Source of the DNA: Arthrobacter rhizophilus
Lineage (GTDB): Bacteria > Actinomycetota > Actinomycetes > Actinomycetales > Micrococcaceae
Assembly: GCF_026241105.1 (NCBI RefSeq)
Contig: NZ_JAPFFT010000012.1
Location: 1-64,000 of the forward strand
DNA: 64,000 nucleotides
Reading direction: 5' to 3'
The notes under the pieces are model-generated. The model saw only the letters and a list, made by a program, of their open reading frames with translations. It was not told the origin of the DNA and made no database searches. A program made the position numbers and the translations under genes. Shown in pieces: positions 1 to 64,000 of the stretch. Positions within the stretch are counted from its first letter, which is position 1; every line of letters begins with the position of its first letter.

Positions 1-32
1 GCGGGCACTCTGAGGAAATGACCTGACCATAA

Positions 33-55
33 AACGCTCCATCAATCAGAGCGTT
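33..55. other. Small stem-loop at the left edge
   Basis: The arms AACGCTC and GAGCGTT form a 7-bp stem around a 9-nt loop. It lies between the window edge and the convergent end of the acetyltransferase gene, so it may end a gene that lies outside the window. No T-run follows, so terminator function is only an inference. Confidence 0.35.
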
Positions 56-84
56 GCTACGACCATATGACTTTGCCGGCCTCA

Positions 85-112
85 TAGCGACAACAACTGC
101 GAGTTAGTTGGG
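85..112. repeat. Dispersed repeat family A, single arm
   Basis: This 28-nt stretch matches positions 7521-7548 at 26 of 28 positions; the shared core reads CGACAACAACTGCGAGT. At the second site the sequence is one arm of a near-perfect hairpin; here the opposite arm is degenerate or missing. It overlaps the stop codon of the acetyltransferase gene, so the repeat supplies the last residues of that protein. It looks like a REP-type intergenic palindrome. Confidence 0.7.
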
Positions 113-637
113 TATTGTCGGGCGGTTGGCCCGCATAAGTGCGCCCGCACCGCCGTCGAACTGTGTTGTGTGAAAGCTCGGCGCCCTGGCGACTTCCACG
201 AACCCCCATCGGCGATGCAACTCGATCGACGCCAGGTTGGACGCGTTGACGACGTACCAAGCTTCCGATGTGCGGCGCCATATCCAATCCAGTCGGGCTT
301 GGGTCAGTGCTGTGCCGATGCCGCTGCGTCGATGTTCTGGCTGCACGGTGATCCCGCCCAGATAATGGCCCTTGGGAGCGAGGCCGTCGTCATAGTCCCA
401 GAAGTGGGTCTTCCCCCAGCCGGCAAGCTCCCCGAGGTCGGACACTCCGCGCACAAAGGCAACCACCACGAGGCGGGTGTCGTCGTCGATCGCTTCTTCC
501 AAGCTGTCGGCGGCTGGAAGGGCGAGGCCAGCTTTGGCCTGGATATCGAGAATGCCGGCGATGTCGGATCTTTTGGCAAGGCGGATTTCCGCACGTAGCT
601 CAGGGGGCACACAGTTGGAAAAGCTGTTGCCGCTCAT
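104..637 (-). CDS. GNAT family N-acetyltransferase
   Basis: This 177-aa protein has one GNAT fold. Motif A, the acetyl-CoA pyrophosphate-binding loop, is visible near residues 92-112 as an ITVQPEHRRSGIGTAL segment, with the R-x-x-G-x-G/A pattern intact. Motif B follows as NASNLASIELHRRWGF near residues 131-146. It should move an acetyl group from acetyl-CoA to an amine; the substrate cannot be told from sequence. It stands alone, with no operon partner in the window. Its extreme C-terminus is encoded by a dispersed repeat, so the annotated tail may vary between strains. Confidence 0.88.
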   Translation of the reverse strand: MSGNSFSNCVPPELRAEIRLAKRSDIAGILDIQAKAGLALPAADSLEEAIDDDTRLVVVAFVRGVSDLGELAGWGKTHFWDYDDGLAPKGHYLGGITVQPEHRRSGIGTALTQARLDWIWRRTSEAWYVVNASNLASIELHRRWGFVEVARAPSFHTTQFDGGAGALMRANRPTIPN

Positions 638-764
638 CGACTGAGCCTCCCTCCCAGTCGCGGTCGTGTCAATGCATATCGCACCAAACGACTATTTTGC
701 CGAAATTGCGGCGTGTTGCACCATGAAATGGGCCCTCGTAGACCATCCATGATATTTATTGGTT

Positions 765-2288
765 ATGACGCAACCGACTGCCGAACATGTAGGTCTCCTT
801 CTTCGCGACGCCCGCGGCGAAAAGGGCTGGACACAGGGCCAGCTCGCTTCGGAACTGGGCACCAGCCAAAGCGCCATTGCCCGAATGGAACAGGGCAAGC
901 AGAACCTCAGCCTCCGGATGATCGAACGCCTTGAATCCATCTTCGGTCGCACCATCGTCAAAGTCGGCAAGCGACAGATGACCCACCTGCGCGTCGAGGG
1001 CGGACGCACGCTCTCCGGCTCGGTGGACGTCAACAGTAGCAAGAATGCCGGCGTCGCGCTGCTTTGTGCGAGCCTCATCAACCGCGGCACCACCACCTTG
1101 CGCCGACTGGCACGGATCGAAGAAGTCAACCGGATCGTCGAGGTTTTGACCTCCATCGGTGTCGAGTGCACTTGGCTGAACGGCAACGATTTGCGCATCC
1201 GCCGCCCGAAGACCCTTGACCTCGCCTCCATGGACGTGGAGGCGGCGCGCCGCACTCGCAGCGTCATCATGCTGCTGGGTCCCCTCCTGGATGAGGCGGC
1301 TTCGTACCAGTTGCCTTACGCCGGCGGTTGCGACCTAGGGACTCGAACTGTGGAACCGCACATGCAGGCGCTACGTCAGTTCGGGCTCTCTGTGGAGGCC
1401 AAGTCCGGCTTCTATTCCGTGCAGGCCCCACCGGCCGACGGCGATCACCGCACGTTCGTGCTCACGGAGCGCGGTGACACGGTAACGGAGAACGCCATCA
1501 TGGCCGCCGCACACCGCAGCGGTACCACGGTGATCCGCAACGCCAGCCCCAACTACATGGTGCAGGATCTGTGTTTCTACCTCCAGGGGCTCGGAGTGGT
1601 GATTGACGGCATCGGGACAACCACCCTGAAGATCACAGGCCGCCCGGCGATCGACGTCGACATTGAGTACTTCCCGTCTGAAGACCCGATCGAAGCCATG
1701 AGCCTCATCACCGCCGGCATCGTGACCAACTCGGAGGTCACCATCTGCCGTGTTCCGATTGAGTTCATGGAGATCGAACTGGCCACGCTTGAGCAGATGG
1801 GCCAGCAATTGGATATCTCCGGCGAGTACTTTGCACGCAACGGACGGACACGCTTGGTGGATGTCACCACCAAGCCATCCCGGCTACGCGCGCCGGAGGA
1901 CAAGATCCATCCGATGCCGTTCCCCGGGTTGAACATCGACAACCTGCCTTTCTTCGCGGTCATCGCTGGCAATGCTGAGGGCCAGACCATGATCCACGAC
2001 TGGGTCTACGAAAACCGGGCCATCTACCTGACCGAGCTCAACAAGCTAGGAGCCCAGATACAGCTCCTCGATCCCCACCGCATCTATGTAAATGGCCCCA
2101 CCAAGTGGCGGGGGGCCGAAGTGGGATGCCCACCGGCCCTCCGTCCTGCCGCTTGCCTGCTGTTGGCCATGCTGGCGGCCCGTGGCACGTCCGAGTTGCG
2201 CAATATCTACGTGATTGAACGCGGATACGAGGATCTGGCCGAGCGGCTCAACACCATCGGCGCCAAGATCGAGTACTTCCAGGACTGA
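765..2288 (+). CDS. XRE-type HTH domain fused to MurA-like enolpyruvyl transferase
   Basis: This 507-aa protein has two parts. Residues 1-70 form a Cro/C1-type HTH (GWTQGQLASELGTSQSAIAR followed by EQGKQNLS). Residues 75-507 form an EPSP-synthase-like enolpyruvyl transferase of the MurA family, which adds enolpyruvate from PEP to UDP-GlcNAc. Key MurA positions appear kept: SKNAG (the Lys22 region), an R in RTRSVIM, the GGC motif with the catalytic cysteine, a D in PGLNIDN, and ALRPAA (the Arg397 region). A TTG at 759 is in frame, but the ATG at 765 is the better start. It is likely a paralogue of the housekeeping MurA, which is not in this window. Whether the HTH part binds DNA is unknown. 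Confidence 0.85.
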   Translation: MTQPTAEHVGLLLRDARGEKGWTQGQLASELGTSQSAIARMEQGKQNLSLRMIERLESIFGRTIVKVGKRQMTHLRVEGGRTLSGSVDVNSSKNAGVALLCASLINRGTTTLRRLARIEEVNRIVEVLTSIGVECTWLNGNDLRIRRPKTLDLASMDVEAARRTRSVIMLLGPLLDEAASYQLPYAGGCDLGTRTVEPHMQALRQFGLSVEAKSGFYSVQAPPADGDHRTFVLTERGDTVTENAIMAAAHRSGTTVIRNASPNYMVQDLCFYLQGLGVVIDGIGTTTLKITGRPAIDVDIEYFPSEDPIEAMSLITAGIVTNSEVTICRVPIEFMEIELATLEQMGQQLDISGEYFARNGRTRLVDVTTKPSRLRAPEDKIHPMPFPGLNIDNLPFFAVIAGNAEGQTMIHDWVYENRAIYLTELNKLGAQIQLLDPHRIYVNGPTKWRGAEVGCPPALRPAACLLLAMLAARGTSELRNIYVIERGYEDLAERLNTIGAKIEYFQD

Positions 2289-2333
2289 CGGCGTCGGATT
2301 TCTGCGCTGAGCTCGGCCCTGGTCGGGCGGAAC

Positions 2334-2422
2334 ATTCTGCTGGATCACCCGGAGCGTGCTTTCGCCCAGGCCCGGAAACCCGCGGGGTGTGCCTTCTACC
2401 AGAGGCGGTGATCCAGCAGAAT
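2334..2422. repeat. Palindromic element family B, copy 1
   Basis: The 16-nt arms ATTCTGCTGGATCACC and GGTGATCCAGCAGAAT are perfect inverted repeats enclosing about 57 nt. The element lies between the convergent 3' ends of the MurA fusion and the DUF559 gene. A second copy with the same 14-nt core lies at 3330-3417, on the other side of the DUF559 gene. The form is that of a long-loop REP-like hairpin, or of a very small mobile element with terminal inverted repeats. Confidence 0.8.
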
Positions 2423-2434
2423 CCGTCGTTGCGA

Positions 2435-3259
2435 TCAGTTCTGTTCGTTGTCCAGGGCCAGTACGGCGCGGATTTCCTCCATCACCTGCACCGGGTTGTT
2501 CCAGATCCTCTCGGGAGCGAAGCTCAGGACGTCAAAGCCACGTACCTGCGCAGCGTTCAGTCGTGCCATGTCTTTCCTCAACGCCTCCCGGGAACTGTGG
2601 AACGCGTAGCCATTGACTTCAACGATCAACCGACTGCCAATCAAAAAGTCGACCCGTCCGACACCGCGGATATGGACTTGGCGGCGGAATGGCAGGCCTT
2701 CCGATTCAAACAGCAGACGGGCGCTGATCTCGGGTACGGATTCGGACAGTCCGTCAGCCTTTGCTAACAGCCTTCTGGCGTTTCCGTAGTAGTCGGCAGA
2801 GATCTCACTTTCGATCATGGCCTGGGGGATGCCGAACTGCTGCATGGCCGACTGCGCAATGGCAATAGCATCCACGTCCGGCAAACAGGTCAGAGCGTGA
2901 ATGACGGTGTCTTCTACGGATGCCACGGGGACGGCATTCTCCAGAGAGAAGCGAAGCCCGCCATGCCGGACGAAGCCCCTGCCCCGGCAGTGGCGCGTGG
3001 CCAGGTGCACATGCCAGGGTTTGTCCTTGATCCACAGACCGTAGCGTAAGGCCGCACTTGCACAGGTGAGCTGCCCGTTGTTGAGGATCGCCGTGAGGTA
3101 TTCCGGATCCGCCGATGGGAGGGCCCACACGCCCTTTCGTGGTTGGTGTGCCCCAGCGGAAGCCAGCTTGTGGATCGCTGCGGGCGTATAGCCGTTGGCA
3201 CGAAGCAGACCTACCCGGGCGACGCCGCCCACCGAGGAGAGGTAATCCAGGGCATCCAT
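2435..3259 (-). CDS. AbiEi-type N-terminal domain plus DUF559 (Vsr-like nuclease fold) protein
   Basis: This 274-aa protein starts with a winged-helix-like segment (YLSSVGGVARVGLLRANGYT) resembling the N-terminal domain of type IV antitoxins of the AbiEi family. It ends with a DUF559 domain related to the Vsr/PD-(D/E)xK nuclease fold. Candidate catalytic residues are the D in GRVDFLIG, the E in LIVEVNG, and a nearby H. The reading frame runs upstream to 3331, but that region overlaps a repeat arm, so the ATG at 3259 is preferred. No toxin partner is next to it; many actinobacteria carry such orphan genes. The function is unproven. The gene sits between two copies of palindrome family B. Confidence 0.75.
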   Translation of the reverse strand: MDALDYLSSVGGVARVGLLRANGYTPAAIHKLASAGAHQPRKGVWALPSADPEYLTAILNNGQLTCASAALRYGLWIKDKPWHVHLATRHCRGRGFVRHGGLRFSLENAVPVASVEDTVIHALTCLPDVDAIAIAQSAMQQFGIPQAMIESEISADYYGNARRLLAKADGLSESVPEISARLLFESEGLPFRRQVHIRGVGRVDFLIGSRLIVEVNGYAFHSSREALRKDMARLNAAQVRGFDVLSFAPERIWNNPVQVMEEIRAVLALDNEQN

Positions 3260-3329
3260 GGATCCAGCTAGCCATGGAATTTCAGCTGACGCCCCAATGA
3301 ATGTGGCGTATGTGGATGAGTTGGCCGAC

Positions 3330-3417
3330 ATTCTGCTGGATCATTCCAGGGTGGCTTCCGCTCATGCCCGGAATATGGGGACACTCGTTCCGCATGGCCG
3401 GAGTGATCCAGCAGAAT
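3330..3417. repeat. Palindromic element family B, copy 2
   Basis: The arms ATTCTGCTGGATCA (3330-3343) and TGATCCAGCAGAAT (3404-3417) match copy 1, with a related inner region (ATGCCCGGAATATG here, CAGGCCCGGAAACC there). It occupies the upstream region of the DUF559 gene, where the promoter of that gene would be expected. Confidence 0.8.
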
Positions 3418-3425
3418 CCGTCGGG

Positions 3426-3492
3426 AGCCCACCCCAGCCCGGCCCCAGCCCACCCCAGCCCGGCCCCAGCCCACCCCAGCCCGCCCGGCCCC
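3426..3492. repeat. GC-rich 21-bp tandem repeat
   Basis: The unit AGCCCACCCCAGCCCGGCCC(C) occurs twice exactly (3426-3446, 3447-3467) and once with a 4-nt insertion (3468-3492). It lies just upstream of the carboxylate-amine ligase gene and is probably a slippage-generated array. No known regulatory motif is visible in it. Confidence 0.8.
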
Positions 3493-3545
3493 AGTCCCCG
3501 CCCCGCCCCTGTTTCCGAAAGGCTGCCATGGCGCACAATTGATCC

Positions 3546-4835
3546 GTGCGCACTTTTGGTGTGGAAGAGGAGTTGCTGATCGTCGATCCCGTGACCGGCG
3601 AGCCTCTTGCCCTGGCCGACGCGCTCCTTTCGGGCATGGCCCAGCGCGGCGCACCCCAGAATGGAGCGCCCCAGTACGGCGTCACCCAAGACGACCCCAC
3701 CCCGGACGCCCCCGAGACCAGCTTCAACCCTGAGGACATGGACGACCCCGATACCGCCCTCACCCACGAGCTCAAGCTTGAGCAGATCGAGACGCAGACC
3801 CGGCCATGCCGCAGCTACGCTGAACTGTTGCACCAGATCCGCAAGGGGCGGGGCCTCGCGAGCCACGCGGCACGGCGCCACGGTGCAAGGATCGCGGCGT
3901 TGGCCACGTCACCCGTGGACGCCGCTTTGCACACCACTCCGGATCCCCGGTATGCCGTCATGCTCGAACGCTTCGGCATCACGGCACACGAACAGCTCAC
4001 CTGCGGATTCCATGTACACACCTCGATCGAGTCTCCGGAAGAAGGCGTTGTGGTCCTGGACCACATCCGGGACAAGCTGGCGGTCCTCACCGCAATCAGT
4101 GCCAATTCGCCCTTTTGGCGGGGGCTGGCGACGGGCTTTGAGAGCTACCGGACGCAGGCCTGGAACCGTTGGCCGTCCTCGGGTCCGTCGGCCGTCTTCG
4201 GTTCCTTGGCCTCATACCGGCGGGTGGTCCGAAGGCTCATCGAAACGGGTGTCCTGCTGGACGAAGGCATGGTCTACTTCGATGCCCGGCTATCCCGGCA
4301 CGTTCCTACGGTGGAAGTTCGTGTGGCCGATGTCTGCCTCCGGGCCGAGGACGCCGCGTTGATCGCAGTGCTCGTCAGGGCCTTGGTAGAGACCTCTGTG
4401 CGTGAGTACCATGCCGGGATAGAGCCCGCGGTAGTGCCCACGGTGCTCTTGCGGATGGCGTCGTGGCAGGCAAGCAACTTTGGACTCCGCGGCGAACTCC
4501 TGGACTTTGGAACCTTTCGGCCCGAGCCTGCTGCCGACGTGGTCTGGTCTCTGGTGGAATATCTGGAACCGGTGCTTGCCGAACAGGGTGAATTCGACTT
4601 GGCGAAGGCCGGCGTGGCAGCCATCCTGAGCCGTGGCAACGGCGCTATCGAACAGCGTGGTGTTGCCGAGCGCTGGAGCGAGAACAATGGCGGGGCGCCC
4701 GACGCCGCCGGGCTGGCCGCCGTCGTCGAGCACGCTGTTCAGATCACGATGCGCTCAGAGAGGGATCAGAGCGACACCAAGCCGCAGCCTGTGCTCACCT
4801 GGGTGCGCCAGGACTGGCGCGAGGCGCCCGGCTAA
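3546..4835 (+). CDS. Carboxylate-amine ligase, YbdK/GCS2 family
   Basis: This 429-aa protein of the glutamate-cysteine ligase type 2 family begins at GTG 3546. The N-terminal [11 protein letters not shown] motif, the central [11 protein letters not shown] segment and [11 protein letters not shown] are family landmarks. Members are ATP-dependent carboxylate-amine ligases, and some have weak glutamate-cysteine ligase activity; the true substrate here is unknown. Residues about 38-75 form an Asp/Pro-rich insertion with a short repeat ([11 protein letters not shown]), which is unusual for the family and probably a surface loop. The 3' end runs into a 15-bp tandem repeat that supplies the stop codon. 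Confidence 0.85.
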
Positions 4836-4885
4836 CCCACGCCGGGCTAGACCACGCCAGGCTAGACCACGCCCGGCTAGACCTG
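4826..4885. repeat. 15-bp tandem repeat carrying both stop codons of a convergent gene pair
   Basis: Four copies of a GCCxGGCTAgaCCAC unit lie end to end (4826, 4841, 4856, 4871). The first copy holds the TAA stop of the ligase gene. The last holds the TAG stop of metZ on the other strand, because CTA within the unit reads TAG in reverse. The array therefore forms the whole 41-bp gap between the two genes. Confidence 0.85.
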
Positions 4886-6085
4886 CTTGAGTGCCTGTTC
4901 CAGGTCCCGGATGAGGTCGTCCACATCCTCCAGCCCCACCGAAAGCCGCACCACGCCGTCAGCGAGCCCGATGGCTGCCCGGCCTTCGGGACCCATGGCA
5001 CGGTGCGTAGTGGTGGCGGGGTGAGTGATGAGGGACTTGGAATCGCCGAGGTTGTTCGAGATGTCGATGACTGAGAGCCCGTCCAAAAGCGCGAACGCGG
5101 ACTCTTTCGCCGAACGTCCCGCGGAGGGGAGCAGCTCGAAGGTCAGCACGGTGCCGCCGGCTTTCATCTGCTTCGCGGCGAGTTCGTACTGCGGGTGCGA
5201 CTTCAAGAGCGGGTACTTGACCCAGCTGATGGCCGGCTGTTCCTCAAGCCATTCAGCGATCCGCAGCGCCGACGCCGAGGAGTGGTTCACGCGCAGCCCC
5301 ATCGTTTCAAGGCCCTTGGTCAGGACCCAGGCGTTGAACGCGGAGAGGGATGGTCCGGTGTGCCGCATGAGCTGCTTGACGGGACCATCGATGAACTCCT
5401 TGGTGCCCAGGATCGCTCCGCCCAGGACCCGGCCCTGGCCATCGATGTGCTTGGTGCCCGAGTAGACAATCACGTCTGCGCCGAGATCGCCGCAGCGCTG
5501 CAGCAGGGGAGTGGCAAAGACGTTGTCGACGACGACGGTGGCGCCGGCCGCGTGGGCCAGTTCGCTCACCGCGGCGATGTCCACGATTTCCTGCATGGGG
5601 TTTGACGGCGACTCGAAGAACACTGCCGTTGTCGGCTCGGACAACGCGGCACGCCACTGGTCCAGGTCCGGTCCGTCAACGAAGACGGTCTCGACTCCCC
5701 AGCGCGGCAGGATCTCGTTGAGGATGACGAAGCAGGAACCGAACAGTGAGCGCGCGGCAACCACCCGGTCACCGGCAGCCAGCAATGCACCAAGGGCGGT
5801 GAAGACAGCGGACATGCCCGACGCCGTCGCGAAGCACGCCTCGGCACCCTCAAGCAGGCGGAGGCGTTCCTGGAAGGTGGCCACGGAGGGGTTGCCGTAA
5901 CGGGAGTAGACGAAGCGTTCGTCCTCTCCGGTGAACGCGCGCTCGGCGGCTGCGGCGGATTCGTAGACGAAGCCGGAGTTGAGGAAGACAGCCTCGGACG
6001 TTTCCTGGAAGTTGGTGCGGTCAAGGCCTCCGCGGACTGCCTGGGTGTCGGGGCTCCAGCCGGCGGCGTCAGGATTGAAAGTCAC
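4877..6085 (-). CDS. metZ: O-succinylhomoserine sulfhydrylase / cystathionine gamma-synthase family
   Basis: This 402-aa enzyme belongs to the Cys/Met-metabolism PLP family. It should turn an activated homoserine ester into homocysteine (with sulfide) or cystathionine. Landmarks are YSRYGNPSVATFQERL near residue 60, the SGMSAVF cofactor loop, and SGTKHIDGQGRVLGG with the PLP-binding lysine near residue 209. The HIDGQGR variant is typical of the MetZ group, hence the symbol. The GTG start abuts the stop of the rhodanese gene, which implies translational coupling. It is the last gene of an operon that begins with a SAM-IV-like riboswitch, fitting methionine control. Confidence 0.88.
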   Translation of the reverse strand: MTFNPDAAGWSPDTQAVRGGLDRTNFQETSEAVFLNSGFVYESAAAAERAFTGEDERFVYSRYGNPSVATFQERLRLLEGAEACFATASGMSAVFTALGALLAAGDRVVAARSLFGSCFVILNEILPRWGVETVFVDGPDLDQWRAALSEPTTAVFFESPSNPMQEIVDIAAVSELAHAAGATVVVDNVFATPLLQRCGDLGADVIVYSGTKHIDGQGRVLGGAILGTKEFIDGPVKQLMRHTGPSLSAFNAWVLTKGLETMGLRVNHSSASALRIAEWLEEQPAISWVKYPLLKSHPQYELAAKQMKAGGTVLTFELLPSAGRSAKESAFALLDGLSVIDISNNLGDSKSLITHPATTTHRAMGPEGRAAIGLADGVVRLSVGLEDVDDLIRDLEQALKQV

Positions 6086-6496
6086 TTAGATTTCCCCCAG
6101 GTTCGTCGGAAGTCCACGGTTTTTCCAGCCGTTCACGGTTCGCTCGCCGTAGCGGTCAGGCTCGCCTTCAAAGCCCTCCAACACGTTGTAGGCGGTGTAG
6201 CCGGCTTGGGTTGCGGCGATGGCGGCGGCGATGGACCGTTGGCCGGAGCGGCAGAGGAAGATCAGTTCGGTGCCATCGGCCTCCGGGGCCTGCTGTGTCA
6301 GCTCTTCCATGAAACGTGTGTTGGGGATTCCGCCGGCAAGGTTCCACTGGATGAACAGGGGATCGTTTTCGGTGGCCTTGGTGTCTGGAATGCCGATGTG
6401 TGCCCACTCGCCTTCGGTGCGGACGTCCACCAGGATGGCGCCCTGCTCCAGTTTGGCCCAGGCGTCGTGCGGGCTCAGGTCGCCTGCGTAGCTCAT
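6086..6496 (-). CDS. Single-domain rhodanese-like sulfurtransferase
   Basis: This 136-aa protein has one rhodanese domain. Its active-site loop CRSGQRS lies near residue 82, with the catalytic cysteine and closing arginine in place. Such proteins bind or pass on persulfide sulfur. It overlaps the DUF1737 gene by 4 bases (ATGA) and abuts metZ, so the three are one translational unit. A role in delivering sulfur to the sulfhydrylase step is a reasonable inference from context, but is not shown by the sequence. Confidence 0.88.
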   Translation of the reverse strand: MSYAGDLSPHDAWAKLEQGAILVDVRTEGEWAHIGIPDTKATENDPLFIQWNLAGGIPNTRFMEELTQQAPEADGTELIFLCRSGQRSIAAAIAATQAGYTAYNVLEGFEGEPDRYGERTVNGWKNRGLPTNLGEI

Positions 6497-6750
6497 GCGT
6501 GGCCCTCGCCGTCGAACTCTTCGTCGAGTGCATCCACTGCAGATGCGACTGCCGCATCCGCGCTGGCGATCGCCGCGGGGAGGACGATGGCCTGCGCCAC
6601 GATCACGTCCGTGCCGTTGAAGGTGGCAGCCGGGCTGCCGTGCAGCACGTAGCCTTCCGCGAGCGCGGTGGAGATCCGCTCGCAGAATTCCTTGGTGTCA
6701 GGACCCGTGACGAGACGGTAGGAGAGTCTTTCTTCGGTGGGTTCAGGCAT
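6493..6750 (-). CDS. DUF1737 domain protein, first gene of the metZ operon
   Basis: This 85-aa protein starts LSYRLVTGPDTKEFCERISTAL-like near residue 9 and contains GYVLHGSPAATFNG, the signature of the small DUF1737 family. Function is unknown. A GAGGAG ribosome binding site (6756-6761) lies 5 nt before the ATG and at the 3' edge of the riboswitch-like leader, so ligand binding could hide it. Its place ahead of rhodanese and metZ suggests a part in sulfur amino-acid synthesis (inference). Confidence 0.8.
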   Translation of the reverse strand: MPEPTEERLSYRLVTGPDTKEFCERISTALAEGYVLHGSPAATFNGTDVIVAQAIVLPAAIASADAAVASAVDALDEEFDGEGHA

Positions 6751-6755
6751 TGGTG

Positions 6756-6876
6756 CTCCTCAGTCACGCTTGCAGTTCGAAAGTGTCGATACGCCGAGTA
6801 GTCACCTGAGGCACCCCGCCGGAGAGAGGGTTGCCGACCAGCAAGTCAGGGCTTCGCGCTGGTGCTCATTACTCAA
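6756..6876 (-). ncRNA. SAM-IV type riboswitch
   Basis: Read on the minus strand, the leader contains AATGAGCACCAGCG, then GCTGGTCGGCAACCC, then GCGGGGTGCC and CAGGTGACTACTC. These match my memory of the actinobacterial SAM-IV riboswitch in order and spacing. The outer helix P1 can form from GAGTA (6870-6874) and TACTC (6796-6800). A downstream GCAAGCGTGACTGAGGAG segment would supply the pseudoknot region and runs into the ribosome binding site. It should sense S-adenosylmethionine and lower expression of DUF1737-rhodanese-metZ, probably at translation initiation. A covariance-model search would settle SAM-I versus SAM-IV. Confidence 0.82.
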
Positions 6877-6880
6877 GAAG

Positions 6881-7028
6881 AAAATAACATCCACGACGGC
6901 GGCCCGCATCACCGGCCTTCGTCATGTTCCGTAACCGGCGCGGCGGCCCAGCGGATTCGGGCGAAAATCATCGCTCGACGTCTGCCCTGCGGGACCCGAA
7001 TGCCCCTTCAAATATGTGGCAGGATCAC
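6881..7028. other. Intergenic stretch without a recognised feature
   Basis: This lies between the riboswitch and the repeat at 7029. It should hold the promoter of the metZ operon (minus strand). I see no convincing -35/-10 pair, ORF with a ribosome binding site, or repeat in it. Confidence 0.4.
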
Positions 7029-7062
7029 GCCTGAGCTTGCGACGGCTGGGAGCCGGTGGGGA
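7029..7062. repeat. Dispersed repeat family D, copy 1
   Basis: This 34-nt sequence (core GCCTGAGCTTGCGA, then GGCTGGGAGCCGGTGGGGA) recurs at 25911-25944 with one mismatch. Both copies lie immediately downstream of the stop codon of a minus-strand gene. That suggests a REP-like element tied to gene 3' ends. Confidence 0.75.
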
Positions 7063-7422
7063 CTAAGCCTCGGTTTCCCTCGGAAGCGGCTCCAGGCTTG
7101 CTTGGATCCGGCGTGGCAATTGTTTGGATTCTTGCACCAAAAACGACGGTGAATGATGGAACGTGGAGCCTTGATGCTTCCGGATTTCAAGCAACTCGTG
7201 GACGGATATCCCGGTGGCCGTGGCCAAGGCATGCAGCGAGAGGCTGTTGTGATGAGCCAAGGCAAAGACCACGCCTGACAGGGCTTCGAAACCTTCTGTC
7301 TCGTAGATTTCCTGTACCAAGTTGGACATGGCATTCGCATCGTCGATTGATCCCGCTGACGCCGCAGTCGCCATGGCGGTCAGCGACCATGCAGCAGAGT
7401 CGGGGCTGATGTAAATGCTCAT
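7063..7422 (-). CDS. Hypothetical protein
   Basis: This 119-aa protein matches no family I recognise. It looks soluble and mostly helical. Residues 64-80 (SLSLHALATATGISVHELLEI) resemble a helix-turn-helix core. The C-terminal 30 residues are charged and probably flexible. Codon use looks coding, no competing frame is better, and the gene stops right at repeat D. It stands alone, so context gives no hint of its role. Confidence 0.55.
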   Translation of the reverse strand: MSIYISPDSAAWSLTAMATAASAGSIDDANAMSNLVQEIYETEGFEALSGVVFALAHHNSLSLHALATATGISVHELLEIRKHQGSTFHHSPSFLVQESKQLPRRIQASLEPLPRETEA

Positions 7423-7477
7423 GTCGATACCCTACGGACTCAAGCCCACTTGTGGAATGGGCGGAAACGTTTTCCTC

Positions 7478-7548
7478 CCCAACCCAAGTGACTCGCAGTT
7501 GGTGTCGTTATGGACGCCCGTAACGACAACAACTGCGAGTCAGTTGGG
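7478..7548. repeat. Palindromic repeat family A, full hairpin
   Basis: The 22-nt arms at 7489-7510 and 7521-7542 pair at 21 of 22 positions around a 10-nt loop, and the outer CCCAA/TTGGG bases extend the symmetry. The right arm recurs at 85-112. The element lies in the 312-bp gap between two divergent genes. Apart from this hairpin I see nothing recognisable in that gap. Confidence 0.82.
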
Positions 7549-7734
7549 CAAGAAGCCTGATGCGCCGGCCCCAGAACCGGCGCATCAGACAATTTTTGTC
7601 CGGCTGGGTGCCGCTGGCCTTAGAGGTAGATCGCCCTTCCCCAGCAGGGTTCACGAAACTAGTTAACTACCGCGGCCATGGCGGCACAATAGACCTTGGC
7701 CGGCTAAATGAGCCTGCCCGCTACACTCGGATTC

Positions 7735-8292
7735 ATGTCGGGTCATGGGGGAACCAGAACGGTAGCGGTATTGCTGGCGGGGCTGCTGCTCGCCGCTGGG
7801 ATGTCCGGCTGTGAATATACCGACGCCGGTGATCCGCGGCCGGTTGCCGCGCCCACTCGGACTTCTCCGGGGCGGGTCCCGGTGCCCACCAAGGATCAGG
7901 CCACAGCCGCCCTCGAAGCCAACAACCTGGTTATGGCTAAACGTCTGCTCGGGCAAGCATCCGGGGCGGTGATCCTGGAGGACTCCGGCACCGTGGGCGG
8001 CGCGGTCAGTGGAGTCAACAAGAGCACCAGGGTAGAGACCGCCGGCTCGTACACCGTGACGGCGGCCTGCGTTGGTGCTCCGGAGGTCCAGATGGTCGTC
8101 GGGCAGGATCCGCGGACCGGGCTGGCCCCACAGGACCAGACGTTCGATTGCTCCGCCCCCTACACGGGCGTTGTTCAGCTGCAGCCGGGGCCGGTCACCG
8201 TCCAGGTCCACCTGGCGCGGGCCAACTCGGGCCCCTCCGCCTCTGCCGGAGCCGGGGAAGTCGCCGCGGTGAGAATTACGGCCAACGGCTGA
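7735..8292 (+). CDS. Putative lipoprotein
   Basis: This 185-aa protein starts best at ATG 7735, which gives a classical signal: TRT, the hydrophobic VAVLLAGLLLAAG, then a lipobox ending in SGC near residue 26. An upstream in-frame start at 7708 would add 9 residues and weaken the signal. The mature part is Ala/Gly/Val-rich with two cysteines that could pair. It should be anchored on the outer face of the membrane. I recognise no family and no functional motif. Confidence 0.75.
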   Translation: MSGHGGTRTVAVLLAGLLLAAGMSGCEYTDAGDPRPVAAPTRTSPGRVPVPTKDQATAALEANNLVMAKRLLGQASGAVILEDSGTVGGAVSGVNKSTRVETAGSYTVTAACVGAPEVQMVVGQDPRTGLAPQDQTFDCSAPYTGVVQLQPGPVTVQVHLARANSGPSASAGAGEVAAVRITANG

Positions 8293-8369
8293 GAGGCGAG
8301 GCTGATCATTGGGTTGTCCGGGGGCTGCCTTCGATTGCCCTGGGACCACAGTCTTGGGATACTCCACGC

Positions 8370-8867
8370 ATGTCTTCTCTCCCCGTGACGTTTGCCGAGG
8401 ACGTCATCAACCGGCCAATCAGGACCCAGTTCGAGGCATTCATTGACGAGCACCGCCGCGCGCTCAATGCCTGCTTGAACGGCCTGACCGAGGAACAGGC
8501 CCGCCGGTCATTGGTGCCGTCCCGGACCACGCTGCTGGGGCTGGTCAAGCACGCGACCTTCGTCGAGAAGGTCTGGTTCGACGAGGCCATCACTTGCCGT
8601 CCACGCGCCGAAATCGGTATCCCCGCGACGCCGGACGAGTCGTTTATCCTCGACGACGACGACACGATCGCCACAGTCCAGCAAGCACACCTCAAGGCAT
8701 GTGAGGCGTCACGCCTTGCGACCTCGTCCTTGGAGCTCGACAGCATGCTGAACGGCAATCGCCGCGGCCCGCTGCCGTTGCGCTGGGTGTACCTTCACCT
8801 GCTGCGCGAACTCGCTCAACACTGCGGGCATGCAGACATCCTGCGCGAGCAGATCCTGAGTCAGTAG
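8370..8867 (+). CDS. DinB-like / DUF664 family protein
   Basis: This 165-aa four-helix-bundle protein shows the DinB pattern of spaced histidines: LVKHATFVEKVWF near residue 57 and ELAQHCGHADILREQI near the C-terminus. These would bind a metal, as in mycothiol-dependent DinB enzymes. The length is typical. Actinobacterial members are often thiol-dependent transferases or isomerases, but the substrate is unknown here. ATG 8370 gives the usual family N-terminus; the longer frame upstream overlaps the lipoprotein gene. Confidence 0.85.
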   Translation: MSSLPVTFAEDVINRPIRTQFEAFIDEHRRALNACLNGLTEEQARRSLVPSRTTLLGLVKHATFVEKVWFDEAITCRPRAEIGIPATPDESFILDDDDTIATVQQAHLKACEASRLATSSLELDSMLNGNRRGPLPLRWVYLHLLRELAQHCGHADILREQILSQ

Positions 8868-8881
8868 CGCCGCGATGGCGC

Positions 8882-9823
8882 CTATTCAATCCCTGCGAAC
8901 AACTCGTTGAGCTCGGCCGTGAGCTGCTTGCGCATTGCCGGTGTGCCGATCTCCCTGCCGTCCACATGATTGACGGGCGCGATGAGCCGGATGCTTGAGA
9001 TCAGCCACACGGCGTCGGCGTCGAACAGGTCGTCCGGGACCAACGGGCCGTAGCCGAGTTCCCAGCCAGCCGCCTTCGCTTTCGCGAAAAGTGCGTCTTG
9101 CGAGGTGCCGGGGAGGATGCCGCTGTCCAGTTGCGGAGTGATGAGGCGCTTGACCGTGCGAACGGAACCGGCGCCGTCGTCGACCGTTTCAACGTGCGCC
9201 AGCAAAACGGTGGAGGTCGGGCCCTCCAGGACCCGGCCGTCTGTTGAGGTGAAGATCGCGTCATCCGCACCTTGCTTGTGCGCGTAGCGCAGCGCGGCCA
9301 TGTTCACGGCATAGGACAAAGTCTTGGCACCGAGCAGCAGCCAGGGGGCGCGCTCGCCCGCCTCTGTGTCGAAGCCGCGGTCAAGAAGTACGACGTCGAT
9401 GCCCGTCTCGCGCTGCCGGCGACTGCCTGCAGGGGACCGCGAAGCCTGGATCCAGCATGTAGGGGTCGAAGCGCCTTCGACGCCGCGTGTCACCAGAAGC
9501 TTGACGACGACCTCGTCCTCGGCCGGGCTCGGCGCGGGAAACGCGTCGCGGAATTCGATGATTGCAGTGTTGATCGCCTTGCGCCACACCTCTTGATCGG
9601 GAATGTTCAAGTCCAGAGCGCGGGCTGAGCTTTCGAGCCTGTTCAAGTGGGCCTGTACCTTCCGTGCCCGGCCCTCGAGGGCGAGCAGCGATTCGAAGAC
9701 GCCGTCACCTCGCGTGGCGCCCAGGTCCGTAGCCATGAGCTGCGGCTGGCTGGAATCGGCGATGCGGCCGTTTTCGAACGCGGGATCCAGGAAAACGAGG
9801 ACCGTCGAGGCAGGAAAAGTCAT
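8882..9823 (-). CDS. pabC: Aminodeoxychorismate lyase (class IV aminotransferase fold)
   Basis: This 313-aa PLP enzyme is of the BCAT/PabC fold. It probably splits 4-amino-4-deoxychorismate into p-aminobenzoate and pyruvate for folate synthesis. Visible landmarks are GAKTLSYAVNMAALRYA, holding the PLP lysine, and then GRVLEGPTSTVLL. The fold also covers branched-chain and D-amino-acid aminotransferases. The PabC reading is favoured by the length, by the ARSA-like N-terminal region, and by a pabB-type gene 6 kb away. It is convergent with the DinB gene, with a 14-bp gap. Confidence 0.8.
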   Translation of the reverse strand: MTFPASTVLVFLDPAFENGRIADSSQPQLMATDLGATRGDGVFESLLALEGRARKVQAHLNRLESSARALDLNIPDQEVWRKAINTAIIEFRDAFPAPSPAEDEVVVKLLVTRGVEGASTPTCWIQASRSPAGSRRQRETGIDVVLLDRGFDTEAGERAPWLLLGAKTLSYAVNMAALRYAHKQGADDAIFTSTDGRVLEGPTSTVLLAHVETVDDGAGSVRTVKRLITPQLDSGILPGTSQDALFAKAKAAGWELGYGPLVPDDLFDADAVWLISSIRLIAPVNHVDGREIGTPAMRKQLTAELNELFAGIE

Positions 9824-9922
9824 ACTTCCAGCTTAGTGCGGCCCCGCAGGACGGGAGGTCAGCAGCGGTGCGCCAGATAGGCTGTGCTCACTGCTAGTTC
9901 TTTTGACCGCGGGAGTTGTCGA

Positions 9923-11395
9923 GTGCTGTTTCCTTTTCAGGTCGGAGTGGAGTGGACCGGGCTCCTGGGCGCATGGGTGATCGCTGAAATCATCCTGCGA
10001 ATCGTGCTGCTTGGCGTCATCCCGGGAAACCGCCGTCCCACCACGGCCATGGCCTGGCTATTGGCCGTCTTCCTCGTCCCTTCGGTCGGTTTCGTCCTTT
10101 TCCTGTTGTTCGGCAATTTCCGGCTGTCCCGTCGTCGTCGTGAGCAGCAAGAGGAGGTCAACGAAAGGGTGCGTGCCGGCACCTCGGCGATCGCCGCCGT
10201 CGTCAGCACATACTCCGGACCCGAATGGGTGACGTCGGCGGGTGAACTGAACCGGCGCCTCGGCTCGCTGCCGATGGTGGACGGCAACTCCGTGGAGCTG
10301 ATCCCCGGCTACGAGGAATCACTCAAGGCCATGGCTGAAGCCGTGCGGGGGGCCAAAAAGTTCGTCAACGCGGAGTTCTACATCATGAGCAGCGACTCCG
10401 TCACCGACGAACTCCTCACCGAGTTGGAAAACGCGGCTGCGCGCGGTGTCAACGTGAGGCTCCTGTTCGACCACATCGGCACGCTGCGGATACCGGGGTA
10501 CCGAAGGCTGGTCCGCAGGCTCAGGGGTGGCCGGATCCAGTGGCGCCGCATGCTGCCGCTGTTGCCCGTCCTCGGTCAGTGGCGACGTCCCGATTTGCGG
10601 AACCACCGGAAAATCCTGGTGATCGACGGCGAAATTGCCTTCACCGGCTCCCAGAACCTGATCGAGCCCTCCTATAACAACCCCAAGCACCGACGCGCCG
10701 GCCGTAAATGGGTGGAGCTCATGGCGCGCATGGAGGGGCCGATCGTTGCCACCCTCAACGTCGTTTTCGCCACCGACTGGCTCAGCGAAACGGACGAGTC
10801 CCTCGAAAACCAATTGCAGGTCTCGGTCCGCGCGACACCCGGCAGAATGACCGCCCAGGTGGTCCCCAGTGGCCCGGGATTTGTCACGGAAAACAACCTG
10901 CGCCTCTTCAACACGCTGATCTACTCGGCTCAGCACCGCATCTCGATTTGCAGCCCTTACTTCGTGCCTGACGATTCGCTGCTCTATGCCATCACGACGG
11001 CGGCCCAGCGTGGCGTGGACGTGGAACTCTTTGTTTCCGAGAAGGGCGACCAATTCCTGGTGCATCACGCGCAGCGGTCCTACTACGAAGCGCTCTTGGA
11101 AGCCGGAGTGCGGATCTACCTATACCGGGCACCTTACGTGCTGCACGCCAAGCACTTCACGATCGACGACGAAGTTGCCGTCCTCGGTTCAAGCAACATG
11201 GACATGCGCTCCTTCTCCCTCAACATGGAGGTCTCCGTGATGCTCCTGGGTGCCGAGGCCGTGGACAGCATGCGCTCCGTGGAGTCGAGCTACCGGGAAA
11301 TGTGCCGCGAACTGACCCTGGACGATTGGCTGGACCGGCCGATGCTTGCCAAGTACGTGGACAACGTGGCGCGATTGACGGCGACGCTGCAGTAA
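9923..11395 (+). CDS. cls: Cardiolipin synthase
   Basis: This protein of about 490 aa begins with two membrane segments (residues about 10-30 and 40-62, LAVFLVPSVGFVLFLLFG), followed by two phospholipase-D domains. Each has an HKD motif: HRKILVIDG near residue 226 and HAKHFTIDDE near residue 408. It joins two phosphatidylglycerols into cardiolipin at the membrane. GTG 9923 has GGGAG 7 nt upstream; an earlier GTG at 9884 would add 13 residues without a good ribosome binding site. Confidence 0.9.
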   Translation: MLFPFQVGVEWTGLLGAWVIAEIILRIVLLGVIPGNRRPTTAMAWLLAVFLVPSVGFVLFLLFGNFRLSRRRREQQEEVNERVRAGTSAIAAVVSTYSGPEWVTSAGELNRRLGSLPMVDGNSVELIPGYEESLKAMAEAVRGAKKFVNAEFYIMSSDSVTDELLTELENAAARGVNVRLLFDHIGTLRIPGYRRLVRRLRGGRIQWRRMLPLLPVLGQWRRPDLRNHRKILVIDGEIAFTGSQNLIEPSYNNPKHRRAGRKWVELMARMEGPIVATLNVVFATDWLSETDESLENQLQVSVRATPGRMTAQVVPSGPGFVTENNLRLFNTLIYSAQHRISICSPYFVPDDSLLYAITTAAQRGVDVELFVSEKGDQFLVHHAQRSYYEALLEAGVRIYLYRAPYVLHAKHFTIDDEVAVLGSSNMDMRSFSLNMEVSVMLLGAEAVDSMRSVESSYREMCRELTLDDWLDRPMLAKYVDNVARLTATLQ

Positions 11396-11398
11396 GGG

Positions 11399-11848
11399 TC
11401 AATCCTCGGCGCAGGCTTCGTCTGCGGGTTCGGCATGGATCCGCGACAGCAGCCCATGGAGTTGGAAGAGTTCATTCGCGGAGAACCCGGCAAAGGCCTC
11501 GCGTTCGACGTCGGCCACGGCAACTTCGATCGAACCCACCGCGCGTTTGCCTTCCGGGGTGATTTCCACGATGTGACGACGGCGGTCCGCGGGATCGCGG
11601 CGGCGTTCCGCGAGCCCTTCGCGTTCAAGATCGTTCAACACGGCCACGAGCGCGCTGGCGTCGATTGAGAGGATATCGATGAGGCCTTGCTGGCTGATGG
11701 GCCCGGACTCGGCAAGCCGGCACAAGAGGACTGCATGCCTCGGACTAAGCCCGGAGAAGTCCAGCGCTTGGCGAAGACGAGTGTTCATGATGCGCCCGTG
11801 GCGCGCCAAGAGAAACCCCAATTGTTTGCCTGCTGCTGAAGGACTCAT
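11399..11848 (-). CDS. MarR family transcriptional regulator
   Basis: This 149-aa winged-helix regulator shows the MarR pattern: a helical N-terminus, a SQQGLIDILSIDASALVAVLNDLE recognition region, then a wing with RRRDPADRRRHIVEITPEG. The frame extends upstream to 11884, but MSPSAAGK at 11848 is the likelier start. It is divergent from the FAD oxidoreductase at 11961, so that gene is the natural target. A palindrome between them is a candidate operator. Confidence 0.85.
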   Translation of the reverse strand: MSPSAAGKQLGFLLARHGRIMNTRLRQALDFSGLSPRHAVLLCRLAESGPISQQGLIDILSIDASALVAVLNDLEREGLAERRRDPADRRRHIVEITPEGKRAVGSIEVAVADVEREAFAGFSANELFQLHGLLSRIHAEPADEACAED

Positions 11849-11889
11849 CGAGAAAATCTTATCACTGAGGAAATTATTGATCATTTGAA

Positions 11890-11911
11890 ATCGTTGTCAT
11901 TCATGAACGAT
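11890..11911. promoter_or_regulatory. Candidate MarR operator
   Basis: ATCGTT and AACGAT form an inverted repeat with a 10-nt spacer in the gap between the divergent MarR and oxidoreductase genes. The size suits a MarR dimer. No binding evidence is available. Confidence 0.45.
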
Positions 11912-11960
11912 CTGAGCGGCACCAGCCGAGCAGCGTGAGCTTCTTAACTAAGGAGTTGCC

Positions 11961-13058
11961 ATGAATGATCAGGCCCAGCACCCCACTGTGGTGGTTATCG
12001 GCGGAGGCTACGGTGGCATCGCCGTAGCCAAGGCGCTCGACGAATATGCGACGGTTACCTTGGTGGAGCCCAAGGACGCCTTCGTCCACAACATCGCGGC
12101 GCTACGTTCCGTGGTCCAGCCCGACTTCCTGCCGCGCATGTTCCTGCCGTATGACCGGCTGCTGGTGCACGGCGAGGTGTTGCGCGATCGAGCTGCCAGG
12201 GTGGACGGACACACGGTCGAGTTGGCTTCGGGGGCCAGTTTGATGCCGGACTATATTGTCCTCGCCAGCGGTTCCAGCTACCCCTTCCCGGCCAAAAGTG
12301 ATCGGCTGGTCACCACCGACGCCATCGCCCGCTATCAAGCCGCACATGATGACCTCAAACGGGCCAGCAAGGTGATGCTCCTTGGTGCCGGGGCAGTGGG
12401 CCTTGAATTCGCCGGCGAGATCGCCGCCGCGTGGCCGGACAAAGATATTGTGCTGGTGGATCTAGCGCCGGACATCCTTCCTGGACCATACGATCCACGG
12501 CTGCGGGTGGAGGTCAACCGGCAGCTGGATGGTCTCGGCGTGCGGCGAATCATGGGCAGCGCGTTGGTACAGCCGCCCCCGGTACCCGCCGGGGAGTTCG
12601 GCACTTTCACGGTCAACACCACGGACGGCACGGCCATCGAGGCGGACATCTGGTTCCGCTGCTACGGGATCGCCCCACAAACGGACTATGCGGCGGGAGA
12701 TCTCCTTGCCGCACGGACGCCCGAGGGCTACCTGGAAGTCACCCCAGAACTCCGCGTGGTGGGCTTCGAGAACGTCTATGCCTTAGGCGATATCTCGGCG
12801 ATCGACGTGAACAAAGCCGGCGTCGCCGGACGCGAGGCTGCGGTGGTTGCCAAGAACATCCAGGCCCAGATTGACGGCACAGGCGAACTGGCTGCCTATC
12901 CGCCGTCGCGGCCTGTCATCATCCTTCCGTTGGGGCCCGCGGGCGGTTCGGGACAACTGCCCGACGGCGAGATCGCCAGCCCGGAGCTGATCTCCAAGAT
13001 CAAAGGCCAACACATGATGATCGACCGGTATGCGGAGATGCTGAACCTGACCGCCTGA
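11961..13058 (+). CDS. FAD-dependent pyridine nucleotide-disulfide oxidoreductase family protein
   Basis: This 365-aa flavoprotein is of the AIF/NDH-2-like group. The N-terminal VVVIGGGYGGIAVAKAL is the FAD dinucleotide-binding loop. A second GxGxxG (LLGAGAVGLEFAGE near residue 137) would bind NAD(P)H, and NVYALGDIS near residue 270 is the C-terminal FAD motif. There is no redox-active cysteine pair, so it is not a disulfide reductase. AGGAG lies 6 nt before the ATG. It is probably controlled by the divergent MarR gene. Confidence 0.87.
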   Translation: MNDQAQHPTVVVIGGGYGGIAVAKALDEYATVTLVEPKDAFVHNIAALRSVVQPDFLPRMFLPYDRLLVHGEVLRDRAARVDGHTVELASGASLMPDYIVLASGSSYPFPAKSDRLVTTDAIARYQAAHDDLKRASKVMLLGAGAVGLEFAGEIAAAWPDKDIVLVDLAPDILPGPYDPRLRVEVNRQLDGLGVRRIMGSALVQPPPVPAGEFGTFTVNTTDGTAIEADIWFRCYGIAPQTDYAAGDLLAARTPEGYLEVTPELRVVGFENVYALGDISAIDVNKAGVAGREAAVVAKNIQAQIDGTGELAAYPPSRPVIILPLGPAGGSGQLPDGEIASPELISKIKGQHMMIDRYAEMLNLTA

Positions 13059-13102
13059 GCATGGAGCCCGGGCCCGGTGCGATGGCCACCGTCCCAGTGA
13101 CG

Positions 13103-13744
13103 TTACTGGTGGTTTACATAGGCGATGCACTGGCCTTGGTTCTTGAACTGTGGATAGTCCATCCAGCCGTCCTTCTTACATTGGTCCTTGGCCGTGGGCG
13201 AGAGGCCCTGCGACGTTAGGAAGCTCTCCGAGAAGCGAAGGTTTTGCGTATCCATTGCCGACGCGGTACCCGCATCGGTGTAGGTGTGGGCGCCGGACGA
13301 AATCGTTGCCGAATATGTCAGGGAAGGGGCCGTAAACCCCTCGAGGGCCCTGACATGGCGGCGCGCCTGCCGACAGAATGCAGTCCCCGTGGCGCCAGAC
13401 GCCAGGTCCTTTGTGCCGGTCACGGCCCCCGTCGCGCTCGTGATCGTAAACGTGGCGTGGAAAGCCGCCAGGGTCGGCGTGCCGTCCGGCAGCAATCCCA
13501 CGGCGACCGAGACATCTTCGACGAAAGTGCCGGGATAGGGCCCGCTTGCAGTCCCCACATAGTGCACCGTGAATGATCCAGATCCGGGGCAGCTCGTCAC
13601 GTCGAAGCTTGAGGCCGCCCGGTCAGCGACGAATGTCTCCCCGACGAGGGTTGGGGGCAGGGTGCCGGCCTGTGCCGCGGCGGATCCGGTCAGTAGTCCT
13701 GCCAGCAGCAGACAGGGTCCCAGAATCAGCTTTATCGTTTTCAT
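13103..13744 (-). CDS. Secreted hypothetical protein
   Basis: This 213-aa protein starts best at ATG 13744, with GGGGA 5 nt upstream. That gives a clear Sec signal: MKTIK, the hydrophobic LILGPCLLLAGLLTG, and a cleavage-like AAAQA. Upstream in-frame ATGs would bury the signal. The mature part is Thr/Ser/Gly-rich and beta-like. The last 30 residues hold the cysteine pair KDQCKKDGW...NQGQCIAYV, a small C-terminal motif I associate with secreted actinobacterial proteins. No enzymatic motif is seen. Confidence 0.72.
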   Translation of the reverse strand: MKTIKLILGPCLLLAGLLTGSAAAQAGTLPPTLVGETFVADRAASSFDVTSCPGSGSFTVHYVGTASGPYPGTFVEDVSVAVGLLPDGTPTLAAFHATFTITSATGAVTGTKDLASGATGTAFCRQARRHVRALEGFTAPSLTYSATISSGAHTYTDAGTASAMDTQNLRFSESFLTSQGLSPTAKDQCKKDGWMDYPQFKNQGQCIAYVNHQ

Positions 13745-14032
13745 TGCTTTCCCCATTTTCCTGGTTGTCGTTTTATAGGACTCGCTCTCGCCCACTAGCT
13801 TCGGGGCTCAGGCTGCGCAATCCGGCCCATCCGTCAGGGCACGGACACTGTGCGTGACTCTAGAACGGTGGATACCTGCTGTCGCGAGTGGTCCTTACCC
13901 GTTTTCCGCTGCGTATCTGCTGTGTAGTTATCTTCCTTCGACTTGCACCCGACAGCCGGGGGCTTTCCTTCCAGCCGGATTGGGGCGATTCTGTAATTCC
14001 AAGCATGTTTGGAAGCGTTGTTCGGAGGCATC

Positions 14033-15613
14033 ATGGCGCGGAAAAACGAGTCCCCGGCTGTGCAGGCACCGCCCGAGCCCGGCGACGAATACCCCGAGAA
14101 AGTTCGAATCCTGGCCGAGGGCCGATTGGTCAGCGACCGGCTGTGGAACGCGGACCTCGCTCCGGCCCGGCAACGGAACTGGAGGGTCCGCAGCCTCTTC
14201 GCCCTGTGGATGTGCGACGTCCACAGCATCGCCGGTTACACCTTCGCCGCCGGCCTCTTCATCACCGGTTTGGTGGGCTGGCAAGTCTTCCTGGCACTCG
14301 TCCTTGGCATCACCCTTGTCTACTTCCTCATGAACTTCGCCGGGACAGCGGGGCAGAAGACCGGCGTTCCGTATCCGGTCCTGGCGCGGATGTCCTTTGG
14401 CCTCTTTGGCGCGAACCTCGCGGCCCTCATCCGGGCGCTCATTGCCATTGCCTGGTACGGCATCCAGACGTGGCTCGCCTCGGAAGCCGTGTTGGTGCTG
14501 TTGTTCTCCGTGTGGCCGCAACTGACATCCCTCGACGGCCCGGACGTGCCGCGCATCCTTGGCCTGACACCGCTCGGATGGGCTGCTTTCCTGGTCCTCT
14601 GGGCGGTGCAGTTGCTGGTCATCCGCCGGGGCATGGAGACGGTCCGGAAATTCCAGGATTGGGCCGGCCCTGCAATTTGGGTGGCCATGTTCGCGCTCGC
14701 GGTCTACATCCTGACTCAAGCGGGTGACAAGTTCAGCCTCTCGATCCCCGGCGTCGCGCCCTTGGACGGCCCCGCTGCCCTGACGCAGTTCTTCTCCGCC
14801 ATCGCCCTGACGGTCACGTACTTCTCGGCACTGCTCCTGAACTTCTGCGATTTCTCCCGGTTCTCCCCGGATCGCAGGACCATCTTGCGTGGAAACTTCT
14901 GGGGCCTACCTGTGAACTTCATCGCCTTCGCCCTTGTCACGGTGGTGGTCACCGCCGGCGCGGCGTCCTACTTCACCGCAGACCAGTACCGCGGCCAGGA
15001 CATGTTCAAGGTCATCACCGACCCCGTCGCGATCGTTCAGGCCATCAAGAATCCGTGGATCACCATCATCGCCGCCGTCACGTTTGTGGTGGCCACGATC
15101 GGCATCAACGTAGTGGCAAACTTCGTCTCTGCCTCTTACGACCTCGCCAACGTGGCCCCGCATCGGATCGACTTCCGCCGCGGCGGACTCATCAGTGCCG
15201 TCTTGGCGATCGTGATCCTGCCGTGGAACCTCTTCAGCAGCCCGGTGGTGATTGTGTACTTCCTGGGCGGCCTGGGCGCGCTGCTTGGCCCGCTGTTCGG
15301 GGTTATCTTCACTGACTTCTTCCGCATCCGGCACCAGCGCTGCAAGGTCTCGGACCTGTACCACGAGGACGAGAAAGGCCTCTACTTCTATACCAAGGGC
15401 TGGAATCTCAAGGCCATCGCCGCGCTGGTTCCGGCCGCCGCCGTCGCCAGCGTCATGGCCCTGGTCCCGGCCCTGCAGACCTTCCTGCCGGGAGGCTCGG
15501 GCCTGGGCCCGTATTCATGGTTCGTGGGGGCCATCCTCGCCAGCCTCATCTACTACACGATCACCCGCAACGATCCGAGAACGGTCCGCGCCCGCACGGA
15601 AGAGCACGACTGA
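14033..15613 (+). CDS. NCS1 family nucleobase/hydantoin-type permease
   Basis: This 526-aa membrane protein has about 12 spans and the NCS1 hallmark YPVLARMSFGLFGANL near residue 115, followed by AIAWYGIQTWLA. Family members import cytosine, uracil, allantoin, hydantoins, pyridoxine or thiamine by cation symport. The substrate cannot be fixed, and no linked catabolic gene helps. The start at 14033 has GGAGG at 14024-14028. The 230-bp region upstream shows no riboswitch I recognise. Confidence 0.88.
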   Translation: MARKNESPAVQAPPEPGDEYPEKVRILAEGRLVSDRLWNADLAPARQRNWRVRSLFALWMCDVHSIAGYTFAAGLFITGLVGWQVFLALVLGITLVYFLMNFAGTAGQKTGVPYPVLARMSFGLFGANLAALIRALIAIAWYGIQTWLASEAVLVLLFSVWPQLTSLDGPDVPRILGLTPLGWAAFLVLWAVQLLVIRRGMETVRKFQDWAGPAIWVAMFALAVYILTQAGDKFSLSIPGVAPLDGPAALTQFFSAIALTVTYFSALLLNFCDFSRFSPDRRTILRGNFWGLPVNFIAFALVTVVVTAGAASYFTADQYRGQDMFKVITDPVAIVQAIKNPWITIIAAVTFVVATIGINVVANFVSASYDLANVAPHRIDFRRGGLISAVLAIVILPWNLFSSPVVIVYFLGGLGALLGPLFGVIFTDFFRIRHQRCKVSDLYHEDEKGLYFYTKGWNLKAIAALVPAAAVASVMALVPALQTFLPGGSGLGPYSWFVGAILASLIYYTITRNDPRTVRARTEEHD

Positions 15614-15614
15614 C

Positions 15615-17642
15615 TCAGCCCTCGGGGAACTCCGCGCCCAGCGCCGAGAGCACGCCGAATGCCTTGGTCCGGATTTCTTCGTATTCGTCCAGGGGCGTGG
15701 AGTCCGCAGTGATGGCGCCACCGACGCCGAGACTGAGCATGCGTCCGCCGTCGCCGTCCGGACCCATCACCAAAGTCCGGATCACGACGGCGAGGTCCGT
15801 CGCCGCGTTGAGCGAAAAGTAGCCAATCGCACCGGAGTAGACCCCGCGAGGGCCGGACTCCAGCTGGTCCAGGATGTCCATGGTGCTGATCTTCGGAGCG
15901 CCCGTCATGGACCCAGCGGGGAATGCGACGGCCACAGCCTCGGCCCGGGGGGCTCCCGGCCGCAACTGGGCGTCGATGGTGCTCACCATCTGGTGCACGG
16001 TGGCGTAGCTTTCCACTTCGCACAGCCGGCTGACAGTCACCGATCCCGGCACGGCAAAATGACTCAAGTCATTGCGGAGCAGGTCCACGATCATGATGTT
16101 CTCGGCACGGTCCTTGAGGGAAGATTCGAGGCCGCGCCTCAGCGCTTCGTCGATGACGGGATCGTTCGCCCGGGCCCTGGTGCCCTTGATCGGCTCGGCC
16201 CGCATGCCGCCGTCGGAGGTAATCCGCAAGAAGCGCTCCGGCGAGGTGCTGGCTACCGTCAGCTCGCCGAACCGCAAATAGCTTGCGAAAGGCGCGGGGT
16301 TGCGGTTACGCAGCGCGAGGTAGCTCTCCCACGGGTCCAGTCCCGGATCCGCGGCGCTCACGGTGGTGGTCAGGCAGACCTCGTACGTGTTGCCCTCGGC
16401 GATCTGGCGCTGGGCGTCAGTGATTTTGCCTTTGTATTCGTCTTCGGTGTCGCGGCTGGAAAAGCTCGGAACCGGCGGTGTTCCCGGCGCCGGCAGCGGC
16501 TTCTCCGAGGCGCGCACGACGGCGTGACGCACCCGGGCGAGCCACTCGCCGTCGTCGGGGTCAAGGGTGAGGGCCCAGACGTGGCCGCTCTGGTGGTCGA
16601 GGACCACCGCGCGCCCGGCGAAGATCAGTTGGGCGTCCGGGGTGTGCGATCGCACGTTGGAGCCACCCGTTTCGCGCTTCAGCTCGTATCCCAGGTAGCC
16701 GAGCCAGCCGAGGGTGAATCCGCATTCGTAGCCATCGGGGCCTTTGAGCGTTCTACGGCCCCACACCGAGTTGAGCCAACGGAAGAACAGCCCTTCGGCA
16801 GCCACGGATGCCTGGCCGGCCGTAATGGTGGTGACTCCATCGGAGTGCCGCGCCCACTGTCCGAAGGTTCCCGAATCGTCGGCCATGATGCTGAAGCGGC
16901 GGCGATCAGCGCCCGGCGCCGTGCTGTTGCCGGAAGCATTGGAGGAATCCAGCCATACTGCCCGTGGCGAATCGCCATACAGCTCGGAAAACAAGGCCGC
17001 CGGATCCGCGAGCACGCCCTCATGGCGCTCGTAGTTCAAACTCAAACCGCGGCGTGCCGAGAGTTCGGGAGCCAGTACGGCTGAGAGGGAGGGGAGGTAG
17101 TTCAGCGCTTGCAGCACGTCCTCCGGGGCATTGCCGTCCGCGCGGTTCCGGACCCTGATGTCAAGGTGTTCGAGGACGTCGTCGGTCTCCAGCCACTCGT
17201 CCTCCTGGGATGCCCAGCTGTCCCAGAATTGCTCGTAGCTGCTGCCGTCCCGGGCCAATGCACGGTGCTTGCGTTCGTCGTCGGGAGCGTCTACCCAAAC
17301 CACGGCGTCCAGCATGGGGCGGGCGGCGCTGGCGGCCGCCCCGACGCCCTCCACAATGACGATCTCGGCAGGCAGGGTCACGTGGCTGCGGCCGTCGTAG
17401 TGTTTCTCCCAGTCCCAACTCACCCATTCGGCCGCATCGCCGTTGTGCAGTGGTGCCAGGACGGTGGTGACGTAACGCTCGATGCCCGCGGCGAGGCCGT
17501 TCCAGCCCGGATAAATGTCCTCAAGATGGAACAGCGACACCTTGTGATGCATGCGGAGACGGGCGGCCAGTTCGACGGCGAGGGTGGTCTTTCCGGCGCC
17601 GGAGCGGCCATCGACGGCGATGATCACGGGTGCTGGGGTCAT
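15615..17642 (-). CDS. pabB: P-loop kinase-like domain fused to aminodeoxychorismate synthase component I
   Basis: This 675-aa protein has an unusual layout. Residues 1-200 are a small P-loop NTPase resembling uridine kinase, with Walker A as DGRSGAGKTTLA and EIVIVEGVGA further on. Residues about 215-675 are a chorismate-binding enzyme: EPIKGTRAR, ENIMIVDLLRNDLS and GSMTGAPKISTMDIL are the PabB/TrpE core motifs. It should aminate chorismate to aminodeoxychorismate, using ammonia from a separate glutaminase not seen here. ATG 17642 overlaps the phosphatase stop by 4 bases; the longer frame upstream only reads the other gene's repeat region. The role of the kinase-like part is unknown. Confidence 0.85.
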   Translation of the reverse strand: MTPAPVIIAVDGRSGAGKTTLAVELAARLRMHHKVSLFHLEDIYPGWNGLAAGIERYVTTVLAPLHNGDAAEWVSWDWEKHYDGRSHVTLPAEIVIVEGVGAAASAARPMLDAVVWVDAPDDERKHRALARDGSSYEQFWDSWASQEDEWLETDDVLEHLDIRVRNRADGNAPEDVLQALNYLPSLSAVLAPELSARRGLSLNYERHEGVLADPAALFSELYGDSPRAVWLDSSNASGNSTAPGADRRRFSIMADDSGTFGQWARHSDGVTTITAGQASVAAEGLFFRWLNSVWGRRTLKGPDGYECGFTLGWLGYLGYELKRETGGSNVRSHTPDAQLIFAGRAVVLDHQSGHVWALTLDPDDGEWLARVRHAVVRASEKPLPAPGTPPVPSFSSRDTEDEYKGKITDAQRQIAEGNTYEVCLTTTVSAADPGLDPWESYLALRNRNPAPFASYLRFGELTVASTSPERFLRITSDGGMRAEPIKGTRARANDPVIDEALRRGLESSLKDRAENIMIVDLLRNDLSHFAVPGSVTVSRLCEVESYATVHQMVSTIDAQLRPGAPRAEAVAVAFPAGSMTGAPKISTMDILDQLESGPRGVYSGAIGYFSLNAATDLAVVIRTLVMGPDGDGGRMLSLGVGGAITADSTPLDEYEEIRTKAFGVLSALGAEFPEG

Positions 17643-18274
17643 GAAATAGAGCGTACCTGCTGTGGGTCGAGGTGCTGTGCCTGCGGCCCAGCGCCTGGAT
17701 GTCCAGCGCCTGGATGCCCGGCGCCCGGGTGCCCAGCGCCCGGGTGCCCAGCGCCCGGATGCCCGGCGGCGAGGGCGGCCCGCGTGTGGGCCACGATTCC
17801 GGGGACGGCCGCGCGGATGAGGTTCCACGTGACGTCAAAATCATGGTGGCCGCCGTACCAAGGATCCTCGATGCCCAGATCCAGGGTGCTCCGGCCAGCA
17901 ACCGCAGGGTCGAAACTGCGCAGCATCCGGATTTTGGCGAGGGTTTGCGAGTCCGGGGCGGCCTCGTGCAGCCAGCCGTAGTGGTCCACATCGAGGGCCA
18001 GGATCAAGTCCCGTTCCCGGAACCATTCCTGCCGCCAACTCCTGGCCACGTGCTTCTCAGAGCGGATGCGGTGCGCCGAAAGGACACGGGCGGCGCGTGG
18101 ATCGATGGCGTGTCCGGCCTCGTATGACGTGGTTCCCGCGGAGTCCACTACAACCGCCCCACCCAGCCCTCCGGCTTCGAACGCTTCGGTCAACATCAGC
18201 TCAGCCATGGGCGAGCGGCAGATGTTCCCCGTGCAGACGGTGATGATGCGGTATGGGCTCGACGCTGAGTACAT
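17639..18274 (-). CDS. Low-molecular-weight protein tyrosine phosphatase with a repeat tail
   Basis: This 211-aa protein has the LMW-PTP loop VCTGNICRSPMAE near residue 14 (Cys-x5-Arg intact) and the acid loop DPWYGG near residue 140. It should remove phosphate from tyrosine or from a small phospho-substrate. After the fold ends near residue 170 there is a tail of five or six AGHPG units, coded by a 15-bp tandem repeat. The stop overlaps the start of the kinase-PabB gene, so the two are coupled. Confidence 0.88.
   Translation of the reverse strand: MYSASSPYRIITVCTGNICRSPMAELMLTEAFEAGGLGGAVVVDSAGTTSYEAGHAIDPRAARVLSAHRIRSEKHVARSWRQEWFRERDLILALDVDHYGWLHEAAPDSQTLAKIRMLRSFDPAVAGRSTLDLGIEDPWYGGHHDFDVTWNLIRAAVPGIVAHTRAALAAGHPGAGHPGAGHPGAGHPGAGHPGAGPQAQHLDPQQVRSIS
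17691..17765. repeat. 15-bp tandem repeat within the phosphatase gene
   Basis: Five copies of GCGCCygGrTGCCCr lie in a row. The period is a multiple of three, so each copy adds one GHPGA-type unit to the phosphatase tail. Gain or loss of units would keep the frame, so the tail length may vary among strains. Confidence 0.88.
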
Positions 18275-18378
18275 GCAGCAAGCATGGGGGATGCTACCCC
18301 GTCTTGGCTAGTCAAAAAGTTGGGAGATTACAGAATTTGTAAGTCGCTGGTGGGGGCGTAAAAGCAGGTGCCCCGTGG

Positions 18379-18469
18379 CCTCAACTTCCTACCGTTTTTG
18401 ATCGCCGTTTGACGCCGCCGATGGCGGTTTTCCGGGGCTCGGAACCGGAAAAATGGTAGGAAGTTGAGG
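18379..18469. repeat. Palindromic element family C, copy 1
   Basis: The perfect 15-nt inverted ends CCTCAACTTCCTACC and GGTAGGAAGTTGAGG enclose about 61 nt with a conserved interior (TTTTGATC near the left end, TTTTCCGGGG in the middle, GGAACCGGAAA on the right). It ends 10 bp past the stop of the ABC permease gene. A second copy in the same orientation is at 21094-21182, so the pair brackets the ABC operon. Confidence 0.88.
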
Positions 18470-18479
18470 CGGCCGTCGC

Positions 18480-20072
18480 TTAAGTGCACACCAGATCCCG
18501 ACGGCGGTAGCCCGCCAGCCCGGCAACGGCAAGGATGGCGGCGATCGCCAGGGTCCACCAGGTCGAAAGCCAGTCCGTTCCGGCCGAGAAAACGTGAGGA
18601 ACAATATGGAAAGGACTCGTATCGAGCAGCCATTCCGGGACCTTCAATATCGGCCCGAAGAACGTGAGCAGCAGCCAGTAAACCAGGATCAGCCAGGCGA
18701 GCGAACGCAGTTGCGGGGCAAGCCCGAGGAGGGCAAGGGCCACTCCCACGGCGAGCCATATCGCAGGAAGCTCCGCGGCGCCCTGCAAGACCACCTTGCC
18801 CACGTCGAGGGGAGAGCCGGAGACGTTGGACGCGGTGGCCAAAGCAAGGGAGCAAATGCCCATCCCCACCGCGGGAGCAAGGATGGCAAGCGCCGCCGTC
18901 GGTATGACGTGGCGCAACCGCGACAACGGTGCGGACAATATCCACTCCGCCCTGCGCTCCTCTTCTTCCGCGAAGAAACGCAGGGCGAGCTGGATGCCCA
19001 TCACCGCGCCGATGATCCCCAGGATGAGCAGCAGGACTTCGACGAACGCGTAGGTCAGTTGTTCTTCCGTGGCGACCCGGAAGGCGATCAATTGCCTGAC
19101 GAAGGGGTTGCCGGCGAAGGCGCTGCTCAGGGTGCCCGTAACCAGGCCGAACACCGTGCCCAGAATCAACAGGTTCACCCCCCACGTCCACAGGGGAAGG
19201 CGGTTCAGCCGCGAGGTCAGGCCCCAGATTCCTGAGCGTCCCCGAGCCGGACCGGGCCTGGTGGGGATCAGTCCGAGACCAAAATCCCGCCGCGAGGACA
19301 ACCACGCGGCAAGGATCACCAGCATTCCGCCGACCCCCACTAGGAGCAGCAACGGCCCGGGATTGTTTTCCGACGCCGGACGGATGTGCTCCGCCCAGCC
19401 CAGCGGACTGGCCCAGAGCAGCCAGTCGGAGTCTTGGAGGGTGTCACCGAGTCCCCGCACGAGGTAGCTGATGCCGAGCACCGTACCTGCAAGGGTGTTG
19501 GCTGTGCGCGCCACGGAGCCCAATTGCGCGGTCGCGGCTCCCACGCCTGCGAAGGCCACCCCAGTGCCTCCCATAGCGCCCGCCAGCGCATAGGCCGACG
19601 TGGTCGGCGCTCCAACCAGCGTCAACGCCGCCCCCACCAACAAGGCCAGTGCGGCGGAGGCCAACCAGGCGAACAGAACGGCGGACGTCAGCCTCGCGAG
19701 CCTGCCCACGACTCCCGAGTCCAAAAGCTCGGCTTGTCCTGAGTCTTCGGTTGCCCGGGTATGCCGGGTTACTGCGAGAATCGCCATGAGCGCGGCGAAG
19801 AACATGCCGAACATCTGGATCCGCCACGTGGTGAAGCCGATTGCGTTGCTGAGATCCGTTGCAGGGCCTAGGAGCAATGAGAAGGCCGGGTTGGTGGAAA
19901 GGCTCGATTGGAGGGCAAAGGCGTCCAACGGCGTGGGGAAGAGGGATCCATACACCGCGTAGACAACTACCGGAATGATCCCGAAGGCCAGAAACCAAGG
20001 CAGCAACTTCCAACGGTCCAAGCGGATGGCGTGGCGCAGCAGGGGCAGGGTGCCCGTGAACGCATGGTTCAT
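18480..20072 (-). CDS. ABC transporter permease, TetB-like drug exporter type
   Basis: This 530-aa protein has about 12 predicted membrane segments in two similar halves, as in the actinobacterial exporters of polyketide antibiotics (tetronasin-type). The N-terminus LLRHAIRLDRWKLLPWFLAFG is typical of that group. It overlaps the upstream ATPase gene by 4 bases, so the pair forms one transporter with a likely ATPase dimer. The substrate is unknown; resistance to a lipophilic compound is the usual role in the family. The operon is bracketed by palindromic elements of family C. Confidence 0.85.
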   Translation of the reverse strand: MNHAFTGTLPLLRHAIRLDRWKLLPWFLAFGIIPVVVYAVYGSLFPTPLDAFALQSSLSTNPAFSLLLGPATDLSNAIGFTTWRIQMFGMFFAALMAILAVTRHTRATEDSGQAELLDSGVVGRLARLTSAVLFAWLASAALALLVGAALTLVGAPTTSAYALAGAMGGTGVAFAGVGAATAQLGSVARTANTLAGTVLGISYLVRGLGDTLQDSDWLLWASPLGWAEHIRPASENNPGPLLLLVGVGGMLVILAAWLSSRRDFGLGLIPTRPGPARGRSGIWGLTSRLNRLPLWTWGVNLLILGTVFGLVTGTLSSAFAGNPFVRQLIAFRVATEEQLTYAFVEVLLLILGIIGAVMGIQLALRFFAEEEERRAEWILSAPLSRLRHVIPTAALAILAPAVGMGICSLALATASNVSGSPLDVGKVVLQGAAELPAIWLAVGVALALLGLAPQLRSLAWLILVYWLLLTFFGPILKVPEWLLDTSPFHIVPHVFSAGTDWLSTWWTLAIAAILAVAGLAGYRRRDLVCT

Positions 20073-21031
20073 GGTGCGCGCCTACGGCCGCGCCTAGCGA
20101 AGAACGAGGCGTTCAGCCGTTGGTCGTCCTCGTTTCCGGAAGGTTCATGTTGCTCGCCGTAGTGCTGGAGGAACAGGTCCTCAAGGCTCGGCGGTGTGAC
20201 AGTGAGCGCGGACATCCCGTGACGGGCAAGCACGCTCATCGCGTCCCCAAGGGTTTGTGCGTCCACGCTGAAATGCACGCGGTTTCCCTCGATCCTCAGA
20301 TCCGCGATTCCAGGCAACGCGGTCAACGCCCCGAGGCCATCATCGAGGGTGGCCGAGACGTTGGTGCGGGTCCGGCTGCGCATCTCTTCAAGGCTGTTCG
20401 TCTCCACGACCTTGCCTTTGCGGATGATACTGATGCGGTCGGCCAGGGCTTCCACCTCGGCGAGGATGTGGCTGGAGAGCAGCACGGTACGTCCCAAGGT
20501 TCGTTCCCGGAGGATTTCCTCCCGGAAGGTAGCTTCCATCAGTGGATCCAAGCCGGCAGTCGGCTCGTCCAGGATCAATAGCTCGGCGTTGGAGGACAAG
20601 GCAGCCACGATGGCCACTTTTTGCCTGTTGCCCTTCGAGTAGGTGTGCCCCCGCTTGGAAGGATCCAACTCAAGGGTTTCCAGGAGATCTTTGCGGCGCT
20701 TTTCGTCCAATCCACCCCGCAGTCTGCCGAGAAGATCGATGGCCTCGCCTCCGGTCAGGCTGGGCCAGATGCTGACATCCCCTGGGACATAGGCAATCCG
20801 CTTGTGCAGTGGGACCACGTCCCGCCACGGGTCACCGCCAAGAACCTTGACAGTGCCCGAGTCGGCCCTGAGGAGGCCAAGGAGAATACGGAGGGTTGTC
20901 GATTTGCCTGCGCCGTTCGGCCCCAGAAAACCATGGACTTCGCCTTCGAGTACCTCGAGGTCCAATCCGTCCAGGGCCCTGAACCGCCCGAACGATTTCA
21001 CCAGCCCCGAAATGCTGACCGCGGCAGTCAT
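20069..21031 (-). CDS. ABC transporter ATP-binding protein
   Basis: This 320-aa cytoplasmic ATPase has Walker A GPNGAGKST near residue 39, a divergent signature YSKGNRQKV near residue 133 in place of LSGGQ, Walker B LLILDEPTAGLDP, and the switch histidine in LLSSHIL. The C-terminal 90 residues form the regulatory extension common in drug-export ATPases. It pairs with the permease downstream through an ATGA overlap. Confidence 0.9.
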   Translation of the reverse strand: MTAAVSISGLVKSFGRFRALDGLDLEVLEGEVHGFLGPNGAGKSTTLRILLGLLRADSGTVKVLGGDPWRDVVPLHKRIAYVPGDVSIWPSLTGGEAIDLLGRLRGGLDEKRRKDLLETLELDPSKRGHTYSKGNRQKVAIVAALSSNAELLILDEPTAGLDPLMEATFREEILRERTLGRTVLLSSHILAEVEALADRISIIRKGKVVETNSLEEMRSRTRTNVSATLDDGLGALTALPGIADLRIEGNRVHFSVDAQTLGDAMSVLARHGMSALTVTPPSLEDLFLQHYGEQHEPSGNEDDQRLNASFFARRGRRRAP

Positions 21032-21093
21032 GGAGTGAGCATACTCCCGCGCTGAGAGCGCGGACAGTATTCCCTGCGGACGGCCCGCGGACG

Positions 21094-21182
21094 CCTCAAC
21101 TTCCTACCGCTTTTGATCTCGGTTGACGTCACGGATGGGGTTTTCCGGGGAGCCGGAACCGGAAACTGGTAGGAAGTTGAGG
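21094..21182. repeat. Palindromic element family C, copy 2
   Basis: It has the same 15-nt inverted ends as copy 1 and a closely similar interior; it is 89 bp against 91 bp. It lies between the start of the ABC operon and the stop of the sugar kinase gene, so it occupies the upstream region of the ABC operon. Like copy 1, it lies about 10 bp past a minus-strand stop codon. Confidence 0.88.
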
Positions 21183-21191
21183 CGGGCTAAG

Positions 21192-22136
21192 TCAGGAAAT
21201 CCGCAAGTGCCCCAGGACTTCCTCGGCCCCGGGGTAGGCGGCCTGGGTGCCTTTCTTGGTAGTGGCGAGCGCCGCGGCAACCGATGCGAACGCCGCGGCC
21301 TCCGCCAGGGTCTCACCTGCGGCGAGGCGGGCAGCCACTGCACCGGTGAAAGCGTCCCCTGCACCGGTCGTATCCACGGCATTGACCTTTGTAGGCGCGA
21401 TCCGGGAGATCTGTTCCCCGGACGCGGCGAGCGAATCGAGCACCACCGAGCCGTGGGAACCGAGGGTAACCAGCACGCGTTGCAATCCCCGCTCGGCGAA
21501 CTGGCTCCGGGCCGGCTCCCAGGCGCTTGCGTGCGCGCCGGGGTGGGGCATCTCGGCGTCGCCCAGGAACATCGAGGCTTCATGCGCGTTGACCAGCAGG
21601 ACGTCGCTCAAGTCGGCCAGGCTCTGCGGGATCTCGGCGTATGGCGAGAGGTTCAACAGAACTGTTGCTCCGGCGTCGTGCGCTGTTTTGGCGGCAGCCT
21701 CAACAGTCTCAAGTCCGACCTCCAGGCAGAGGCAGAGCACCGCGGCGTCGTCGAAGGCGTCGGCCGACACGTCTGCCGGGGCGAGCGTTCCGTTGGCACC
21801 GGCCGAAATGATGATGTTGTTCTCGCCGCTCGCGTCCACCGCGATCACCGCGACGCCGGTGGCCGCATCCGCGGAACGGCGGACTCGCGACACGTCCACG
21901 CCTGCGCCCTCCGTGGAGGCGAGGAGCATGGCCCCGTTGGAGTCATTGCCGACGGCGCCGATCAGGCTTACCGTGCCCCCCAGCTTGCTCGCCGCGACCG
22001 CCTGGTTGGCGCTCTTGCCGCCGGGATTGACCGCGAAACCGTTGCCATGGACGGTTTCGCCCGGGAGCGGGAGCCGCTCGCAATAGATGGTCAGGTCGGC
22101 GTTCAAGGACCCGACGACGACGATCCTGCGGGTCAC
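21192..22136 (-). CDS. PfkB family sugar kinase, ribokinase-like
   Basis: This 314-aa kinase has the two PfkB signatures: GGKSANQAVAASKLGG near residue 38, and DTTGAGDAFTGAVAARLA near residue 255 with the catalytic aspartate. Length and motifs fit ribokinase. Its gene overlaps the MFS gene by 4 bases in an operon that starts with a nucleoside hydrolase. Phosphorylation of the ribose or deoxyribose released from nucleosides is therefore the natural role (inference). Confidence 0.88.
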   Translation of the reverse strand: MTRRIVVVGSLNADLTIYCERLPLPGETVHGNGFAVNPGGKSANQAVAASKLGGTVSLIGAVGNDSNGAMLLASTEGAGVDVSRVRRSADAATGVAVIAVDASGENNIIISAGANGTLAPADVSADAFDDAAVLCLCLEVGLETVEAAAKTAHDAGATVLLNLSPYAEIPQSLADLSDVLLVNAHEASMFLGDAEMPHPGAHASAWEPARSQFAERGLQRVLVTLGSHGSVVLDSLAASGEQISRIAPTKVNAVDTTGAGDAFTGAVAARLAAGETLAEAAAFASVAAALATTKKGTQAAYPGAEEVLGHLRIS

Positions 22137-23560
22137 TTTTCCACCTCGGCTTCGAGGGGCTTGGGAATGAGCAGCGATGCCGCGAAGGCGGCAACCGTGA
22201 TGGCCAGGCCGACGACGACGACCGTCAGGTAGGAGGCCTTGGCGTCGCCGAGCGCCGAGGTCGCCACAAGGACCGCTGGCAACACCAGGAAGCTCAGGCC
22301 CGCGCCGAGGTTGAAGGCGCCGGCGTTCATTCCGGGTAGGAAGCCGGGGTTGCCGGCAGGGGAGAGGACAACTCCGAGTCCGTTGAGCATGATGTTGACC
22401 GTACCGGCGTACATGATGCCGAGCAAGGCCGTTCCCACGATCATGAGGGGCAGGCTGCCGAGGCCAAAGAACGCGATGATTGCCAGGGCCGCGATACTGC
22501 CAAGCATTCCGATGCGCAGGACTTTGGTGTAGCCGAGCACCGGGGCGAGTCGGCCACTGATGGGCCCGAATACCCAGCCGAGGAGGGCATACGGAGTGAG
22601 GATCATGAGCGACATCTCGGTGGGGCCGACGCCGAAGCCGGGTGCAGCCGCCTGGACGTAAGCGGGGACGATGCCGTTGATGACCGCGAAGATGCCGGTC
22701 ATGGCCAGGGTGGTGGTGAGCAGTGGTGCCCAGGTGGAACGCTGGCGAAGGTGGACGGTTTCCACCATGGGCGCCTTGGAGCGCTTTTCCACCGTCCAGA
22801 ATGCGGCGAACGCGGCAACAGCAACGACGATCAGCCCGATGGCCAGCATCAGCGTGCCGGAGGAGAATGCACCCACCAGCTTGGAACCCTCGTTGAGGGC
22901 CGTCAGGAGCGCGCCCACGGCGATCACGATGAAGAACACGCCCAGCCAGTCCATGGTGGTGCCGGCGGCGGGCTTGCTCTCACCGGCAAGGAAAGAGATC
23001 AGGGCTGTGGCCACGACTGCGAGGCCGACCATGAGCCAGAAGATGCTGCGGAAACCGAAGTGCTCGGCGAAGTAACCGCCCACGAAGGAGTCGACGCCGG
23101 CCACGCCGCCGTTGACTGCCGTGATGAGGCCCATCAGTGCTCCGTACTTGCGCGGGTTGTTGACCGCGGAGCGGAGCATGATGAGGCACAGCGGCACGGT
23201 GGGGCCGCTGACGCCCTGGACGATGCGGCCCACGAATAGCCACGTGACGTCCGGGGCCATGGCCGAGATGACCGAGCCAACGGCCATCAGCAGCATCATG
23301 CCGAGGAGGATCTTCTTGCGTCCCACGATGTCGCTCAAGCGCGGCAGGAAGAGCGAGAACAGGGCTGCGGCGGTGAAGAACCAGGTCTGGGAGAGGCCTA
23401 TGACTGCCTGGTCCGTGTGCAGTTCGTTGCCCATGGTGACCAGGGCGGGGCTGAGCATGGACGCGTTGAGCTGGAAGGCCACGCAGGCGGCCAGCAGGGC
23501 GACCATGAGGGCGGTGACGTTACCGCGGGTGGTCTTGGTTTCGGTGATCAGGGTGGTCAT
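22133..23560 (-). CDS. MFS transporter, probable nucleoside importer
   Basis: This 475-aa permease has 12-14 membrane segments. The MFS motif between the second and third spans reads RLSDIVGRKKILL. The overall form is of the DHA2-like group, but context argues for uptake: it lies between a nucleoside hydrolase and a sugar kinase and is coupled to both (stop next to start on one side, ATGA overlap on the other). The transported nucleoside is not known. Confidence 0.85.
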   Translation of the reverse strand: MTTLITETKTTRGNVTALMVALLAACVAFQLNASMLSPALVTMGNELHTDQAVIGLSQTWFFTAAALFSLFLPRLSDIVGRKKILLGMMLLMAVGSVISAMAPDVTWLFVGRIVQGVSGPTVPLCLIMLRSAVNNPRKYGALMGLITAVNGGVAGVDSFVGGYFAEHFGFRSIFWLMVGLAVVATALISFLAGESKPAAGTTMDWLGVFFIVIAVGALLTALNEGSKLVGAFSSGTLMLAIGLIVVAVAAFAAFWTVEKRSKAPMVETVHLRQRSTWAPLLTTTLAMTGIFAVINGIVPAYVQAAAPGFGVGPTEMSLMILTPYALLGWVFGPISGRLAPVLGYTKVLRIGMLGSIAALAIIAFFGLGSLPLMIVGTALLGIMYAGTVNIMLNGLGVVLSPAGNPGFLPGMNAGAFNLGAGLSFLVLPAVLVATSALGDAKASYLTVVVVGLAITVAAFAASLLIPKPLEAEVEK

Positions 23561-24631
23561 TTACTTGGCCTCTACTGAAACGCTGCCGGCGGCGGCGACG
23601 ACTGGTTCGACGGCAGTGGTGACGCCGCCGATGGTGGCGGGAGCGCCGGCGTCGGGCTCTCCGATGCTCGGCTCTCCGATGCGGACGATCGCGTCGGTGA
23701 CGAGGTTCCAGAACTTCTCGTGGTCGAGGTCTACGGCAACGGAGGTATTGCAATCAGCCGGTGCGGGGCTACGGAAATCGGCCACGGTCATGCCAAGCGT
23801 GAGCTTGCCTTGCAGTTCGATGTCCACGGGGACCTTGCGGGTGGTCATCACGGTGGGATCGATGACGTAGGCCACGGCGCAGGGATCGTGGACCGGTGGA
23901 TAGTCGAAACCTTGGGCGTCTTTGTAGGTCTTGGTGAAGAACTCCATCAGTTCCATGACGAACTTGGCCGGCCTGGTACCCACTGCGGCGATCTTCTCGA
24001 CAACCTCCGGGGTGGCCAGGGCCTGGTGCGTGAGGTCCAGGCCCACCATCACGACGGGCCATTTTTCGTTGAACACGATGTGTGCGGCCTCGGGGTCGAT
24101 GATGATGTTGAATTCTGCCACCGCGCTCCAGTTCCCCACGTGGTAGCCGCCGCCCATGAGGACAACTTCCTTGACGCGTTCTACGATGCGCGGCTCCTTG
24201 CGGGCGGCCATGGCGATGTTGGTGAGTCCCGCGGTGGGAACCAGGGTTACGGTGCCCGGCTCGTGCGCCATGATGGTTTCAATGATGAGGTCGACGGCGT
24301 GGCGGGAGTCCAGCTCGATGGTGGACTGGGGCTGCTCGGGGCCGTCCATTCCGGTTTCGCCGTGGATGTCCGGTGCGGTTTCGATGGAACGAACCAGCGG
24401 CCGGTCACAGCCGGCGGCAAAGGGAACACCCGTGATGCCCGCGATGGTGCCTACCGAAAGGGCGTTGCGGGTGACCTTTTCGAGGGTCTGGTTGCCAACC
24501 ACCGTGGTGACGGCGAGCAGTTCGATGTCCGGGTTGCCGTGGGCCAGCAGTAGGGCCACTGCGTCGTCATGCCCGGGGTCGCAGTCCAGGATGATCTTCT
24601 TGCGTTCACGGGTCATGGTGTTGGGGTCCAT
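23561..24631 (-). CDS. Nucleoside hydrolase, IunH/RihA family
   Basis: This 356-aa enzyme carries the calcium-binding signature ILDCDPGHDDAVALL near residue 12 and a VHDPCAVAYVID segment near residue 245. It splits ribonucleosides into base and ribose in the cytoplasm. The frame runs up to 24718, but ATG 24631 has GGAG at a proper 6-nt distance, while the ATG 6 bases before it would sit on the ribosome binding site. It is the first gene of the operon and faces the LacI-type regulator across two operators. Confidence 0.88.
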   Translation of the reverse strand: MDPNTMTRERKKIILDCDPGHDDAVALLLAHGNPDIELLAVTTVVGNQTLEKVTRNALSVGTIAGITGVPFAAGCDRPLVRSIETAPDIHGETGMDGPEQPQSTIELDSRHAVDLIIETIMAHEPGTVTLVPTAGLTNIAMAARKEPRIVERVKEVVLMGGGYHVGNWSAVAEFNIIIDPEAAHIVFNEKWPVVMVGLDLTHQALATPEVVEKIAAVGTRPAKFVMELMEFFTKTYKDAQGFDYPPVHDPCAVAYVIDPTVMTTRKVPVDIELQGKLTLGMTVADFRSPAPADCNTSVAVDLDHEKFWNLVTDAIVRIGEPSIGEPDAGAPATIGGVTTAVEPVVAAAGSVSVEAK

Positions 24632-24714
24632 GTTCATCTCCACGTCATTGGGGCCTGCATAAGGCAGGGCGCTAAAGCATTCAGGGGAATTCTGGCACTG
24701 GCTCGCGTGTCGCG

Positions 24715-24726
24715 TCAAGCGCTTAA
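24715..24726. promoter_or_regulatory. LacI-type operator 1
   Basis: TCAAGCGCTTAA is an 11-of-12 palindrome with the central CG typical of LacI-family sites. It is 23 bp (about two helical turns) from operator 2, in the gap between the nucleoside hydrolase operon and the LacI gene. Confidence 0.75.
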
Positions 24727-24737
24727 CGCAAATCGCG

Positions 24738-24749
24738 TCAAGCGCTTGA
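24738..24749. promoter_or_regulatory. LacI-type operator 2
   Basis: TCAAGCGCTTGA is a perfect 12-nt palindrome and shares the flanking GCG with operator 1. The spacing puts both on the same DNA face, so one tetramer or two dimers could cover the divergent promoters. The likely binder is the product of the adjacent gene at 24795. Confidence 0.78.
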
Positions 24750-24794
24750 TGCCTTGCGGGGTGGGAACGGCTGGTTCCCGGCTACGATCGATGT

Positions 24795-25832
24795 ATGGAA
24801 TCGGCGGAACGAGTGCAGCAGGCCCTAGTCCGTACGCAGCGCGTGACCGCGGCGATGGTGGCCTCGCGGGCAGGGGTTTCCACGGCAACGGTGTCCTTGG
24901 TTGCCAACGGGAAAACCCAAGGCAGGGTGTCCGAAGAGAACATTTCGCGCGTCCGCCAGGCCATCGCCGAGCTTGGCTACGTGGTGGACGGCATCGGCAG
25001 TTCCTTGGCCAAGGGCGTGAGCTCGATTGTGATCCTCGTGGCGCCGGACATTTCCAACCCCTTTTTCGCGAAGGTCATCGCCGGGGTCCGGGAATCGCTT
25101 GGTTCCGACTACCAACTGCTGCTCTCAGTAACCGACGCCGGTGAATTCCCGCGCGCTGACGACGTCCGGAAGCTCCTTGCCCTTCGCCCTGCGGGCCTGC
25201 TGGTGGATGCACCCAACGCGGCATTCCTCGAGGAGCTGTCCGTTGCCGGGCCGCTTGTCCTTCTCGACGCCCCGGGCCTTGAAACCTACGCCCCGTCGGT
25301 GAACCTCGATGTTGCCCATGGCGCCCGTGAGTTGGCCGCACATCTTGCTGCTTCGGGGCACAAGCGCGCGGCCTACGTGGACAGTGTGACAGGAACGGCA
25401 ACGTTCGAGGTGCGCCGGGCGGCGTTCCTGGATGAGGCAAGCGCTCGCGGTATTTCCGTGGCGGACGCGCATATCACCAGCACCACCATCGACGTCGGCG
25501 CTGCCGCCGCTGCTTTTGCCGCCGCCTGGCCGGAATGGCAGCAGGCCGGGGTCACCGCCGTCGTCTGCGGAACGGACACGCACGCCTACGGTGTGTTGCA
25601 AGAGGCCCGTGTGGCTGGTGTCCGGATCCCGGAGGAACTGGCCGTTGCCGGCTTCGACGATCTGCCGTATTCGGCCACGAGCAACCCGAGCCTGACCAGT
25701 GTGCATTTGCCGGCGACGGCGCTTGGGCTCAAGGCAGGCGAACAACTCCGCGGGATCATGGAAGGCCGTGTGCTGGAGCCGGCGCAGTTGACGCTGGAGA
25801 GCTCGCTGGTGGTGCGAGGCTCCACGGCATAG
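24795..25832 (+). CDS. LacI family transcriptional regulator of the nucleoside operon
   Basis: This 345-aa repressor has an N-terminal HTH (VTAAMVASRAGVSTATVSLVANG near residue 16) with a LacI hinge helix, then a periplasmic-binding-protein-like sensor domain. It is divergent from the nucleoside hydrolase operon, and two matching palindromes lie between them, so it probably represses that operon and itself. The inducer would be a nucleoside, ribose or a phosphate ester (inference). The ribosome binding site is weak. Confidence 0.88.
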   Translation: MESAERVQQALVRTQRVTAAMVASRAGVSTATVSLVANGKTQGRVSEENISRVRQAIAELGYVVDGIGSSLAKGVSSIVILVAPDISNPFFAKVIAGVRESLGSDYQLLLSVTDAGEFPRADDVRKLLALRPAGLLVDAPNAAFLEELSVAGPLVLLDAPGLETYAPSVNLDVAHGARELAAHLAASGHKRAAYVDSVTGTATFEVRRAAFLDEASARGISVADAHITSTTIDVGAAAAAFAAAWPEWQQAGVTAVVCGTDTHAYGVLQEARVAGVRIPEELAVAGFDDLPYSATSNPSLTSVHLPATALGLKAGEQLRGIMEGRVLEPAQLTLESSLVVRGSTA

Positions 25833-25854
25833 ATTTCCCGTCGATTGCTGAGCA

Positions 25855-25884
25855 AGTGCCGTTTTGAGGACTGAAAACGACACT
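25855..25884. repeat. Palindromic repeat family F
   Basis: AGTGCCGTTTT and AAAACGACACT form an inverted repeat (10 of 11 pairs) around an 8-nt loop. GTGGGCCCAC follows at once as a second short palindrome. The element lies between the convergent LacI and LysE genes and could act as a two-way terminator or a REP element. It resembles family A in its CGTTTT/AACGACA core. Confidence 0.65.
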
Positions 25885-25910
25885 GTGGGCCCACACCGGC
25901 GAGGGCCCCG

Positions 25911-25944
25911 GCCTGAGCTTGCGAAGGCTGGGAGCCGGTGGGGA
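25911..25944. repeat. Dispersed repeat family D, copy 2
   Basis: It matches 7029-7062 at 33 of 34 positions. It lies 16 bp past the stop of the LysE gene. Together with an upstream CACCGGC it can form a larger hairpin with its own GCCGGTG. Confidence 0.75.
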
Positions 25945-25960
25945 GCAATCGATTGCCGCC

Positions 25961-26584
25961 CTAGTGGATGACGGCGAGCAGCACGCCCACCGACATGAAC
26001 AGCACGCCGAAGGTGCGGTTGAGGACCTTCTGCCCATGCTCATTGTGCGTGAACCGTTGGAATGAACGGGCCGCCAAAGCGAAGAAGAACCACATGACAC
26101 AGATGTCAATGAAAACGATCGTGGTGCTGAGGATCAGATACTGCGGCATCAGGGGCTGCTCGGGCCGGATGAACTGCGGCATGAAGGCCAGGAAGAAAAC
26201 GATCGCCTTGGGATTGAGCAGGTTGACCCACACTCCCCGCTGGAACATGGACCAAGCCGGTTCGTTCCGCCGGGCTTCCACCTTCTCCTTGTCCAGGTCC
26301 GGGCGATGCAGGAACTGCCGGATGCCCATATACACCAGATAGGCCGCCCCGGTGTAGCGGATCACGTTGAAGACCACGGGCGAGCTCGAGACCAAAACCC
26401 CCACCCCGAGTGCCACGATCAGGATGTGAATGATCAGTGCAGCCTGTTGGCCCAACACTCCCCAGATGGAGCGGCGGAATCCGGAGTTGAGCGAATTGCT
26501 CATGGTGGAGATGGCGCCCGCGCCGGGAGTGAAACTGATCAGGGTACCGGCGCCCACCAGGGCCAGCCAAAGCGAAATTTGCAC
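25961..26584 (-). CDS. LysE/RhtB family amino-acid exporter
   Basis: This 207-aa membrane protein has about six spans. The N-terminal segment ISFTPGAGAISTMSNSLNSGF with the Pro-Gly pair is the LysE-family signature. Such proteins export amino acids such as homoserine, threonine or leucine. The gene is alone on its strand here. The substrate is unknown. Confidence 0.88.
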   Translation of the reverse strand: MQISLWLALVGAGTLISFTPGAGAISTMSNSLNSGFRRSIWGVLGQQAALIIHILIVALGVGVLVSSSPVVFNVIRYTGAAYLVYMGIRQFLHRPDLDKEKVEARRNEPAWSMFQRGVWVNLLNPKAIVFFLAFMPQFIRPEQPLMPQYLILSTTIVFIDICVMWFFFALAARSFQRFTHNEHGQKVLNRTFGVLFMSVGVLLAVIH

Positions 26585-26691
26585 CGATCCAGCCTATGCC
26601 CGGACGAAGCGCTGACCGGACGCGTGGCGGTCAGGATGCGTGGGGGTCCGGATGTTCGGCTACTCGGAGGCGCAACTCCCTGGACGCGCGG

Positions 26692-27084
26692 CTACCAGAT
26701 CGTATTGACGAGCCGGAATTCCTGGAGCGCCCGAGCGGACGTCACAAGCGTCAAGCCTTCGACGGCGGCCTGCGCAGCAATCATCCGGTCGAAAGGGTCC
26801 CTGTGTGGCCAATCAAACGATGCCGCAGCGAGAGCGTGCTCCGCTGTGAGGCTCAATTCCTCGGTGACTACACGTCTTACGTGCTGTCGGTAACCAGTCA
26901 TGATCGGATCCAATGCAGCGAGGCGACCGCATGAGTACTTGTAAGCCAGTTCATAGGCCGAGGCAGCTGAGGCAAAAGTTCGATTTTCGAGGTCTTCGAT
27001 GATCGACCGGGCTGTGCTGGACAATTGTTCTGGCCTGGTCATCGCGAGCACCAACGCGTTGGAATCCAGGAGAAACGCGGTCAT
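26692..27084 (-). CDS. PIN-domain toxin, VapC-like
   Basis: This 130-aa PIN-fold ribonuclease candidate has the expected acidic residues: D7 in LLDSNAL, E45 in SAYELAYK, and D96/D99 in HRDPFDRMIAAQA. The usual fourth aspartate is a serine (VTSARAL), as in many PhdYeFM-linked PIN proteins. The start overlaps the antitoxin stop by 4 bases, the standard toxin-antitoxin coupling. It should cut RNA when the antitoxin is lost. Confidence 0.88.
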   Translation of the reverse strand: MTAFLLDSNALVLAMTRPEQLSSTARSIIEDLENRTFASAASAYELAYKYSCGRLAALDPIMTGYRQHVRRVVTEELSLTAEHALAAASFDWPHRDPFDRMIAAQAAVEGLTLVTSARALQEFRLVNTIW

Positions 27085-27305
27085 TCCCAGTCCGCCAGCT
27101 CTTGCTCGGTCAGAGGGTCGAACAAGTTGTCAGGAAGATCGATCTGGCCCAGAAAGCCCAACTCGCGCTTCCGAGGGTGCTCAATACGAACTATCCGTGC
27201 AACAGGCTTGCCGGCTTTGGCGATAACCACTTCTTCCCCCCGTTCAACCAAGTGGAGAAGTTCGGAAAGGCGCGTTTTTGCTTCCTGGACGTTGTACTGT
27301 GCCAT
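27081..27305 (-). CDS. Phd/YefM-type antitoxin
   Basis: This 74-aa protein begins AQYNVQEAKTRLSELLHLVE and continues GEEVVIAKAGKPVARIV, the Phd/YefM DNA-binding fold. The C-terminal 30 residues, ending LTEQELADWE, would wrap the toxin. The frame extends to 27404 but the ATG at 27305 gives the family N-terminus. A perfect palindrome ends 1 base before this ATG, leaving no room for a normal ribosome binding site. Confidence 0.88.
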   Translation of the reverse strand: MAQYNVQEAKTRLSELLHLVERGEEVVIAKAGKPVARIVRIEHPRKRELGFLGQIDLPDNLFDPLTEQELADWE

Positions 27306-27306
27306 G

Positions 27307-27328
27307 TTGACCAAGCATACTTGGTCAA
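27307..27328. promoter_or_regulatory. Toxin-antitoxin operator overlapping the antitoxin start
   Basis: TTGACCAAG and CTTGGTCAA are perfect 9-nt arms around CATA. Read on the minus strand, TATGCT inside the palindrome could be a -10 box whose start point falls at or next to the ATG, so the message may be leaderless. The palindrome is the obvious site for autorepression by the Phd/PIN complex. Confidence 0.7.
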
Positions 27329-27387
27329 CCCGTCCGGTGTGAGGTTCAGAACCGCGGCGGAGGCTCCTGGCCGCTGCGCTCCGACGC

Positions 27388-27849
27388 CTAGCCGCACTGG
27401 CCAAGCCTCGAATGTACCCAGTGAGTCATGGTGTCCGGCAGATCGTCTCCCGATGCATATTGGTCAAAGTAGGAGTGCGGTCCCGCAGACATATACCCGG
27501 TTTCGTCGACGCCAAAATGACCGATCATGTGGAGTCCCCGTTCCGCGGCTGCCTCTGACAGAAGCTTCGCTTCTACGAGGATTGGTTCGTCATAGCCGTA
27601 ATTGTGCTCCGTCCAGATCCCCGCGTGCGCGATCGCAAAGTACTTGGTGCCCTCGAGATCCGGATGTTCCAGGATGGCGTCCTGGAAGGGTTTCAAGCTG
27701 CCTTCAAAGGACTCCGTGACAACTCTGATGCTTTCAAGCTGCATCTCGGCGTCGAGGCCGATCACCACGAGTCTTGGGCGGAGCTTTCCTTCTTGGACAA
27801 TGAGCGGACGGGTGAGGAGTTCGAGGTCAAAGCCTGCTTGAATGATCAT
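27388..27849 (-). CDS. Hypothetical protein, possibly a degenerate JAB/RadC-like domain
   Basis: I do not firmly recognise this 153-aa protein. The second half (AKLLSEAAAERGLHMIGHFGV, then ETGYMSAG) resembles the end of RadC/JAB metalloprotease-like domains in its spacing, and IAHAGIWTEH lies where the HxHPSGD motif would be. The metal-binding pattern is not intact, so it would be inactive or divergent. It lies between the toxin-antitoxin pair and the ECF sigma gene, on the same strand as both. Confidence 0.55.
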   Translation of the reverse strand: MIIQAGFDLELLTRPLIVQEGKLRPRLVVIGLDAEMQLESIRVVTESFEGSLKPFQDAILEHPDLEGTKYFAIAHAGIWTEHNYGYDEPILVEAKLLSEAAAERGLHMIGHFGVDETGYMSAGPHSYFDQYASGDDLPDTMTHWVHSRLGQCG

Positions 27850-27897
27850 GATTCGAGGCTATTCGCGGCCGCAAGCCACAGACAGGGGCTACTTTGC

Positions 27898-29151
27898 CTA
27901 TGTGGACAACTGCCCGAGGTTGGCCGCCTTCACCAGAAGATACTGCCGCTCCTGAACGCTTCCGGTCTTCTTCGCGGCGGCAAGAAAGCACTCCCTGGCC
28001 CCCACAAGCTCTCCGGACATTTCGAGCAGGTGCCCGCGAACGGCGTCGAGCCTGTGCCAGTTTTTCAGCTCCATATCAAGCCCATCCAATAGCTCAAGGG
28101 CGGCCCGTGGCCCTTCCACCATTGCCACCGCAACGGCCCGGTTGAGCGTCACAACCGGGCTTGGGGCCATGGCTTCGAGAACCGTATACAAAGCGAGGAT
28201 CTGCGGCCAATCAGTCTGGTCCGTTGATGCCGCCTCGGCATGGACCGCCGCGATTGCAGCCTGCAACTGGTAGGGCCCCGGACGACCAACGCCCAGCACC
28301 GTTGACAAGAGTTCAAGGCCTTCGGCGATCTGCGCAGTGTCCCACAGCCCGCGGTCCTGCTCGGCGAGCGGCACGAGCATGCCGTCCGGCAGCGACCTCG
28401 CCCGGCGTCGTGCATCGGTGAGAAGCATGAGGGCAAGCAGTCCGCCTACCTCGAGTTCGCCCGGGAGCAGCACCCGCAGGAGCCCCGTGAGACGGATGGC
28501 CTCCGCGGTGAGGTCTTCGCGCTGCATGGATGGGCCGGAACTCGCCGCGTAGCCTTCGTTGAAGATCAAGTACAGGACGTGGAGTACGACGCCGAGCCGT
28601 GCCTGCCGCTCCGCGGCTTCAGGGGGCTCGAAATGGGCCCCTGCCTTCTTGATGCCCTGCTTCGCCCTGCTGATCCTCTGGCCCATGGTGCTTTCCGGGA
28701 CGAGGAACGCGCTGGCGATTTCCGCCGTCGTGAGCCCTCCGACTGCCCTCAATGTCAGTGCAAGCTGCGAGGGTGCTGAGAGAGCGGGGTGGCAACAGAG
28801 GAAAAGGAGGGTGAGGGTATCTTCTGCAAACCCGTCCGCGTCACCAACTGAAGAAGGCTCCTCGCCGGGCGGCGGCTCCAAGGCTGCGGCGCGTTCTTCG
28901 CGAGCCTGCCGGGCACTCTCGCTGCGCCACTGGTCCACCAGGCGACGCGTGGCTACGGTGAGCAGCCACGCCTTGGGGCTGTCCGGGACACCGGACGTGG
29001 GCCATTGCAACGCGGCCTCGAGCAGAGCCTCCTGGACGGCGTCCTCGCACTCGGCGAATTGCCCGTGCCTGCGCACGAGCACGCCAAGGACCTGCGGCGC
29101 GAGCGTGCGCAGCAGGTCCTCGAGAATGGGTTCCCCGGAAAGCCCGGTCAA
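27898..29151 (-). CDS. ECF sigma factor with a long C-terminal domain, ECF42-like
   Basis: This 417-aa protein has sigma region 2 (CEDAVQEALLEAAL, PKAWLLTVATRRLVDQWR) and region 4 (AVGGLTTAEIASAFLVPESTMGQRISRAKQGIKKAG) in the first 190 residues. About 220 further residues form the helical, TPR-like extension. The frequent IFNEGYAA segment is typical. ECF42 sigma factors are known for this extension and for lying next to DGPF (YCII-related) genes, as here with a 3-bp gap. No anti-sigma factor is nearby, also as in that group. Confidence 0.88.
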   Translation of the reverse strand: MTGLSGEPILEDLLRTLAPQVLGVLVRRHGQFAECEDAVQEALLEAALQWPTSGVPDSPKAWLLTVATRRLVDQWRSESARQAREERAAALEPPPGEEPSSVGDADGFAEDTLTLLFLCCHPALSAPSQLALTLRAVGGLTTAEIASAFLVPESTMGQRISRAKQGIKKAGAHFEPPEAAERQARLGVVLHVLYLIFNEGYAASSGPSMQREDLTAEAIRLTGLLRVLLPGELEVGGLLALMLLTDARRRARSLPDGMLVPLAEQDRGLWDTAQIAEGLELLSTVLGVGRPGPYQLQAAIAAVHAEAASTDQTDWPQILALYTVLEAMAPSPVVTLNRAVAVAMVEGPRAALELLDGLDMELKNWHRLDAVRGHLLEMSGELVGARECFLAAAKKTGSVQERQYLLVKAANLGQLST

Positions 29152-29154
29152 ACG

Positions 29155-29514
29155 CTATACCTCCGGCGGCTCGTCCTGGACGCGGCGAAGCTCCACGACG
29201 GGCGCGTATTTCACGATGCTGGAGCAGATTTCCACGGCCCGTTCCTCGCTGGCGACGTCCACCACCCAGTAGCCGATCAGGGACTCCTTGGCCTCTGCGA
29301 AAGGTCCGTCGGTGGTGATGACCCCGTTATCCGTATTCTTGACCAGCTTGGCAGTGCTGGCATCGGCCAATCCGGCGTTGAAGACCATCTCGCCGGAATC
29401 GGTGAGATCCTTGTCGATCTGGATCATGAACCCGATCATTTCCTTGATCCATTCGGGGTCGGCAGTCTCCATCATGCCCTCGGCGGATCCAAACATCATG
29501 ATCATGTATTTCAT
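29155..29514 (-). CDS. DGPF / YCII-related protein
   Basis: This 119-aa protein of the YciI-like DGPF family begins MKYMIMMFGS and carries TTDGPFAEAKESLIGYWVVDV, which contains the family's namesake DGPF. AAGGAG lies 7 nt before ATG 29514, so the longer frame to 29559 is not used. It is coupled to the ECF42-like sigma gene. In known ECF42 loci the DGPF genes are targets or partners of the sigma factor. Confidence 0.88.
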   Translation of the reverse strand: MKYMIMMFGSAEGMMETADPEWIKEMIGFMIQIDKDLTDSGEMVFNAGLADASTAKLVKNTDNGVITTDGPFAEAKESLIGYWVVDVASEERAVEICSSIVKYAPVVELRRVQDEPPEV

Positions 29515-29627
29515 CTCGAACTCCTTATGAGGGCGCTCCGTTTGGGCGCTTTCGTTCATGGGTCGGAACTACAGGACGGTTTTCGACATGGCTTGGTGGA
29601 ATTTCTCAAGAAACTTTTGGCGGGCCG

Positions 29628-30443
29628 CTAGGCCCGTGCGATGACCTCCCCGTTCGGGATCAGGAAGAAGCCGTCATCAGTGGAGCCCCAACGGTGCCAA
29701 CCGGCTGCAATCCGCGCCAGATCGGCCTCGTTGGCCAGCCCGTATTCCAGCGCTTGCTCGGCAAACGCCGAGTGCAGGACGCGATCGCTCCACACCCGTG
29801 ACTGCCAGCGGCGCTGCTGCGCGGTGGCATAAAGCCAGTTGCTGCTGGAGGGAGCGACGTCGGTGAAGCCCGCCTGCTGCGCCCAAGACACGAGCCGCCG
29901 CCCGGCGTCGGGCTCCGCTCCGTTCCGTCGGGCGATCTTCTGGTAAAGCTCCATCCAATCGTCGAGCTCCCGGACCTCGGGGTACCAGCTCATGCCGTGG
30001 AAGTCGGCGTCGCGCACCGCCACGATGGCACCGGGCTTCGCGACCCGCCGCATTTCGCGCAACGCGGCCACGGGATCGGTCAAGTGTTGGAGGACTTGGT
30101 GGGCGTGGACGAGGTCGAAGGTCTCGTCCTCGAAGTCGAGATCGTAGATGTTGCCGGTCACAAATTCCACGTTTTCCACACCCCGCTCGGCCGCAAGCGA
30201 GGCAGCCTGGGCCACGATCTCGGCGGAACGGTCCAGCCCGACTACCTTCGCGGGAGCCACCAGCTCCGCGAAGTCGCAGGTGATGCTCCCAGGTCCGCAT
30301 CCGGCGTCGAGCACTGAGGTCCCGGCGGTGAGATGCGGGATGACGAACGCGGCAGAGTTCTCAGCTGTCCGGGAGGCATGGGCACGTACGACGGACTCGT
30401 GGTGGCCGTGTGTGTAGACGTCTTCAGGCTTCTGCTCGTTCAT
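29628..30443 (-). CDS. Class I SAM-dependent methyltransferase, UbiE-like
   Basis: This 271-aa protein has the SAM-binding motif I VLDAGCGPGSITCDFAE near residue 44, motif II near VVGLDRSAEIV, and a post-II segment FDLVHAHQVLQHLTDP. The acceptor cannot be told. It is on the same strand as the DGPF/sigma pair but 113 bp upstream, so co-transcription is uncertain. Confidence 0.87.
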   Translation of the reverse strand: MNEQKPEDVYTHGHHESVVRAHASRTAENSAAFVIPHLTAGTSVLDAGCGPGSITCDFAELVAPAKVVGLDRSAEIVAQAASLAAERGVENVEFVTGNIYDLDFEDETFDLVHAHQVLQHLTDPVAALREMRRVAKPGAIVAVRDADFHGMSWYPEVRELDDWMELYQKIARRNGAEPDAGRRLVSWAQQAGFTDVAPSSSNWLYATAQQRRWQSRVWSDRVLHSAFAEQALEYGLANEADLARIAAGWHRWGSTDDGFFLIPNGEVIARA

Positions 30444-30529
30444 AGGGAAACGCTACCCCGATGGGGTCGAAAGCGAGCGGAACTTGGGCGAAACCTTGTT
30501 TTCGACTGCCCGCCTGCCACAATGGACCC

Positions 30530-31372
30530 ATGGCCGCAGCGTGGTGGGGTCGGGGGTCGCAGCTGGGGCGCGGATCGGGCCTTGGCGGGCTGCGTGATGG
30601 AACATCCCCGGAGGCCTTGCGTCGCCCATTCTTTATTGCGGCAGTGGCCGTCTTCGCTTTGGTTGTCCTGGCTGAAATCGGCTTGTCGATCCTCCTCGGC
30701 GGGACCGCCGTCGAGCCCGTTTCCCCTGACCAAGCGGACAAGCTCGGCGTTCCTATCGACGTCTTCCTCAAAACCCAACGCGCGTCAGCTGCGCCGCCGG
30801 GCGCGGGAATCGGTTTTCTTGCGTTCCTGGACGGGCTGTTGCTGTTCACGGTGGTGATGCTCGGGCTCAGCCTGATCATGGACCTGCGGGTTTACGGCCG
30901 GGTTCAAGGCATCGTCACGTTGATTGTCACGTTTCTCTGGGTGGTGGGCGCGTTCCTCACGGCCCTCTTGGCCTTGGCAAAGCTGTTCCTGATGTTCGGC
31001 CTGTTCGTGGCTGCACCCTTCGGGACTATTGCCTACCTGGCGTTATGGGGGAGTTTTCCCACGAGCCAGGCGGCGGCCATCCTCGCCCTCCTCCTACTGC
31101 TGAAGATCGTTTTCGCAGTGTTGCTGGTCCTGAGCCAGCCGAAATTCCTGAAGGTCACCGGGCTTGTGGTGCTGCTTCTGGTATCGGTGCTTCTGCAGCT
31201 CATTCTTGGCCTCATCCACGGATTCCTCCCCGGACCGCTCGTGTCTATCGGGGATCAGTTCTGGGCGCTCATCACGGTGGTGGTGGCCTTGGTGTGGGCG
31301 CTCATCATGCTCATCGGATCCATCCCGGCCATTGTCAACGCGCTGCGGGTCAGCGGCTCGGGAGGCGACTGA
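30530..31372 (+). CDS. Polytopic membrane protein of unknown function
   Basis: This 280-aa protein has a short Gly/Arg-rich cytoplasmic start (WWGRGSQLGRGSGLGG), then about seven hydrophobic segments beginning with FFIAAVAVFALVVLAEIGL. I recognise no family motif. ATG 30530 is preferred to the in-frame start at 30461, whose extra residues read as unlikely sequence. It is divergent from the methyltransferase gene. Confidence 0.7.
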   Translation: MAAAWWGRGSQLGRGSGLGGLRDGTSPEALRRPFFIAAVAVFALVVLAEIGLSILLGGTAVEPVSPDQADKLGVPIDVFLKTQRASAAPPGAGIGFLAFLDGLLLFTVVMLGLSLIMDLRVYGRVQGIVTLIVTFLWVVGAFLTALLALAKLFLMFGLFVAAPFGTIAYLALWGSFPTSQAAAILALLLLLKIVFAVLLVLSQPKFLKVTGLVVLLLVSVLLQLILGLIHGFLPGPLVSIGDQFWALITVVVALVWALIMLIGSIPAIVNALRVSGSGGD

Positions 31373-31381
31373 CATCCCGGA

Positions 31382-31471
31382 CGCTCGCTCACTTTTGGTG
31401 ACCTTTTCGAAGACCCTCGCTCACGTCATGTGAGTGAGCGTTGGGGGAAACGCCGCCATAGGTGAGTGAGG
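31382..31471. repeat. Long symmetric inverted repeat family E with four GTGAGYGAG boxes
   Basis: The boxes lie at 31382-31392 and 31415-31424 (inverted) and at 31430-31440 and 31462-31471 (direct), nearly symmetric around GTCAT at 31425-31429. The stem could be about 43 nt per side, imperfect in the middle. It fills the gap between two convergent genes. It could be a two-way terminator or a REP/MITE-like element. Confidence 0.75.
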
Positions 31472-31483
31472 TTGTAAAGGGCC

Positions 31484-32710
31484 CTACTCCTGTGGCCGGT
31501 TTCGATAGGCTGCCAGGAACGTGGCGATCCTGCGCACGGCCTCCTCGATCTCCCGGACGGACGGCAGGATAACAAAGCGGAAGTGGTCCGGGTTTGGCCA
31601 GTTGAAGGCCGAGCCGTGGGAGACCAGAATCTTCTGGTCCTGCAGGAGGTCCAGGACGAATTTCTCGTCGCTCTCGATCGGGTAGACCTCAGGATCCAGC
31701 CGCGGGAACAAATACATGGCCCCGGCAGCCGGAACGCAACTCACCCCCGGGATGGCCGTCAGGAGCTTCAACGCCAGATCCCGTTGTTCCCGGAGCCTGC
31801 CACCTGGCCTGATGAGTTCCTCGATGCTCTGGTAGCCGCCCAAGCAGGTTTGGATGGCGTGCTGCGCTGGAACGTTGGAGCACAACCGGAGCGAAGCAAG
31901 GAGCTCCAGCGCCTCACGGTATTCAGCGGTGGCTGCGTGCGGACCGGTCACTGCGACCCACCCTGCACGGTACCCGGGCATCCGATAGGCCTTGGAGAGG
32001 CCGCTGAAGGTCAGGACGCAGATGTCGTCTGCCACGGAAGCGGTGTGGATGTGCTGGGCGTCCTCGTAGCGGATCTTTTCGTAGATCTCGTCCGAGAACA
32101 GCACCAGATCATGCTTGCGGGCCAGTGCCGCGAACTGCTCCAGGATATGGCGAGGGTATACCGCGCCGGTGGGGTTGTTCGGGTTGATGATGACGATGGC
32201 CTTGGTGCGTTTGGTGATCTTGGCCTCGACATCGGACATGTCCGGCCACCAGTTTTGGCCCTCATCGCAGAGATAGTGCACCGGATTACCGCCAGTGAGG
32301 GTCACCGTGGCCGTCCACAAGGGATAGTCCGGCGCAGGGATGAGGACCTCGTCGCCGTTTTCCAGAAAGGCCTGAAGCGTCATGGAGATCAGTTCGCTGA
32401 CGCCATTGCCAATGAAGATGTCCTCGACGCCGATATTCATGAGGTTCTTGGTCTGGTAGTACTGCGAAATCGCGGTCCGCGCCGTGAAAATCCCCTTGGA
32501 ATCGCTGTACCCTTGGGCGCCTCGCAGGTGGTGGATCATGTCCACCACAACGGACTCCGGCGCTTCCAGCCCGAACGGCGCGGTGTCCCCGAGATTCATC
32601 TTGAGGATCCGGTGCCCTTCGGCCTCCATGGTCTTCGCCGCTTGGAGGATAGGCCCACGGAGTTCATAGCGGACGTTCTGTAGTTTGCTGGAGTGCTGCA
32701 TCGGACGCAT
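31484..32710 (-). CDS. alaA: Alanine-synthesising aminotransferase, AlaA-like
   Basis: This class I/II PLP aminotransferase of about 408 aa contains the INPNNPTGAVYP motif, DEIYEKIRYE, and the PLP lysine in TFSGLSKAYRMPGYRAGW near residue 250. The order and spacing match AlaA-type glutamate-pyruvate aminotransferases. The start is uncertain among several ATGs (32746, 32725, 32710, 32701), none with a strong ribosome binding site. It lies 63 bp after the last CIS gene on the same strand with no clear terminator between, so read-through is possible. Confidence 0.83.
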   Translation of the reverse strand: MRPMQHSSKLQNVRYELRGPILQAAKTMEAEGHRILKMNLGDTAPFGLEAPESVVVDMIHHLRGAQGYSDSKGIFTARTAISQYYQTKNLMNIGVEDIFIGNGVSELISMTLQAFLENGDEVLIPAPDYPLWTATVTLTGGNPVHYLCDEGQNWWPDMSDVEAKITKRTKAIVIINPNNPTGAVYPRHILEQFAALARKHDLVLFSDEIYEKIRYEDAQHIHTASVADDICVLTFSGLSKAYRMPGYRAGWVAVTGPHAATAEYREALELLASLRLCSNVPAQHAIQTCLGGYQSIEELIRPGGRLREQRDLALKLLTAIPGVSCVPAAGAMYLFPRLDPEVYPIESDEKFVLDLLQDQKILVSHGSAFNWPNPDHFRFVILPSVREIEEAVRRIATFLAAYRNRPQE

Positions 32711-32773
32711 GGTTGATCTTTTCATGGGCGGCACTGTTTTCGGCACCGGATTACGCGCAGCATCAAGTAGGCC

Positions 32774-33703
32774 CTACTGCTTGACCGCGCAGATCTGCGG
32801 CTGGACTTTGCAGATGTTGATCGGGTTCGGCTCGATGATGATGCCCCGGATTTCTGTGCGGACCAATACCAGGGCGTTTTGGTTCACTTTGCTTCCGACA
32901 TCGGGGTTGACGCCCACCACAACGCAGCTTTGCAGGAATCCTCCGGGTGAGGCCTGGCACACGGAGCCCTGGGTGAAATCCAGCTGGATTTTCGCGTTCT
33001 GGAAGGCTGTCCGTGCATCTTCGATGTGCAAGCCCAGGACCGCGGGCACCACCGATTTCACCGGCGTCGCGATCTCCAGGTTGACCATGGAACCGCGCCC
33101 GGCGGACTTGTTGGCCTCGGGAGACTGCGCGACCACTGTCCCGGCGGCTTGATCGCTTTCCTTGTCCGTTGTAGCTGCCGAGAAGCCGGCATTCTTGAGG
33201 ATTTGCACCGCCTCAGCTTGCGCCTTGCCTTTCACGTCCGGCACGTTGACGTCCTTGAGAAGGAACCAAATCACTCCACCAATCGCCGCCAGCAGCACGA
33301 CGCCGCCGATGATCACCCACAGCCACGGGAATCCGGGCCTCGGCTTGGTCGGTTCGGTGGGCTTGGTGACGGTCAGCGTGACCACGTGGGCCTGGTCGGC
33401 ATAGTCCTCAGGGGCGTCGTCGGCAGAGTAGGCGATCAGTTTCACGGGATATGAGCCCGGTGCGGCACCGGTGGTGTCGAAGTTGACTAGGTATTGCTCC
33501 GTGGCTCCGGCGGCGATAGTCCGCAACGGAGTGGGGATGGTGGTGTAGCTCGGCGACGGCGGTGTGCTCTCCGTGCCGGGAAAGGCCCCCAACACCACGC
33601 GTTCGGGGCCGGGAGCTCCGTTCGTCACGGACGCTGTGAGGGAGCCTTTGCCATCCTTGAGCTCCACCGTGGGAGAACTCAGCGTCATGGTGATGGTGCT
33701 CAT
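32774..33703 (-). CDS. CIS-operon membrane protein with two PASTA repeats
   Basis: This 309-aa protein is the last gene of the contractile injection operon. Residues 1-115 form an Ig-like/CARDB-like beta domain with no signal peptide. A Lys/Arg/Pro-rich linker is followed by one membrane span (about 125-148, WLWVIIGGVVLLAAIGGVIWFLL). Two PASTA-like repeats follow (about 152-217 and 218-287; NVPDVKGKAQAEAVQILKNAG marks the first). By the positive-inside rule the N-domain is cytoplasmic and the PASTA part outside. PASTA domains bind peptidoglycan or its fragments. An anchoring or cell-wall-sensing role for the CIS is an inference. Confidence 0.83.
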   Translation of the reverse strand: MSTITMTLSSPTVELKDGKGSLTASVTNGAPGPERVVLGAFPGTESTPPSPSYTTIPTPLRTIAAGATEQYLVNFDTTGAAPGSYPVKLIAYSADDAPEDYADQAHVVTLTVTKPTEPTKPRPGFPWLWVIIGGVVLLAAIGGVIWFLLKDVNVPDVKGKAQAEAVQILKNAGFSAATTDKESDQAAGTVVAQSPEANKSAGRGSMVNLEIATPVKSVVPAVLGLHIEDARTAFQNAKIQLDFTQGSVCQASPGGFLQSCVVVGVNPDVGSKVNQNALVLVRTEIRGIIIEPNPINICKVQPQICAVKQ

Positions 33704-33751
33704 GCGACAACCGCCTTTCGGGCAATGGCAATGGAAAAGTTGGCGGCCACG

Positions 33752-34222
33752 TCATCCTGCTTCCAGGAGCTTCAGCGCACACGTGCCAACAACGCGGCAC
33801 GTGATGCCTAGCTGACCTCCGGAGGTGCCGAAGGTCAGGCTGACGGTGTCGCCTGCTGTGACGTCCTGCTCTGTTCGCGTGCCTTCCACGACAAGGGTCA
33901 CGGTGACTGCTTGCTGGGGAGCCAGCCGGGCACGCTTGGTGGGGCTGCCCAGATCGAACGGGCCCCCGAATTTCCTGACCTCGAAGATGCAGCTTCCCGC
34001 CACCAGCAGCTGTGTTGCCGCCGCGGAGCATTGGCCGCCTGGGCTCATGAGATCCGAGGAAGCGAGGATGCCTCCTTTGGCAGCCTGCGAGAACCCCGCT
34101 TGCCAGGTGGCCGCCGCGTTGTTGTTCCCGCCGCCGCAACTGACGCCGAAAACCAGCACGAGCACGGCGATGACACCGCATAGGACCACCGCGATGATTG
34201 GCTTCCGGTTCTCATCGTTCAC
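33752..34222 (-). CDS. CIS-operon small membrane-anchored protein
   Basis: This 156-aa protein starts at GTG 34222, which overlaps the upstream stop (GTGA). It has a short charged N-terminus, then one membrane span or signal anchor (about residues 8-27, PIIAVVLCGVIAVLVLVFG) ending in a weak lipobox-like VSC. The outside part is beta-rich with several cysteines that could pair. No family is recognised. Its coupling to baseplate genes argues that it works with the particle at the membrane, perhaps with the PASTA protein. Confidence 0.72.
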   Translation of the reverse strand: MNDENRKPIIAVVLCGVIAVLVLVFGVSCGGGNNNAAATWQAGFSQAAKGGILASSDLMSPGGQCSAAATQLLVAGSCIFEVRKFGGPFDLGSPTKRARLAPQQAVTVTLVVEGTRTEQDVTAGDTVSLTFGTSGGQLGITCRVVGTCALKLLEAG

Positions 34223-34755
34223 GAGTCCATCACCGCGATCTCGTCCGTGACGTGGGCAGGCTTGATGCCCTTGACGATTCTGCGAATCAGCTCCCCTTGC
34301 CCAGCGGCGGCCGCGGGGACCAGAACCTTGATGTGGAACTCGCCCGGGACGGATTCGACGCCGAACCCCGCGATCCCGGTGGCCAGCTGCAGGAAGCGGG
34401 TGAGACCGTCCACGGTGCCCCGGCGTGCGGACAACGAGGCCGCGCACGCAATCAGGTCCCGTTGCCGGGCCAGCGGGACTCCTGCCGCCGCGGAGTCCAC
34501 GGATTCCGGGCCTGGTAGGGTCAGCCAGTCCAGGTCCACCCAGCGCGACAGAAACGGAATGAACGACGACGGCGAGCGGCCGGGATCGGGAACGGTGTGG
34601 ATGCGGTCCAAGACGTCCCGGACGGGCTGTTGCATGTCCTCCGCCACGGCGATGAGGGCCTGCAACGGCGTGCTGGTTTCCGCCGCCACTTGGTAGATCT
34701 CGGGCATGACCTTCAGCATCGGGGAGTTACGCAGCACGGGTTCAACCATTGCCAT
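34219..34755 (-). CDS. Baseplate protein, phage gpI-like tail protein family
   Basis: This 178-aa protein resembles the phage P2 gpI-like tail domain that accompanies large baseplate J proteins in CIS clusters. RWVDLDWL and LSARRGTVDGLTRFLQLATG are its landmarks. It overlaps the baseplate J gene by 14 bases and the next gene by 4. It should close the wedge of the baseplate. Confidence 0.78.
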   Translation of the reverse strand: MAMVEPVLRNSPMLKVMPEIYQVAAETSTPLQALIAVAEDMQQPVRDVLDRIHTVPDPGRSPSSFIPFLSRWVDLDWLTLPGPESVDSAAAGVPLARQRDLIACAASLSARRGTVDGLTRFLQLATGIAGFGVESVPGEFHIKVLVPAAAAGQGELIRRIVKGIKPAHVTDEIAVMDS

Positions 34756-37369
34756 GCACCACTTCGATTCGGTGGTCGCCGGAGCAGAACAGCCACGTGT
34801 TCGGGAGGGTCACTACGTCGTCAACCATCCGCCGCGTGCAGCTCGCCCAAGAAACGGCGTTGTCCGTGCTCCGGTAGATCCCCTTTGGGCCGGATGCGAG
34901 CACAAGCTGCGTACCGTCGTCGCGCACTACGCCGGACACCGCGCGGACGGGCTCGAAACGCGTCCTGTCCCGCAAGGGCAGATTGCAGTTCACGTCTGGC
35001 ACGCTCCACTGCGCGGAAGCCTGCCCGAGCTGCAGGCGAAGCACGCCTCCGCTCTGGGTGGCAGCATAGGCGGCATTGCCCATCACATGGACACCCCAAC
35101 AACTGCCACCAGTCCAGCCCGTGTTGAACTGTTCCCAGGAAGCCATGAGGGTAGCGTCGAACTGGGTGCGGGCGAGTTCGTCGATCTTCAAGCGGAGGCA
35201 GCCCGTCCCTGTACCCTCCGGCACGGAACGGCCGAGCCAGACATAGCTTGCGCCGCCGTCGTACTGGATCGTCATGCAGCGGATGTCCTCGCCCGCGGAT
35301 TTGATCTGATGGAAGCTGCCGGCCGCTCCCGCGTCGGGCGAGAGCCAAATGCCGGCGGAGGCTTCGGCAGCCACCACCACGCCGGTTCGGCCGCGCACGT
35401 CCACGAGTGCGTCCACCGCGTAGAAGCCACGGTCCGGCTGGCTCGCGTCCACCACGTTCTGGACCGGGATGGCGCCCTCGCCCATCGGCAGCTCATAGAG
35501 TCCGTGCTCGCCGGCGAGAAGCAGCACCGGGACGCCCTGCCGGTCCACCCAGCACAAGTCCGCGACGACGAAGCCCAGTTCCGCGGCCCGCCGCCACGAT
35601 TCGCCGAGGTCCTCGCTGACGTAGATGCGCGATCCGGTGGGGGTCACGGTGCTGACCGCCACCATGCCGGGATGCTGTCCGGGACCGAAACCGCCAGGGC
35701 CAAAGCCACCGGCGCCGAAGCGGCCCGGAGCCGGGGAGCGGAAAGGCGCGATGGACCTTACCGGTTCGCTGGCCGCCTCCGATCCGAATTCGGCGCAAGC
35801 CTCCCAGCCATCGCCCGCGTTGGTAGTGCGGAAGAGGGTACTGTCCCGGGCGACAAACCAGGTGTTGTCCTGTCCCTCGGCCTGCACCAGCGCCAAGGCA
35901 TCGGCGTCCGGAACCTTGTCCACTTCGAGCCGCACCCGGTCCACGTACTGGACTCCGGGTTCGGCTTCCTCCACGGCGCGGTAGAGGTTGGAGACGCGCA
36001 ACGGCTTGCCGAAGCCCGAACCGTAGTTGGAAGAGCTCAAGCTCAGGGGACTGATCCCTTCCGCGAGCCGGCCCACGATCCTGGACTTCACGGCCTCGGC
36101 GTCCTCATCTGGCCGGACTACGATCCTGGCGTCCACCAGCACTTGTTTATAGAGGCCCCAGCGGACCACGGGCTCTGCCCCCACGGTGGACCGGCGGCGC
36201 AAGTACTGTTCAACCTCGAGCCGGACGCTTTCACGTGCTTGGGCGTTCAGTTCGGCGGCGCGCACAGGACCCGGCGCACCCGGCACGAACGGCACCAGCA
36301 CTACCTCCACCTCGCCGGGTTTGGCGAAAGCCCAGATGTCCCGCCGCGTGAACGCACGCGCCCTGGCGACACCACCGTGACGCATGGCCAGGACCTCGTA
36401 GTCGCGCACAGTGACGGCCCTGTCCCGGGCCTGGAAATCCTGCGGTGCCCGGCGGAGCGCATTCTCCAGCGATTCGCCATCGCGGCCTCCCGTGGCAGGT
36501 TCCGGATTGCTGACCTTCAGCCCCGGGATCGGGGTGCGCATGACCGTCAACTGGCCCGCGCCGACGTTGCCGCGCAGGCCTCCGCCGCCGCGGTACCAGG
36601 CGCGCACCTCGGCCCCCGGACCCGGAACAACGGCCGTCCGCGCTACGGACTCCTCGTCCCACCATGCGAACATCACGACGCCGGCACTCCGATCGATCCG
36701 GACTGGCGCCTCATCCAGGCCCGCGTCTGCGAAGGCCTCAACTTCGCGGCAAAACCGGAAAGGCCTGCCATCTACCAGGACGGCTTCGCCGCTGCTCAGC
36801 TGGGTGCCCGCGGGGACTTCTATGGCGATGGACAGGCCCGCCCCGGAGACAATGGGCGCGTTGGGGATGACAAAGCTTTGGCCCGGTCGGCCGGTTCCGA
36901 CGCCGATGGGGACGGCGTCGTACAAGGTGACATCGGCTGCCGGGACCTGCACACTGGACTGGCCCGCCGCGAGGACGGCCGCCGTCGTCGTCGTGAACAC
37001 CGGTTGAGGGGCGCCGGGCACGCCGGGCAGGCAGCTGACCTGGGTCCCGCGGGGGATGCGGATGTCCTGGCTGTCGGTACTGCTTCCCGCCGACGATCGG
37101 GTGAACTCGAGGACGGTTTCGGCGGTGCTGGGCGGGTACAGGCTGGTTCCAAGCAGGTTCAAGTAGACCGCATACAGCTTTTCCGGTACCCGGTTGAGCC
37201 GGTACATCAGGGTGTCCGTGAGGTAAGCGAAAGCCTCGAGGATGGTGATGCCGGGATCATGGACAGAGAGATCCGTCCAATCCGGGGCAATCTGCTGGAT
37301 GCGCTCGCGGGCACCGGCCACCAAGTCCGCGAAGCTGCGATCGTCAAGATTCGGCACGGGGATACTCAT
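34742..37369 (-). CDS. Baseplate J-like protein fused to an Asp-box beta-propeller
   Basis: This 875-aa protein has two halves. Residues 1 to about 480 form a baseplate-wedge protein of the J/gp6-like family (DWTDLSVHDPGITILEAFAYL near residue 30, GRDGESLENALRRAPQ near 300). Residues about 485-875 form a repeat domain with Asp-boxes: TTNAGDGW, SEDLGESW, a looser SPDAG site, and STDNAVSW, the hallmark of sialidase/BNR-type propellers. A Gly/Phe-rich linker interrupts the propeller near residue 545. The fusion is unusual, since baseplate J proteins normally end after the wedge domain. The propeller may replace a tail fibre or bind a partner. Confidence 0.83.
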   Translation of the reverse strand: MSIPVPNLDDRSFADLVAGARERIQQIAPDWTDLSVHDPGITILEAFAYLTDTLMYRLNRVPEKLYAVYLNLLGTSLYPPSTAETVLEFTRSSAGSSTDSQDIRIPRGTQVSCLPGVPGAPQPVFTTTTAAVLAAGQSSVQVPAADVTLYDAVPIGVGTGRPGQSFVIPNAPIVSGAGLSIAIEVPAGTQLSSGEAVLVDGRPFRFCREVEAFADAGLDEAPVRIDRSAGVVMFAWWDEESVARTAVVPGPGAEVRAWYRGGGGLRGNVGAGQLTVMRTPIPGLKVSNPEPATGGRDGESLENALRRAPQDFQARDRAVTVRDYEVLAMRHGGVARARAFTRRDIWAFAKPGEVEVVLVPFVPGAPGPVRAAELNAQARESVRLEVEQYLRRRSTVGAEPVVRWGLYKQVLVDARIVVRPDEDAEAVKSRIVGRLAEGISPLSLSSSNYGSGFGKPLRVSNLYRAVEEAEPGVQYVDRVRLEVDKVPDADALALVQAEGQDNTWFVARDSTLFRTTNAGDGWEACAEFGSEAASEPVRSIAPFRSPAPGRFGAGGFGPGGFGPGQHPGMVAVSTVTPTGSRIYVSEDLGESWRRAAELGFVVADLCWVDRQGVPVLLLAGEHGLYELPMGEGAIPVQNVVDASQPDRGFYAVDALVDVRGRTGVVVAAEASAGIWLSPDAGAAGSFHQIKSAGEDIRCMTIQYDGGASYVWLGRSVPEGTGTGCLRLKIDELARTQFDATLMASWEQFNTGWTGGSCWGVHVMGNAAYAATQSGGVLRLQLGQASAQWSVPDVNCNLPLRDRTRFEPVRAVSGVVRDDGTQLVLASGPKGIYRSTDNAVSWASCTRRMVDDVVTLPNTWLFCSGDHRIEVVHGNG

Positions 37370-37800
37370 GCTGCACCTCCGGAATCAACGGGCAGGGCGA
37401 TGGCGAGCTGGTCCTCGAGCTGGGTTGAACGGACCCGGTAGCGCAACCGGACCTCCAGCACTTCAGGACTTTCGGGGGACCGGGACGCGTCCAAGGATAG
37501 GACTGTGATCCGGGGCTCCCATTGCTCCACGGCCCTGGCCACATAATGGATGGCCAAGCCCGCCGTGGTGTCATCCGCGGGCGCGAACGCGAGCCTGAAC
37601 AGATGGCAGCCGTAGGTGGGCCGGTTGACGCGCTCGCCGGGCCTGGTGCTCAGCAGCAGGAGGAGCGCCTGGCGCACGGAAGCTGCATCCGTGACGGTGG
37701 CGAGCCGTCCGTCGGGGGTCAGCCGCAAGCCGGGAAGGCCGGTGGCGGCATCGAAATCTGGATGGACGAATGCCACCGACTTGTATCTGGGGATGCTCAC
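37366..37800 (-). CDS. Baseplate wedge protein gp25/GPW family
   Basis: This 144-aa protein has the gp25 core: an N-terminal beta hairpin, ASVRQALLLLLSTRPGERVNRPTYGC with the conserved RPGER near residue 53, then a helix and beta strands. In T4 phage and in CIS this protein links the sheath ring to the baseplate and starts sheath assembly. It overlaps the baseplate J gene by 4 bases. Confidence 0.9.
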   Translation of the reverse strand: MSIPRYKSVAFVHPDFDAATGLPGLRLTPDGRLATVTDAASVRQALLLLLSTRPGERVNRPTYGCHLFRLAFAPADDTTAGLAIHYVARAVEQWEPRITVLSLDASRSPESPEVLEVRLRYRVRSTQLEDQLAIALPVDSGGAA

Positions 37801-37813
37801 GGCTGGCCGCCTC

Positions 37814-38155
37814 TCATGACCCCGCCGCCACGAATTCCTGGCCCGGCCTCCGGACCGTGTACTTCACGGCACCGGGCGGAGTGCCGTCCGTGTAGCCCTC
37901 CACAGTGTCCAGGCAGACCTTCTTGCCACCGATCCGGACAAAACCCGAATAGCCCTTGATCACCGGCAGCGTCTTGGTGCAGGGCTTGATGTTGAGGCCA
38001 ACGTTCGGGCACATGCTGATGTCGCGTCCCTGGGGATCGTTTTCGACCAAAACCAGCGAATCGGCAACACGAACCCACTTCTGGGAAGGCACGTTTTCCA
38101 CTTTGCCGTCGTGCCCGCAGCGCAGGATGGCCTCCTTGACCAGGAACTTCAGCAT
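37814..38155 (-). CDS. Spike-tip protein, PAAR-like
   Basis: This 113-aa protein has several glycine turns and four cysteines (in ILRCGHDG, MCPNV, KPCTK and KVCLD). It lies directly after the VgrG-like spike gene (TGATG overlap), the usual place for the tip gene. The sequence is not a canonical PAAR, but size, order and repeated beta turns fit a PAAR-like or DUF4280-type metal-bound tip. The cysteines could bind the metal. Family assignment is tentative. Confidence 0.6.
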   Translation of the reverse strand: MLKFLVKEAILRCGHDGKVENVPSQKWVRVADSLVLVENDPQGRDISMCPNVGLNIKPCTKTLPVIKGYSGFVRIGGKKVCLDTVEGYTDGTPPGAVKYTVRRPGQEFVAAGS

Positions 38156-39675
38156 CAGGCCTCCTCGAAATCGACGGTCTTGGCACGGATCTTCATGGCC
38201 CTGCCCGGTGCCTCCAGGACCAGGTCCGTTGCCGAGGTGATCCGCAGCTTCTCCGGCCCGAGTTCCACCGTGGAGCCGTGCCCGTCCGTGAAACTGATGG
38301 TGCGGCTGCCGCCGTCGAGCACTATCTGCTGCCCGTTAGCGCTACGGAAGGTGTAGCGGCTGTCCCGGGGGGTGTTCACTGTGTTGTCCGGCGTCTGCTC
38401 CCGGCCGTAGAGCCCGCCCAGAATGATGGCCTGCGCCGGATCCGTGGCGGGAAGCAGGACCAGCACGGTGTCCTCCGGGGCGGGCGGCACCACGAAACCT
38501 TTCCTTGCGCCGGCTCCCATTGTCAGGACGGGTGCCCAGGCTGATTCCAGCGGCGGATACGCGGGCAGCCGGACCCGTGCCCGGCCGCGTCCTTCCGGAT
38601 CCTCAACGTCCAGCACGGTGCCCAGGGTGAAGACGTCGGGACGCCGGGCGGTCGGGGGTTCCGGGGGTCGTGTGGTGATGGTGGTTTCGTAGCCCGTGCC
38701 GTCCAGCTTGTGAGTGGCGGTGGCAATTGCATAGGTGCCTTCGAGCGACGTCGCGAGTCCGCGTACGCGCACCCGGCGCCCGGCGCGGAGGCGGGGATCG
38801 CCGTCGGCCACGAAGACGGCGGTGACTTGCCCCGCCATCCGGACGTCCAGTTCCGCCTGGGCCAAGCCACGGGCCAGGGATTCGGAGGCGAAGGACTCGT
38901 TGTCGCGCAGGAGTTCGCCGCCGGCGCCAACACTGGCCAGCGCAGGGTCTGCGGAGACGTTGGCCTTGGCGTCGCTGCTCCCTGCGGTGGCCTGCTGCAC
39001 CGAGGCGTCGTCGGACCGCCAGCCCGAGGTCTTGGCACCGAGATACGCCGGCTCCTGGCTCAACTCCACCTCGGCCGAATGCAGGCTACTGCCCAGTTCC
39101 AGATCAATCGGTTCACCGTCGCCGGACAATTCCGTCAGCCTCAGCGCATCGCCATCCACCACGGGGTACGCACCCACCCGGGCGCTCTGCTCCACCAAGA
39201 GACTCAAGTCCGAGCGGGCACATTGGTACACCTCACCCAGCCGGGTTGCGCCGCCCACCACTTCCAGGCCCGTACCCTCCGTGAGCGTGCGGGCCAGCCC
39301 GGCGAGATCGACGTCGCTGTGCAGCCGGGTGAACTGGCGTTTCCTCAACCGGTGCAGGGCATCGTAGGCGCGGACCCTGACTTCCTGCGAAAGATCTGCC
39401 CCGTAGCTGTGCTCCACCACCGTCACTTCGCCCACGAAAAGAGGAGTTCGTTGGCCCCCCAATTCCACGCGCAGGGCGTCCCCAGGTGCGGGGTCCACCC
39501 CGCCGCGTGCCGTCGCCGAGCGTCCCGGGCCGGGGCGCCAGCTAATGAGGCATTGGGCCGGCCTGGCGAGCGAGCTGAGGACCTGCACGGAGATGATCGC
39601 CGCGGTTTCGGCCGCGGAGAGGCGGCGTCGCCCGAGGGTGACGATGAGTTCCGGGAGGCCCTGGAGCTGTTTCAT
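38155..39675 (-). CDS. VgrG-like spike protein (gp27/gp5-type)
   Basis: This 506-aa protein has an N-terminal gp27-like hub, an OB-fold near residue 350 (FTLGTVLDVEDPEGRGRARVRLP, LLPATDPAQAIILGGLYG), and a C-terminal beta-helix with repeated short strands ending EAPGRAMKIRAKTVDFEE. It forms the trimeric hub and needle of the particle. ATG 39675 overlaps the previous gene's stop by 4 bases; the longer upstream frame is not used. No extra effector domain follows the helix. Confidence 0.88.
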   Translation of the reverse strand: MKQLQGLPELIVTLGRRRLSAAETAAIISVQVLSSLARPAQCLISWRPGPGRSATARGGVDPAPGDALRVELGGQRTPLFVGEVTVVEHSYGADLSQEVRVRAYDALHRLRKRQFTRLHSDVDLAGLARTLTEGTGLEVVGGATRLGEVYQCARSDLSLLVEQSARVGAYPVVDGDALRLTELSGDGEPIDLELGSSLHSAEVELSQEPAYLGAKTSGWRSDDASVQQATAGSSDAKANVSADPALASVGAGGELLRDNESFASESLARGLAQAELDVRMAGQVTAVFVADGDPRLRAGRRVRVRGLATSLEGTYAIATATHKLDGTGYETTITTRPPEPPTARRPDVFTLGTVLDVEDPEGRGRARVRLPAYPPLESAWAPVLTMGAGARKGFVVPPAPEDTVLVLLPATDPAQAIILGGLYGREQTPDNTVNTPRDSRYTFRSANGQQIVLDGGSRTISFTDGHGSTVELGPEKLRITSATDLVLEAPGRAMKIRAKTVDFEEA

Positions 39676-40430
39676 GGCGCCTCGCCAACCGGCGGAACGG
39701 CGAGGGGGCCGTTGAAATGGGCGGGATCGTCGATGTTGTTGTACTCCAGCAGCAACTTCCACAGCAGCGGCGTGCCAAAGGCGGCCAGGCTGAGGCGCCC
39801 CAACTCACCCGGCGGAACCTCCGGAAGCAGCTCGCCGCCGTCGGGCGCTGTTGCGTCCCTGTCCGTGCTACCGTCGCCGCCCACCGCGAGCGTATCCACG
39901 GGCGGCGCCGTTAGATCAACGGCCGGGAGCCGCTGGGCGAGCTCGTAATTCTCGCCCCCTTCCTCGTCAGCGCTCTGCCCGACCCGCACGAACACCATGC
40001 GCATCCACGAGCGCAAGGGGGAGCCATCCGGAGAAAAACGGTCGAAGCGCTCTGCCACCTCGGTCACGATCCCGGGCACGTTCCATGCGCGCCCCCACAC
40101 GAACCGGACCGACGGCGGCCGGCGTTGCCTCTCCACCTCGGCCGAGTTCTCCGCGAGCGCCCAGATGGGCCGCGTCATCTGGCGCACGTCCTGGACATGG
40201 AGCGACGCCGGCGCGAGGTCGACGTCGAACAGCAGATCCAGGCGAAGCTCGGTGTGTCCGCCTCCCGTGAAGAGCAGGGGATCGTCCGCGAGGCCCGTTC
40301 CCGTCAGCTTGCCGCCCGCCGAACGCCGCGGCTCAACACCGGCGGTCCGTGACATCACCACCGTCTCCGGATTGAGCAGGCAGCCAAGGTGTTCCCCGGT
40401 GTCCTCGATCAGGAAAGCGACGCGTTCCAT
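39672..40430 (-). CDS. CIS tube-cap / LysM-type adaptor (Pvc7-like)
   Basis: This 252-aa protein begins RVAFLIEDTGEHLGCLLNPE and continues with GGHTELRLDLLFDVD, the N-terminal domain of CIS tube-associated proteins. The end (PPGELGRLSLAAFGTPLLWKLLLEYNN) is a LysM-like module. In PVC and Afp particles this protein joins the inner tube to the spike. It is separated by 1 base from the proline-rich gene upstream and overlaps the spike gene. Confidence 0.83.
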   Translation of the reverse strand: MERVAFLIEDTGEHLGCLLNPETVVMSRTAGVEPRRSAGGKLTGTGLADDPLLFTGGGHTELRLDLLFDVDLAPASLHVQDVRQMTRPIWALAENSAEVERQRRPPSVRFVWGRAWNVPGIVTEVAERFDRFSPDGSPLRSWMRMVFVRVGQSADEEGGENYELAQRLPAVDLTAPPVDTLAVGGDGSTDRDATAPDGGELLPEVPPGELGRLSLAAFGTPLLWKLLLEYNNIDDPAHFNGPLAVPPVGEAP

Positions 40431-40431
40431 G

Positions 40432-41583
40432 TCAGACCGCCAACTGTTCGCGGTTCAGCCGGGCGGCGCGGGCCATCGCTGCTGTTGCTGCCGCCGATGT
40501 TTGTTCCGTGGTGCGCAGTGCGGGGCGCGGGGCCAATTCCGGCCAGTTTCCGGTGATTGGTGCGGCGGGGGTACGGTCCGCCGTCGTGCTGGGGTGGCCT
40601 TGGTGCTCTGCATTCTTCAAGCCGACGACGACGGCGGGAGCCGCTTCCGGCGGCCGGTGCGGTGGTGTTGTGGGCGGCTGAGGGGCGGTTGCGTTTGGTG
40701 GGGTGGTTACGGCAGCCGGGGCTGCGCCCGGTGGGCTTGTTTCGATGGCCGTGGCTGGGGGTCCTGGGTGATGTGTTGCTTGCCCAGGGGCCGGCCGGGT
40801 TGTCGCGTTGGCTGAAGGCGTCCCGCGGAGTCTTAGGAGGTGGCGTGGTTGCGGGGCATCCGGGGATGCGGACTCCGAGGAGGGGATTGCCAGGGTTTCG
40901 ACCGAATCCATGCTCGGGGACGTTCGCACGGAGGGAGAGGAGGCCGCCACCGGTTCCGGAGCGCGGACGGGAGGGGAGCTAGCGGCGTGAGCACTCTGGA
41001 GGCGTTTGCCCAGCGTCAGCCGGGGGAGGAAGGACGACTTTGGGGCGGTTGGGGCTTCGGAGACGGTCACGGCGTAGGCGGGAGAGGGAGCACCAGGCGC
41101 CGGACCGTCGTCTGGGATTGGATTTTCGCGGGTGTACCGCCGGGGCTCGGACTCAAGGACGCGGTCCTGGAGCGAGCCAGGACTCCTGGTTTCCCTGACG
41201 GTACTCGGGCGGTATGTGTCCGGATGTGAGCGAGCGTTGGGGCTGGAGGGGGGTATATCTGCAGGAGCGTTGGGGCTGGAAGGGGGTATATCTGCAGGAG
41301 CGTTGGGAGGGGACGGGACGAGGCCGGCGTCGAGCAATAACCGGACCCAATGCTCCGGTGCGCCGGACATGTCCAGTCTCCGTGCCGGCGTCGGGCCTTC
41401 CGTTCCAACACCGCGCTGCATTCCAACTACTCCAGCAGGCCGGCCACCACCTCGGGAGCCAGCCCTGGCGCCACGGTTCGGCTCCGGTTCCAGTCTCTCC
41501 GCGAGTTCCCGGAGCCGCCGCGCCACCGAACGACGCCACGGGTTCCGGGGCCACCTCCCATCAAGCCACGGGAGCGCGGGCAT
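40432..41583 (-). CDS. Proline-rich disordered protein in the CIS operon
   Basis: This protein of about 383 aa matches no family I know. Residues 1-40 are basic and helical (RRSVARRLRELAERLEPE). A short helix with EHWVRLLLDAGLV lies near residue 80, and repeats of SPNAPADIPPS follow. The rest is Pro/Ala/Ser/Thr-rich and should be unfolded, ending in a short helix (ATAAMARAARLNREQLAV). Its place between tube and Pvc7-like genes is that of Pvc6 in other clusters. It could be a linker, a tube filler or cargo. The start at 41583 overlaps the tube gene by 23 bases and is the least certain in the operon. Confidence 0.65.
   Translation of the reverse strand: MPALPWLDGRWPRNPWRRSVARRLRELAERLEPEPNRGARAGSRGGGRPAGVVGMQRGVGTEGPTPARRLDMSGAPEHWVRLLLDAGLVPSPPNAPADIPPSSPNAPADIPPSSPNARSHPDTYRPSTVRETRSPGSLQDRVLESEPRRYTRENPIPDDGPAPGAPSPAYAVTVSEAPTAPKSSFLPRLTLGKRLQSAHAASSPPVRAPEPVAASSPSVRTSPSMDSVETLAIPSSESASPDAPQPRHLLRLRGTPSANATTRPAPGQATHHPGPPATAIETSPPGAAPAAVTTPPNATAPQPPTTPPHRPPEAAPAVVVGLKNAEHQGHPSTTADRTPAAPITGNWPELAPRPALRTTEQTSAAATAAMARAARLNREQLAV
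41232..41308. repeat. 33-bp tandem repeat within the proline-rich gene
   Basis: Two full copies (41232-41264, 41265-41297) and a partial third code for the 11-residue SPNAPADIPPS unit on the minus strand. The period is a multiple of three, so the array can grow or shrink in frame. Confidence 0.88.
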
Positions 41584-42052
41584 CGTCGAGCTCCAAGCGG
41601 TCGTACGCGATGCTGAGGGATTCGATGGCCAGGTCCTTGCCGAGGGCGTCCAACGGGGCTCCGAACCAGTCGCACGGCCAGGCGCCCAGCAAGTTCCAGC
41701 GACGGACCTCCACCGAGCCGGCGTCGTTGAGCATGGCGACGGAGACGTTGCGCCGCTCCACATGCCCATCGACGGCCTTGAACAGCCATTGGAGCATTTC
41801 CGTGGAGTCGGTGAGTCCGTAGCGGAGCGTTACCGGGGTGTACTCGACCTGGCCGGGGATGACGCGGACCGTGCTGTTCTCGCCACCGGAGCGGTACAAG
41901 ATGCGGTCGATTTTCAGCCCGAGGCCTTCAACCTTGGTGAAATGCCCCTGGACCACGCCTTGGATGACGAGTTTGAAGTTGTAGGCGCGGTACGGGTCCA
42001 CTACGTTCCCGGGTTGGGCAGCAGGTGCCGGGTTGCTTGGCTGCGTGCTCAT
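41561..42052 (-). CDS. CIS inner tube protein (T4 gp19-like)
   Basis: This 163-aa tube protein has YNFKLVIQGVVQGHFTKVEG near residue 24 and TEMLQWLFKAVDG near residue 85, the marks of gp19/Hcp-like CIS tubes. Hexamers stack inside the sheath. It is the only tube gene of the operon. It starts 1 base after the sheath stop. Confidence 0.92.
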   Translation of the reverse strand: MSTQPSNPAPAAQPGNVVDPYRAYNFKLVIQGVVQGHFTKVEGLGLKIDRILYRSGGENSTVRVIPGQVEYTPVTLRYGLTDSTEMLQWLFKAVDGHVERRNVSVAMLNDAGSVEVRRWNLLGAWPCDWFGAPLDALGKDLAIESLSIAYDRLELDDARAPVA

Positions 42053-42053
42053 T

Positions 42054-43343
42054 TCAGGCTCCTGCGCTCTCTGTCTCGCTGGTGTTGTCGGCCGATTGCA
42101 TGAGCTTGAAGATCACGAATTCGGCGGGTTTGACGGGTGCGATGCCGATCAGGGTGACAACCTGCCCGGCATCGCGGACTTCGGGCGGGTTGGTTTCTTC
42201 GTCGCATTTCACAAAGAAGGCCTGTTGGGGAGTAGTACCCAACAGCGCCCCGTCCCGCCACACATTGGTCAGGAATGCGCCGATGTCGCGGCGGATGGAC
42301 TTCCACAACGTGTGGTCGTTGGGTTCAAAGACCACCCAGCGCGTTCCGTCTGCCACTGATTCCTTGATCATGTTGGTCAGCCTGCGGACGTTGACGTACC
42401 GGTATTCGCTGGCCTCGGGCGCCTTGGTCCGGGCACCCCAGATGCGGATGCCCTCGCCTGGGAAATAGCGGATGCAGTTCACCCCCGCCGGGTTCAGCAC
42501 TTCCTGTTCGCCGCGGCTGACCCGCCGGACCAGGTCCAGTGCCCCTTGGATCGGCTCGTTGGCGGGAGCCTTGTGGACACCGCGCGTCGCGTCGACGCGC
42601 GCCCAGACCCCTGCAACATGGCCCGACGGCGGTTGGGTCACCTTCTTGCCGGAGACTGGATCGATCATGACAATCCAGGGGAAGTACAGTGCGGTGTAGC
42701 CGCCGGGGGATTGGGGAGCGCCGATCGCGTCCTCGCCAGTTGCCCGCCCGGCGTTCGGCTTGTCGGTACCGGGCTTGGGGTCGTCAGACGTGTCCGCGTC
42801 GCCTTCGTCGCCCGCTTTCGCGCCGGCCGACTTAGGCGCGTCCGGCACACCGGAAGTGGCCGCCCGGGTGAGGGCTCCGACGTCGTCCACTTTCTCCGGA
42901 GTGTCCATGATTGCCATGCGGTCCTGCCGCAGGGGATGCTCCACGTGGGCCTGCAGCGCCGCGTACGCTTCGGCGTCGGCGTATCCGGGGGCGGCCACCA
43001 TGGAGATGTCGTCGATCGCTTCGAACAGGGTCACGCCGCTGGGCTTTGCGGCGGTGCCGGTGAGGCTGCCACCGGTACCGATGTTGACCACGTAGCAGCG
43101 GCTGCCGCCGTTGGCGAAGAATCCGAAGACCGCGTTGGACAGGGGTGTCCCCTGCGTGGATTTGCCGACGTATTGGTCCACGAACTGGGTCCAGTTGTCC
43201 AGAACCCTTGCTTCATCCGGATACGCCAAAGGGTCCGGGGAAACTCCTACAAAACCGGCAATGCTGGTGCTGACCTGGCCGATCGAGCGTGCACCGCTGG
43301 GCACTTCCTGTACATACACTCCCGGCGCCTGGTAATTCGCCAT
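42054..43343 (-). CDS. CIS contractile sheath protein
   Basis: This 429-aa sheath starts with the family signature YQAPGVYVQEVPSGARSI, and its C-terminal half has WVVFEPNDHTLWKSIRRDIG followed by FVKCDEETNPP. GGGAG lies 6 nt before ATG 43343. Residues about 155-215 form an Asp/Lys/Gly-rich insertion, likely exposed on the outside of the sheath and absent from compact sheaths. A single sheath gene suggests a one-protein sheath. Confidence 0.93.
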   Translation of the reverse strand: MANYQAPGVYVQEVPSGARSIGQVSTSIAGFVGVSPDPLAYPDEARVLDNWTQFVDQYVGKSTQGTPLSNAVFGFFANGGSRCYVVNIGTGGSLTGTAAKPSGVTLFEAIDDISMVAAPGYADAEAYAALQAHVEHPLRQDRMAIMDTPEKVDDVGALTRAATSGVPDAPKSAGAKAGDEGDADTSDDPKPGTDKPNAGRATGEDAIGAPQSPGGYTALYFPWIVMIDPVSGKKVTQPPSGHVAGVWARVDATRGVHKAPANEPIQGALDLVRRVSRGEQEVLNPAGVNCIRYFPGEGIRIWGARTKAPEASEYRYVNVRRLTNMIKESVADGTRWVVFEPNDHTLWKSIRRDIGAFLTNVWRDGALLGTTPQQAFFVKCDEETNPPEVRDAGQVVTLIGIAPVKPAEFVIFKLMQSADNTSETESAGA

Positions 43344-43356
43344 GGTGTGCTCCCTT

Positions 43357-44052
43357 TCACTCCCACCGGATGATGACCGGCAGGCTGCTCGTGTCTGCTG
43401 AGACTTCACGTTCAGTGCCGCGGACAGCCACGACAAAGTGCTGGAGTTCGTCCGCCGAGGCCAGGACCTCGAAATGGCCGGTGGGATCGCTCACGACGGC
43501 GGTGACGGACGAATGCGGGCGGATATAGGCGTCGGGGATGCCTTTGTTGTGGACGTCGACAAGCCTTCCGTGGATCCGGCGCGCCACGCTGGTCGTGGCG
43601 ACGAGGGGTTCAGTGACCGGCGGGCCGGAAGGCTCGTCGAGACGTATCCCCACAGGGACGCGGATCAGGAAACCGAGGCCTTGGCGGATGCCGGAATCGT
43701 ATTCGTCCGGCTGGAATTCGCCGCTGGAGACCACCGAGTACTGGGTGTTTTGCTCGATGGCAACCAGGAGCTTCTCCATGTTGTCCAGTTGCGTGGGACC
43801 GTGGCATTCCACGGCTACTTTGAGTTCGAGGTCCAGAAGGGGGCCTTCCCGCCGGGAGCGGCCCACCCTGTTCATCGCGACGGTGTGGACAGTGACAGGT
43901 GCGTCGGTGGATTGGCCGGTAGGTGGTTCGGAGCCGTCATCGAAGCGGACACGCTCGGGCGAAATGGCGTCGGAAAGCACCCCGAGGAGCTCGGTCAACG
44001 ATGATCGCACAACACCCACGGTGACACCCCAGTCCACGAAAGTGGCCAGCAC
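43357..44052 (-). CDS. DUF4255 / Pvc16-like cap protein, first CIS gene
   Basis: This 231-aa protein of the DUF4255 family caps the distal end of the tube and sheath in Afp/PVC-type particles. Residues about 15-145 form that domain (VRSSLTELLGVLSDAI, then EKLLVAIEQNTQYSVV). The last 90 residues look like a carboxypeptidase-regulatory-like beta sandwich (RRIHGRLVDVHNKGIPDAYIR), a known add-on in the family. GTG 44052 is used here, but other GTG codons up to 44010 are possible. The gene lies only 17 bp after the MarR stop. Confidence 0.83.
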   Translation of the reverse strand: MLATFVDWGVTVGVVRSSLTELLGVLSDAISPERVRFDDGSEPPTGQSTDAPVTVHTVAMNRVGRSRREGPLLDLELKVAVECHGPTQLDNMEKLLVAIEQNTQYSVVSSGEFQPDEYDSGIRQGLGFLIRVPVGIRLDEPSGPPVTEPLVATTSVARRIHGRLVDVHNKGIPDAYIRPHSSVTAVVSDPTGHFEVLASADELQHFVVAVRGTEREVSADTSSLPVIIRWE

Positions 44053-44069
44053 AGCCGATGTGCACTACG

Positions 44070-44606
44070 TTACTCCCGCAGTGGCCTGCGAGTCACTGGG
44101 ACCTCAGGAATAACTCCATTCGATGGTTCACGGTTTGGGGTGACGCCACCGCGGGCAGTTACGGTTGCCTCAACGACTCCCTGCATGAAGGTCACCACCG
44201 TTCGGAGTTCTTCCGGCGAAAGTGCGCCAATTACCGGGGCAATGGCGCCCGCCAGGGGAGAAAACAGTTCGCTGCCAGTGGCGCGCGCGGAATCGGTCAT
44301 CTCCAGATGAACTTGGCGGCGGTCCTTTTCGCTGCGGCGACGCGCCAGATGACCTGCCCGGTCCAGCCGATCCACCAGTGCGGTTGTTGCCGGTGAGCTC
44401 AGGTTGAGCGCGGCTCCGAGCGCGCCAGGAGTCATGGTCTTGCCCTCGCGGGCGGCGGTCACCATGGCCGCCAATGCATTCAGGTCGGTGCGATGGAGGT
44501 GGTGGCGGCTACTGACGGCCTCCACGTAGCGCTCAGTTTCGACTGTGAACTGCTGGAGGAGCCCGAGGAGTGCCGCTGCGGACGGAACGTACTGATTGTC
44601 ATCCAT
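44070..44606 (-). CDS. MarR family transcriptional regulator
   Basis: This 178-aa winged-helix regulator contains TPGALGAALNLSSPATTALVDRLDRAGHLARRRSEKDRR-type sequence near residues 57-95, the MarR recognition helix and wing. It is divergent from the MMPL exporter, the usual target of such a pair. The CIS operon begins 17 bp after its stop on the same strand, so the MarR promoter may also feed the CIS genes. Confidence 0.87.
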   Translation of the reverse strand: MDDNQYVPSAAALLGLLQQFTVETERYVEAVSSRHHLHRTDLNALAAMVTAAREGKTMTPGALGAALNLSSPATTALVDRLDRAGHLARRRSEKDRRQVHLEMTDSARATGSELFSPLAGAIAPVIGALSPEELRTVVTFMQGVVEATVTARGGVTPNREPSNGVIPEVPVTRRPLRE

Positions 44607-44646
44607 GAGGCCTCCTTCAGCCTCAAATTATCCCACTGGGGTATCA

Positions 44647-44676
44647 TTGACCAATTATCTCCATGATAGATATATT
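44647..44676 (+). promoter_or_regulatory. Candidate promoter of the MMPL gene
   Basis: TTGACC (44647-44652) and TATATT (44671-44676) are 18 nt apart. The -10 box ends only 5 nt before the ATG at 44682, so transcription would start at or next to the start codon and the message could be leaderless. Confidence 0.5.
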
Positions 44677-44686
44677 TCATCATGGA
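44660..44686. promoter_or_regulatory. Candidate MarR operator over the MMPL start
   Basis: TCCATGAT and ATCATGGA form a perfect inverted repeat with an 11-nt spacer. It covers the putative -10 box and the start codon of the exporter gene, an ideal place for repression by the divergent MarR protein. Confidence 0.6.
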
Positions 44687-46889
44687 AGTAACTGAGAGGG
44701 GTGTGGGGTCTGTGGGCAAAAGGCTAGGAACCGGTAACCGCGGCAGTTCGCGGTGGTGGGTGGCGGCTGCCGTCCTTTCACTGATCGCGTGGATGGTGGT
44801 CGGCGGATTCGGCGGGCCTACCTTCGGAAAGCTCAGCGAGGTGTCCAGTAATGACCAAGCTTCCTTCCTTCCGGCCAGCGCTGAATCCACCGAAGCCCGG
44901 GAATGGCAGAACAAGTTCACTTCCGCCAGCAGCATTCCAGCAGTGGTGCTTATCGAGTCGCCGGAGAAGCTCTCGCCCGCCCAATTGGCTGGGCTGGGGT
45001 CCCTTGGCACCCAACTGGCTGCCGTCGATGGGGTCAGCCACTCGGCGTCGCTAGTCGGACCGATTCCGTCCGCGGACGGCAGGGCGGCGCAATTCCTTGT
45101 CCCAATGGAGCAAGGGAACGGGGTCAAGGGGAGCATCCAATCGCTTCGCGCAAAGGCCACCGGCTATCTAGACGATGCCGGGCTTCCCGCGGGGACTGCC
45201 GCATATGTGACCGGGCCGGCGGGTTTCCTTGCTGATTTGGTCAACGCCTTTGGCGGTATCGACGGGATTCTTCTTTTCGCGGCCTTGGGTGCGGTCCTGG
45301 TGATCCTGCTGGCCGTCTACCGATCCGTGGTGCTGCCCTTTGCTGTGTTGCTTACCTCAGTCTTCGCACTTTGCGGCTCCATTTTGGTGATCTTTGCCTT
45401 GGCGAAGGCGGGCGCAGTCCAATTGACAGGGCAGAGCCAGGGCATCCTGTCCATCTTGGTGGTCGGCTCTGCCACCGACTATGCCCTCCTCTTTGTGGCC
45501 CGCTACCGCGAAGCTTTGGGCCATATGTCGAACAAATGGTCAGCGCTCGGACGTGCCTACAAGGGCAGCTTTGAGGCCATCCTGGCATCCGGGACCACGG
45601 TCGCCTTGGCGTTGCTTTGCCTGCTCTTCTCCGAATTGAACTCAAACCGCGGCCTCGGACCTATCGGCGCAATCGGGATCGGCTTTTCGATGTTGGCCAG
45701 CCTGACGCTCCTTCCTGCCACCCTTGGCTTGCTCGGCAGGACCGCATTTTGGCCACGCACCCCGAGGAAAGCCCCAGCCAACTCCGACATTCCCCGGGTC
45801 TGGAGGCTTCTGGCAAGCATCATAGCCAAGCGGCCCAGGACCGTTTGGCTGGGCGCCGCCGCCGTCTTGGTGGTCTGCGCCTCCGGGCTGTTGCAGCTCC
45901 AAGCCAGCGGGGTTCCGCAGTCCGCGCTCATCTTGAGCAAATCGGAGGCAGTGGACGGCCAGGCGGCACTGGGCCGGCACTATCCCGCCGGCGCAGGAAG
46001 CCCGGTGGTCATTGTTGCCGACCAGAAGGCTGCAACCGCGGTACTTGCGGACGTCAAAGCCCAGGGAGGCATCTCCGATGCGGCCATGGTTGTCGCTCAA
46101 ACCGGCTCCGGCGGCCGTCCGCTGGCGGAACCTCCGGCGGAGGCCGCGCCTTTGGTACGGGACGGGCGGGTGCTGATCAATGCCACCCTGTCCGCCGAGG
46201 CAGATTCGGCGAAGTCTGAACAGACCGTCGCCACGCTCCGGCAGAAGCTGCATGACAAGGCGCCCGGGACGTTGGTGGGAGGAACTACGGCCACCGCTGC
46301 GGACACCAACGCCAGCGCGCAGGCCGATCTTTGGCGAATTATCCCGATCGTTTTGGCCGTTATCCTGTTGGTGCTCATGGCACTGCTGCGGGCCGTCCTG
46401 GCGCCGCTATTGCTGATCGGCACCGTAGTGCTGTCCTATGCGGCAGCGTTGGGTGTCTCAGCTTGGGTGTTCAATCATGTGTTTGGATTCCCCGGAGCGG
46501 ATGCCTCGGTTCCGCTTTTCGGTTTTGTATTCCTCGTGGCCCTCGGCGTTGATTACAACATCTTCCTCATGACCCGCGTCCGGGAAGAATCGCTGGGGGC
46601 GGGAACCCGGGCCGGTATCTTGAAAGGGCTCGGGGCCACCGGCGGGGTGATCACCTCGGCCGGCGTTGTTCTTGCCGCAACCTTTGCGGCCCTCGGTGTC
46701 ATACCGATTCTCTTCCTCGCACAAATCTCCTTCATTGTGGCGTTCGGCGTCCTGCTCGACACCACTATCGTGAGATCGCTCCTGGTCCCCGCCCTGTCCT
46801 ACGACATAGGTGGGCGGATTTGGTGGCCGGGACGTTTGGGCCGGGCTCGTGCGATGGCGAAACATCATCGGGTAAGCGCAACTTCCTGA
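44682..46889 (+). CDS. MMPL/RND family exporter
   Basis: This 735-aa membrane protein has two repeats of one span, an extracellular domain, and five to six spans. Landmarks are GSATDYALLFVARYREAL near residue 260 and GVDYNIFLMTRVREE near residue 622, the paired motif of MmpL transporters, which use the proton gradient. Substrates are lipids or drugs. It is controlled, by context, by the divergent MarR gene. Its 3' end overlaps the convergent NmrA-like gene by 25 bp. Confidence 0.9.
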   Translation: MEVTERGVGSVGKRLGTGNRGSSRWWVAAAVLSLIAWMVVGGFGGPTFGKLSEVSSNDQASFLPASAESTEAREWQNKFTSASSIPAVVLIESPEKLSPAQLAGLGSLGTQLAAVDGVSHSASLVGPIPSADGRAAQFLVPMEQGNGVKGSIQSLRAKATGYLDDAGLPAGTAAYVTGPAGFLADLVNAFGGIDGILLFAALGAVLVILLAVYRSVVLPFAVLLTSVFALCGSILVIFALAKAGAVQLTGQSQGILSILVVGSATDYALLFVARYREALGHMSNKWSALGRAYKGSFEAILASGTTVALALLCLLFSELNSNRGLGPIGAIGIGFSMLASLTLLPATLGLLGRTAFWPRTPRKAPANSDIPRVWRLLASIIAKRPRTVWLGAAAVLVVCASGLLQLQASGVPQSALILSKSEAVDGQAALGRHYPAGAGSPVVIVADQKAATAVLADVKAQGGISDAAMVVAQTGSGGRPLAEPPAEAAPLVRDGRVLINATLSAEADSAKSEQTVATLRQKLHDKAPGTLVGGTTATAADTNASAQADLWRIIPIVLAVILLVLMALLRAVLAPLLLIGTVVLSYAAALGVSAWVFNHVFGFPGADASVPLFGFVFLVALGVDYNIFLMTRVREESLGAGTRAGILKGLGATGGVITSAGVVLAATFAALGVIPILFLAQISFIVAFGVLLDTTIVRSLLVPALSYDIGGRIWWPGRLGRARAMAKHHRVSATS

Positions 46890-47800
46890 TCCCGCCACCA
46901 GGCCACGGTTGCCGACATGGCGTCCGCAAGCGGCGTCGGCTCGAGCCCGAGCTTGGCCTGGCTTGCCCTGGAGTCCATGACGAACGGCCGCTCGAACTGG
47001 TACAGCATCTCGGCCGGCTCGCGCATTTCCGTGGAAAACAAGCCAAGGGTCCGGAGCAACCAACCCGGGACCACACTTAGCTTCGGTTCCGGAACACCGG
47101 CCGAGCGTGCGAAGTTTCCCGCGATTTCCCGCATTGTCATGGCGGGGCCTGTCGGGGCGTGCAGCACTGAGTTCCAGAGTTCGGGCTTTTGCGCGGCGGC
47201 GATCATGGCTGCGGCAAGGTCCGGGACGTAGGTGAAGGCATGGGGCTGATCGGCGTTTCCAAGGACCTGGACCGTTTTGCCTTTGAGGACCAGCGGAACC
47301 ATGCGCTCGCCGGCATGCGCCAGGCGGGCCCGTGGCCCGAAGAAATCGCCTGCCACCACGCTGACCGTGTTGGCCAGGTGGGCTTGCCGTGCCTTCAAAA
47401 GCGCCGTCCGGATTCCGCGCTTACCGCCAGCCGCCTCACGCGGGCTGCCCTCGGTGATGGTCTTGTCCGGCTCGCTGTACGAGTAGAGACTTTCCGGGAA
47501 GACGACGACGGCGCCTGCCGCCGCTGCGGCGTCCATCACCACTTTCTCCGCTCCAGGAAGTTCGGCCGCCCAGGCTTTGGCCCGGTAGGCAGAGCCGTGG
47601 ATGCAGTGGAAGACGGCCGTGGCGCCGTCGAAGGCGTGCGCCAACTTGGCCGGGTCCGAGACGTCCACTCGGAGCTTCTCGATCAGCGGGTGGTCCGGGC
47701 CGCTGCCGGATCGCGTCAGGACGCGAACCTGCGCTCCGTGCTCCGCGAGTTGCTCGGCAATGTTCCATCCGACGGGGCCTGCTCCAGTGACGACGTACAT
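46865..47800 (-). CDS. NAD(P)-binding epimerase/NmrA-like protein
   Basis: This 311-aa extended SDR starts MYVVTGAGPVGWNIAEQL, the Rossmann glycine motif. It has a YSYSEPD segment near residue 115 where the catalytic tyrosine lies, but the YxxxK pattern is not clean, so it may bind a nucleotide without being a classic epimerase. The frame continues far upstream, but ATG 47800 gives the proper Rossmann start. It is divergent from a TetR gene, with two shared palindromes between. Confidence 0.83.
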   Translation of the reverse strand: MYVVTGAGPVGWNIAEQLAEHGAQVRVLTRSGSGPDHPLIEKLRVDVSDPAKLAHAFDGATAVFHCIHGSAYRAKAWAAELPGAEKVVMDAAAAAGAVVVFPESLYSYSEPDKTITEGSPREAAGGKRGIRTALLKARQAHLANTVSVVAGDFFGPRARLAHAGERMVPLVLKGKTVQVLGNADQPHAFTYVPDLAAAMIAAAQKPELWNSVLHAPTGPAMTMREIAGNFARSAGVPEPKLSVVPGWLLRTLGLFSTEMREPAEMLYQFERPFVMDSRASQAKLGLEPTPLADAMSATVAWWRDQEVALTR

Positions 47801-47832
47801 GGTGGTGCTCGCTTTCTGATGGGATTGGATTG

Positions 47833-47847
47833 GAGAGCAGTGCTCTC
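47833..47847. promoter_or_regulatory. TetR operator candidate 1
   Basis: GAGAGCAGTGCTCTC is a perfect 15-nt palindrome (7-nt arms) between the divergent NmrA-like and TetR genes. Its core GAGCAnTGCTC recurs at 47884-47894. Confidence 0.75.
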
Positions 47848-47883
47848 TGAATTCAGAATGCGCCCTTCCCGTTTGCATGTCAA

Positions 47884-47894
47884 GAGCACTGCTC
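47884..47894. promoter_or_regulatory. TetR operator candidate 2
   Basis: GAGCACTGCTC repeats the core of operator 1, centred about 49 bp away. A further half-site, GTGCTCTC, follows near 47908-47915. The set is a good candidate for control of both divergent genes by the TetR protein. Confidence 0.72.
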
Positions 47895-47935
47895 ACATTT
47901 GTTGTCAGTGCTCTCATTTGTGGCATGCTGGATGC

Positions 47936-48661
47936 ATGAACCCCGCTCCCGCCGCAGCAGCCAAGCAATCGACACCCCGCGAGCGCGCCCGGGCCCGGAC
48001 CGTGGCGGACATCATCCGGCTGGGCCGCCAGCACCTTGCTCTCCATGGGGCCGCGGGTCTGTCCCTGAGGGCTGTGGCACGGGATCTCGGCGTGGTTTCC
48101 TCTGCCGTGTACCGGTATGTCGAGAGCCGCGACGAACTTCTGACCCTTCTCCTGATTGACGCTTACGGCGAGTTGGGCGACGAGGTGGATGCCGCCGTCG
48201 AAGCCCTCCCCGACGATGACTACCGCGGAAGGTTCCTGGCGCTCGGGCGGGCCGTTCGCCAGTGGGCCCTGCGCGAACCCGCCAGTTATGCCCTGCTGTT
48301 CGGCAGCCCGGTGCCCGGATACCAGGCACCGGCCGAGCGCACAACCGAACCCGGAACGCGCGTGATTTACCGGATGGTGGGAATCTTCGACGCCGCCCAC
48401 CGCGCAGGTGTGCTGGCCGCCGATGTGGCGCCCGCCGTCGTCGTTCCTCCTGCTCTTGCCGCAGACCTCCAGGCCATCCGGGCCGAACTGGGCCTCGCCG
48501 TTCCCGAGCCGGCCGTGGCCCGGGGTGTGCTGGTGTGGACGTCGGTCTTCGGCGCGGTCAGCTTCGAGGTGTTCGGCCAATACGGGGCGGACACGTTCGC
48601 GGCCCGGGACGAACTGTTTGATCACCAGCTGGAGGTCCTGCTTGGGATCGTGGGGTTGTAG
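47936..48661 (+). CDS. TetR family transcriptional regulator
   Basis: This 241-aa regulator has its HTH in residues 20-65 (GAAGLSLRAVARDLGVVSSAVYRYVESRDELL), followed by a helical ligand domain of the WHG/TetR-C type. ATG 47936 gives the normal family length; the longer upstream frame is antisense to the NmrA-like gene. It probably controls that gene and, by a 22-bp gap, lies ahead of the MpaB-like and DUF817 genes in one operon. Confidence 0.87.
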   Translation: MNPAPAAAAKQSTPRERARARTVADIIRLGRQHLALHGAAGLSLRAVARDLGVVSSAVYRYVESRDELLTLLLIDAYGELGDEVDAAVEALPDDDYRGRFLALGRAVRQWALREPASYALLFGSPVPGYQAPAERTTEPGTRVIYRMVGIFDAAHRAGVLAADVAPAVVVPPALAADLQAIRAELGLAVPEPAVARGVLVWTSVFGAVSFEVFGQYGADTFAARDELFDHQLEVLLGIVGL

Positions 48662-48683
48662 CCGCCGACGGTAGAGTATCTAG

Positions 48684-49505
48684 ATGGCTCGCGGACTTGT
48701 TGACATCGGCGCGGAGGGCGTTTTGCTCGCCGGGGCGGGCCGCGCCATCTTGATGCAGATCGCCGATCCGGCGGTCGGTCACGGCGTCGCGGAGCACAGC
48801 AATTTCGCCGAGCGGCCACTGGACAGGCTCCGCGCCACCATGACGTACGTCTATGCCGTGGTCTATGGCACTGAGGAGCAATTGGCTGCGGTGCGCCGGG
48901 CCGTGAACCGTGCGCACGCTCCGGTTCGGCGAGCGGCGGACGATTCCACCAAGGGGTACAACGCCTTCGACGCGCAATCCCAGTTGTGGGTGGTGGCGAC
49001 CCTCTACGACACCGCGGTCACCGTGTACGAAAGAGTCCATGGAACGCTCGACGACGACACCGCCGATCGTATCTATCGCGAGTACGCGCAGATTGGGACA
49101 GCCCTCCAGCTGCCCCCCGAACTCTGGCCCGAGGACCGCTCGGCCTTCGCCAGGTACTGGCAAGAATCGTTGGGGAAGCTGGAACCGGACGCGGCGGCTT
49201 TGAGGGTTGCCCGCGAACTCCTGTATCCCGTGAGTGGGCCGCTCTTGTTGCGCCTGAGCATGCCGTTGGCCCGTTTGCTCACGGCGGGCCTGCTGCCCGA
49301 GCAGCTTCGGGAGGGGTTCGGGCTGCCTTGGAATACGTGGTATCGGCGCAGTTTTGATGGCGCCATGCGTCTCTTGGCCATGGCCTATCCCAGGCTGCCG
49401 GAGAAGGTCAGGCATTGGCCGAAGAACTTCTATCTTGGCCAACTCGGCCCGGCCGGGAGTCGCACGGGCCCGGTGAGGGCGGGCCAGCAGCACTCCGATG
49501 CGTGA
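48684..49505 (+). CDS. DUF2236 / MpaB-like oxygenase family protein
   Basis: This 273-aa protein has the DUF2236 pattern: GAGRAILMQIADPAVGHGVAEHS near residue 15, RLRATMTYVYAVVYG near residue 49, and AFDAQSQLWVVATLYDTAV near residue 96. The family includes latex-clearing protein and MpaB, which are haem or histidine-dependent oxygenases; the conserved histidine and aspartate positions are present. The substrate is unknown. It overlaps the DUF817 gene by 8 bp. Confidence 0.85.
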   Translation: MARGLVDIGAEGVLLAGAGRAILMQIADPAVGHGVAEHSNFAERPLDRLRATMTYVYAVVYGTEEQLAAVRRAVNRAHAPVRRAADDSTKGYNAFDAQSQLWVVATLYDTAVTVYERVHGTLDDDTADRIYREYAQIGTALQLPPELWPEDRSAFARYWQESLGKLEPDAAALRVARELLYPVSGPLLLRLSMPLARLLTAGLLPEQLREGFGLPWNTWYRRSFDGAMRLLAMAYPRLPEKVRHWPKNFYLGQLGPAGSRTGPVRAGQQHSDA

Positions 49506-50349
49506 ACTCACCGCGGTAGAGGAACTTATCGATGGGAGTGCAAGCCGCTTCCTGGGGCGCGCTCCCGCCCGGGGCCTTCGGACCAAGCTCACGGAGTTCA
49601 CCGTGTTCGGGCTCAAGCAAGCATGGGCTTGCATCTTTGGCGCTTCGCTCCTCGCCGTCATCTTCGGGGCGCACCTTTGGTACCCGGCCGACGCTGGCCT
49701 GGCCCGGAACGATTTCCTGACGATCGCTGCCGTGGTCATCCAGATACTCATGGTCGCCACGAAGCTTGAGACTCTCCGTGAGCTGAGAGTGATCGTGCTC
49801 TTCCACCTGGTGGGGACGGTCATGGAACTGTTCAAGACCGACGTCGGCTCGTGGTCCTATGAGGCCGAGGGCGTCCTTCGGGTCGGCGCTGTTCCGCTCT
49901 TCAGCGGCTTCATGTACGCCGCCGTCGGCTCGTACATGGTGCGCGTCTACCGCGTTTTTGACCTGCGCTTCTCCAGATACCCGAGGCGCTGGATCACTGC
50001 GATCCTGGCCGCAGCCATCTACGTGAACTTCTTTTCGCACCACTACATCGTTGATGCCCGCTGGGTCCTGCTGGCCGCCGTCGTCGTGATCTATGGCCGG
50101 TGCGTCATGTACTTCCGGGTGTTCCGACGCCGGTTCCGGATGCCGCTGATCGTGGCCTTCTTGCTGGTGGCGCTCTTCATCTGGATTGCCGAAAATATCG
50201 CAACGTGGTCGCATGCCTGGCTGTATCCGAGCCAGTTGGATGGCTGGCACTTGGTGTCCCCGGACAAGCTTGTCTCGTGGTTCCTCCTGATGATCATCTC
50301 CGTGGTGCTGGTGGCATGGGTCTACGAGCCGACGCCGCCTGACGCCTGA
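49498..50349 (+). CDS. DUF817 integral membrane protein
   Basis: This 283-aa protein has about eight hydrophobic segments. QAWACIFGASLLAVI near residue 41 and FHLVGTVMELFKTDVGSWSY near residue 101 are typical of the DUF817 family, whose role is unknown. Coupling to the MpaB-like gene (8-bp overlap) suggests a shared function at the membrane, perhaps in lipid oxidation (inference). Confidence 0.85.
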   Translation: MRELTAVEELIDGSASRFLGRAPARGLRTKLTEFTVFGLKQAWACIFGASLLAVIFGAHLWYPADAGLARNDFLTIAAVVIQILMVATKLETLRELRVIVLFHLVGTVMELFKTDVGSWSYEAEGVLRVGAVPLFSGFMYAAVGSYMVRVYRVFDLRFSRYPRRWITAILAAAIYVNFFSHHYIVDARWVLLAAVVVIYGRCVMYFRVFRRRFRMPLIVAFLLVALFIWIAENIATWSHAWLYPSQLDGWHLVSPDKLVSWFLLMIISVVLVAWVYEPTPPDA

Positions 50350-50450
50350 CGGAACACCCGCCGTCGACATCGCCGGAACGCTGCGGAGTCGCCGGGACGC
50401 CCACGCGAACCGGCACCGTTCCCGCGAGTTCGACGTCGGCCCTTCCGGGG

Positions 50451-50469
50451 TTGAGCGTAGTTGACTCAA
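50451..50469. promoter_or_regulatory. HAIR element 1 (HspR operator)
   Basis: TTGAGC-N7-ACTCAA is a close match to the HspR-associated inverted repeat (consensus CTTGAGT-N7-ACTCAAG). It lies just upstream of the putative dnaK promoter. Confidence 0.85.
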
Positions 50470-50476
50470 CTTTGGA

Positions 50477-50504
50477 TTGACTTTGAGCCGGGCCTGAGTA
50501 CAGT
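50477..50504 (+). promoter_or_regulatory. Candidate dnaK promoter
   Basis: TTGACT (50477-50482) and TACAGT (50499-50504) are 16 nt apart and lie between the two HAIR elements, with element 2 touching the -10 box. This is the expected geometry for HspR repression of the chaperone operon. Confidence 0.6.
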
Positions 50505-50522
50505 TGAGTGCAGAACGCTCAA
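50504..50522. promoter_or_regulatory. HAIR element 2 (HspR operator)
   Basis: TTGAGT-N7-GCTCAA matches the HAIR consensus with one change and lies 53 bp (about five helical turns) from element 1. A further half-site TTGAGTGCTC follows near 50534. The repressor, HspR, is the last gene of the same operon. Confidence 0.85.
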
Positions 50523-50569
50523 CTAGCCGAATGTTGAGTGCTCCCCGGCTCCAAACCCTCCATGGGTAG

Positions 50570-52498
<1,929 letters not shown>

Positions 52499-52500
52499 CC

Positions 52501-53184
52501 ATGCCCCACCACGGCAACGAAGCAGAGCACTCACCTTCCAACAACGAGGGTAAGCACGACGAGCGTGAAGGAGCCGGTCAGCAGAAGCCAATTATTCGGG
52601 ACAACCGCAAGGTTGACCCGGAGACCGGGGCCGCCCGCCACCCCCAAGGATCGGCAGCAGATTCCAACGCCGCTGCCGCTGAGGGTGACGCCCTGTCCCA
52701 GGCTGAGGAAATCCTCAACGGCATCGAGGTGCCGGCTGAAGAGTCGGTAGCCCCCGGTGCCGCTGCAGAAGCAGAGGCCGCGGAACTCCGCAACGACCTC
52801 CTGCGCCTGCAGGCCGAGTACGTCAACTACCGCAAGCGCGTGGAACGTGACCGAGCCGTCGCAGGGGAAATGGCCGTCATCGGCGTCTTGAACTCCCTGC
52901 TGCCGGTGCTCGACGACGTCGACGCCGCCCGCCAGCACGGCGACCTCGTGGACGGCCCGTTCGCCTCGATCGCCGCCAAGCTGGAGAACGCGCTGAAAAC
53001 GTACGGCCTGGAGCGCATCGCGGAAACTGGCGTCGATTTCGACCCCACGATCCACGAAGCCCTCATCCAGCAGCCGGGCGAGGACATCGAAGTGGACACC
53101 GTCAGCCAAGTGCTGCGCTCCGGCTACCGCTCCGGCGACCGAGTGCTTCGTGCGGCTCAAGTGATCGTGGCTGTGCCGGCGTAG
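52501..53184 (+). CDS. grpE: Nucleotide exchange factor GrpE
   Basis: This 227-aa protein has a long charged, probably disordered N-terminus, a coiled-coil helix (ELRNDLLRLQAEYVNYRKRVERD near residue 97), and the C-terminal beta domain with the GrpE signature PTIHEALIQQPGED. It swaps ADP for ATP on DnaK. It starts 2 bp after the dnaK stop. Confidence 0.95.
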   Translation: MPHHGNEAEHSPSNNEGKHDEREGAGQQKPIIRDNRKVDPETGAARHPQGSAADSNAAAAEGDALSQAEEILNGIEVPAEESVAPGAAAEAEAAELRNDLLRLQAEYVNYRKRVERDRAVAGEMAVIGVLNSLLPVLDDVDAARQHGDLVDGPFASIAAKLENALKTYGLERIAETGVDFDPTIHEALIQQPGEDIEVDTVSQVLRSGYRSGDRVLRAAQVIVAVPA

Positions 53185-53197
53185 TCACCGCGCCTTC

Positions 53198-53234
53198 GCG
53201 GATGAGGGGGCCCGCCCCGGGCCCCCTCATCCGC
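53198..53234 (+). terminator. Strong hairpin between grpE and dnaJ
   Basis: GCGGATGAGGGGGCCCG and its complement form a 17-bp perfect stem with a 3-nt loop. No T-run follows. It could end or weaken transcription after grpE, or protect the dnaK-grpE message end. Either would make dnaJ-hspR expression lower than dnaK. Confidence 0.75.
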
Positions 53235-53290
53235 TACGGCTCAGCGGTAATCTCGCCGTAACGCTTTTGTTGATTTGAAAGGAAACGCCC

Positions 53291-54256
53291 TTGGCCAGCC
53301 AGGACTGGGTTGAGAAGGATTTTTACGCCATCCTTGGTGTCGCCAAGGACGCCTCTGACGCTGACATCAAGAAGGCGTACCGCAAACTTGCGCGGAAGTA
53401 CCATCCGGATACCAATTCCGGGGATGTTGCTGCGGAGAAGAAGTTCAAGGACATCTCGGAGGCCTATTCGGTGCTTTCGGATGCCGAGGAACGTCAGCAG
53501 TACGATGCCATTCGTGCCATGGGCGGGGCACGCTTTGCGCCCGGTGCGGGACGCGGTGGGCCGGCCAATGGCGGCTTCGAGGACCTGTTCGGCGGACTTT
53601 TCGGCGGCGGCGCACGTCAGCCTGCCGGTGCCGGTGGCATCCCTCCCGAGTTCGCTGACCTGTTCGGCGGCGGTTTCGGCGGAGGGCAGACCGGTTTCCA
53701 GCGTGCCCCCCAGAAGGGCAGCGACCGCACGGCGTCCACCTCGATTTCCTTTGCCGGCTCCATCCACGGCACCACGGTGAGCCTGCGCGAAAGCAACGGC
53801 AACGTCATTGAGGTCAAGATTCCCGCGGGCATCAGGGACGGCCAGAAAGTCCGTCAACGGGGCAAGGGCAATCCGGGTGCGGCAGGTAATGGGGACCTCA
53901 TCATCACGGTGAACGTCAAGCCCCACGATTTCTTCATTCGCGACGGCGACAACATCCGCATCCACGTGCCGGTCACCTTCGCGGAGGCCGCTTTGGGTTC
54001 CAACATCCACGTGCCAACGCTCGACGGCGACAGTGTCACCGTCCGCGTCCCGGCCGGGACGCCTTCCGGGCGCACCCTCCGGGTCAAGGGCCGAGGCGTC
54101 AAAACGACAAAGGGCACCGGCGACCTGCTGGTGACAATCGACGTCGCCGTCCCTCGGAACCTTAATAAAGAAGCCGAGGAGGCCGTCAAGGCATTCGCCG
54201 CGGCTACCGCCGACGCCGATCCGCGCCACGACTTGGCCGCCAAGGCCCGCTTGTAG
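53291..54256 (+). CDS. dnaJ: DnaJ-type co-chaperone without zinc finger (class B, CbpA-like)
   Basis: This 321-aa J protein starts at TTG 53291 with GAAAGGAAA upstream. The J domain (residues 10-75, with HPD in KYHPDTNSG) is followed by a Gly/Phe-rich stretch and the two-part C-terminal domain ([19 protein letters not shown] near the end). The four CxxCxGxG zinc repeats of classic DnaJ are absent; there is no cysteine in the protein. It stimulates DnaK ATPase. A zinc-type DnaJ is probably elsewhere. Confidence 0.92.
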
Positions 54257-54285
54257 CGTCAGCGACACACCGGAGGGACGTAGTC

Positions 54286-54708
54286 ATGGGCATCGACATC
54301 AACCAGCCGATCTTCGTCATCTCCGTCGCGGCCGAACTGGCTGACATGCACCCGCAGACCCTGCGTCAGTACGACCGGCTCGGCATCGTGTCGCCGAGCC
54401 GTGCACCGGGCAAGTCCCGGCGCTACTCCCAGCGGGATATCGACCGCTTGCGTGAAGTCCAGCGGCTCTCCCACGAAGGCGTATCCCTCGAGGGCATCAA
54501 ACGCATCCTCGATCTCGAAAACCAAGTGGCCGCGCTGCAATACCGCGTGGCCGAGTTGAGCGAGGAATTGCAGCGCCGGCGGGGCCCGCTGGAGGCCCGT
54601 ATTTTCGCGGCAGGAGCAGCGGGCGACGTCGTCAGCCTGGCCCGCGGGCAGCGCCCCCGGGCGCGGTCGCAGGCAGTTGTGGTTTGGCGACCGCGTCCGG
54701 GGGAGTAG
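54286..54708 (+). CDS. hspR: HspR, MerR-type heat-shock repressor
   Basis: This 140-aa MerR-type protein has HPQTLRQYDRLGIVSPSR and SRRYSQRDIDRLREVQ as its HTH and wing, then a coiled coil (VAALQYRVAELSEELQRR). HspR binds HAIR sites and needs DnaK as co-repressor in other actinobacteria; two HAIR sites lie upstream of dnaK. It is the last gene of the operon, 30 bp after dnaJ. Confidence 0.95.
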   Translation: MGIDINQPIFVISVAAELADMHPQTLRQYDRLGIVSPSRAPGKSRRYSQRDIDRLREVQRLSHEGVSLEGIKRILDLENQVAALQYRVAELSEELQRRRGPLEARIFAAGAAGDVVSLARGQRPRARSQAVVVWRPRPGE

Positions 54709-54712
54709 CCCT

Positions 54713-55348
54713 CTAGGCCTGCGACAGCGACGCCAGTAGCACGGGGTTGCTTTGCTTGGCCCAAGTGCCCCTCAGCGCAGCAGAATCTTCCGAACCCGGC
54801 GTCCCCAGATCCAGGACACGGTTCACCAGCAGTGTGAGCTCACCAGCGTCGATGCTTGTGATGGTGTCCTCGGTGATCGGGGCTGCCGGGCTCAGCGCGG
54901 GGACTTCGCTACCGGACGTTCCACTGCCCTTGACCTTGACAGAACCCGTGAGTGGTTCCAGAGCGCCGTCCACCTCCACGAACTGTTCGGCTTCCTGTTG
55001 TCCAGTGAGGATGACGGTGGCCAGCGCAGCGACGTAGACGGGATCGGCACAGGCGTCGTACACCCACCTCTGGCCCAACACGGAGTGTTCCATGGTGCCG
55101 AGCAGCGAGTCCTCCGCGCCGGGCAATTCCGAACCCCGGTAGGTCAACGGAACCTGATAGACCCTGCCGCCGTGGGAGACCAGATGGGTCTCGAGGCCGA
55201 CTTCGCCGTCCGGATCATCGAAGCGGTAGGCGCCAAGGAGCTCGGGCGGGGCGGAGCCATCCTTGGTGAACCACGTCTGGGCGGGCAGGTACTTTTCGAT
55301 GAGCTCCAATTTGCTTGGTCGCAGGGTCGCTCTGTGGATGATAGCCAT
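54713..55348 (-). CDS. Maltokinase N-terminal cap-like domain protein
   Basis: This 211-aa protein begins MAIIHRATLRPSKLELI and has YQVPLTYRGSEL and HSVLGQRWVYDACADPVYV, which match the stand-alone cap domain related to the N-terminus of actinobacterial maltokinase. The kinase part is missing, as is usual for this small family. The role is unknown. It is convergent with hspR, with a 4-bp gap. Confidence 0.78.
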   Translation of the reverse strand: MAIIHRATLRPSKLELIEKYLPAQTWFTKDGSAPPELLGAYRFDDPDGEVGLETHLVSHGGRVYQVPLTYRGSELPGAEDSLLGTMEHSVLGQRWVYDACADPVYVAALATVILTGQQEAEQFVEVDGALEPLTGSVKVKGSGTSGSEVPALSPAAPITEDTITSIDAGELTLLVNRVLDLGTPGSEDSAALRGTWAKQSNPVLLASLSQA

Positions 55349-55358
55349 GCCGTCCAGC

Positions 55359-57749
55359 CTAGTTGGCCAGTGCGGGCGCGGAGACTGAGCTCGGGGTCCA
55401 GCGCAGGTGCGTGTTGTCGGCGTCGGACTCGGGCTCTTTCAAGAGCGAAAGCCTGGGCCTCACGGCATCCGTGCGGGAGCTCGGCGGTTTGCGTCGGCCC
55501 GCACGGAACTGCGGCACCCATTGGGCTCCTGGGCCCTGGTATTCCTGCTCGGCCGCGGCGTGGAGCGTCCATTGGGGGTTGTACAGGTGCGTCCGGCCAA
55601 GCGCCACGAGGTCTGCCCGTCCCGCAAGGAGGATGGAATTGACGTCGTCGTAGCTGGAGATGGCGCCGACAGCGATGACGGCTGCTCCGGCCGGTGCGGC
55701 AACTTCCTGCCGGATCCTGTCGGCGAAAGGCGTCTGGTAGCTGCGGCCGAAAGCCGGTTGTTCCTCCTTGGCGACCTGACCGGTGGAGACGTCGATGCCC
55801 GCTGCGCCGTGGGCCACGAATGCCCGCGCGATCTCGAGTGAGTCATCCGAGTCGTTGCCGCCCTCGATCCAGTCCGTCGCGGAGATGCGTACAGTCACTG
55901 GCTTGCTGGCAGGCCAAGCCGCGCGGACGGCGTCGAACACTTCCAGGGGGAACCGCAGGCGGTTCTCCAGGCTGCCACCGTACTCGTCTGTGCGGCGGTT
56001 GGACACCGGCGAGAGGAACGAGGAAAGCAGGTAGCCGTGCGCAGCATGGAGCTCCAGAAGGTCGAAACCTGCCTCATCCGCTCGACGGGCAGCATCCACG
56101 AATTGCGCCGTGATGGCGGCCATGCCTGCACGGTCGAGTTCCGCGGGCGTCTGGTTGTCCGGACCGTAAGGCAGCGCCGACGGTCCGACGACGTCCCAGT
56201 TGCCTGATGCGAGCGGCTCGTCAATGCCTTCCCACATCAGCCGCGTGGAGCCCTTGCGGCCCGAGTGTCCAAGTTGCGCGCCGATCTTCGCCGTTGAGTT
56301 GGCATGGACGAAGTCCACGATTTCCTTCCAACTGTCGCGTTGGCCGTCCGTGTACAGGCCGGTGCACCCGGGGGTGATCCGCCCGGTCCCGGAAACACAC
56401 ACCATTTCGGTCATGACCAGTCCGGCGCCGCCAAGTGCCTTCGAACCGAGGTGGACTTTGTGGAAGTCGCCCGGGACGCCATCCACTGCGGAGTACATGT
56501 CCATGGGGGAGACCACAATGCGGTTCTTCAGCTCCAGTCCGCCGATCCGGAACGGCTGGAACATGGCCGGGGCGGTCTCTGCCAGTCCTTGGGATTGGGC
56601 GAAATTGCGGTCTACGGAGTCGGCGAATTCCGGGTCGCGCAGGCGCAGGTTCTCCTGGGTGATGCGGCGGCTCCGCGTGAGGAGGTTGAAGGCGAACTGC
56701 GTGGGGTCCTGCTCCTTGTATTGGGCGATCCGCTCGAACCATTCCAGTGAAGCCTGGGCAGCGCGTTGGGTGGAGGCCACAACCGGACGCCGCTCGGTTT
56801 CGTAGGCGGACAACGCAGATTCCACATCCGGGTGCTCGTGCAGGCACGCGGCGAGTGCCAGGGAGTCCTCCATGGCCAGTTTGGTTCCGGAGCCTATGGA
56901 GAAGTGTGCGGTGTGGGCAGCGTCGCCGAGCAGCACCACGTTGCCGTGGCGCCAGCTTTGATTGCGCACGGTGGTGAAGTTGAGCCACTTGGAGTTGTTG
57001 GAAAGGACTTCGTAGCCGTCGAGTTCCTCGGCGAAGATGGAACGGATCTTGCTGATCGCTTTCTCGTCGGACACGCCTGGCGGGAAGACCTCGGTTGTGG
57101 TCTCGTCGAACCCGGCAGCGCGCCACACGTCCTCGTGCATTTCGACAATGAACGTGGATCCTTCGTCGGAGTACGGGTAGCCATGGATCTGCATGACCCC
57201 CCATTCGGTCTCCTTGACGAAGAACTTGAAAGCCTCGAAAACCTGGTCCGTGCCCAGCCACATGAACTTGTTGGGCCGCAGGTCCAGGCTTGGAATGAAG
57301 GAGTCCGCGTAGTTGGCGCGGATCTGGGAGTTGATGCCGTCCGCGGCGAGGACCAGGTCATAGCCGGCCTCGAGTTCCTCAACGGGCGGCGCAACGGTCT
57401 GGAAACGCAGGTCGACGCCGAGCTCGGCGCACCGGCGTTGAAGCAGTTCCAGCAGTTCCTTGCGGCTCATGGCCGCAAAGCCCTGGCCGCCCACCGTCAC
57501 CGTTTCCCCGCCGAAGTGGACGTCGATGTCGGACCAGCGTGCGAAGCGCCGGCTCATGTACTCGGCCACGACGGGGTCGGCGTTGCCGATCCCACCGAGC
57601 GTCTCATCGGAAAATACGACGCCGAAACCGAAAGTGTCGCTGGCGGCGTTGCGTTCCCAGAGGGTGATCTTGTGGGACGGGTCGAGTTGCTTCATCAGTG
57701 CCGCGAAGTACAGGCCGCCGGGCCCGCCTCCTACGATTGCGATTTTCAT
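55359..57749 (-). CDS. Fused flavin monooxygenase and OYE-type reductase, acting on an aryl-CoA
   Basis: This 796-aa protein has two flavoenzymes. Residues 1-375 are a PHBH-like FAD monooxygenase (IAIVGGGPGGLYFAALMKQ; GDAAHTAHFSIGSGTKLAMED). Residues about 395-760 are an old-yellow-enzyme domain with FMN (FRIGGLELKNRIVVSPMDMYS; LHAAHGYLLSSFLSP). The same fusion is known as 2-aminobenzoyl-CoA monooxygenase/reductase, and databases also name such fusions salicylyl-CoA 5-hydroxylase. It hydroxylates, and may then reduce, the ring of a CoA-bound aromatic acid. Which substrate applies depends on the CoA ligase next to it. Confidence 0.87.
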   Translation of the reverse strand: MKIAIVGGGPGGLYFAALMKQLDPSHKITLWERNAASDTFGFGVVFSDETLGGIGNADPVVAEYMSRRFARWSDIDVHFGGETVTVGGQGFAAMSRKELLELLQRRCAELGVDLRFQTVAPPVEELEAGYDLVLAADGINSQIRANYADSFIPSLDLRPNKFMWLGTDQVFEAFKFFVKETEWGVMQIHGYPYSDEGSTFIVEMHEDVWRAAGFDETTTEVFPPGVSDEKAISKIRSIFAEELDGYEVLSNNSKWLNFTTVRNQSWRHGNVVLLGDAAHTAHFSIGSGTKLAMEDSLALAACLHEHPDVESALSAYETERRPVVASTQRAAQASLEWFERIAQYKEQDPTQFAFNLLTRSRRITQENLRLRDPEFADSVDRNFAQSQGLAETAPAMFQPFRIGGLELKNRIVVSPMDMYSAVDGVPGDFHKVHLGSKALGGAGLVMTEMVCVSGTGRITPGCTGLYTDGQRDSWKEIVDFVHANSTAKIGAQLGHSGRKGSTRLMWEGIDEPLASGNWDVVGPSALPYGPDNQTPAELDRAGMAAITAQFVDAARRADEAGFDLLELHAAHGYLLSSFLSPVSNRRTDEYGGSLENRLRFPLEVFDAVRAAWPASKPVTVRISATDWIEGGNDSDDSLEIARAFVAHGAAGIDVSTGQVAKEEQPAFGRSYQTPFADRIRQEVAAPAGAAVIAVGAISSYDDVNSILLAGRADLVALGRTHLYNPQWTLHAAAEQEYQGPGAQWVPQFRAGRRKPPSSRTDAVRPRLSLLKEPESDADNTHLRWTPSSVSAPALAN

Positions 57750-57764
57750 GCTTTTTGCTCCTTC

Positions 57765-59423
57765 TCAGGCCTGGCCCAGGCCTGCGCCGGCAAGCTGTTC
57801 GGGGTCGTTGTTGATGCGGTCGCGCAGCTTGAAATGCTGCAGCTTGCCGCTGGGGTTGCGGGGGAGTTCGTCGACGAACCGGATGTCCCGCGGGTACTTG
57901 TAGGGGGCGATCGTCCGTTTGACGAAGTCCTGGATTTCCTTGCGCTTCGCGTCATCGCCCCTGACGCCTTCGCGCAGGACGATGAACGCGCAGACCACGC
58001 TGCCGCGTGCCTCGTCGGGCCGGCCGATGACGGCGTTCTCCACCACATCCGGGTGCAGGTCGATGGCGGTTTCCACCTCGGGGGCACCGATGTTGTAGCC
58101 GGAGGAGACGATCATGTTGTCCGACCGAGCCTGATAGGTGAAGTACCCGTCCTCGTCTTTCGTGAAGGTGTCGCCGGTGACGTTCCAGCCGTTGACCACG
58201 TAGTTCGATTGCCGTGGGTCATCCAGGTAGCGGCATCCGGTGGGGCCGATGACGGCGAGCCGGCCGATCTGCCCGGGTCCTAGTTCCAGGCCCTCGTCGT
58301 CGAGGATGGCCGCCCTGTACCCGGGAACGGCCCGGCCGGTGGTGCCGGGCCGGATGTCGTCCCCGGATGCGGAAATGAACACGTGCAACAGTTCGGTGGC
58401 TCCGATGCCGTTGACGAGCCGGAGGCCCGTGGCCTCCCGGACTGCCTCCCACGTTTCCTTGGGCAGGTGTTCGCCCGCCGAGACCGCCACACGGAGCCCG
58501 CGGAGCAACGATCCAAGACCCTCCTTGAGGATGGCGCGGTAGGCGGTGGGTGCGGTGAACAGGATGGTGGCCCCGGCAGCGGCAGCACTCTCGGCAAGTT
58601 CCACGGGGGTGGCCCGTTCGGTCAGTAATGAGGATGCGCCGAACCGCAGCGGGAAGACCACCAGCCCGCCGAGGCCGAACGTGAAGGCGAGGGGCGGTGA
58701 ACCGGCGAACACGTCGTCGGCGGTTGGCTGCAGAATATGGCGGGCGAACGTGTCGGCGTTCGCGAGGATGTCCCGATGGAAATGCATGGTGATCTTGGGC
58801 GTGCCCGTGGTGCCCGACGTCGGGCCGAGCAGCGCGACGTCGTCGGCCGAGGTGGGCACGGCCGTGAACTCGCCGCTCTTGGCGGCGGCGCGGGACGTGA
58901 GGTCGCCGGCGTCGTCGGATCCGTAGGAGAGGACAACGGTGTCCTCTCCTGCGGCCGCGAGCAGTTCGTCCATGAACCGGTGGTCGGAGATAGCCACGGT
59001 GGGACGCGTGAGGCTGATAAGCGTGCCGACCTCGCTGGAACGCAGCATCGGCATGGTGGTGACAACGACGGCCCCGGCTTTGAGCACGCCAAGCCAGGCC
59101 GCGACAATCCAGGGATTGTTCGGCCCGCGCAACATGACGCGGTTCCCGGGCACCACTTCGAAGTCCTCCGTGAGGACCTGGGCGACCTGGTTGGCGCGCT
59201 GCTGCAGTTCACCGTAAGTCCAGACCGCGCCGTCGGGGGTTCGCAGCGCGGCCCGCTCGGCACCATGGTTTGCGACGGCGTCGTCAATGAGTACCGCTGC
59301 TGCGTTGAGCGTCGCCGGGTACTGGAGTTCCGGCAGGGTGAATTCGAGGGTCGGCCACGTGCCGGCCGGTGGCAGATGGTCGCGGGTGAAGGTGTCCACG
59401 TGGGCTGATCTCAACATTGTCAT
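57765..59423 (-). CDS. Benzoate-CoA ligase family enzyme (2-aminobenzoate or salicylate)
   Basis: This 552-aa ANL enzyme has the AMP-binding loop GPTSGTTGTPK near residue 190, YQARSDNMIVSSGYNIGAPEVE near residue 430, and the C-terminal catalytic lysine in NPSGKLQHFKLR. It activates an aromatic acid to its CoA thioester with ATP. AAAGGAG lies 5 nt before ATG 59423; an earlier in-frame start is not supported. It lies 15 bp ahead of the fused monooxygenase gene and so supplies its substrate. Confidence 0.87.
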   Translation of the reverse strand: MTMLRSAHVDTFTRDHLPPAGTWPTLEFTLPELQYPATLNAAAVLIDDAVANHGAERAALRTPDGAVWTYGELQQRANQVAQVLTEDFEVVPGNRVMLRGPNNPWIVAAWLGVLKAGAVVVTTMPMLRSSEVGTLISLTRPTVAISDHRFMDELLAAAGEDTVVLSYGSDDAGDLTSRAAAKSGEFTAVPTSADDVALLGPTSGTTGTPKITMHFHRDILANADTFARHILQPTADDVFAGSPPLAFTFGLGGLVVFPLRFGASSLLTERATPVELAESAAAAGATILFTAPTAYRAILKEGLGSLLRGLRVAVSAGEHLPKETWEAVREATGLRLVNGIGATELLHVFISASGDDIRPGTTGRAVPGYRAAILDDEGLELGPGQIGRLAVIGPTGCRYLDDPRQSNYVVNGWNVTGDTFTKDEDGYFTYQARSDNMIVSSGYNIGAPEVETAIDLHPDVVENAVIGRPDEARGSVVCAFIVLREGVRGDDAKRKEIQDFVKRTIAPYKYPRDIRFVDELPRNPSGKLQHFKLRDRINNDPEQLAGAGLGQA

Positions 59424-59464
59424 GGCCACTCCTTTCAGTAACAGAACGGATAAGTCGAAAGTGT

Positions 59465-60361
59465 TCAGGAGCCGGCGCGGATCATGCCTTCTTGGGCCAC
59501 CGTTGCCAGCAGGCGTCCTTGCCTGTCGAAGAAGCGGCCCGTGGCAAGCCCTCTGTTGCTTTGCCCGGACACGGCCTCCTGGGCATACAAAACCCAGTCG
59601 TCGGCGCGGCCGTCCCGGTGGAACCACATGGAATGGTCCAGGCTGGCCGTAGCCAGTCCGTGGCTGGACCAGTGGAGCCCATTCACCCGGAGCAGCGGCT
59701 CAAGGATGGTGTAGTCGCAGACGTAGGCCAATGCCGCCCGGTGCAGATCGGCGATGGCATGTTCGTCACCAGGGTCGGGAAGTTGCTCGAAAGCTTTCAC
59801 CCAGATGGCCTGGTGCGGCACGGATTCGCCCTCCACCTGCAGATATACCGGCCCGGGAATGTGTCGCATATCGAAGCTGCGCTTCGAGGACCAGTACTCG
59901 GCAGCGGGCCCCTCGACGCCCTGCAGCACCTCGGCGGCGCTGCGGAGGGATTCGGGTTCGACGGCGGATGGCGCCTCGGGCTGGAAGTCCGGGCCGTCTT
60001 CGGGTACCTGGAAGGAGCCCATCGCCGCGTAGACGGTCTTGCCGTTCTGGTATCCACGGACGCTGCGGGTCGAGTATCCACGGCCGTCGCGGAGGCGTTC
60101 AACCTCGTAGCGGACCGTGGCCCCGATCTCCACGGGGCGCATGAAGTAGCTGTGCATGGAATGCAGCGAACGGTCGCCGTCGACCGAGCGCATCATCGCC
60201 GCCGCGGCCTGGGCCACCATGTCTCCACCGTAGGCTTTGGGCCACGGAACGTACTGCGAGGTGGCTTCGTAGGCTTCGTCGTGGATCTGGGCCGGGACGG
60301 CCGTCAGCTCGATGGCTTTTAGGAACGTCTCCGAGGTCAGGATTCCAGTGGACATGTCCAT
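59465..60361 (-). CDS. Acyl-CoA thioesterase II family (TesB-like)
   Basis: This 298-aa double-hotdog protein has AYGGDMVAQAAAAM near residue 43, HSMHSYFMRPVEIGATV near residue 66, and a C-terminal GLATASLDHSMWFHRD with the catalytic Asp. It hydrolyses CoA thioesters and would release the hydroxylated aromatic acid. ATG 60361 overlaps the cupin stop by 1 base. Confidence 0.87.
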   Translation of the reverse strand: MDMSTGILTSETFLKAIELTAVPAQIHDEAYEATSQYVPWPKAYGGDMVAQAAAAMMRSVDGDRSLHSMHSYFMRPVEIGATVRYEVERLRDGRGYSTRSVRGYQNGKTVYAAMGSFQVPEDGPDFQPEAPSAVEPESLRSAAEVLQGVEGPAAEYWSSKRSFDMRHIPGPVYLQVEGESVPHQAIWVKAFEQLPDPGDEHAIADLHRAALAYVCDYTILEPLLRVNGLHWSSHGLATASLDHSMWFHRDGRADDWVLYAQEAVSGQSNRGLATGRFFDRQGRLLATVAQEGMIRAGS

Positions 60362-60843
60362 CAGGCCCTGCGGAACCCGGCGAGGGTCTCGTCCGCAACG
60401 TCCTCGAGGTTGATCACCAGGTTCTCCGGGGTGCGCGCGGTCAGCCACACGAGTTCTTCGTTGACCGACATGTTCGCCTCGACGTGCGGCATGAACGGCG
60501 GGACGAACACCCAATCGCCGGTCTTCATGTCCAGGAACTCGGAGTAGTTTTCGCCGAAGTAGATGCGACCGTGGCCGCGGAGCACGTAGCCGCCGGTTTC
60601 CGCTTCGCCGTGGTGGTGCGGCAGGGAGCGGTAGCCGGGAACGTTGGAGACCTGACCAAACCAGATCTTGGTGGCCGGCGTGTGCTGGATGCTGACGCCC
60701 GAGACGCGGACGCAGTCGCCGGACTGGGCCGTGTTGGCGTCCTCTTCGCCAGCGCGCGTGACGACGGGAATCACTTTGCCGTCCGGCTGGGCGTAGATGG
60801 AGTTGTCGCCTTCGAGGCGGTAATCGGTAGCGGTTGGGTTCAT
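60361..60843 (-). CDS. Cupin-domain protein, possible ring-cleavage or metal enzyme
   Basis: This 160-aa single-cupin protein has metal motif 1 at LPHHHGEAETGGYVLRGHG (histidines, glutamate) and motif 2 at DWVFVPPFMPHVEANMS with a histidine. It resembles the metal core of gentisate-type dioxygenases but has half the length, so it may be a small dioxygenase or an isomerase. AAGGAG lies 8 nt before ATG 60843; the GTG 9 bases upstream would sit on the ribosome binding site. Confidence 0.8.
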   Translation of the reverse strand: MNPTATDYRLEGDNSIYAQPDGKVIPVVTRAGEEDANTAQSGDCVRVSGVSIQHTPATKIWFGQVSNVPGYRSLPHHHGEAETGGYVLRGHGRIYFGENYSEFLDMKTGDWVFVPPFMPHVEANMSVNEELVWLTARTPENLVINLEDVADETLAGFRRA

Positions 60844-60877
60844 GATGCTCACTCCTTTGAAGTGGTTGGTATTGGTC

Positions 60878-61735
60878 TTAGGCGTTGGCGGGGACGGGTA
60901 CGTGGATCCGGAACTCGTTTTCGAGCCTTCCGATCCCGTCGATTTCGGTGGTGAGGACGTCGCCGTCGTTCAGGAAACGTGGCGGTGTCATGCCCATCCC
61001 CACGCCCCCGGGCGTACCAGTCAGGACAAGGTCTCCCGGACGCAGGACGGTGAACTGGGAAATGTAGGAGAGCAGTCGCGCGGGGCCGAACACCAAGGTG
61101 CTGGTGTTCCCGGACTGCACCGGCTCGCCGTTGACATAACCGCGGACCTCGAAATCGCCGTCGACCTCGTCCGCGGTCACCATGACCGGCCCCACTGGGG
61201 TGGTTCCGTCGAATGCCTTGCCTTGGAACCACTGGAGGGTCCGGTTCTGCCAATCGCGCATGGAAATGTCGTTGGCCACCGTGTACCCCGCGATGGCCTT
61301 CCGCGCTTCGTCTTCGTCTGCGCGGAACAGCTCGGAGCCGACGACGACGGCCAGCTCGGCTTCCCAGTCGACCTTCGCGCTGCCGTGGACATGGATGGTG
61401 TCAGCCGGGCCGGTGAGGGTGTCCGCATACTTCGCGAAAAGCGTGGGGTATTGAGGCAACTCGCGGCCCATCTCCTGGATGTGGTCTCCGTAGTTCAGCC
61501 CGCAGCAAATGACCTTCCCGGCCCGGGGAAGCAGAGGTGCCAGCTCGCTAGCAGGTGCAGAAACGGCTTCCGCTCCGGAGGCTGAAACGAGGGCAGCTTC
61601 CACGAGCGCGCGCCAGTCCCCGACTGCAAGGAGGGCTCCGACGTCGTTGGCCGGCAGTGGAACATAAGTGTTCCCGCCCGTGGCAAGTGCCGCCGTCGTG
61701 CCCCCGTCGGCTGTCCGCAAGGTAGCCAGCTTCAT
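60878..61735 (-). CDS. Fumarylacetoacetate hydrolase (FAH) family protein
   Basis: This 285-aa enzyme shows the FAH core CCGLNYGDHIQEMG near residue 78 and VDWEAELAVVVGSEL near residue 117, with the metal-binding glutamates and aspartate. It probably cleaves a C-C bond of a beta-diketo acid such as fumarylpyruvate, the step after gentisate-type ring opening. It is the first gene of the minus-strand catabolic operon, 34 bp before the cupin. Confidence 0.87.
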   Translation of the reverse strand: MKLATLRTADGGTTAALATGGNTYVPLPANDVGALLAVGDWRALVEAALVSASGAEAVSAPASELAPLLPRAGKVICCGLNYGDHIQEMGRELPQYPTLFAKYADTLTGPADTIHVHGSAKVDWEAELAVVVGSELFRADEDEARKAIAGYTVANDISMRDWQNRTLQWFQGKAFDGTTPVGPVMVTADEVDGDFEVRGYVNGEPVQSGNTSTLVFGPARLLSYISQFTVLRPGDLVLTGTPGGVGMGMTPPRFLNDGDVLTTEIDGIGRLENEFRIHVPVPANA

Positions 61736-61789
61736 GGTTTATGTCCCTTCGTTTCCCAGCAATTCCTACATTCTCTCTGCATTCATTCT

Positions 61790-61820
61790 TATGTGTCGAC
61801 TTTTTTACGATCGTCACATA
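61790..61820. promoter_or_regulatory. Inverted repeat in the divergent promoter region of the catabolic cluster
   Basis: TATGTGTCGAC and ATCGTCACATA form 11-nt arms (9 of 11 pairs) around 9 nt. It lies between the FAH and RidA genes, the two divergent units. No regulator gene is in the window, so the binder is unknown; GntR, TetR and CRP-like proteins all use sites of this kind. Confidence 0.55.
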
Positions 61821-61900
61821 TGCTCAATGTAGCACGGCGGGGAATGATCTGCATACGGCTTTTCGAACATGCCGCAGCCGCCATCACGAGGAGGAACAAC

Positions 61901-62299
61901 ATGAGCCACAAGACCGTCAATCCCGGGTCGCTCCCGAAGCCGTCAGGCTTTGCCCACGGAATGCTCGCCGGAAACACCTTGTTCCTCGGCGGGCAGACGG
62001 CCCTGGACAAGGACATGAACATCGTTCCCGGCGGGATCGTAGAACAGTTCACGCAGGCTTTTTCCAATGTGCTGACCACCCTGCGCGAGGCCGGCGGACT
62101 ACCCGAGGATCTGGTCAGTGTGACCATCTACCTCACCGACGTGGACGACTACATGGCCAACGGCCGCGAGATCGGACGAATCTGGCGTGAAATGGCCGGA
62201 TCCGAGTATCCCGCCATGGCTGGAATCGGCGTCACGCGGCTTTGGCAGAAGGAAGCCCTCATCGAGATCCAAGGCATCGCCGTCATTCCGGAGCGCTAG
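61901..62299 (+). CDS. RidA family enamine/imine deaminase
   Basis: This 132-aa protein has GMLAGNTLFLGGQTALD near residue 19 and a TRLWQKEALIEIQGIAVIP C-terminus with the RidA-type substrate-binding region. The usual arginine near residue 105 is not as clear as in E. coli RidA, so it belongs to a sister group. RidA proteins hydrolyse reactive enamines. GAGGAGG lies 7 nt before ATG 61901. Its place beside an aryl-CoA monooxygenase suggests that it deaminates an amino-ring intermediate (inference). Confidence 0.85.
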   Translation: MSHKTVNPGSLPKPSGFAHGMLAGNTLFLGGQTALDKDMNIVPGGIVEQFTQAFSNVLTTLREAGGLPEDLVSVTIYLTDVDDYMANGREIGRIWREMAGSEYPAMAGIGVTRLWQKEALIEIQGIAVIPER

Positions 62300-62345
62300 C
62301 CACGAGGCGCAACATTCAAGAAAGTTTCGAGCAAAGGAGACAACG

Positions 62346-63845
62346 ATGTCACAAAGCTTCGACCTGATTAAGAACCGCGAGCGCGGACTCAAACGCGAAC
62401 TCACCAGTCCCCAGCTGACTATGATCGCACTGGGCGGCGCGATCGGCACCGGGCTCTTCCTCGGAAGCAAGTTCGCAATTTCCTTCGCCGGGCCCAGCGT
62501 CTTGCTGAGCTATGCAATCGGTGGCCTGATCGCCGTGATGCTGATGGGCGCGCTGGCTGAGATGACCGTGGCGCATTCGACCACGGGATCCTTCGGGGCC
62601 TTCGCCGAGCATTACATTTCGCCCCTCGCGGGATTCCTGGTGAAGTACCTCTACTGGTCCTGCGTCGTGCTGGCCGTAGGCACTGAGGTCCTCGCGATCG
62701 GGGACTACATGAAACTGTGGTTCCCTGGGGTTCCCCCGCTGGTTTGGATCCTGTTGTTTGCCGGGGTTCTCATCGCCGTCAACATGTTCAACGTCAAGGC
62801 CTTCGGCACCCTTGAGTACTGGTTCTCCAGCATCAAGGTGTTCGCCATCCTGGGATTCATCCTGCTTGCCGCCATTCTGGTCTTCGGACAGCGGGAGTCC
62901 GGCTACGGCTTCCACAACTACACTGCCGAGGGCGGGTTCTTCCCCAACGGGGTGTCCGGCATGTGGGTGGCCGTGATCGTCGCGATCTTCAGCTACCTCT
63001 CGGTGGAGATGATCGCGATTGCCGCGGGTGAAGCGAAGGATCCGGGAACGGCGGTCAAGAAGGCATTCAAGGTCACGGTATTCCGTCTCTTTCTCTTCTA
63101 CATCCTGACCCTGGCCCTGATCCTGGCCATTGCGCCCGTCAGCCAGATCCTCGCCGGAAACAGCCCCTTCGTCACCGTCATGCAGGTCATCGGCATTCCG
63201 TTCGCAGACTCTGTCATCAACGTCGTGGTGATTGTGGCTGCTCTTTCAGCGATGAATTCGCAGCTCTACATCTCCACCCGCATGATGTTCAGCCTGTCCC
63301 GGGCAGGGCAGGCGCCCGCCGTGTTCGGACGGCTCCACAAGAACGGATCCCCGGTCAACGCGCTGATTCTCTGCACAGGTGGAATCGCGGTCGCGGCATG
63401 CGTCTACGCCATGAACCCGGAGTCCGGCTTCACCTTCATGATGGCGTTGTCGATGTTCGGGGCCATGGCCACGTGGCTCATGATCTTCGTAACCCACTTG
63501 GCATTCCGACGCTCAGCGAAGCGCGAGGGAACGGTGCTGTCATACAAGCTGCGGTTCTACCCGGCGGCGTCCTGGGGTGGAGCCATCCTCATGGTTGCCA
63601 TCATGGTGACGACGCTCTTCGTCGAGGCCTTCCGGATGACATTGATGTTCGGGGTCCCGTTCGCCATTTGCATCGTCGTCCTCTACTTCGTCTTGAAGAG
63701 GGGCCGCCAAGGCGCCCCTTCGGGAACTGCAGAGTCCGACGCCGCCGGTTCCGCAAGCGGCGACAAAGGCACCGCCGCCGGGTCCGCCGTCGTCGGGTCC
63801 GGCTCTGACGACGACCGGAACCTGAATGAGGCAGCGCACTCCTAG
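62346..63845 (+). CDS. Amino-acid permease, APC superfamily
   Basis: This 499-aa transporter has about 12 spans and the AAT signature LTSPQLTMIALGGAIGTGLF near residue 17. The tail after residue 450 is Gly/Ala/Ser/Asp-rich and looks disordered. AAAGGAG lies before ATG 62346; the longer frame upstream overlaps RidA. It may bring an aromatic amino acid or aminobenzoate into the cell for the cluster (inference). Confidence 0.87.
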   Translation: MSQSFDLIKNRERGLKRELTSPQLTMIALGGAIGTGLFLGSKFAISFAGPSVLLSYAIGGLIAVMLMGALAEMTVAHSTTGSFGAFAEHYISPLAGFLVKYLYWSCVVLAVGTEVLAIGDYMKLWFPGVPPLVWILLFAGVLIAVNMFNVKAFGTLEYWFSSIKVFAILGFILLAAILVFGQRESGYGFHNYTAEGGFFPNGVSGMWVAVIVAIFSYLSVEMIAIAAGEAKDPGTAVKKAFKVTVFRLFLFYILTLALILAIAPVSQILAGNSPFVTVMQVIGIPFADSVINVVVIVAALSAMNSQLYISTRMMFSLSRAGQAPAVFGRLHKNGSPVNALILCTGGIAVAACVYAMNPESGFTFMMALSMFGAMATWLMIFVTHLAFRRSAKREGTVLSYKLRFYPAASWGGAILMVAIMVTTLFVEAFRMTLMFGVPFAICIVVLYFVLKRGRQGAPSGTAESDAAGSASGDKGTAAGSAVVGSGSDDDRNLNEAAHS

Positions 63846-63871
63846 GGTGTGGGCGCGCTCTCCTAGGTGTG

Positions 63872-63904
63872 GGGAGGACCGGCCGCACTGCGGCCGGTCC
63901 TCCC
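63872..63904 (+). terminator. Strong terminator-like hairpin after the permease
   Basis: GGGAGGACCGGCCGCA pairs perfectly with its complement over 16 bp around a 1-nt nominal loop. There is no T-run; such I-shaped hairpins are common actinobacterial terminators. It ends the RidA-permease unit and the convergent gene at the right edge. Confidence 0.8.
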
Positions 63905-63931
63905 GTGCTCCTTGGACTCGCGCGCTAGCCG

Positions 63932-64000
63932 CTAAGGCGCCACCAGATCGATGCTGCCGTGGATGAGCTCGTGCGCATAGGCTGCCGCAAGGGGCGCGGC
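63932..64000 (-). CDS. Partial gene at the right edge (C-terminus only)
   Basis: The last 22 codons before a TAG read AAYAHELIHGSIDLVAP at the end, a plausible protein C-terminus in frame with the window edge. The family cannot be told from so few residues. The terminator at 63872-63904 suits the end of this gene too. Confidence 0.5.
   Translation of the reverse strand, partial: AAPLAAAYAHELIHGSIDLVAP

What the first reader, a model, noticed from the sequence alone, without database searches (positions are those of the whole stretch)
32774..34222. Two membrane proteins, one with PASTA repeats, end the CIS operon: a candidate cell-wall anchor or trigger
The last two genes are coupled to the baseplate genes and encode single-span membrane proteins. 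One has a cytoplasmic Ig-like domain, a span, and two outside PASTA repeats, a module known to bind peptidoglycan or muropeptides. A cytoplasmic particle could dock on the inner domain while the PASTA part reads the state of the cell wall. Membrane-attached CIS are known in cyanobacteria (thylakoid-anchored) and in Streptomyces, but a PASTA receptor would be a new link between cell-wall damage and firing.
Basis: inference. Interest (0 to 1): 0.82.

Follow-up and report, generated by a model that had tools for sequence, protein, structure and literature searches.

The report
Cell-wall-binding membrane dock for CIS
A phage-tail-like injection machine of soil bacteria is encoded together with its own membrane proteins, one of which has a docking-type domain inside the cell and, outside, domains of the kind that bind the cell wall, so the machine is probably held at, or told to fire by, the wall; the same set occurs in distant bacteria and can be tested directly.

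Summary
At 32774-34222 (- strand) two membrane proteins end a contractile injection system (CIS) operon: MEM (156 aa) and a bitopic protein, BIT (309 aa: Ig-like domain, one span, two PASTA repeats; AlphaFold pLDDT 88). Of 41 loci whose baseplate J protein is long (propeller-like extension), 40 have BIT, 39 MEM, 39 POLY; of 33 loci with a short J, none has any (22 of them hold at least 4 kb after J). PASTA is on BIT in 34 of 44 clusters and in 4 of 4 inspected plasmid clusters from Deinococcus, Rhodovulum and Paracoccus. Other BITs carry META, TIG, Big_2, a propeller or nothing recognised. In other actinobacterial CIS the same slot holds CisA-type proteins, a few with PASTA; 13 of 24 slot proteins match a glycan-binding model. 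Best reading: a membrane docking module that grips peptidoglycan outside and the baseplate inside, a counterpart of CisA and, loosely, of the T6SS membrane complex. Whether PASTA triggers firing or only anchors is untested; contact with the particle is inferred.

The parts
32774..33703 (-). BIT: bitopic adaptor, 309 aa. 1-115 PapD/MSP/WxLIP-like Ig domain (cytosolic by inference), helix 127-149 spanning the membrane, two PASTA repeats (about 152-212 and 218-283), short Cys-bearing tail
   Evidence: family of 55 in A3
33752..34222 (-). MEM: 156 aa, N-terminal span 9-27, beta-rich domain behind it with four invariant Cys (C65, C78, C142, C148), outside by inference
30530..31372 (+).
34219..34755 (-). 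gpI-like baseplate protein (Tail_P2_I)
34742..37369 (-). Baseplate J (Cis11-like core, about 1-480) with a C-terminal extension with Asp-box (BNR, beta-propeller-like) motifs (about 481-875); among the loci read this long form goes with the membrane module
37366..37800 (-). gp25-like baseplate wedge protein
37814..38155 (-). small protein at the PAAR position (no PHROGs or NCBIfam match; not scanned against Pfam)
38155..39675 (-). VgrG-like spike (Phage_base_V; scanned as the longer ORF 38155-39762)
39672..40430 (-). Cis7-like tube/baseplate protein (CIS_tube PF19266)
40432..41560 (-). Pro/Ala/Arg-rich, apparently disordered protein between tube and Cis7 (start not determined; judged from composition only)
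41561..42001 (-). inner tube protein
42054..43343 (-). contractile sheath (scanned as the longer ORF 42054-43436)
43357..44052 (-). first gene of the cluster, probably the cap (Cis16-like) protein; no Pfam, PHROGs or NCBIfam match; role inferred from position

Best explanation
BIT, MEM and POLY form a dedicated membrane docking module for a cytoplasmic contractile injection particle that has a propeller-bearing baseplate. BIT's Ig-like domain lies in the cytoplasm and contacts the baseplate (most likely J/Cis11 and its propeller); BIT crosses the membrane once and holds peptidoglycan or its precursors with PASTA repeats; MEM and POLY complete the complex in the membrane. The particle is recruited to the membrane at sites marked by the cell wall and is licensed to fire there. 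Shown here: architecture, conservation, co-occurrence with the long J, the common gene slot with CisA-type proteins. Inferred: topology (from sequence and model), contact with J, complex formation, ligand binding, licensing of firing. Split of the outside role: anchor or positioner somewhat more likely than a true trigger.
For: (1) Co-occurrence among the 78 loci: J of 780 aa or more, 41 loci: BIT 40, MEM 39, POLY 39. J under 780 aa, 37 loci: BIT in 3 (L096, L109, L118), all three with a broken or split long-J gene; L117 is cut off; the other 33 have none of the three. Of these 33, 22 hold at least 4 kb after J and 16 also 8 kb before it; in long-J loci BIT lies within 4 kb after J in 37 of 40. 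(2) Genome-wide: in 197 genomes of the family the BIT N-domain is in 7: all 5 genomes with a full long J, one whose contig ends inside gpI (G766), and one weak, unrelated signal-peptide protein; POLY is in 6, the same 5 plus G766. The 8 further genomes with only partial J matches have neither. (3) PASTA on BIT: 39 of 55 proteins by Pfam and by a local HMM; 34 of 44 clusters. (4) Other phyla: plasmids of Deinococcus sp., Rhodovulum (two read) and Paracoccus carry J, gpI, BIT and POLY; the records' own annotation calls BIT 'PASTA domain-containing protein'; an HMM from the window and rows finds the N-domain at 9e-29 to 1.5e-11 and POLY at 1e-67 to 2e-50. (5) N-domain plus span diverge less than the ectodomain in the two nearer groups: median identity to the window 78 against 62% (15 loci) and 52 against 27% (8 loci) (where a locus has two BITs the one nearer in the N-domain was taken). 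(6) Slot: a protein with a predicted span is the second gene after J, behind gpI or the gene in its place, in 25 of 32 actinobacterial CIS loci; CisA, needed for contraction, sits there in Streptomyces (PMC12237407). (7) PASTA also on slot proteins of other frames: L044, L055, L056, L064, two with the CisA-type zinc-ribbon start (1.2e-11, 1e-8). (8) Model: PASTA against Mtb PknB PASTA 1-2 Z 12.9; N-domain against PapD-like/WxLIP folds Z about 10-12.
Against: No contact with any particle subunit was tested or predicted. The residues proposed to bind muropeptide in the PknB PASTA3-4 linker (PMC6428115, passages read) are not conserved in the window's linker (my reading of the alignment). 10 of 44 clusters have no PASTA by the local HMM. 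Positive-inside bias is weak: more K/R before the span in 30 of 55, after it in 18, equal in 7. In the most divergent group (19 loci) the N-domain is hardly better kept than the ectodomain (31 against 28%). L108 has BIT without MEM and POLY. One BIT (G012) lies on a contig with no CIS gene in the 16 kb read. In L112, L113, L116 and G578 BIT lies upstream of the cap gene, not after gpI. MEM is hardly recognisable in the Alphaproteobacteria: 7e-6 in Paracoccus, 1.5e-3 and 1.6e-3 in Rhodovulum, no better than a match of the same model to a BIT. The absence from short-J loci is partly contig ends (11 of 33 hold under 4 kb after J).
Confidence: 0.6

Rival explanations
1. Static wall anchor: PASTA fixes the docking complex to peptidoglycan so that the particle is held and fires outward, as TagL anchors the T6SS membrane complex; it carries no signal. 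(A form of the best explanation; the odds overlap.)
For: The module has three membrane parts, as a docking complex would; other ectodomains (META, TIG, Big_2, LamG, propeller) suggest interchangeable binders; the set also occurs in Alphaproteobacteria. TagL as wall anchor of the T6SS: PMC8253398 (title and start of abstract seen).
Against: The annotations read in the Alphaproteobacterial loci name no outer-membrane component (not searched further); exchange of ectodomains would fit changing signals as well as changing anchors.
Confidence: 0.4
2. Wall-state sensor and trigger: PASTA binds muropeptides or lipid II, and the change of state passes to the Ig domain and fires the particle, e.g. for regulated cell death after wall damage. 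(Also a form of the best explanation.)
For: PASTA of PknB binds muropeptides (PMC3145798, title and start of abstract seen) and lipid II (PMC6428115, passages read); CisA is needed for contraction and is suggested to sense stress by its outer domain (PMC12237407, passages read); outer domains vary as sensors do (6 changes between PASTA and other on the N-domain tree, at least 3 forced by starred branches).
Against: No signal, ligand or firing data; proposed PknB ligand residues absent; no kinase domain found.
Confidence: 0.35
3. Self-protection or repair: the membrane proteins guard or reseal the envelope of the producing cell when particles fire, without docking them.
For: All three are envelope proteins; in Micrococcaceae POLY is divergently transcribed and often beyond other genes.
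Against: Coupling to the long form of J is more natural for a docking partner; the soluble, conserved Ig domain has no role in this reading.
Confidence: 0.12
4. Coincidence of neighbours: ordinary envelope genes next to a phage-tail remnant.
For: The gene between BIT and POLY looks like an ordinary aminotransferase.
Against: Conserved on chromosomes and plasmids of several phyla, absent from the 33 short-J loci (22 with enough sequence after J) and, in the family sample, from the genomes without this CIS but for G766 and one weak hit.
Confidence: 0.02

Closest known systems
CisA of the Streptomyces coelicolor CIS (SCO4242; PMC12237407, abstract and passages read)
   Same: Bitopic, cytosolic N-terminus, gene just downstream of the baseplate genes, in a CIS without tail fibres; outer domain proposed as sensor; baseplate Cis11 predicted as partner in that paper
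   Different: CisA-type slot proteins start with a zinc ribbon followed by a long low-complexity part and mostly end in a discoidin-like domain; BIT has a folded Ig domain without cysteine and PASTA, and comes with MEM and POLY. BIT was not aligned to CisA itself; against the four other PASTA slot proteins no homology of the Ig domains was shown
T6SS membrane complex TssJ/TssL/TssM with TagL (PMC8253398, title and start of abstract only)
   Same: Membrane platform for a contractile tail, with a peptidoglycan-binding part
   Different: No relation detected: Pfam gave BIT only PASTA and nothing for MEM or POLY
PASTA kinases PknB/PrkC/StkP
   Same: Cytosolic domain, one span, PASTA repeats outside
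   Different: No kinase domain (Pfam; NCBIfam PknB_PASTA_kin 61 bits against a cut-off of 450); two repeats
Thylakoid-anchored CIS of cyanobacteria (named in PMC12998442, passages read)
   Same: CIS fired while attached to an internal membrane
   Different: Placed in another clade by that paper; its anchor was not compared here

Membership tests
Contractile injection system | sheath, tube, Cis7, VgrG, gp25, J and gpI genes in one cluster | tested here: met
Extracellular CIS (eCIS) type | AAA+ ATPase gene, usual in eCIS (recalled) | tested here: inconclusive
   none in the Pfam scans of 20 frames of 32.7-57.7 kb; small operon genes were not scanned against Pfam and the rest of the genome was not searched
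CisA family | bitopic, N-in, single span | tested here: met
   hydropathy and model only; no bench topology
CisA family | gene directly downstream of the baseplate genes | tested here: met
   MEM lies between gpI and BIT in the window; upstream position in L112, L113, L116, G578
CisA family | N-terminal zinc ribbon (a feature derived here) | tested here: not met
   no cysteine before the span in the window protein (sequence)
CisA family | NADase_discoid outer domain (a feature derived here) | tested here: not met
   the window protein hits only the PASTA-kinase model; 13 of 24 slot proteins match NADase_discoid
CisA family | required for contraction | not testable with these tools
   needs a mutant
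PASTA domain (PF03793) | profile above curated cut-off and PASTA fold | tested here: met
   72.5 bits against 23.2; Z 12.9 to 5e10
PASTA domain (PF03793) | binds peptidoglycan or its fragments | not testable with these tools
   not universal in the family (recalled); proposed PknB residues absent
PASTA kinase | Ser/Thr kinase domain | tested here: not met
T6SS membrane complex | TssJ, TssL, TssM or OmpA-like domain | tested here: not met
   Pfam scans of BIT and MEM and POLY gave no such family; remote similarity not excluded

The most novel reading that the evidence does not exclude
A self-contained membrane complex (BIT-MEM-POLY), with no detected relation to the T6SS membrane complex, turns a phage-tail-like particle into a wall-gated machine: the PASTA part reads peptidoglycan or lipid II and the state of the wall decides when the propeller-bearing baseplate docks and fires. 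The module travels with this CIS between Gram-positive and Gram-negative bacteria, partly on plasmids, and swaps its outer domain to change the signal.
Probability: 0.3. Interest if true: 0.9.

Novelty: new variant of a known kind. Interest (0 to 1): 0.72.

Why it matters
Here is a second adaptor frame with a defined outer domain whose usual ligand class is known, present in culturable Arthrobacter-type bacteria and Rhodovulum, so 'what licenses firing?' becomes a direct experiment. It also points to a rule: outer domains of CIS membrane adaptors are often of wall- or glycan-binding type (PASTA here and in four slot proteins of other frames; NADase_discoid in 13 of 24 slot proteins).

Tried and rejected
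PASTA as chance neighbour or PknB relative: rejected. In the order survey 105 of 297 genomes matched the whole protein at 1e-6; outside the window's genome only G012 and G030 matched from the first residues through the span. The other listed matches cover mainly the PASTA part, some reaching back into the N-domain; they were not inspected one by one.

Homology of BIT's Ig domain with the Ig domains of the other PASTA slot proteins (L044, L055, L056, L064): an iterated HMM suggested it, but the strict HMM gave them no hit while shuffled controls scored up to E 0.45, and hhalign gave probability 1.9%, E 0.026. I treat them as separate frames. The iterated 'bit' and 'c0' families had drifted (83 and 72 members), so their distant members were not counted; L110_2 (262 aa, LppM match) was dropped as a false member, as were BIT fragments of 200 aa or less.

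Wrong PASTA seed: minus-strand loci were translated on the wrong strand; redone. Weak BIT hits in the phylum survey (28 of 31 genomes, E 2.7e-8 to 9.4e-5) were not followed except one (G314), with no CIS gene found by the searches; the other three, E below 1e-20, all have this CIS. MEM fold: only weak jelly-roll, cupin or carbohydrate-module matches, no claim made. Viral contigs: no POLY relative. Phages: only partial J matches, 10 records.

Correction made on checking: the short-J comparison was first read as 33 intact loci; one search showed that only 22 hold 4 kb or more after J, and that is now stated.

Literature: searches for 'contractile injection system' with PASTA (5 papers), 'phage tail-like' with 'PASTA domain' (0), 'contractile injection' with 'zinc ribbon' (0), with Arthrobacter (5), with Deinococcus (5), and 'type VI secretion' with 'PASTA domain' (5) listed no paper that by title and start of abstract describes this module; open-licence PMC only; of those listed, only passages of PMC12998442 were read.

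Full report
What is there. The window lies in a genome of 4.81 Mb with a SAM-IV riboswitch; the nearest relatives of its BIT N-domain are from Arthrobacter strains. On the - strand a compact CIS operon runs from 44052 to 32774: a probable cap, sheath, tube, a disordered protein, Cis7 (CIS_tube), VgrG, a PAAR-position protein, gp25, J, gpI, MEM and BIT. Gaps from VgrG to MEM are -1, 13, -4, -14 and -4 bases, then 48 to BIT and 72 to an aminotransferase gene. No AAA+ ATPase was seen among the 20 frames scanned.

BIT. The 309-residue protein has no hydrophobic start, a span at 130-148, and two PASTA repeats (72.5 bits, cut-off 23.2). AlphaFold with the 55-member alignment gives mean pLDDT 88 (pTM 0.43, so the placing of the domains relative to each other is not reliable): a beta sandwich at 1-115, a helix at 127-149, two PASTA folds. 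The sandwich matches WxLIP and PapD-like chaperone domains at Z about 10-12 and, by Foldseek, MSP/ASH domains; the PASTA part matches PknB PASTA 1-2 at Z 12.9. A shared Ig-type fold shows no function. The N-sides of 55 BITs hold 3 cysteines in 7,182 residues, the ectodomains 156 in 9,518. With the four invariant cysteines of MEM (42 sequences) this fits an N-in, C-out topology; charge bias is only weak support (30 of 55 for, 18 against, 7 equal).

A module of three. A scan of genome contigs (one genome for each of 84,980 species) with an alignment of the J protein returned 78 loci (187 stretches encoded a relative and the best 80 were kept). Gene calls and profiles built from the subtype show that BIT, MEM and POLY go with one form of J, 832-906 aa in the loci read, in which the usual core (match to a solved 652-aa baseplate J, E 6e-77) is followed by an extension with BNR/Asp-box motifs (3b7f BNR protein, E 8e-4; mean 2.3 boxes per extension in 42 long J proteins against 0.06 in shuffles and none in 31 short J proteins). 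Of 41 loci with J of 780 aa or more, 40 have BIT, 39 MEM, 39 POLY. The gaps are L107 (contig ends inside BIT), L108 (BIT only) and L114 (MEM and POLY but no BIT seen; its contig starts about 4 kb before J). Of 37 loci with shorter J, L096, L109 and L118 have a split or broken long-J gene and do have BIT, L117 is cut off, and the other 33 have none of the three; 22 of these 33 hold at least 4 kb after J, and 16 also 8 kb before it. In the window's family, a full long J occurs in 5 of 197 genomes and BIT and POLY accompany it in all 5; G766 has part of gpI, MEM, BIT and POLY on a contig that ends inside gpI. In the phylum sample (396 genomes) the only strong BIT hits (E below 1e-20) are G000, G428 and G578, all with this CIS; 28 weaker hits remain unexplained.

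PASTA and its substitutes. PASTA is on 39 of 55 BIT proteins and in 34 of 44 clusters (many are close Arthrobacter relatives, so these are not independent). Other domains by Pfam: META in 2 proteins, TIG in 3 (one identified, L096), Big_2 in 1, a YncE-like propeller in 1; the rest carry nothing recognised above cut-off. A BIT away from the cluster in G012 has DUF4232, and the two G578 proteins carry PASTA with LamG, and three PASTA. On a tree of 58 N-domains PASTA and other change at least 6 times, 3 of them forced by well supported branches (a quick search, midpoint root).

Other phyla. tblastn with J against plasmids found 5 records covering 80% or more of it: one Deinococcus, three Rhodovulum, one Paracoccus. 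I read four; the fifth, listed with the same identity and score as H2, was not fetched. In all four a gene annotated in the record as 'PASTA domain-containing protein' follows the gpI-position gene, directly in three and after one membrane protein gene in Deinococcus. Pfam confirms PASTA in 4 of 4; the strict N-domain HMM hits 4 of 4 (9e-29 to 1.5e-11), POLY 4 of 4 (1e-67 to 2e-50). MEM is clear in Deinococcus (1e-14), weak in Paracoccus (7e-6) and not convincing in Rhodovulum (1.5e-3 and 1.6e-3, like the same model's match to a BIT). In Paracoccus POLY is the gene before the one at the cap position. One Anaerolineae MAG contig (L107) adds Chloroflexota.

The slot in other CIS. One search found CIS_tube in 29 of 396 genomes; apart from the window's own match I fetched 32 loci. 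In 25 of the 32 the second gene after J, behind gpI or the gene in its place, has a predicted span; the other seven are cut, lack J, or look like other system types. Twenty of the 25 have two or more CxxC motifs in the first 300 residues and no PASTA; Pfam gives a zinc-ribbon match, in part below its cut-off, in 15 of the 15 of these scanned. Five have PASTA: L044, L055, L056, L064 and the subtype member L069. NCBIfam finds the glycan-binding NADase_discoid domain in 13 of 24 slot proteins (all but L069 were given) and the PASTA-kinase model in 4. L056 and L044 start with the same zinc ribbon as the CisA-type proteins (1.2e-11 and 1e-8 with an HMM not trained on them) but carry three PASTA repeats. 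So PASTA appears on adaptors of at least two frames, BIT and the zinc-ribbon/double-Ig kind, for which no sequence homology could be shown.

Comparison. The Streptomyces adaptor CisA (PMC12237407; [quoted passage not shown] BIT is its counterpart by slot and topology, not a member by the features tested. That the BIT module goes with the long form of J suggests J as the docking partner; this is inference from co-occurrence. TagL, which anchors the T6SS to the wall (PMC8253398, title and start of abstract seen), is the functional parallel for a pure anchor.

Limits. Gene calls are my own script's except on the plasmids. Contacts, ligands and firing were not tested. The putative PknB ligand residues (PMC6428115) are not kept, though they concern a meso-DAP wall.

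Noticed in passing
window 34742-37369: Baseplate J has a C-terminal extension of about 390 aa with Asp-box motifs (BNR propeller-like), absent from the short J proteins of other CIS that were read.
   Followed up: partly
window 40432-41560: Pro/Ala/Arg-rich, apparently disordered protein between tube and Cis7, kept in position but hardly in sequence in the loci looked at; a possible cargo or length-setting protein.
   Followed up: partly
L062:10065-11453 and other Streptomyces-type slot proteins: CisA-type proteins begin with a zinc ribbon and end in a domain that NCBIfam calls NADase-type glycan-binding; a text search of PMC12237407 found neither 'zinc' nor 'discoidin', the paper speaks of solute-binding similarity.
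   Followed up: partly
L051:8938-16740, L059:4863-10916, L061:14869-19899: Some actinobacterial CIS clusters encode very large proteins (1,677-2,600 aa) with a predicted span near residue 220 and profile similarity to neighbouring carboxypeptidase-regulatory-repeat proteins.
   Followed up: no
L162:16872-18239 and 13807-16607: On the Paracoccus plasmid, two genes annotated as serine or trypsin-like proteases and one annotated as peptidoglycan-binding (Pfam PG_binding_1 just below cut-off) follow the CIS module; possible effectors.
   Followed up: no
L042:5739-6620 (G012:C207): A BIT with a DUF4232 ectodomain with no CIS gene found in the 16 kb read.
   Followed up: partly
L109:10001-12646: The J gene of Arthrobacter sp. 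Hiyo8 is split over three frames in the record (sequencing error or pseudogene).
   Followed up: no
window 44070-44606: MarR-type regulator 17 bases upstream of the cap gene on the same strand, next to a divergent MMPL transporter; possible regulator of either.
   Followed up: no
window 6761-6873: SAM-IV riboswitch (79.7 bits).
   Followed up: no
window 51266-52591: The antisense frame over dnaK matches Pfam NAD-GH (PF10712), probably a spurious overlap frame.
   Followed up: no
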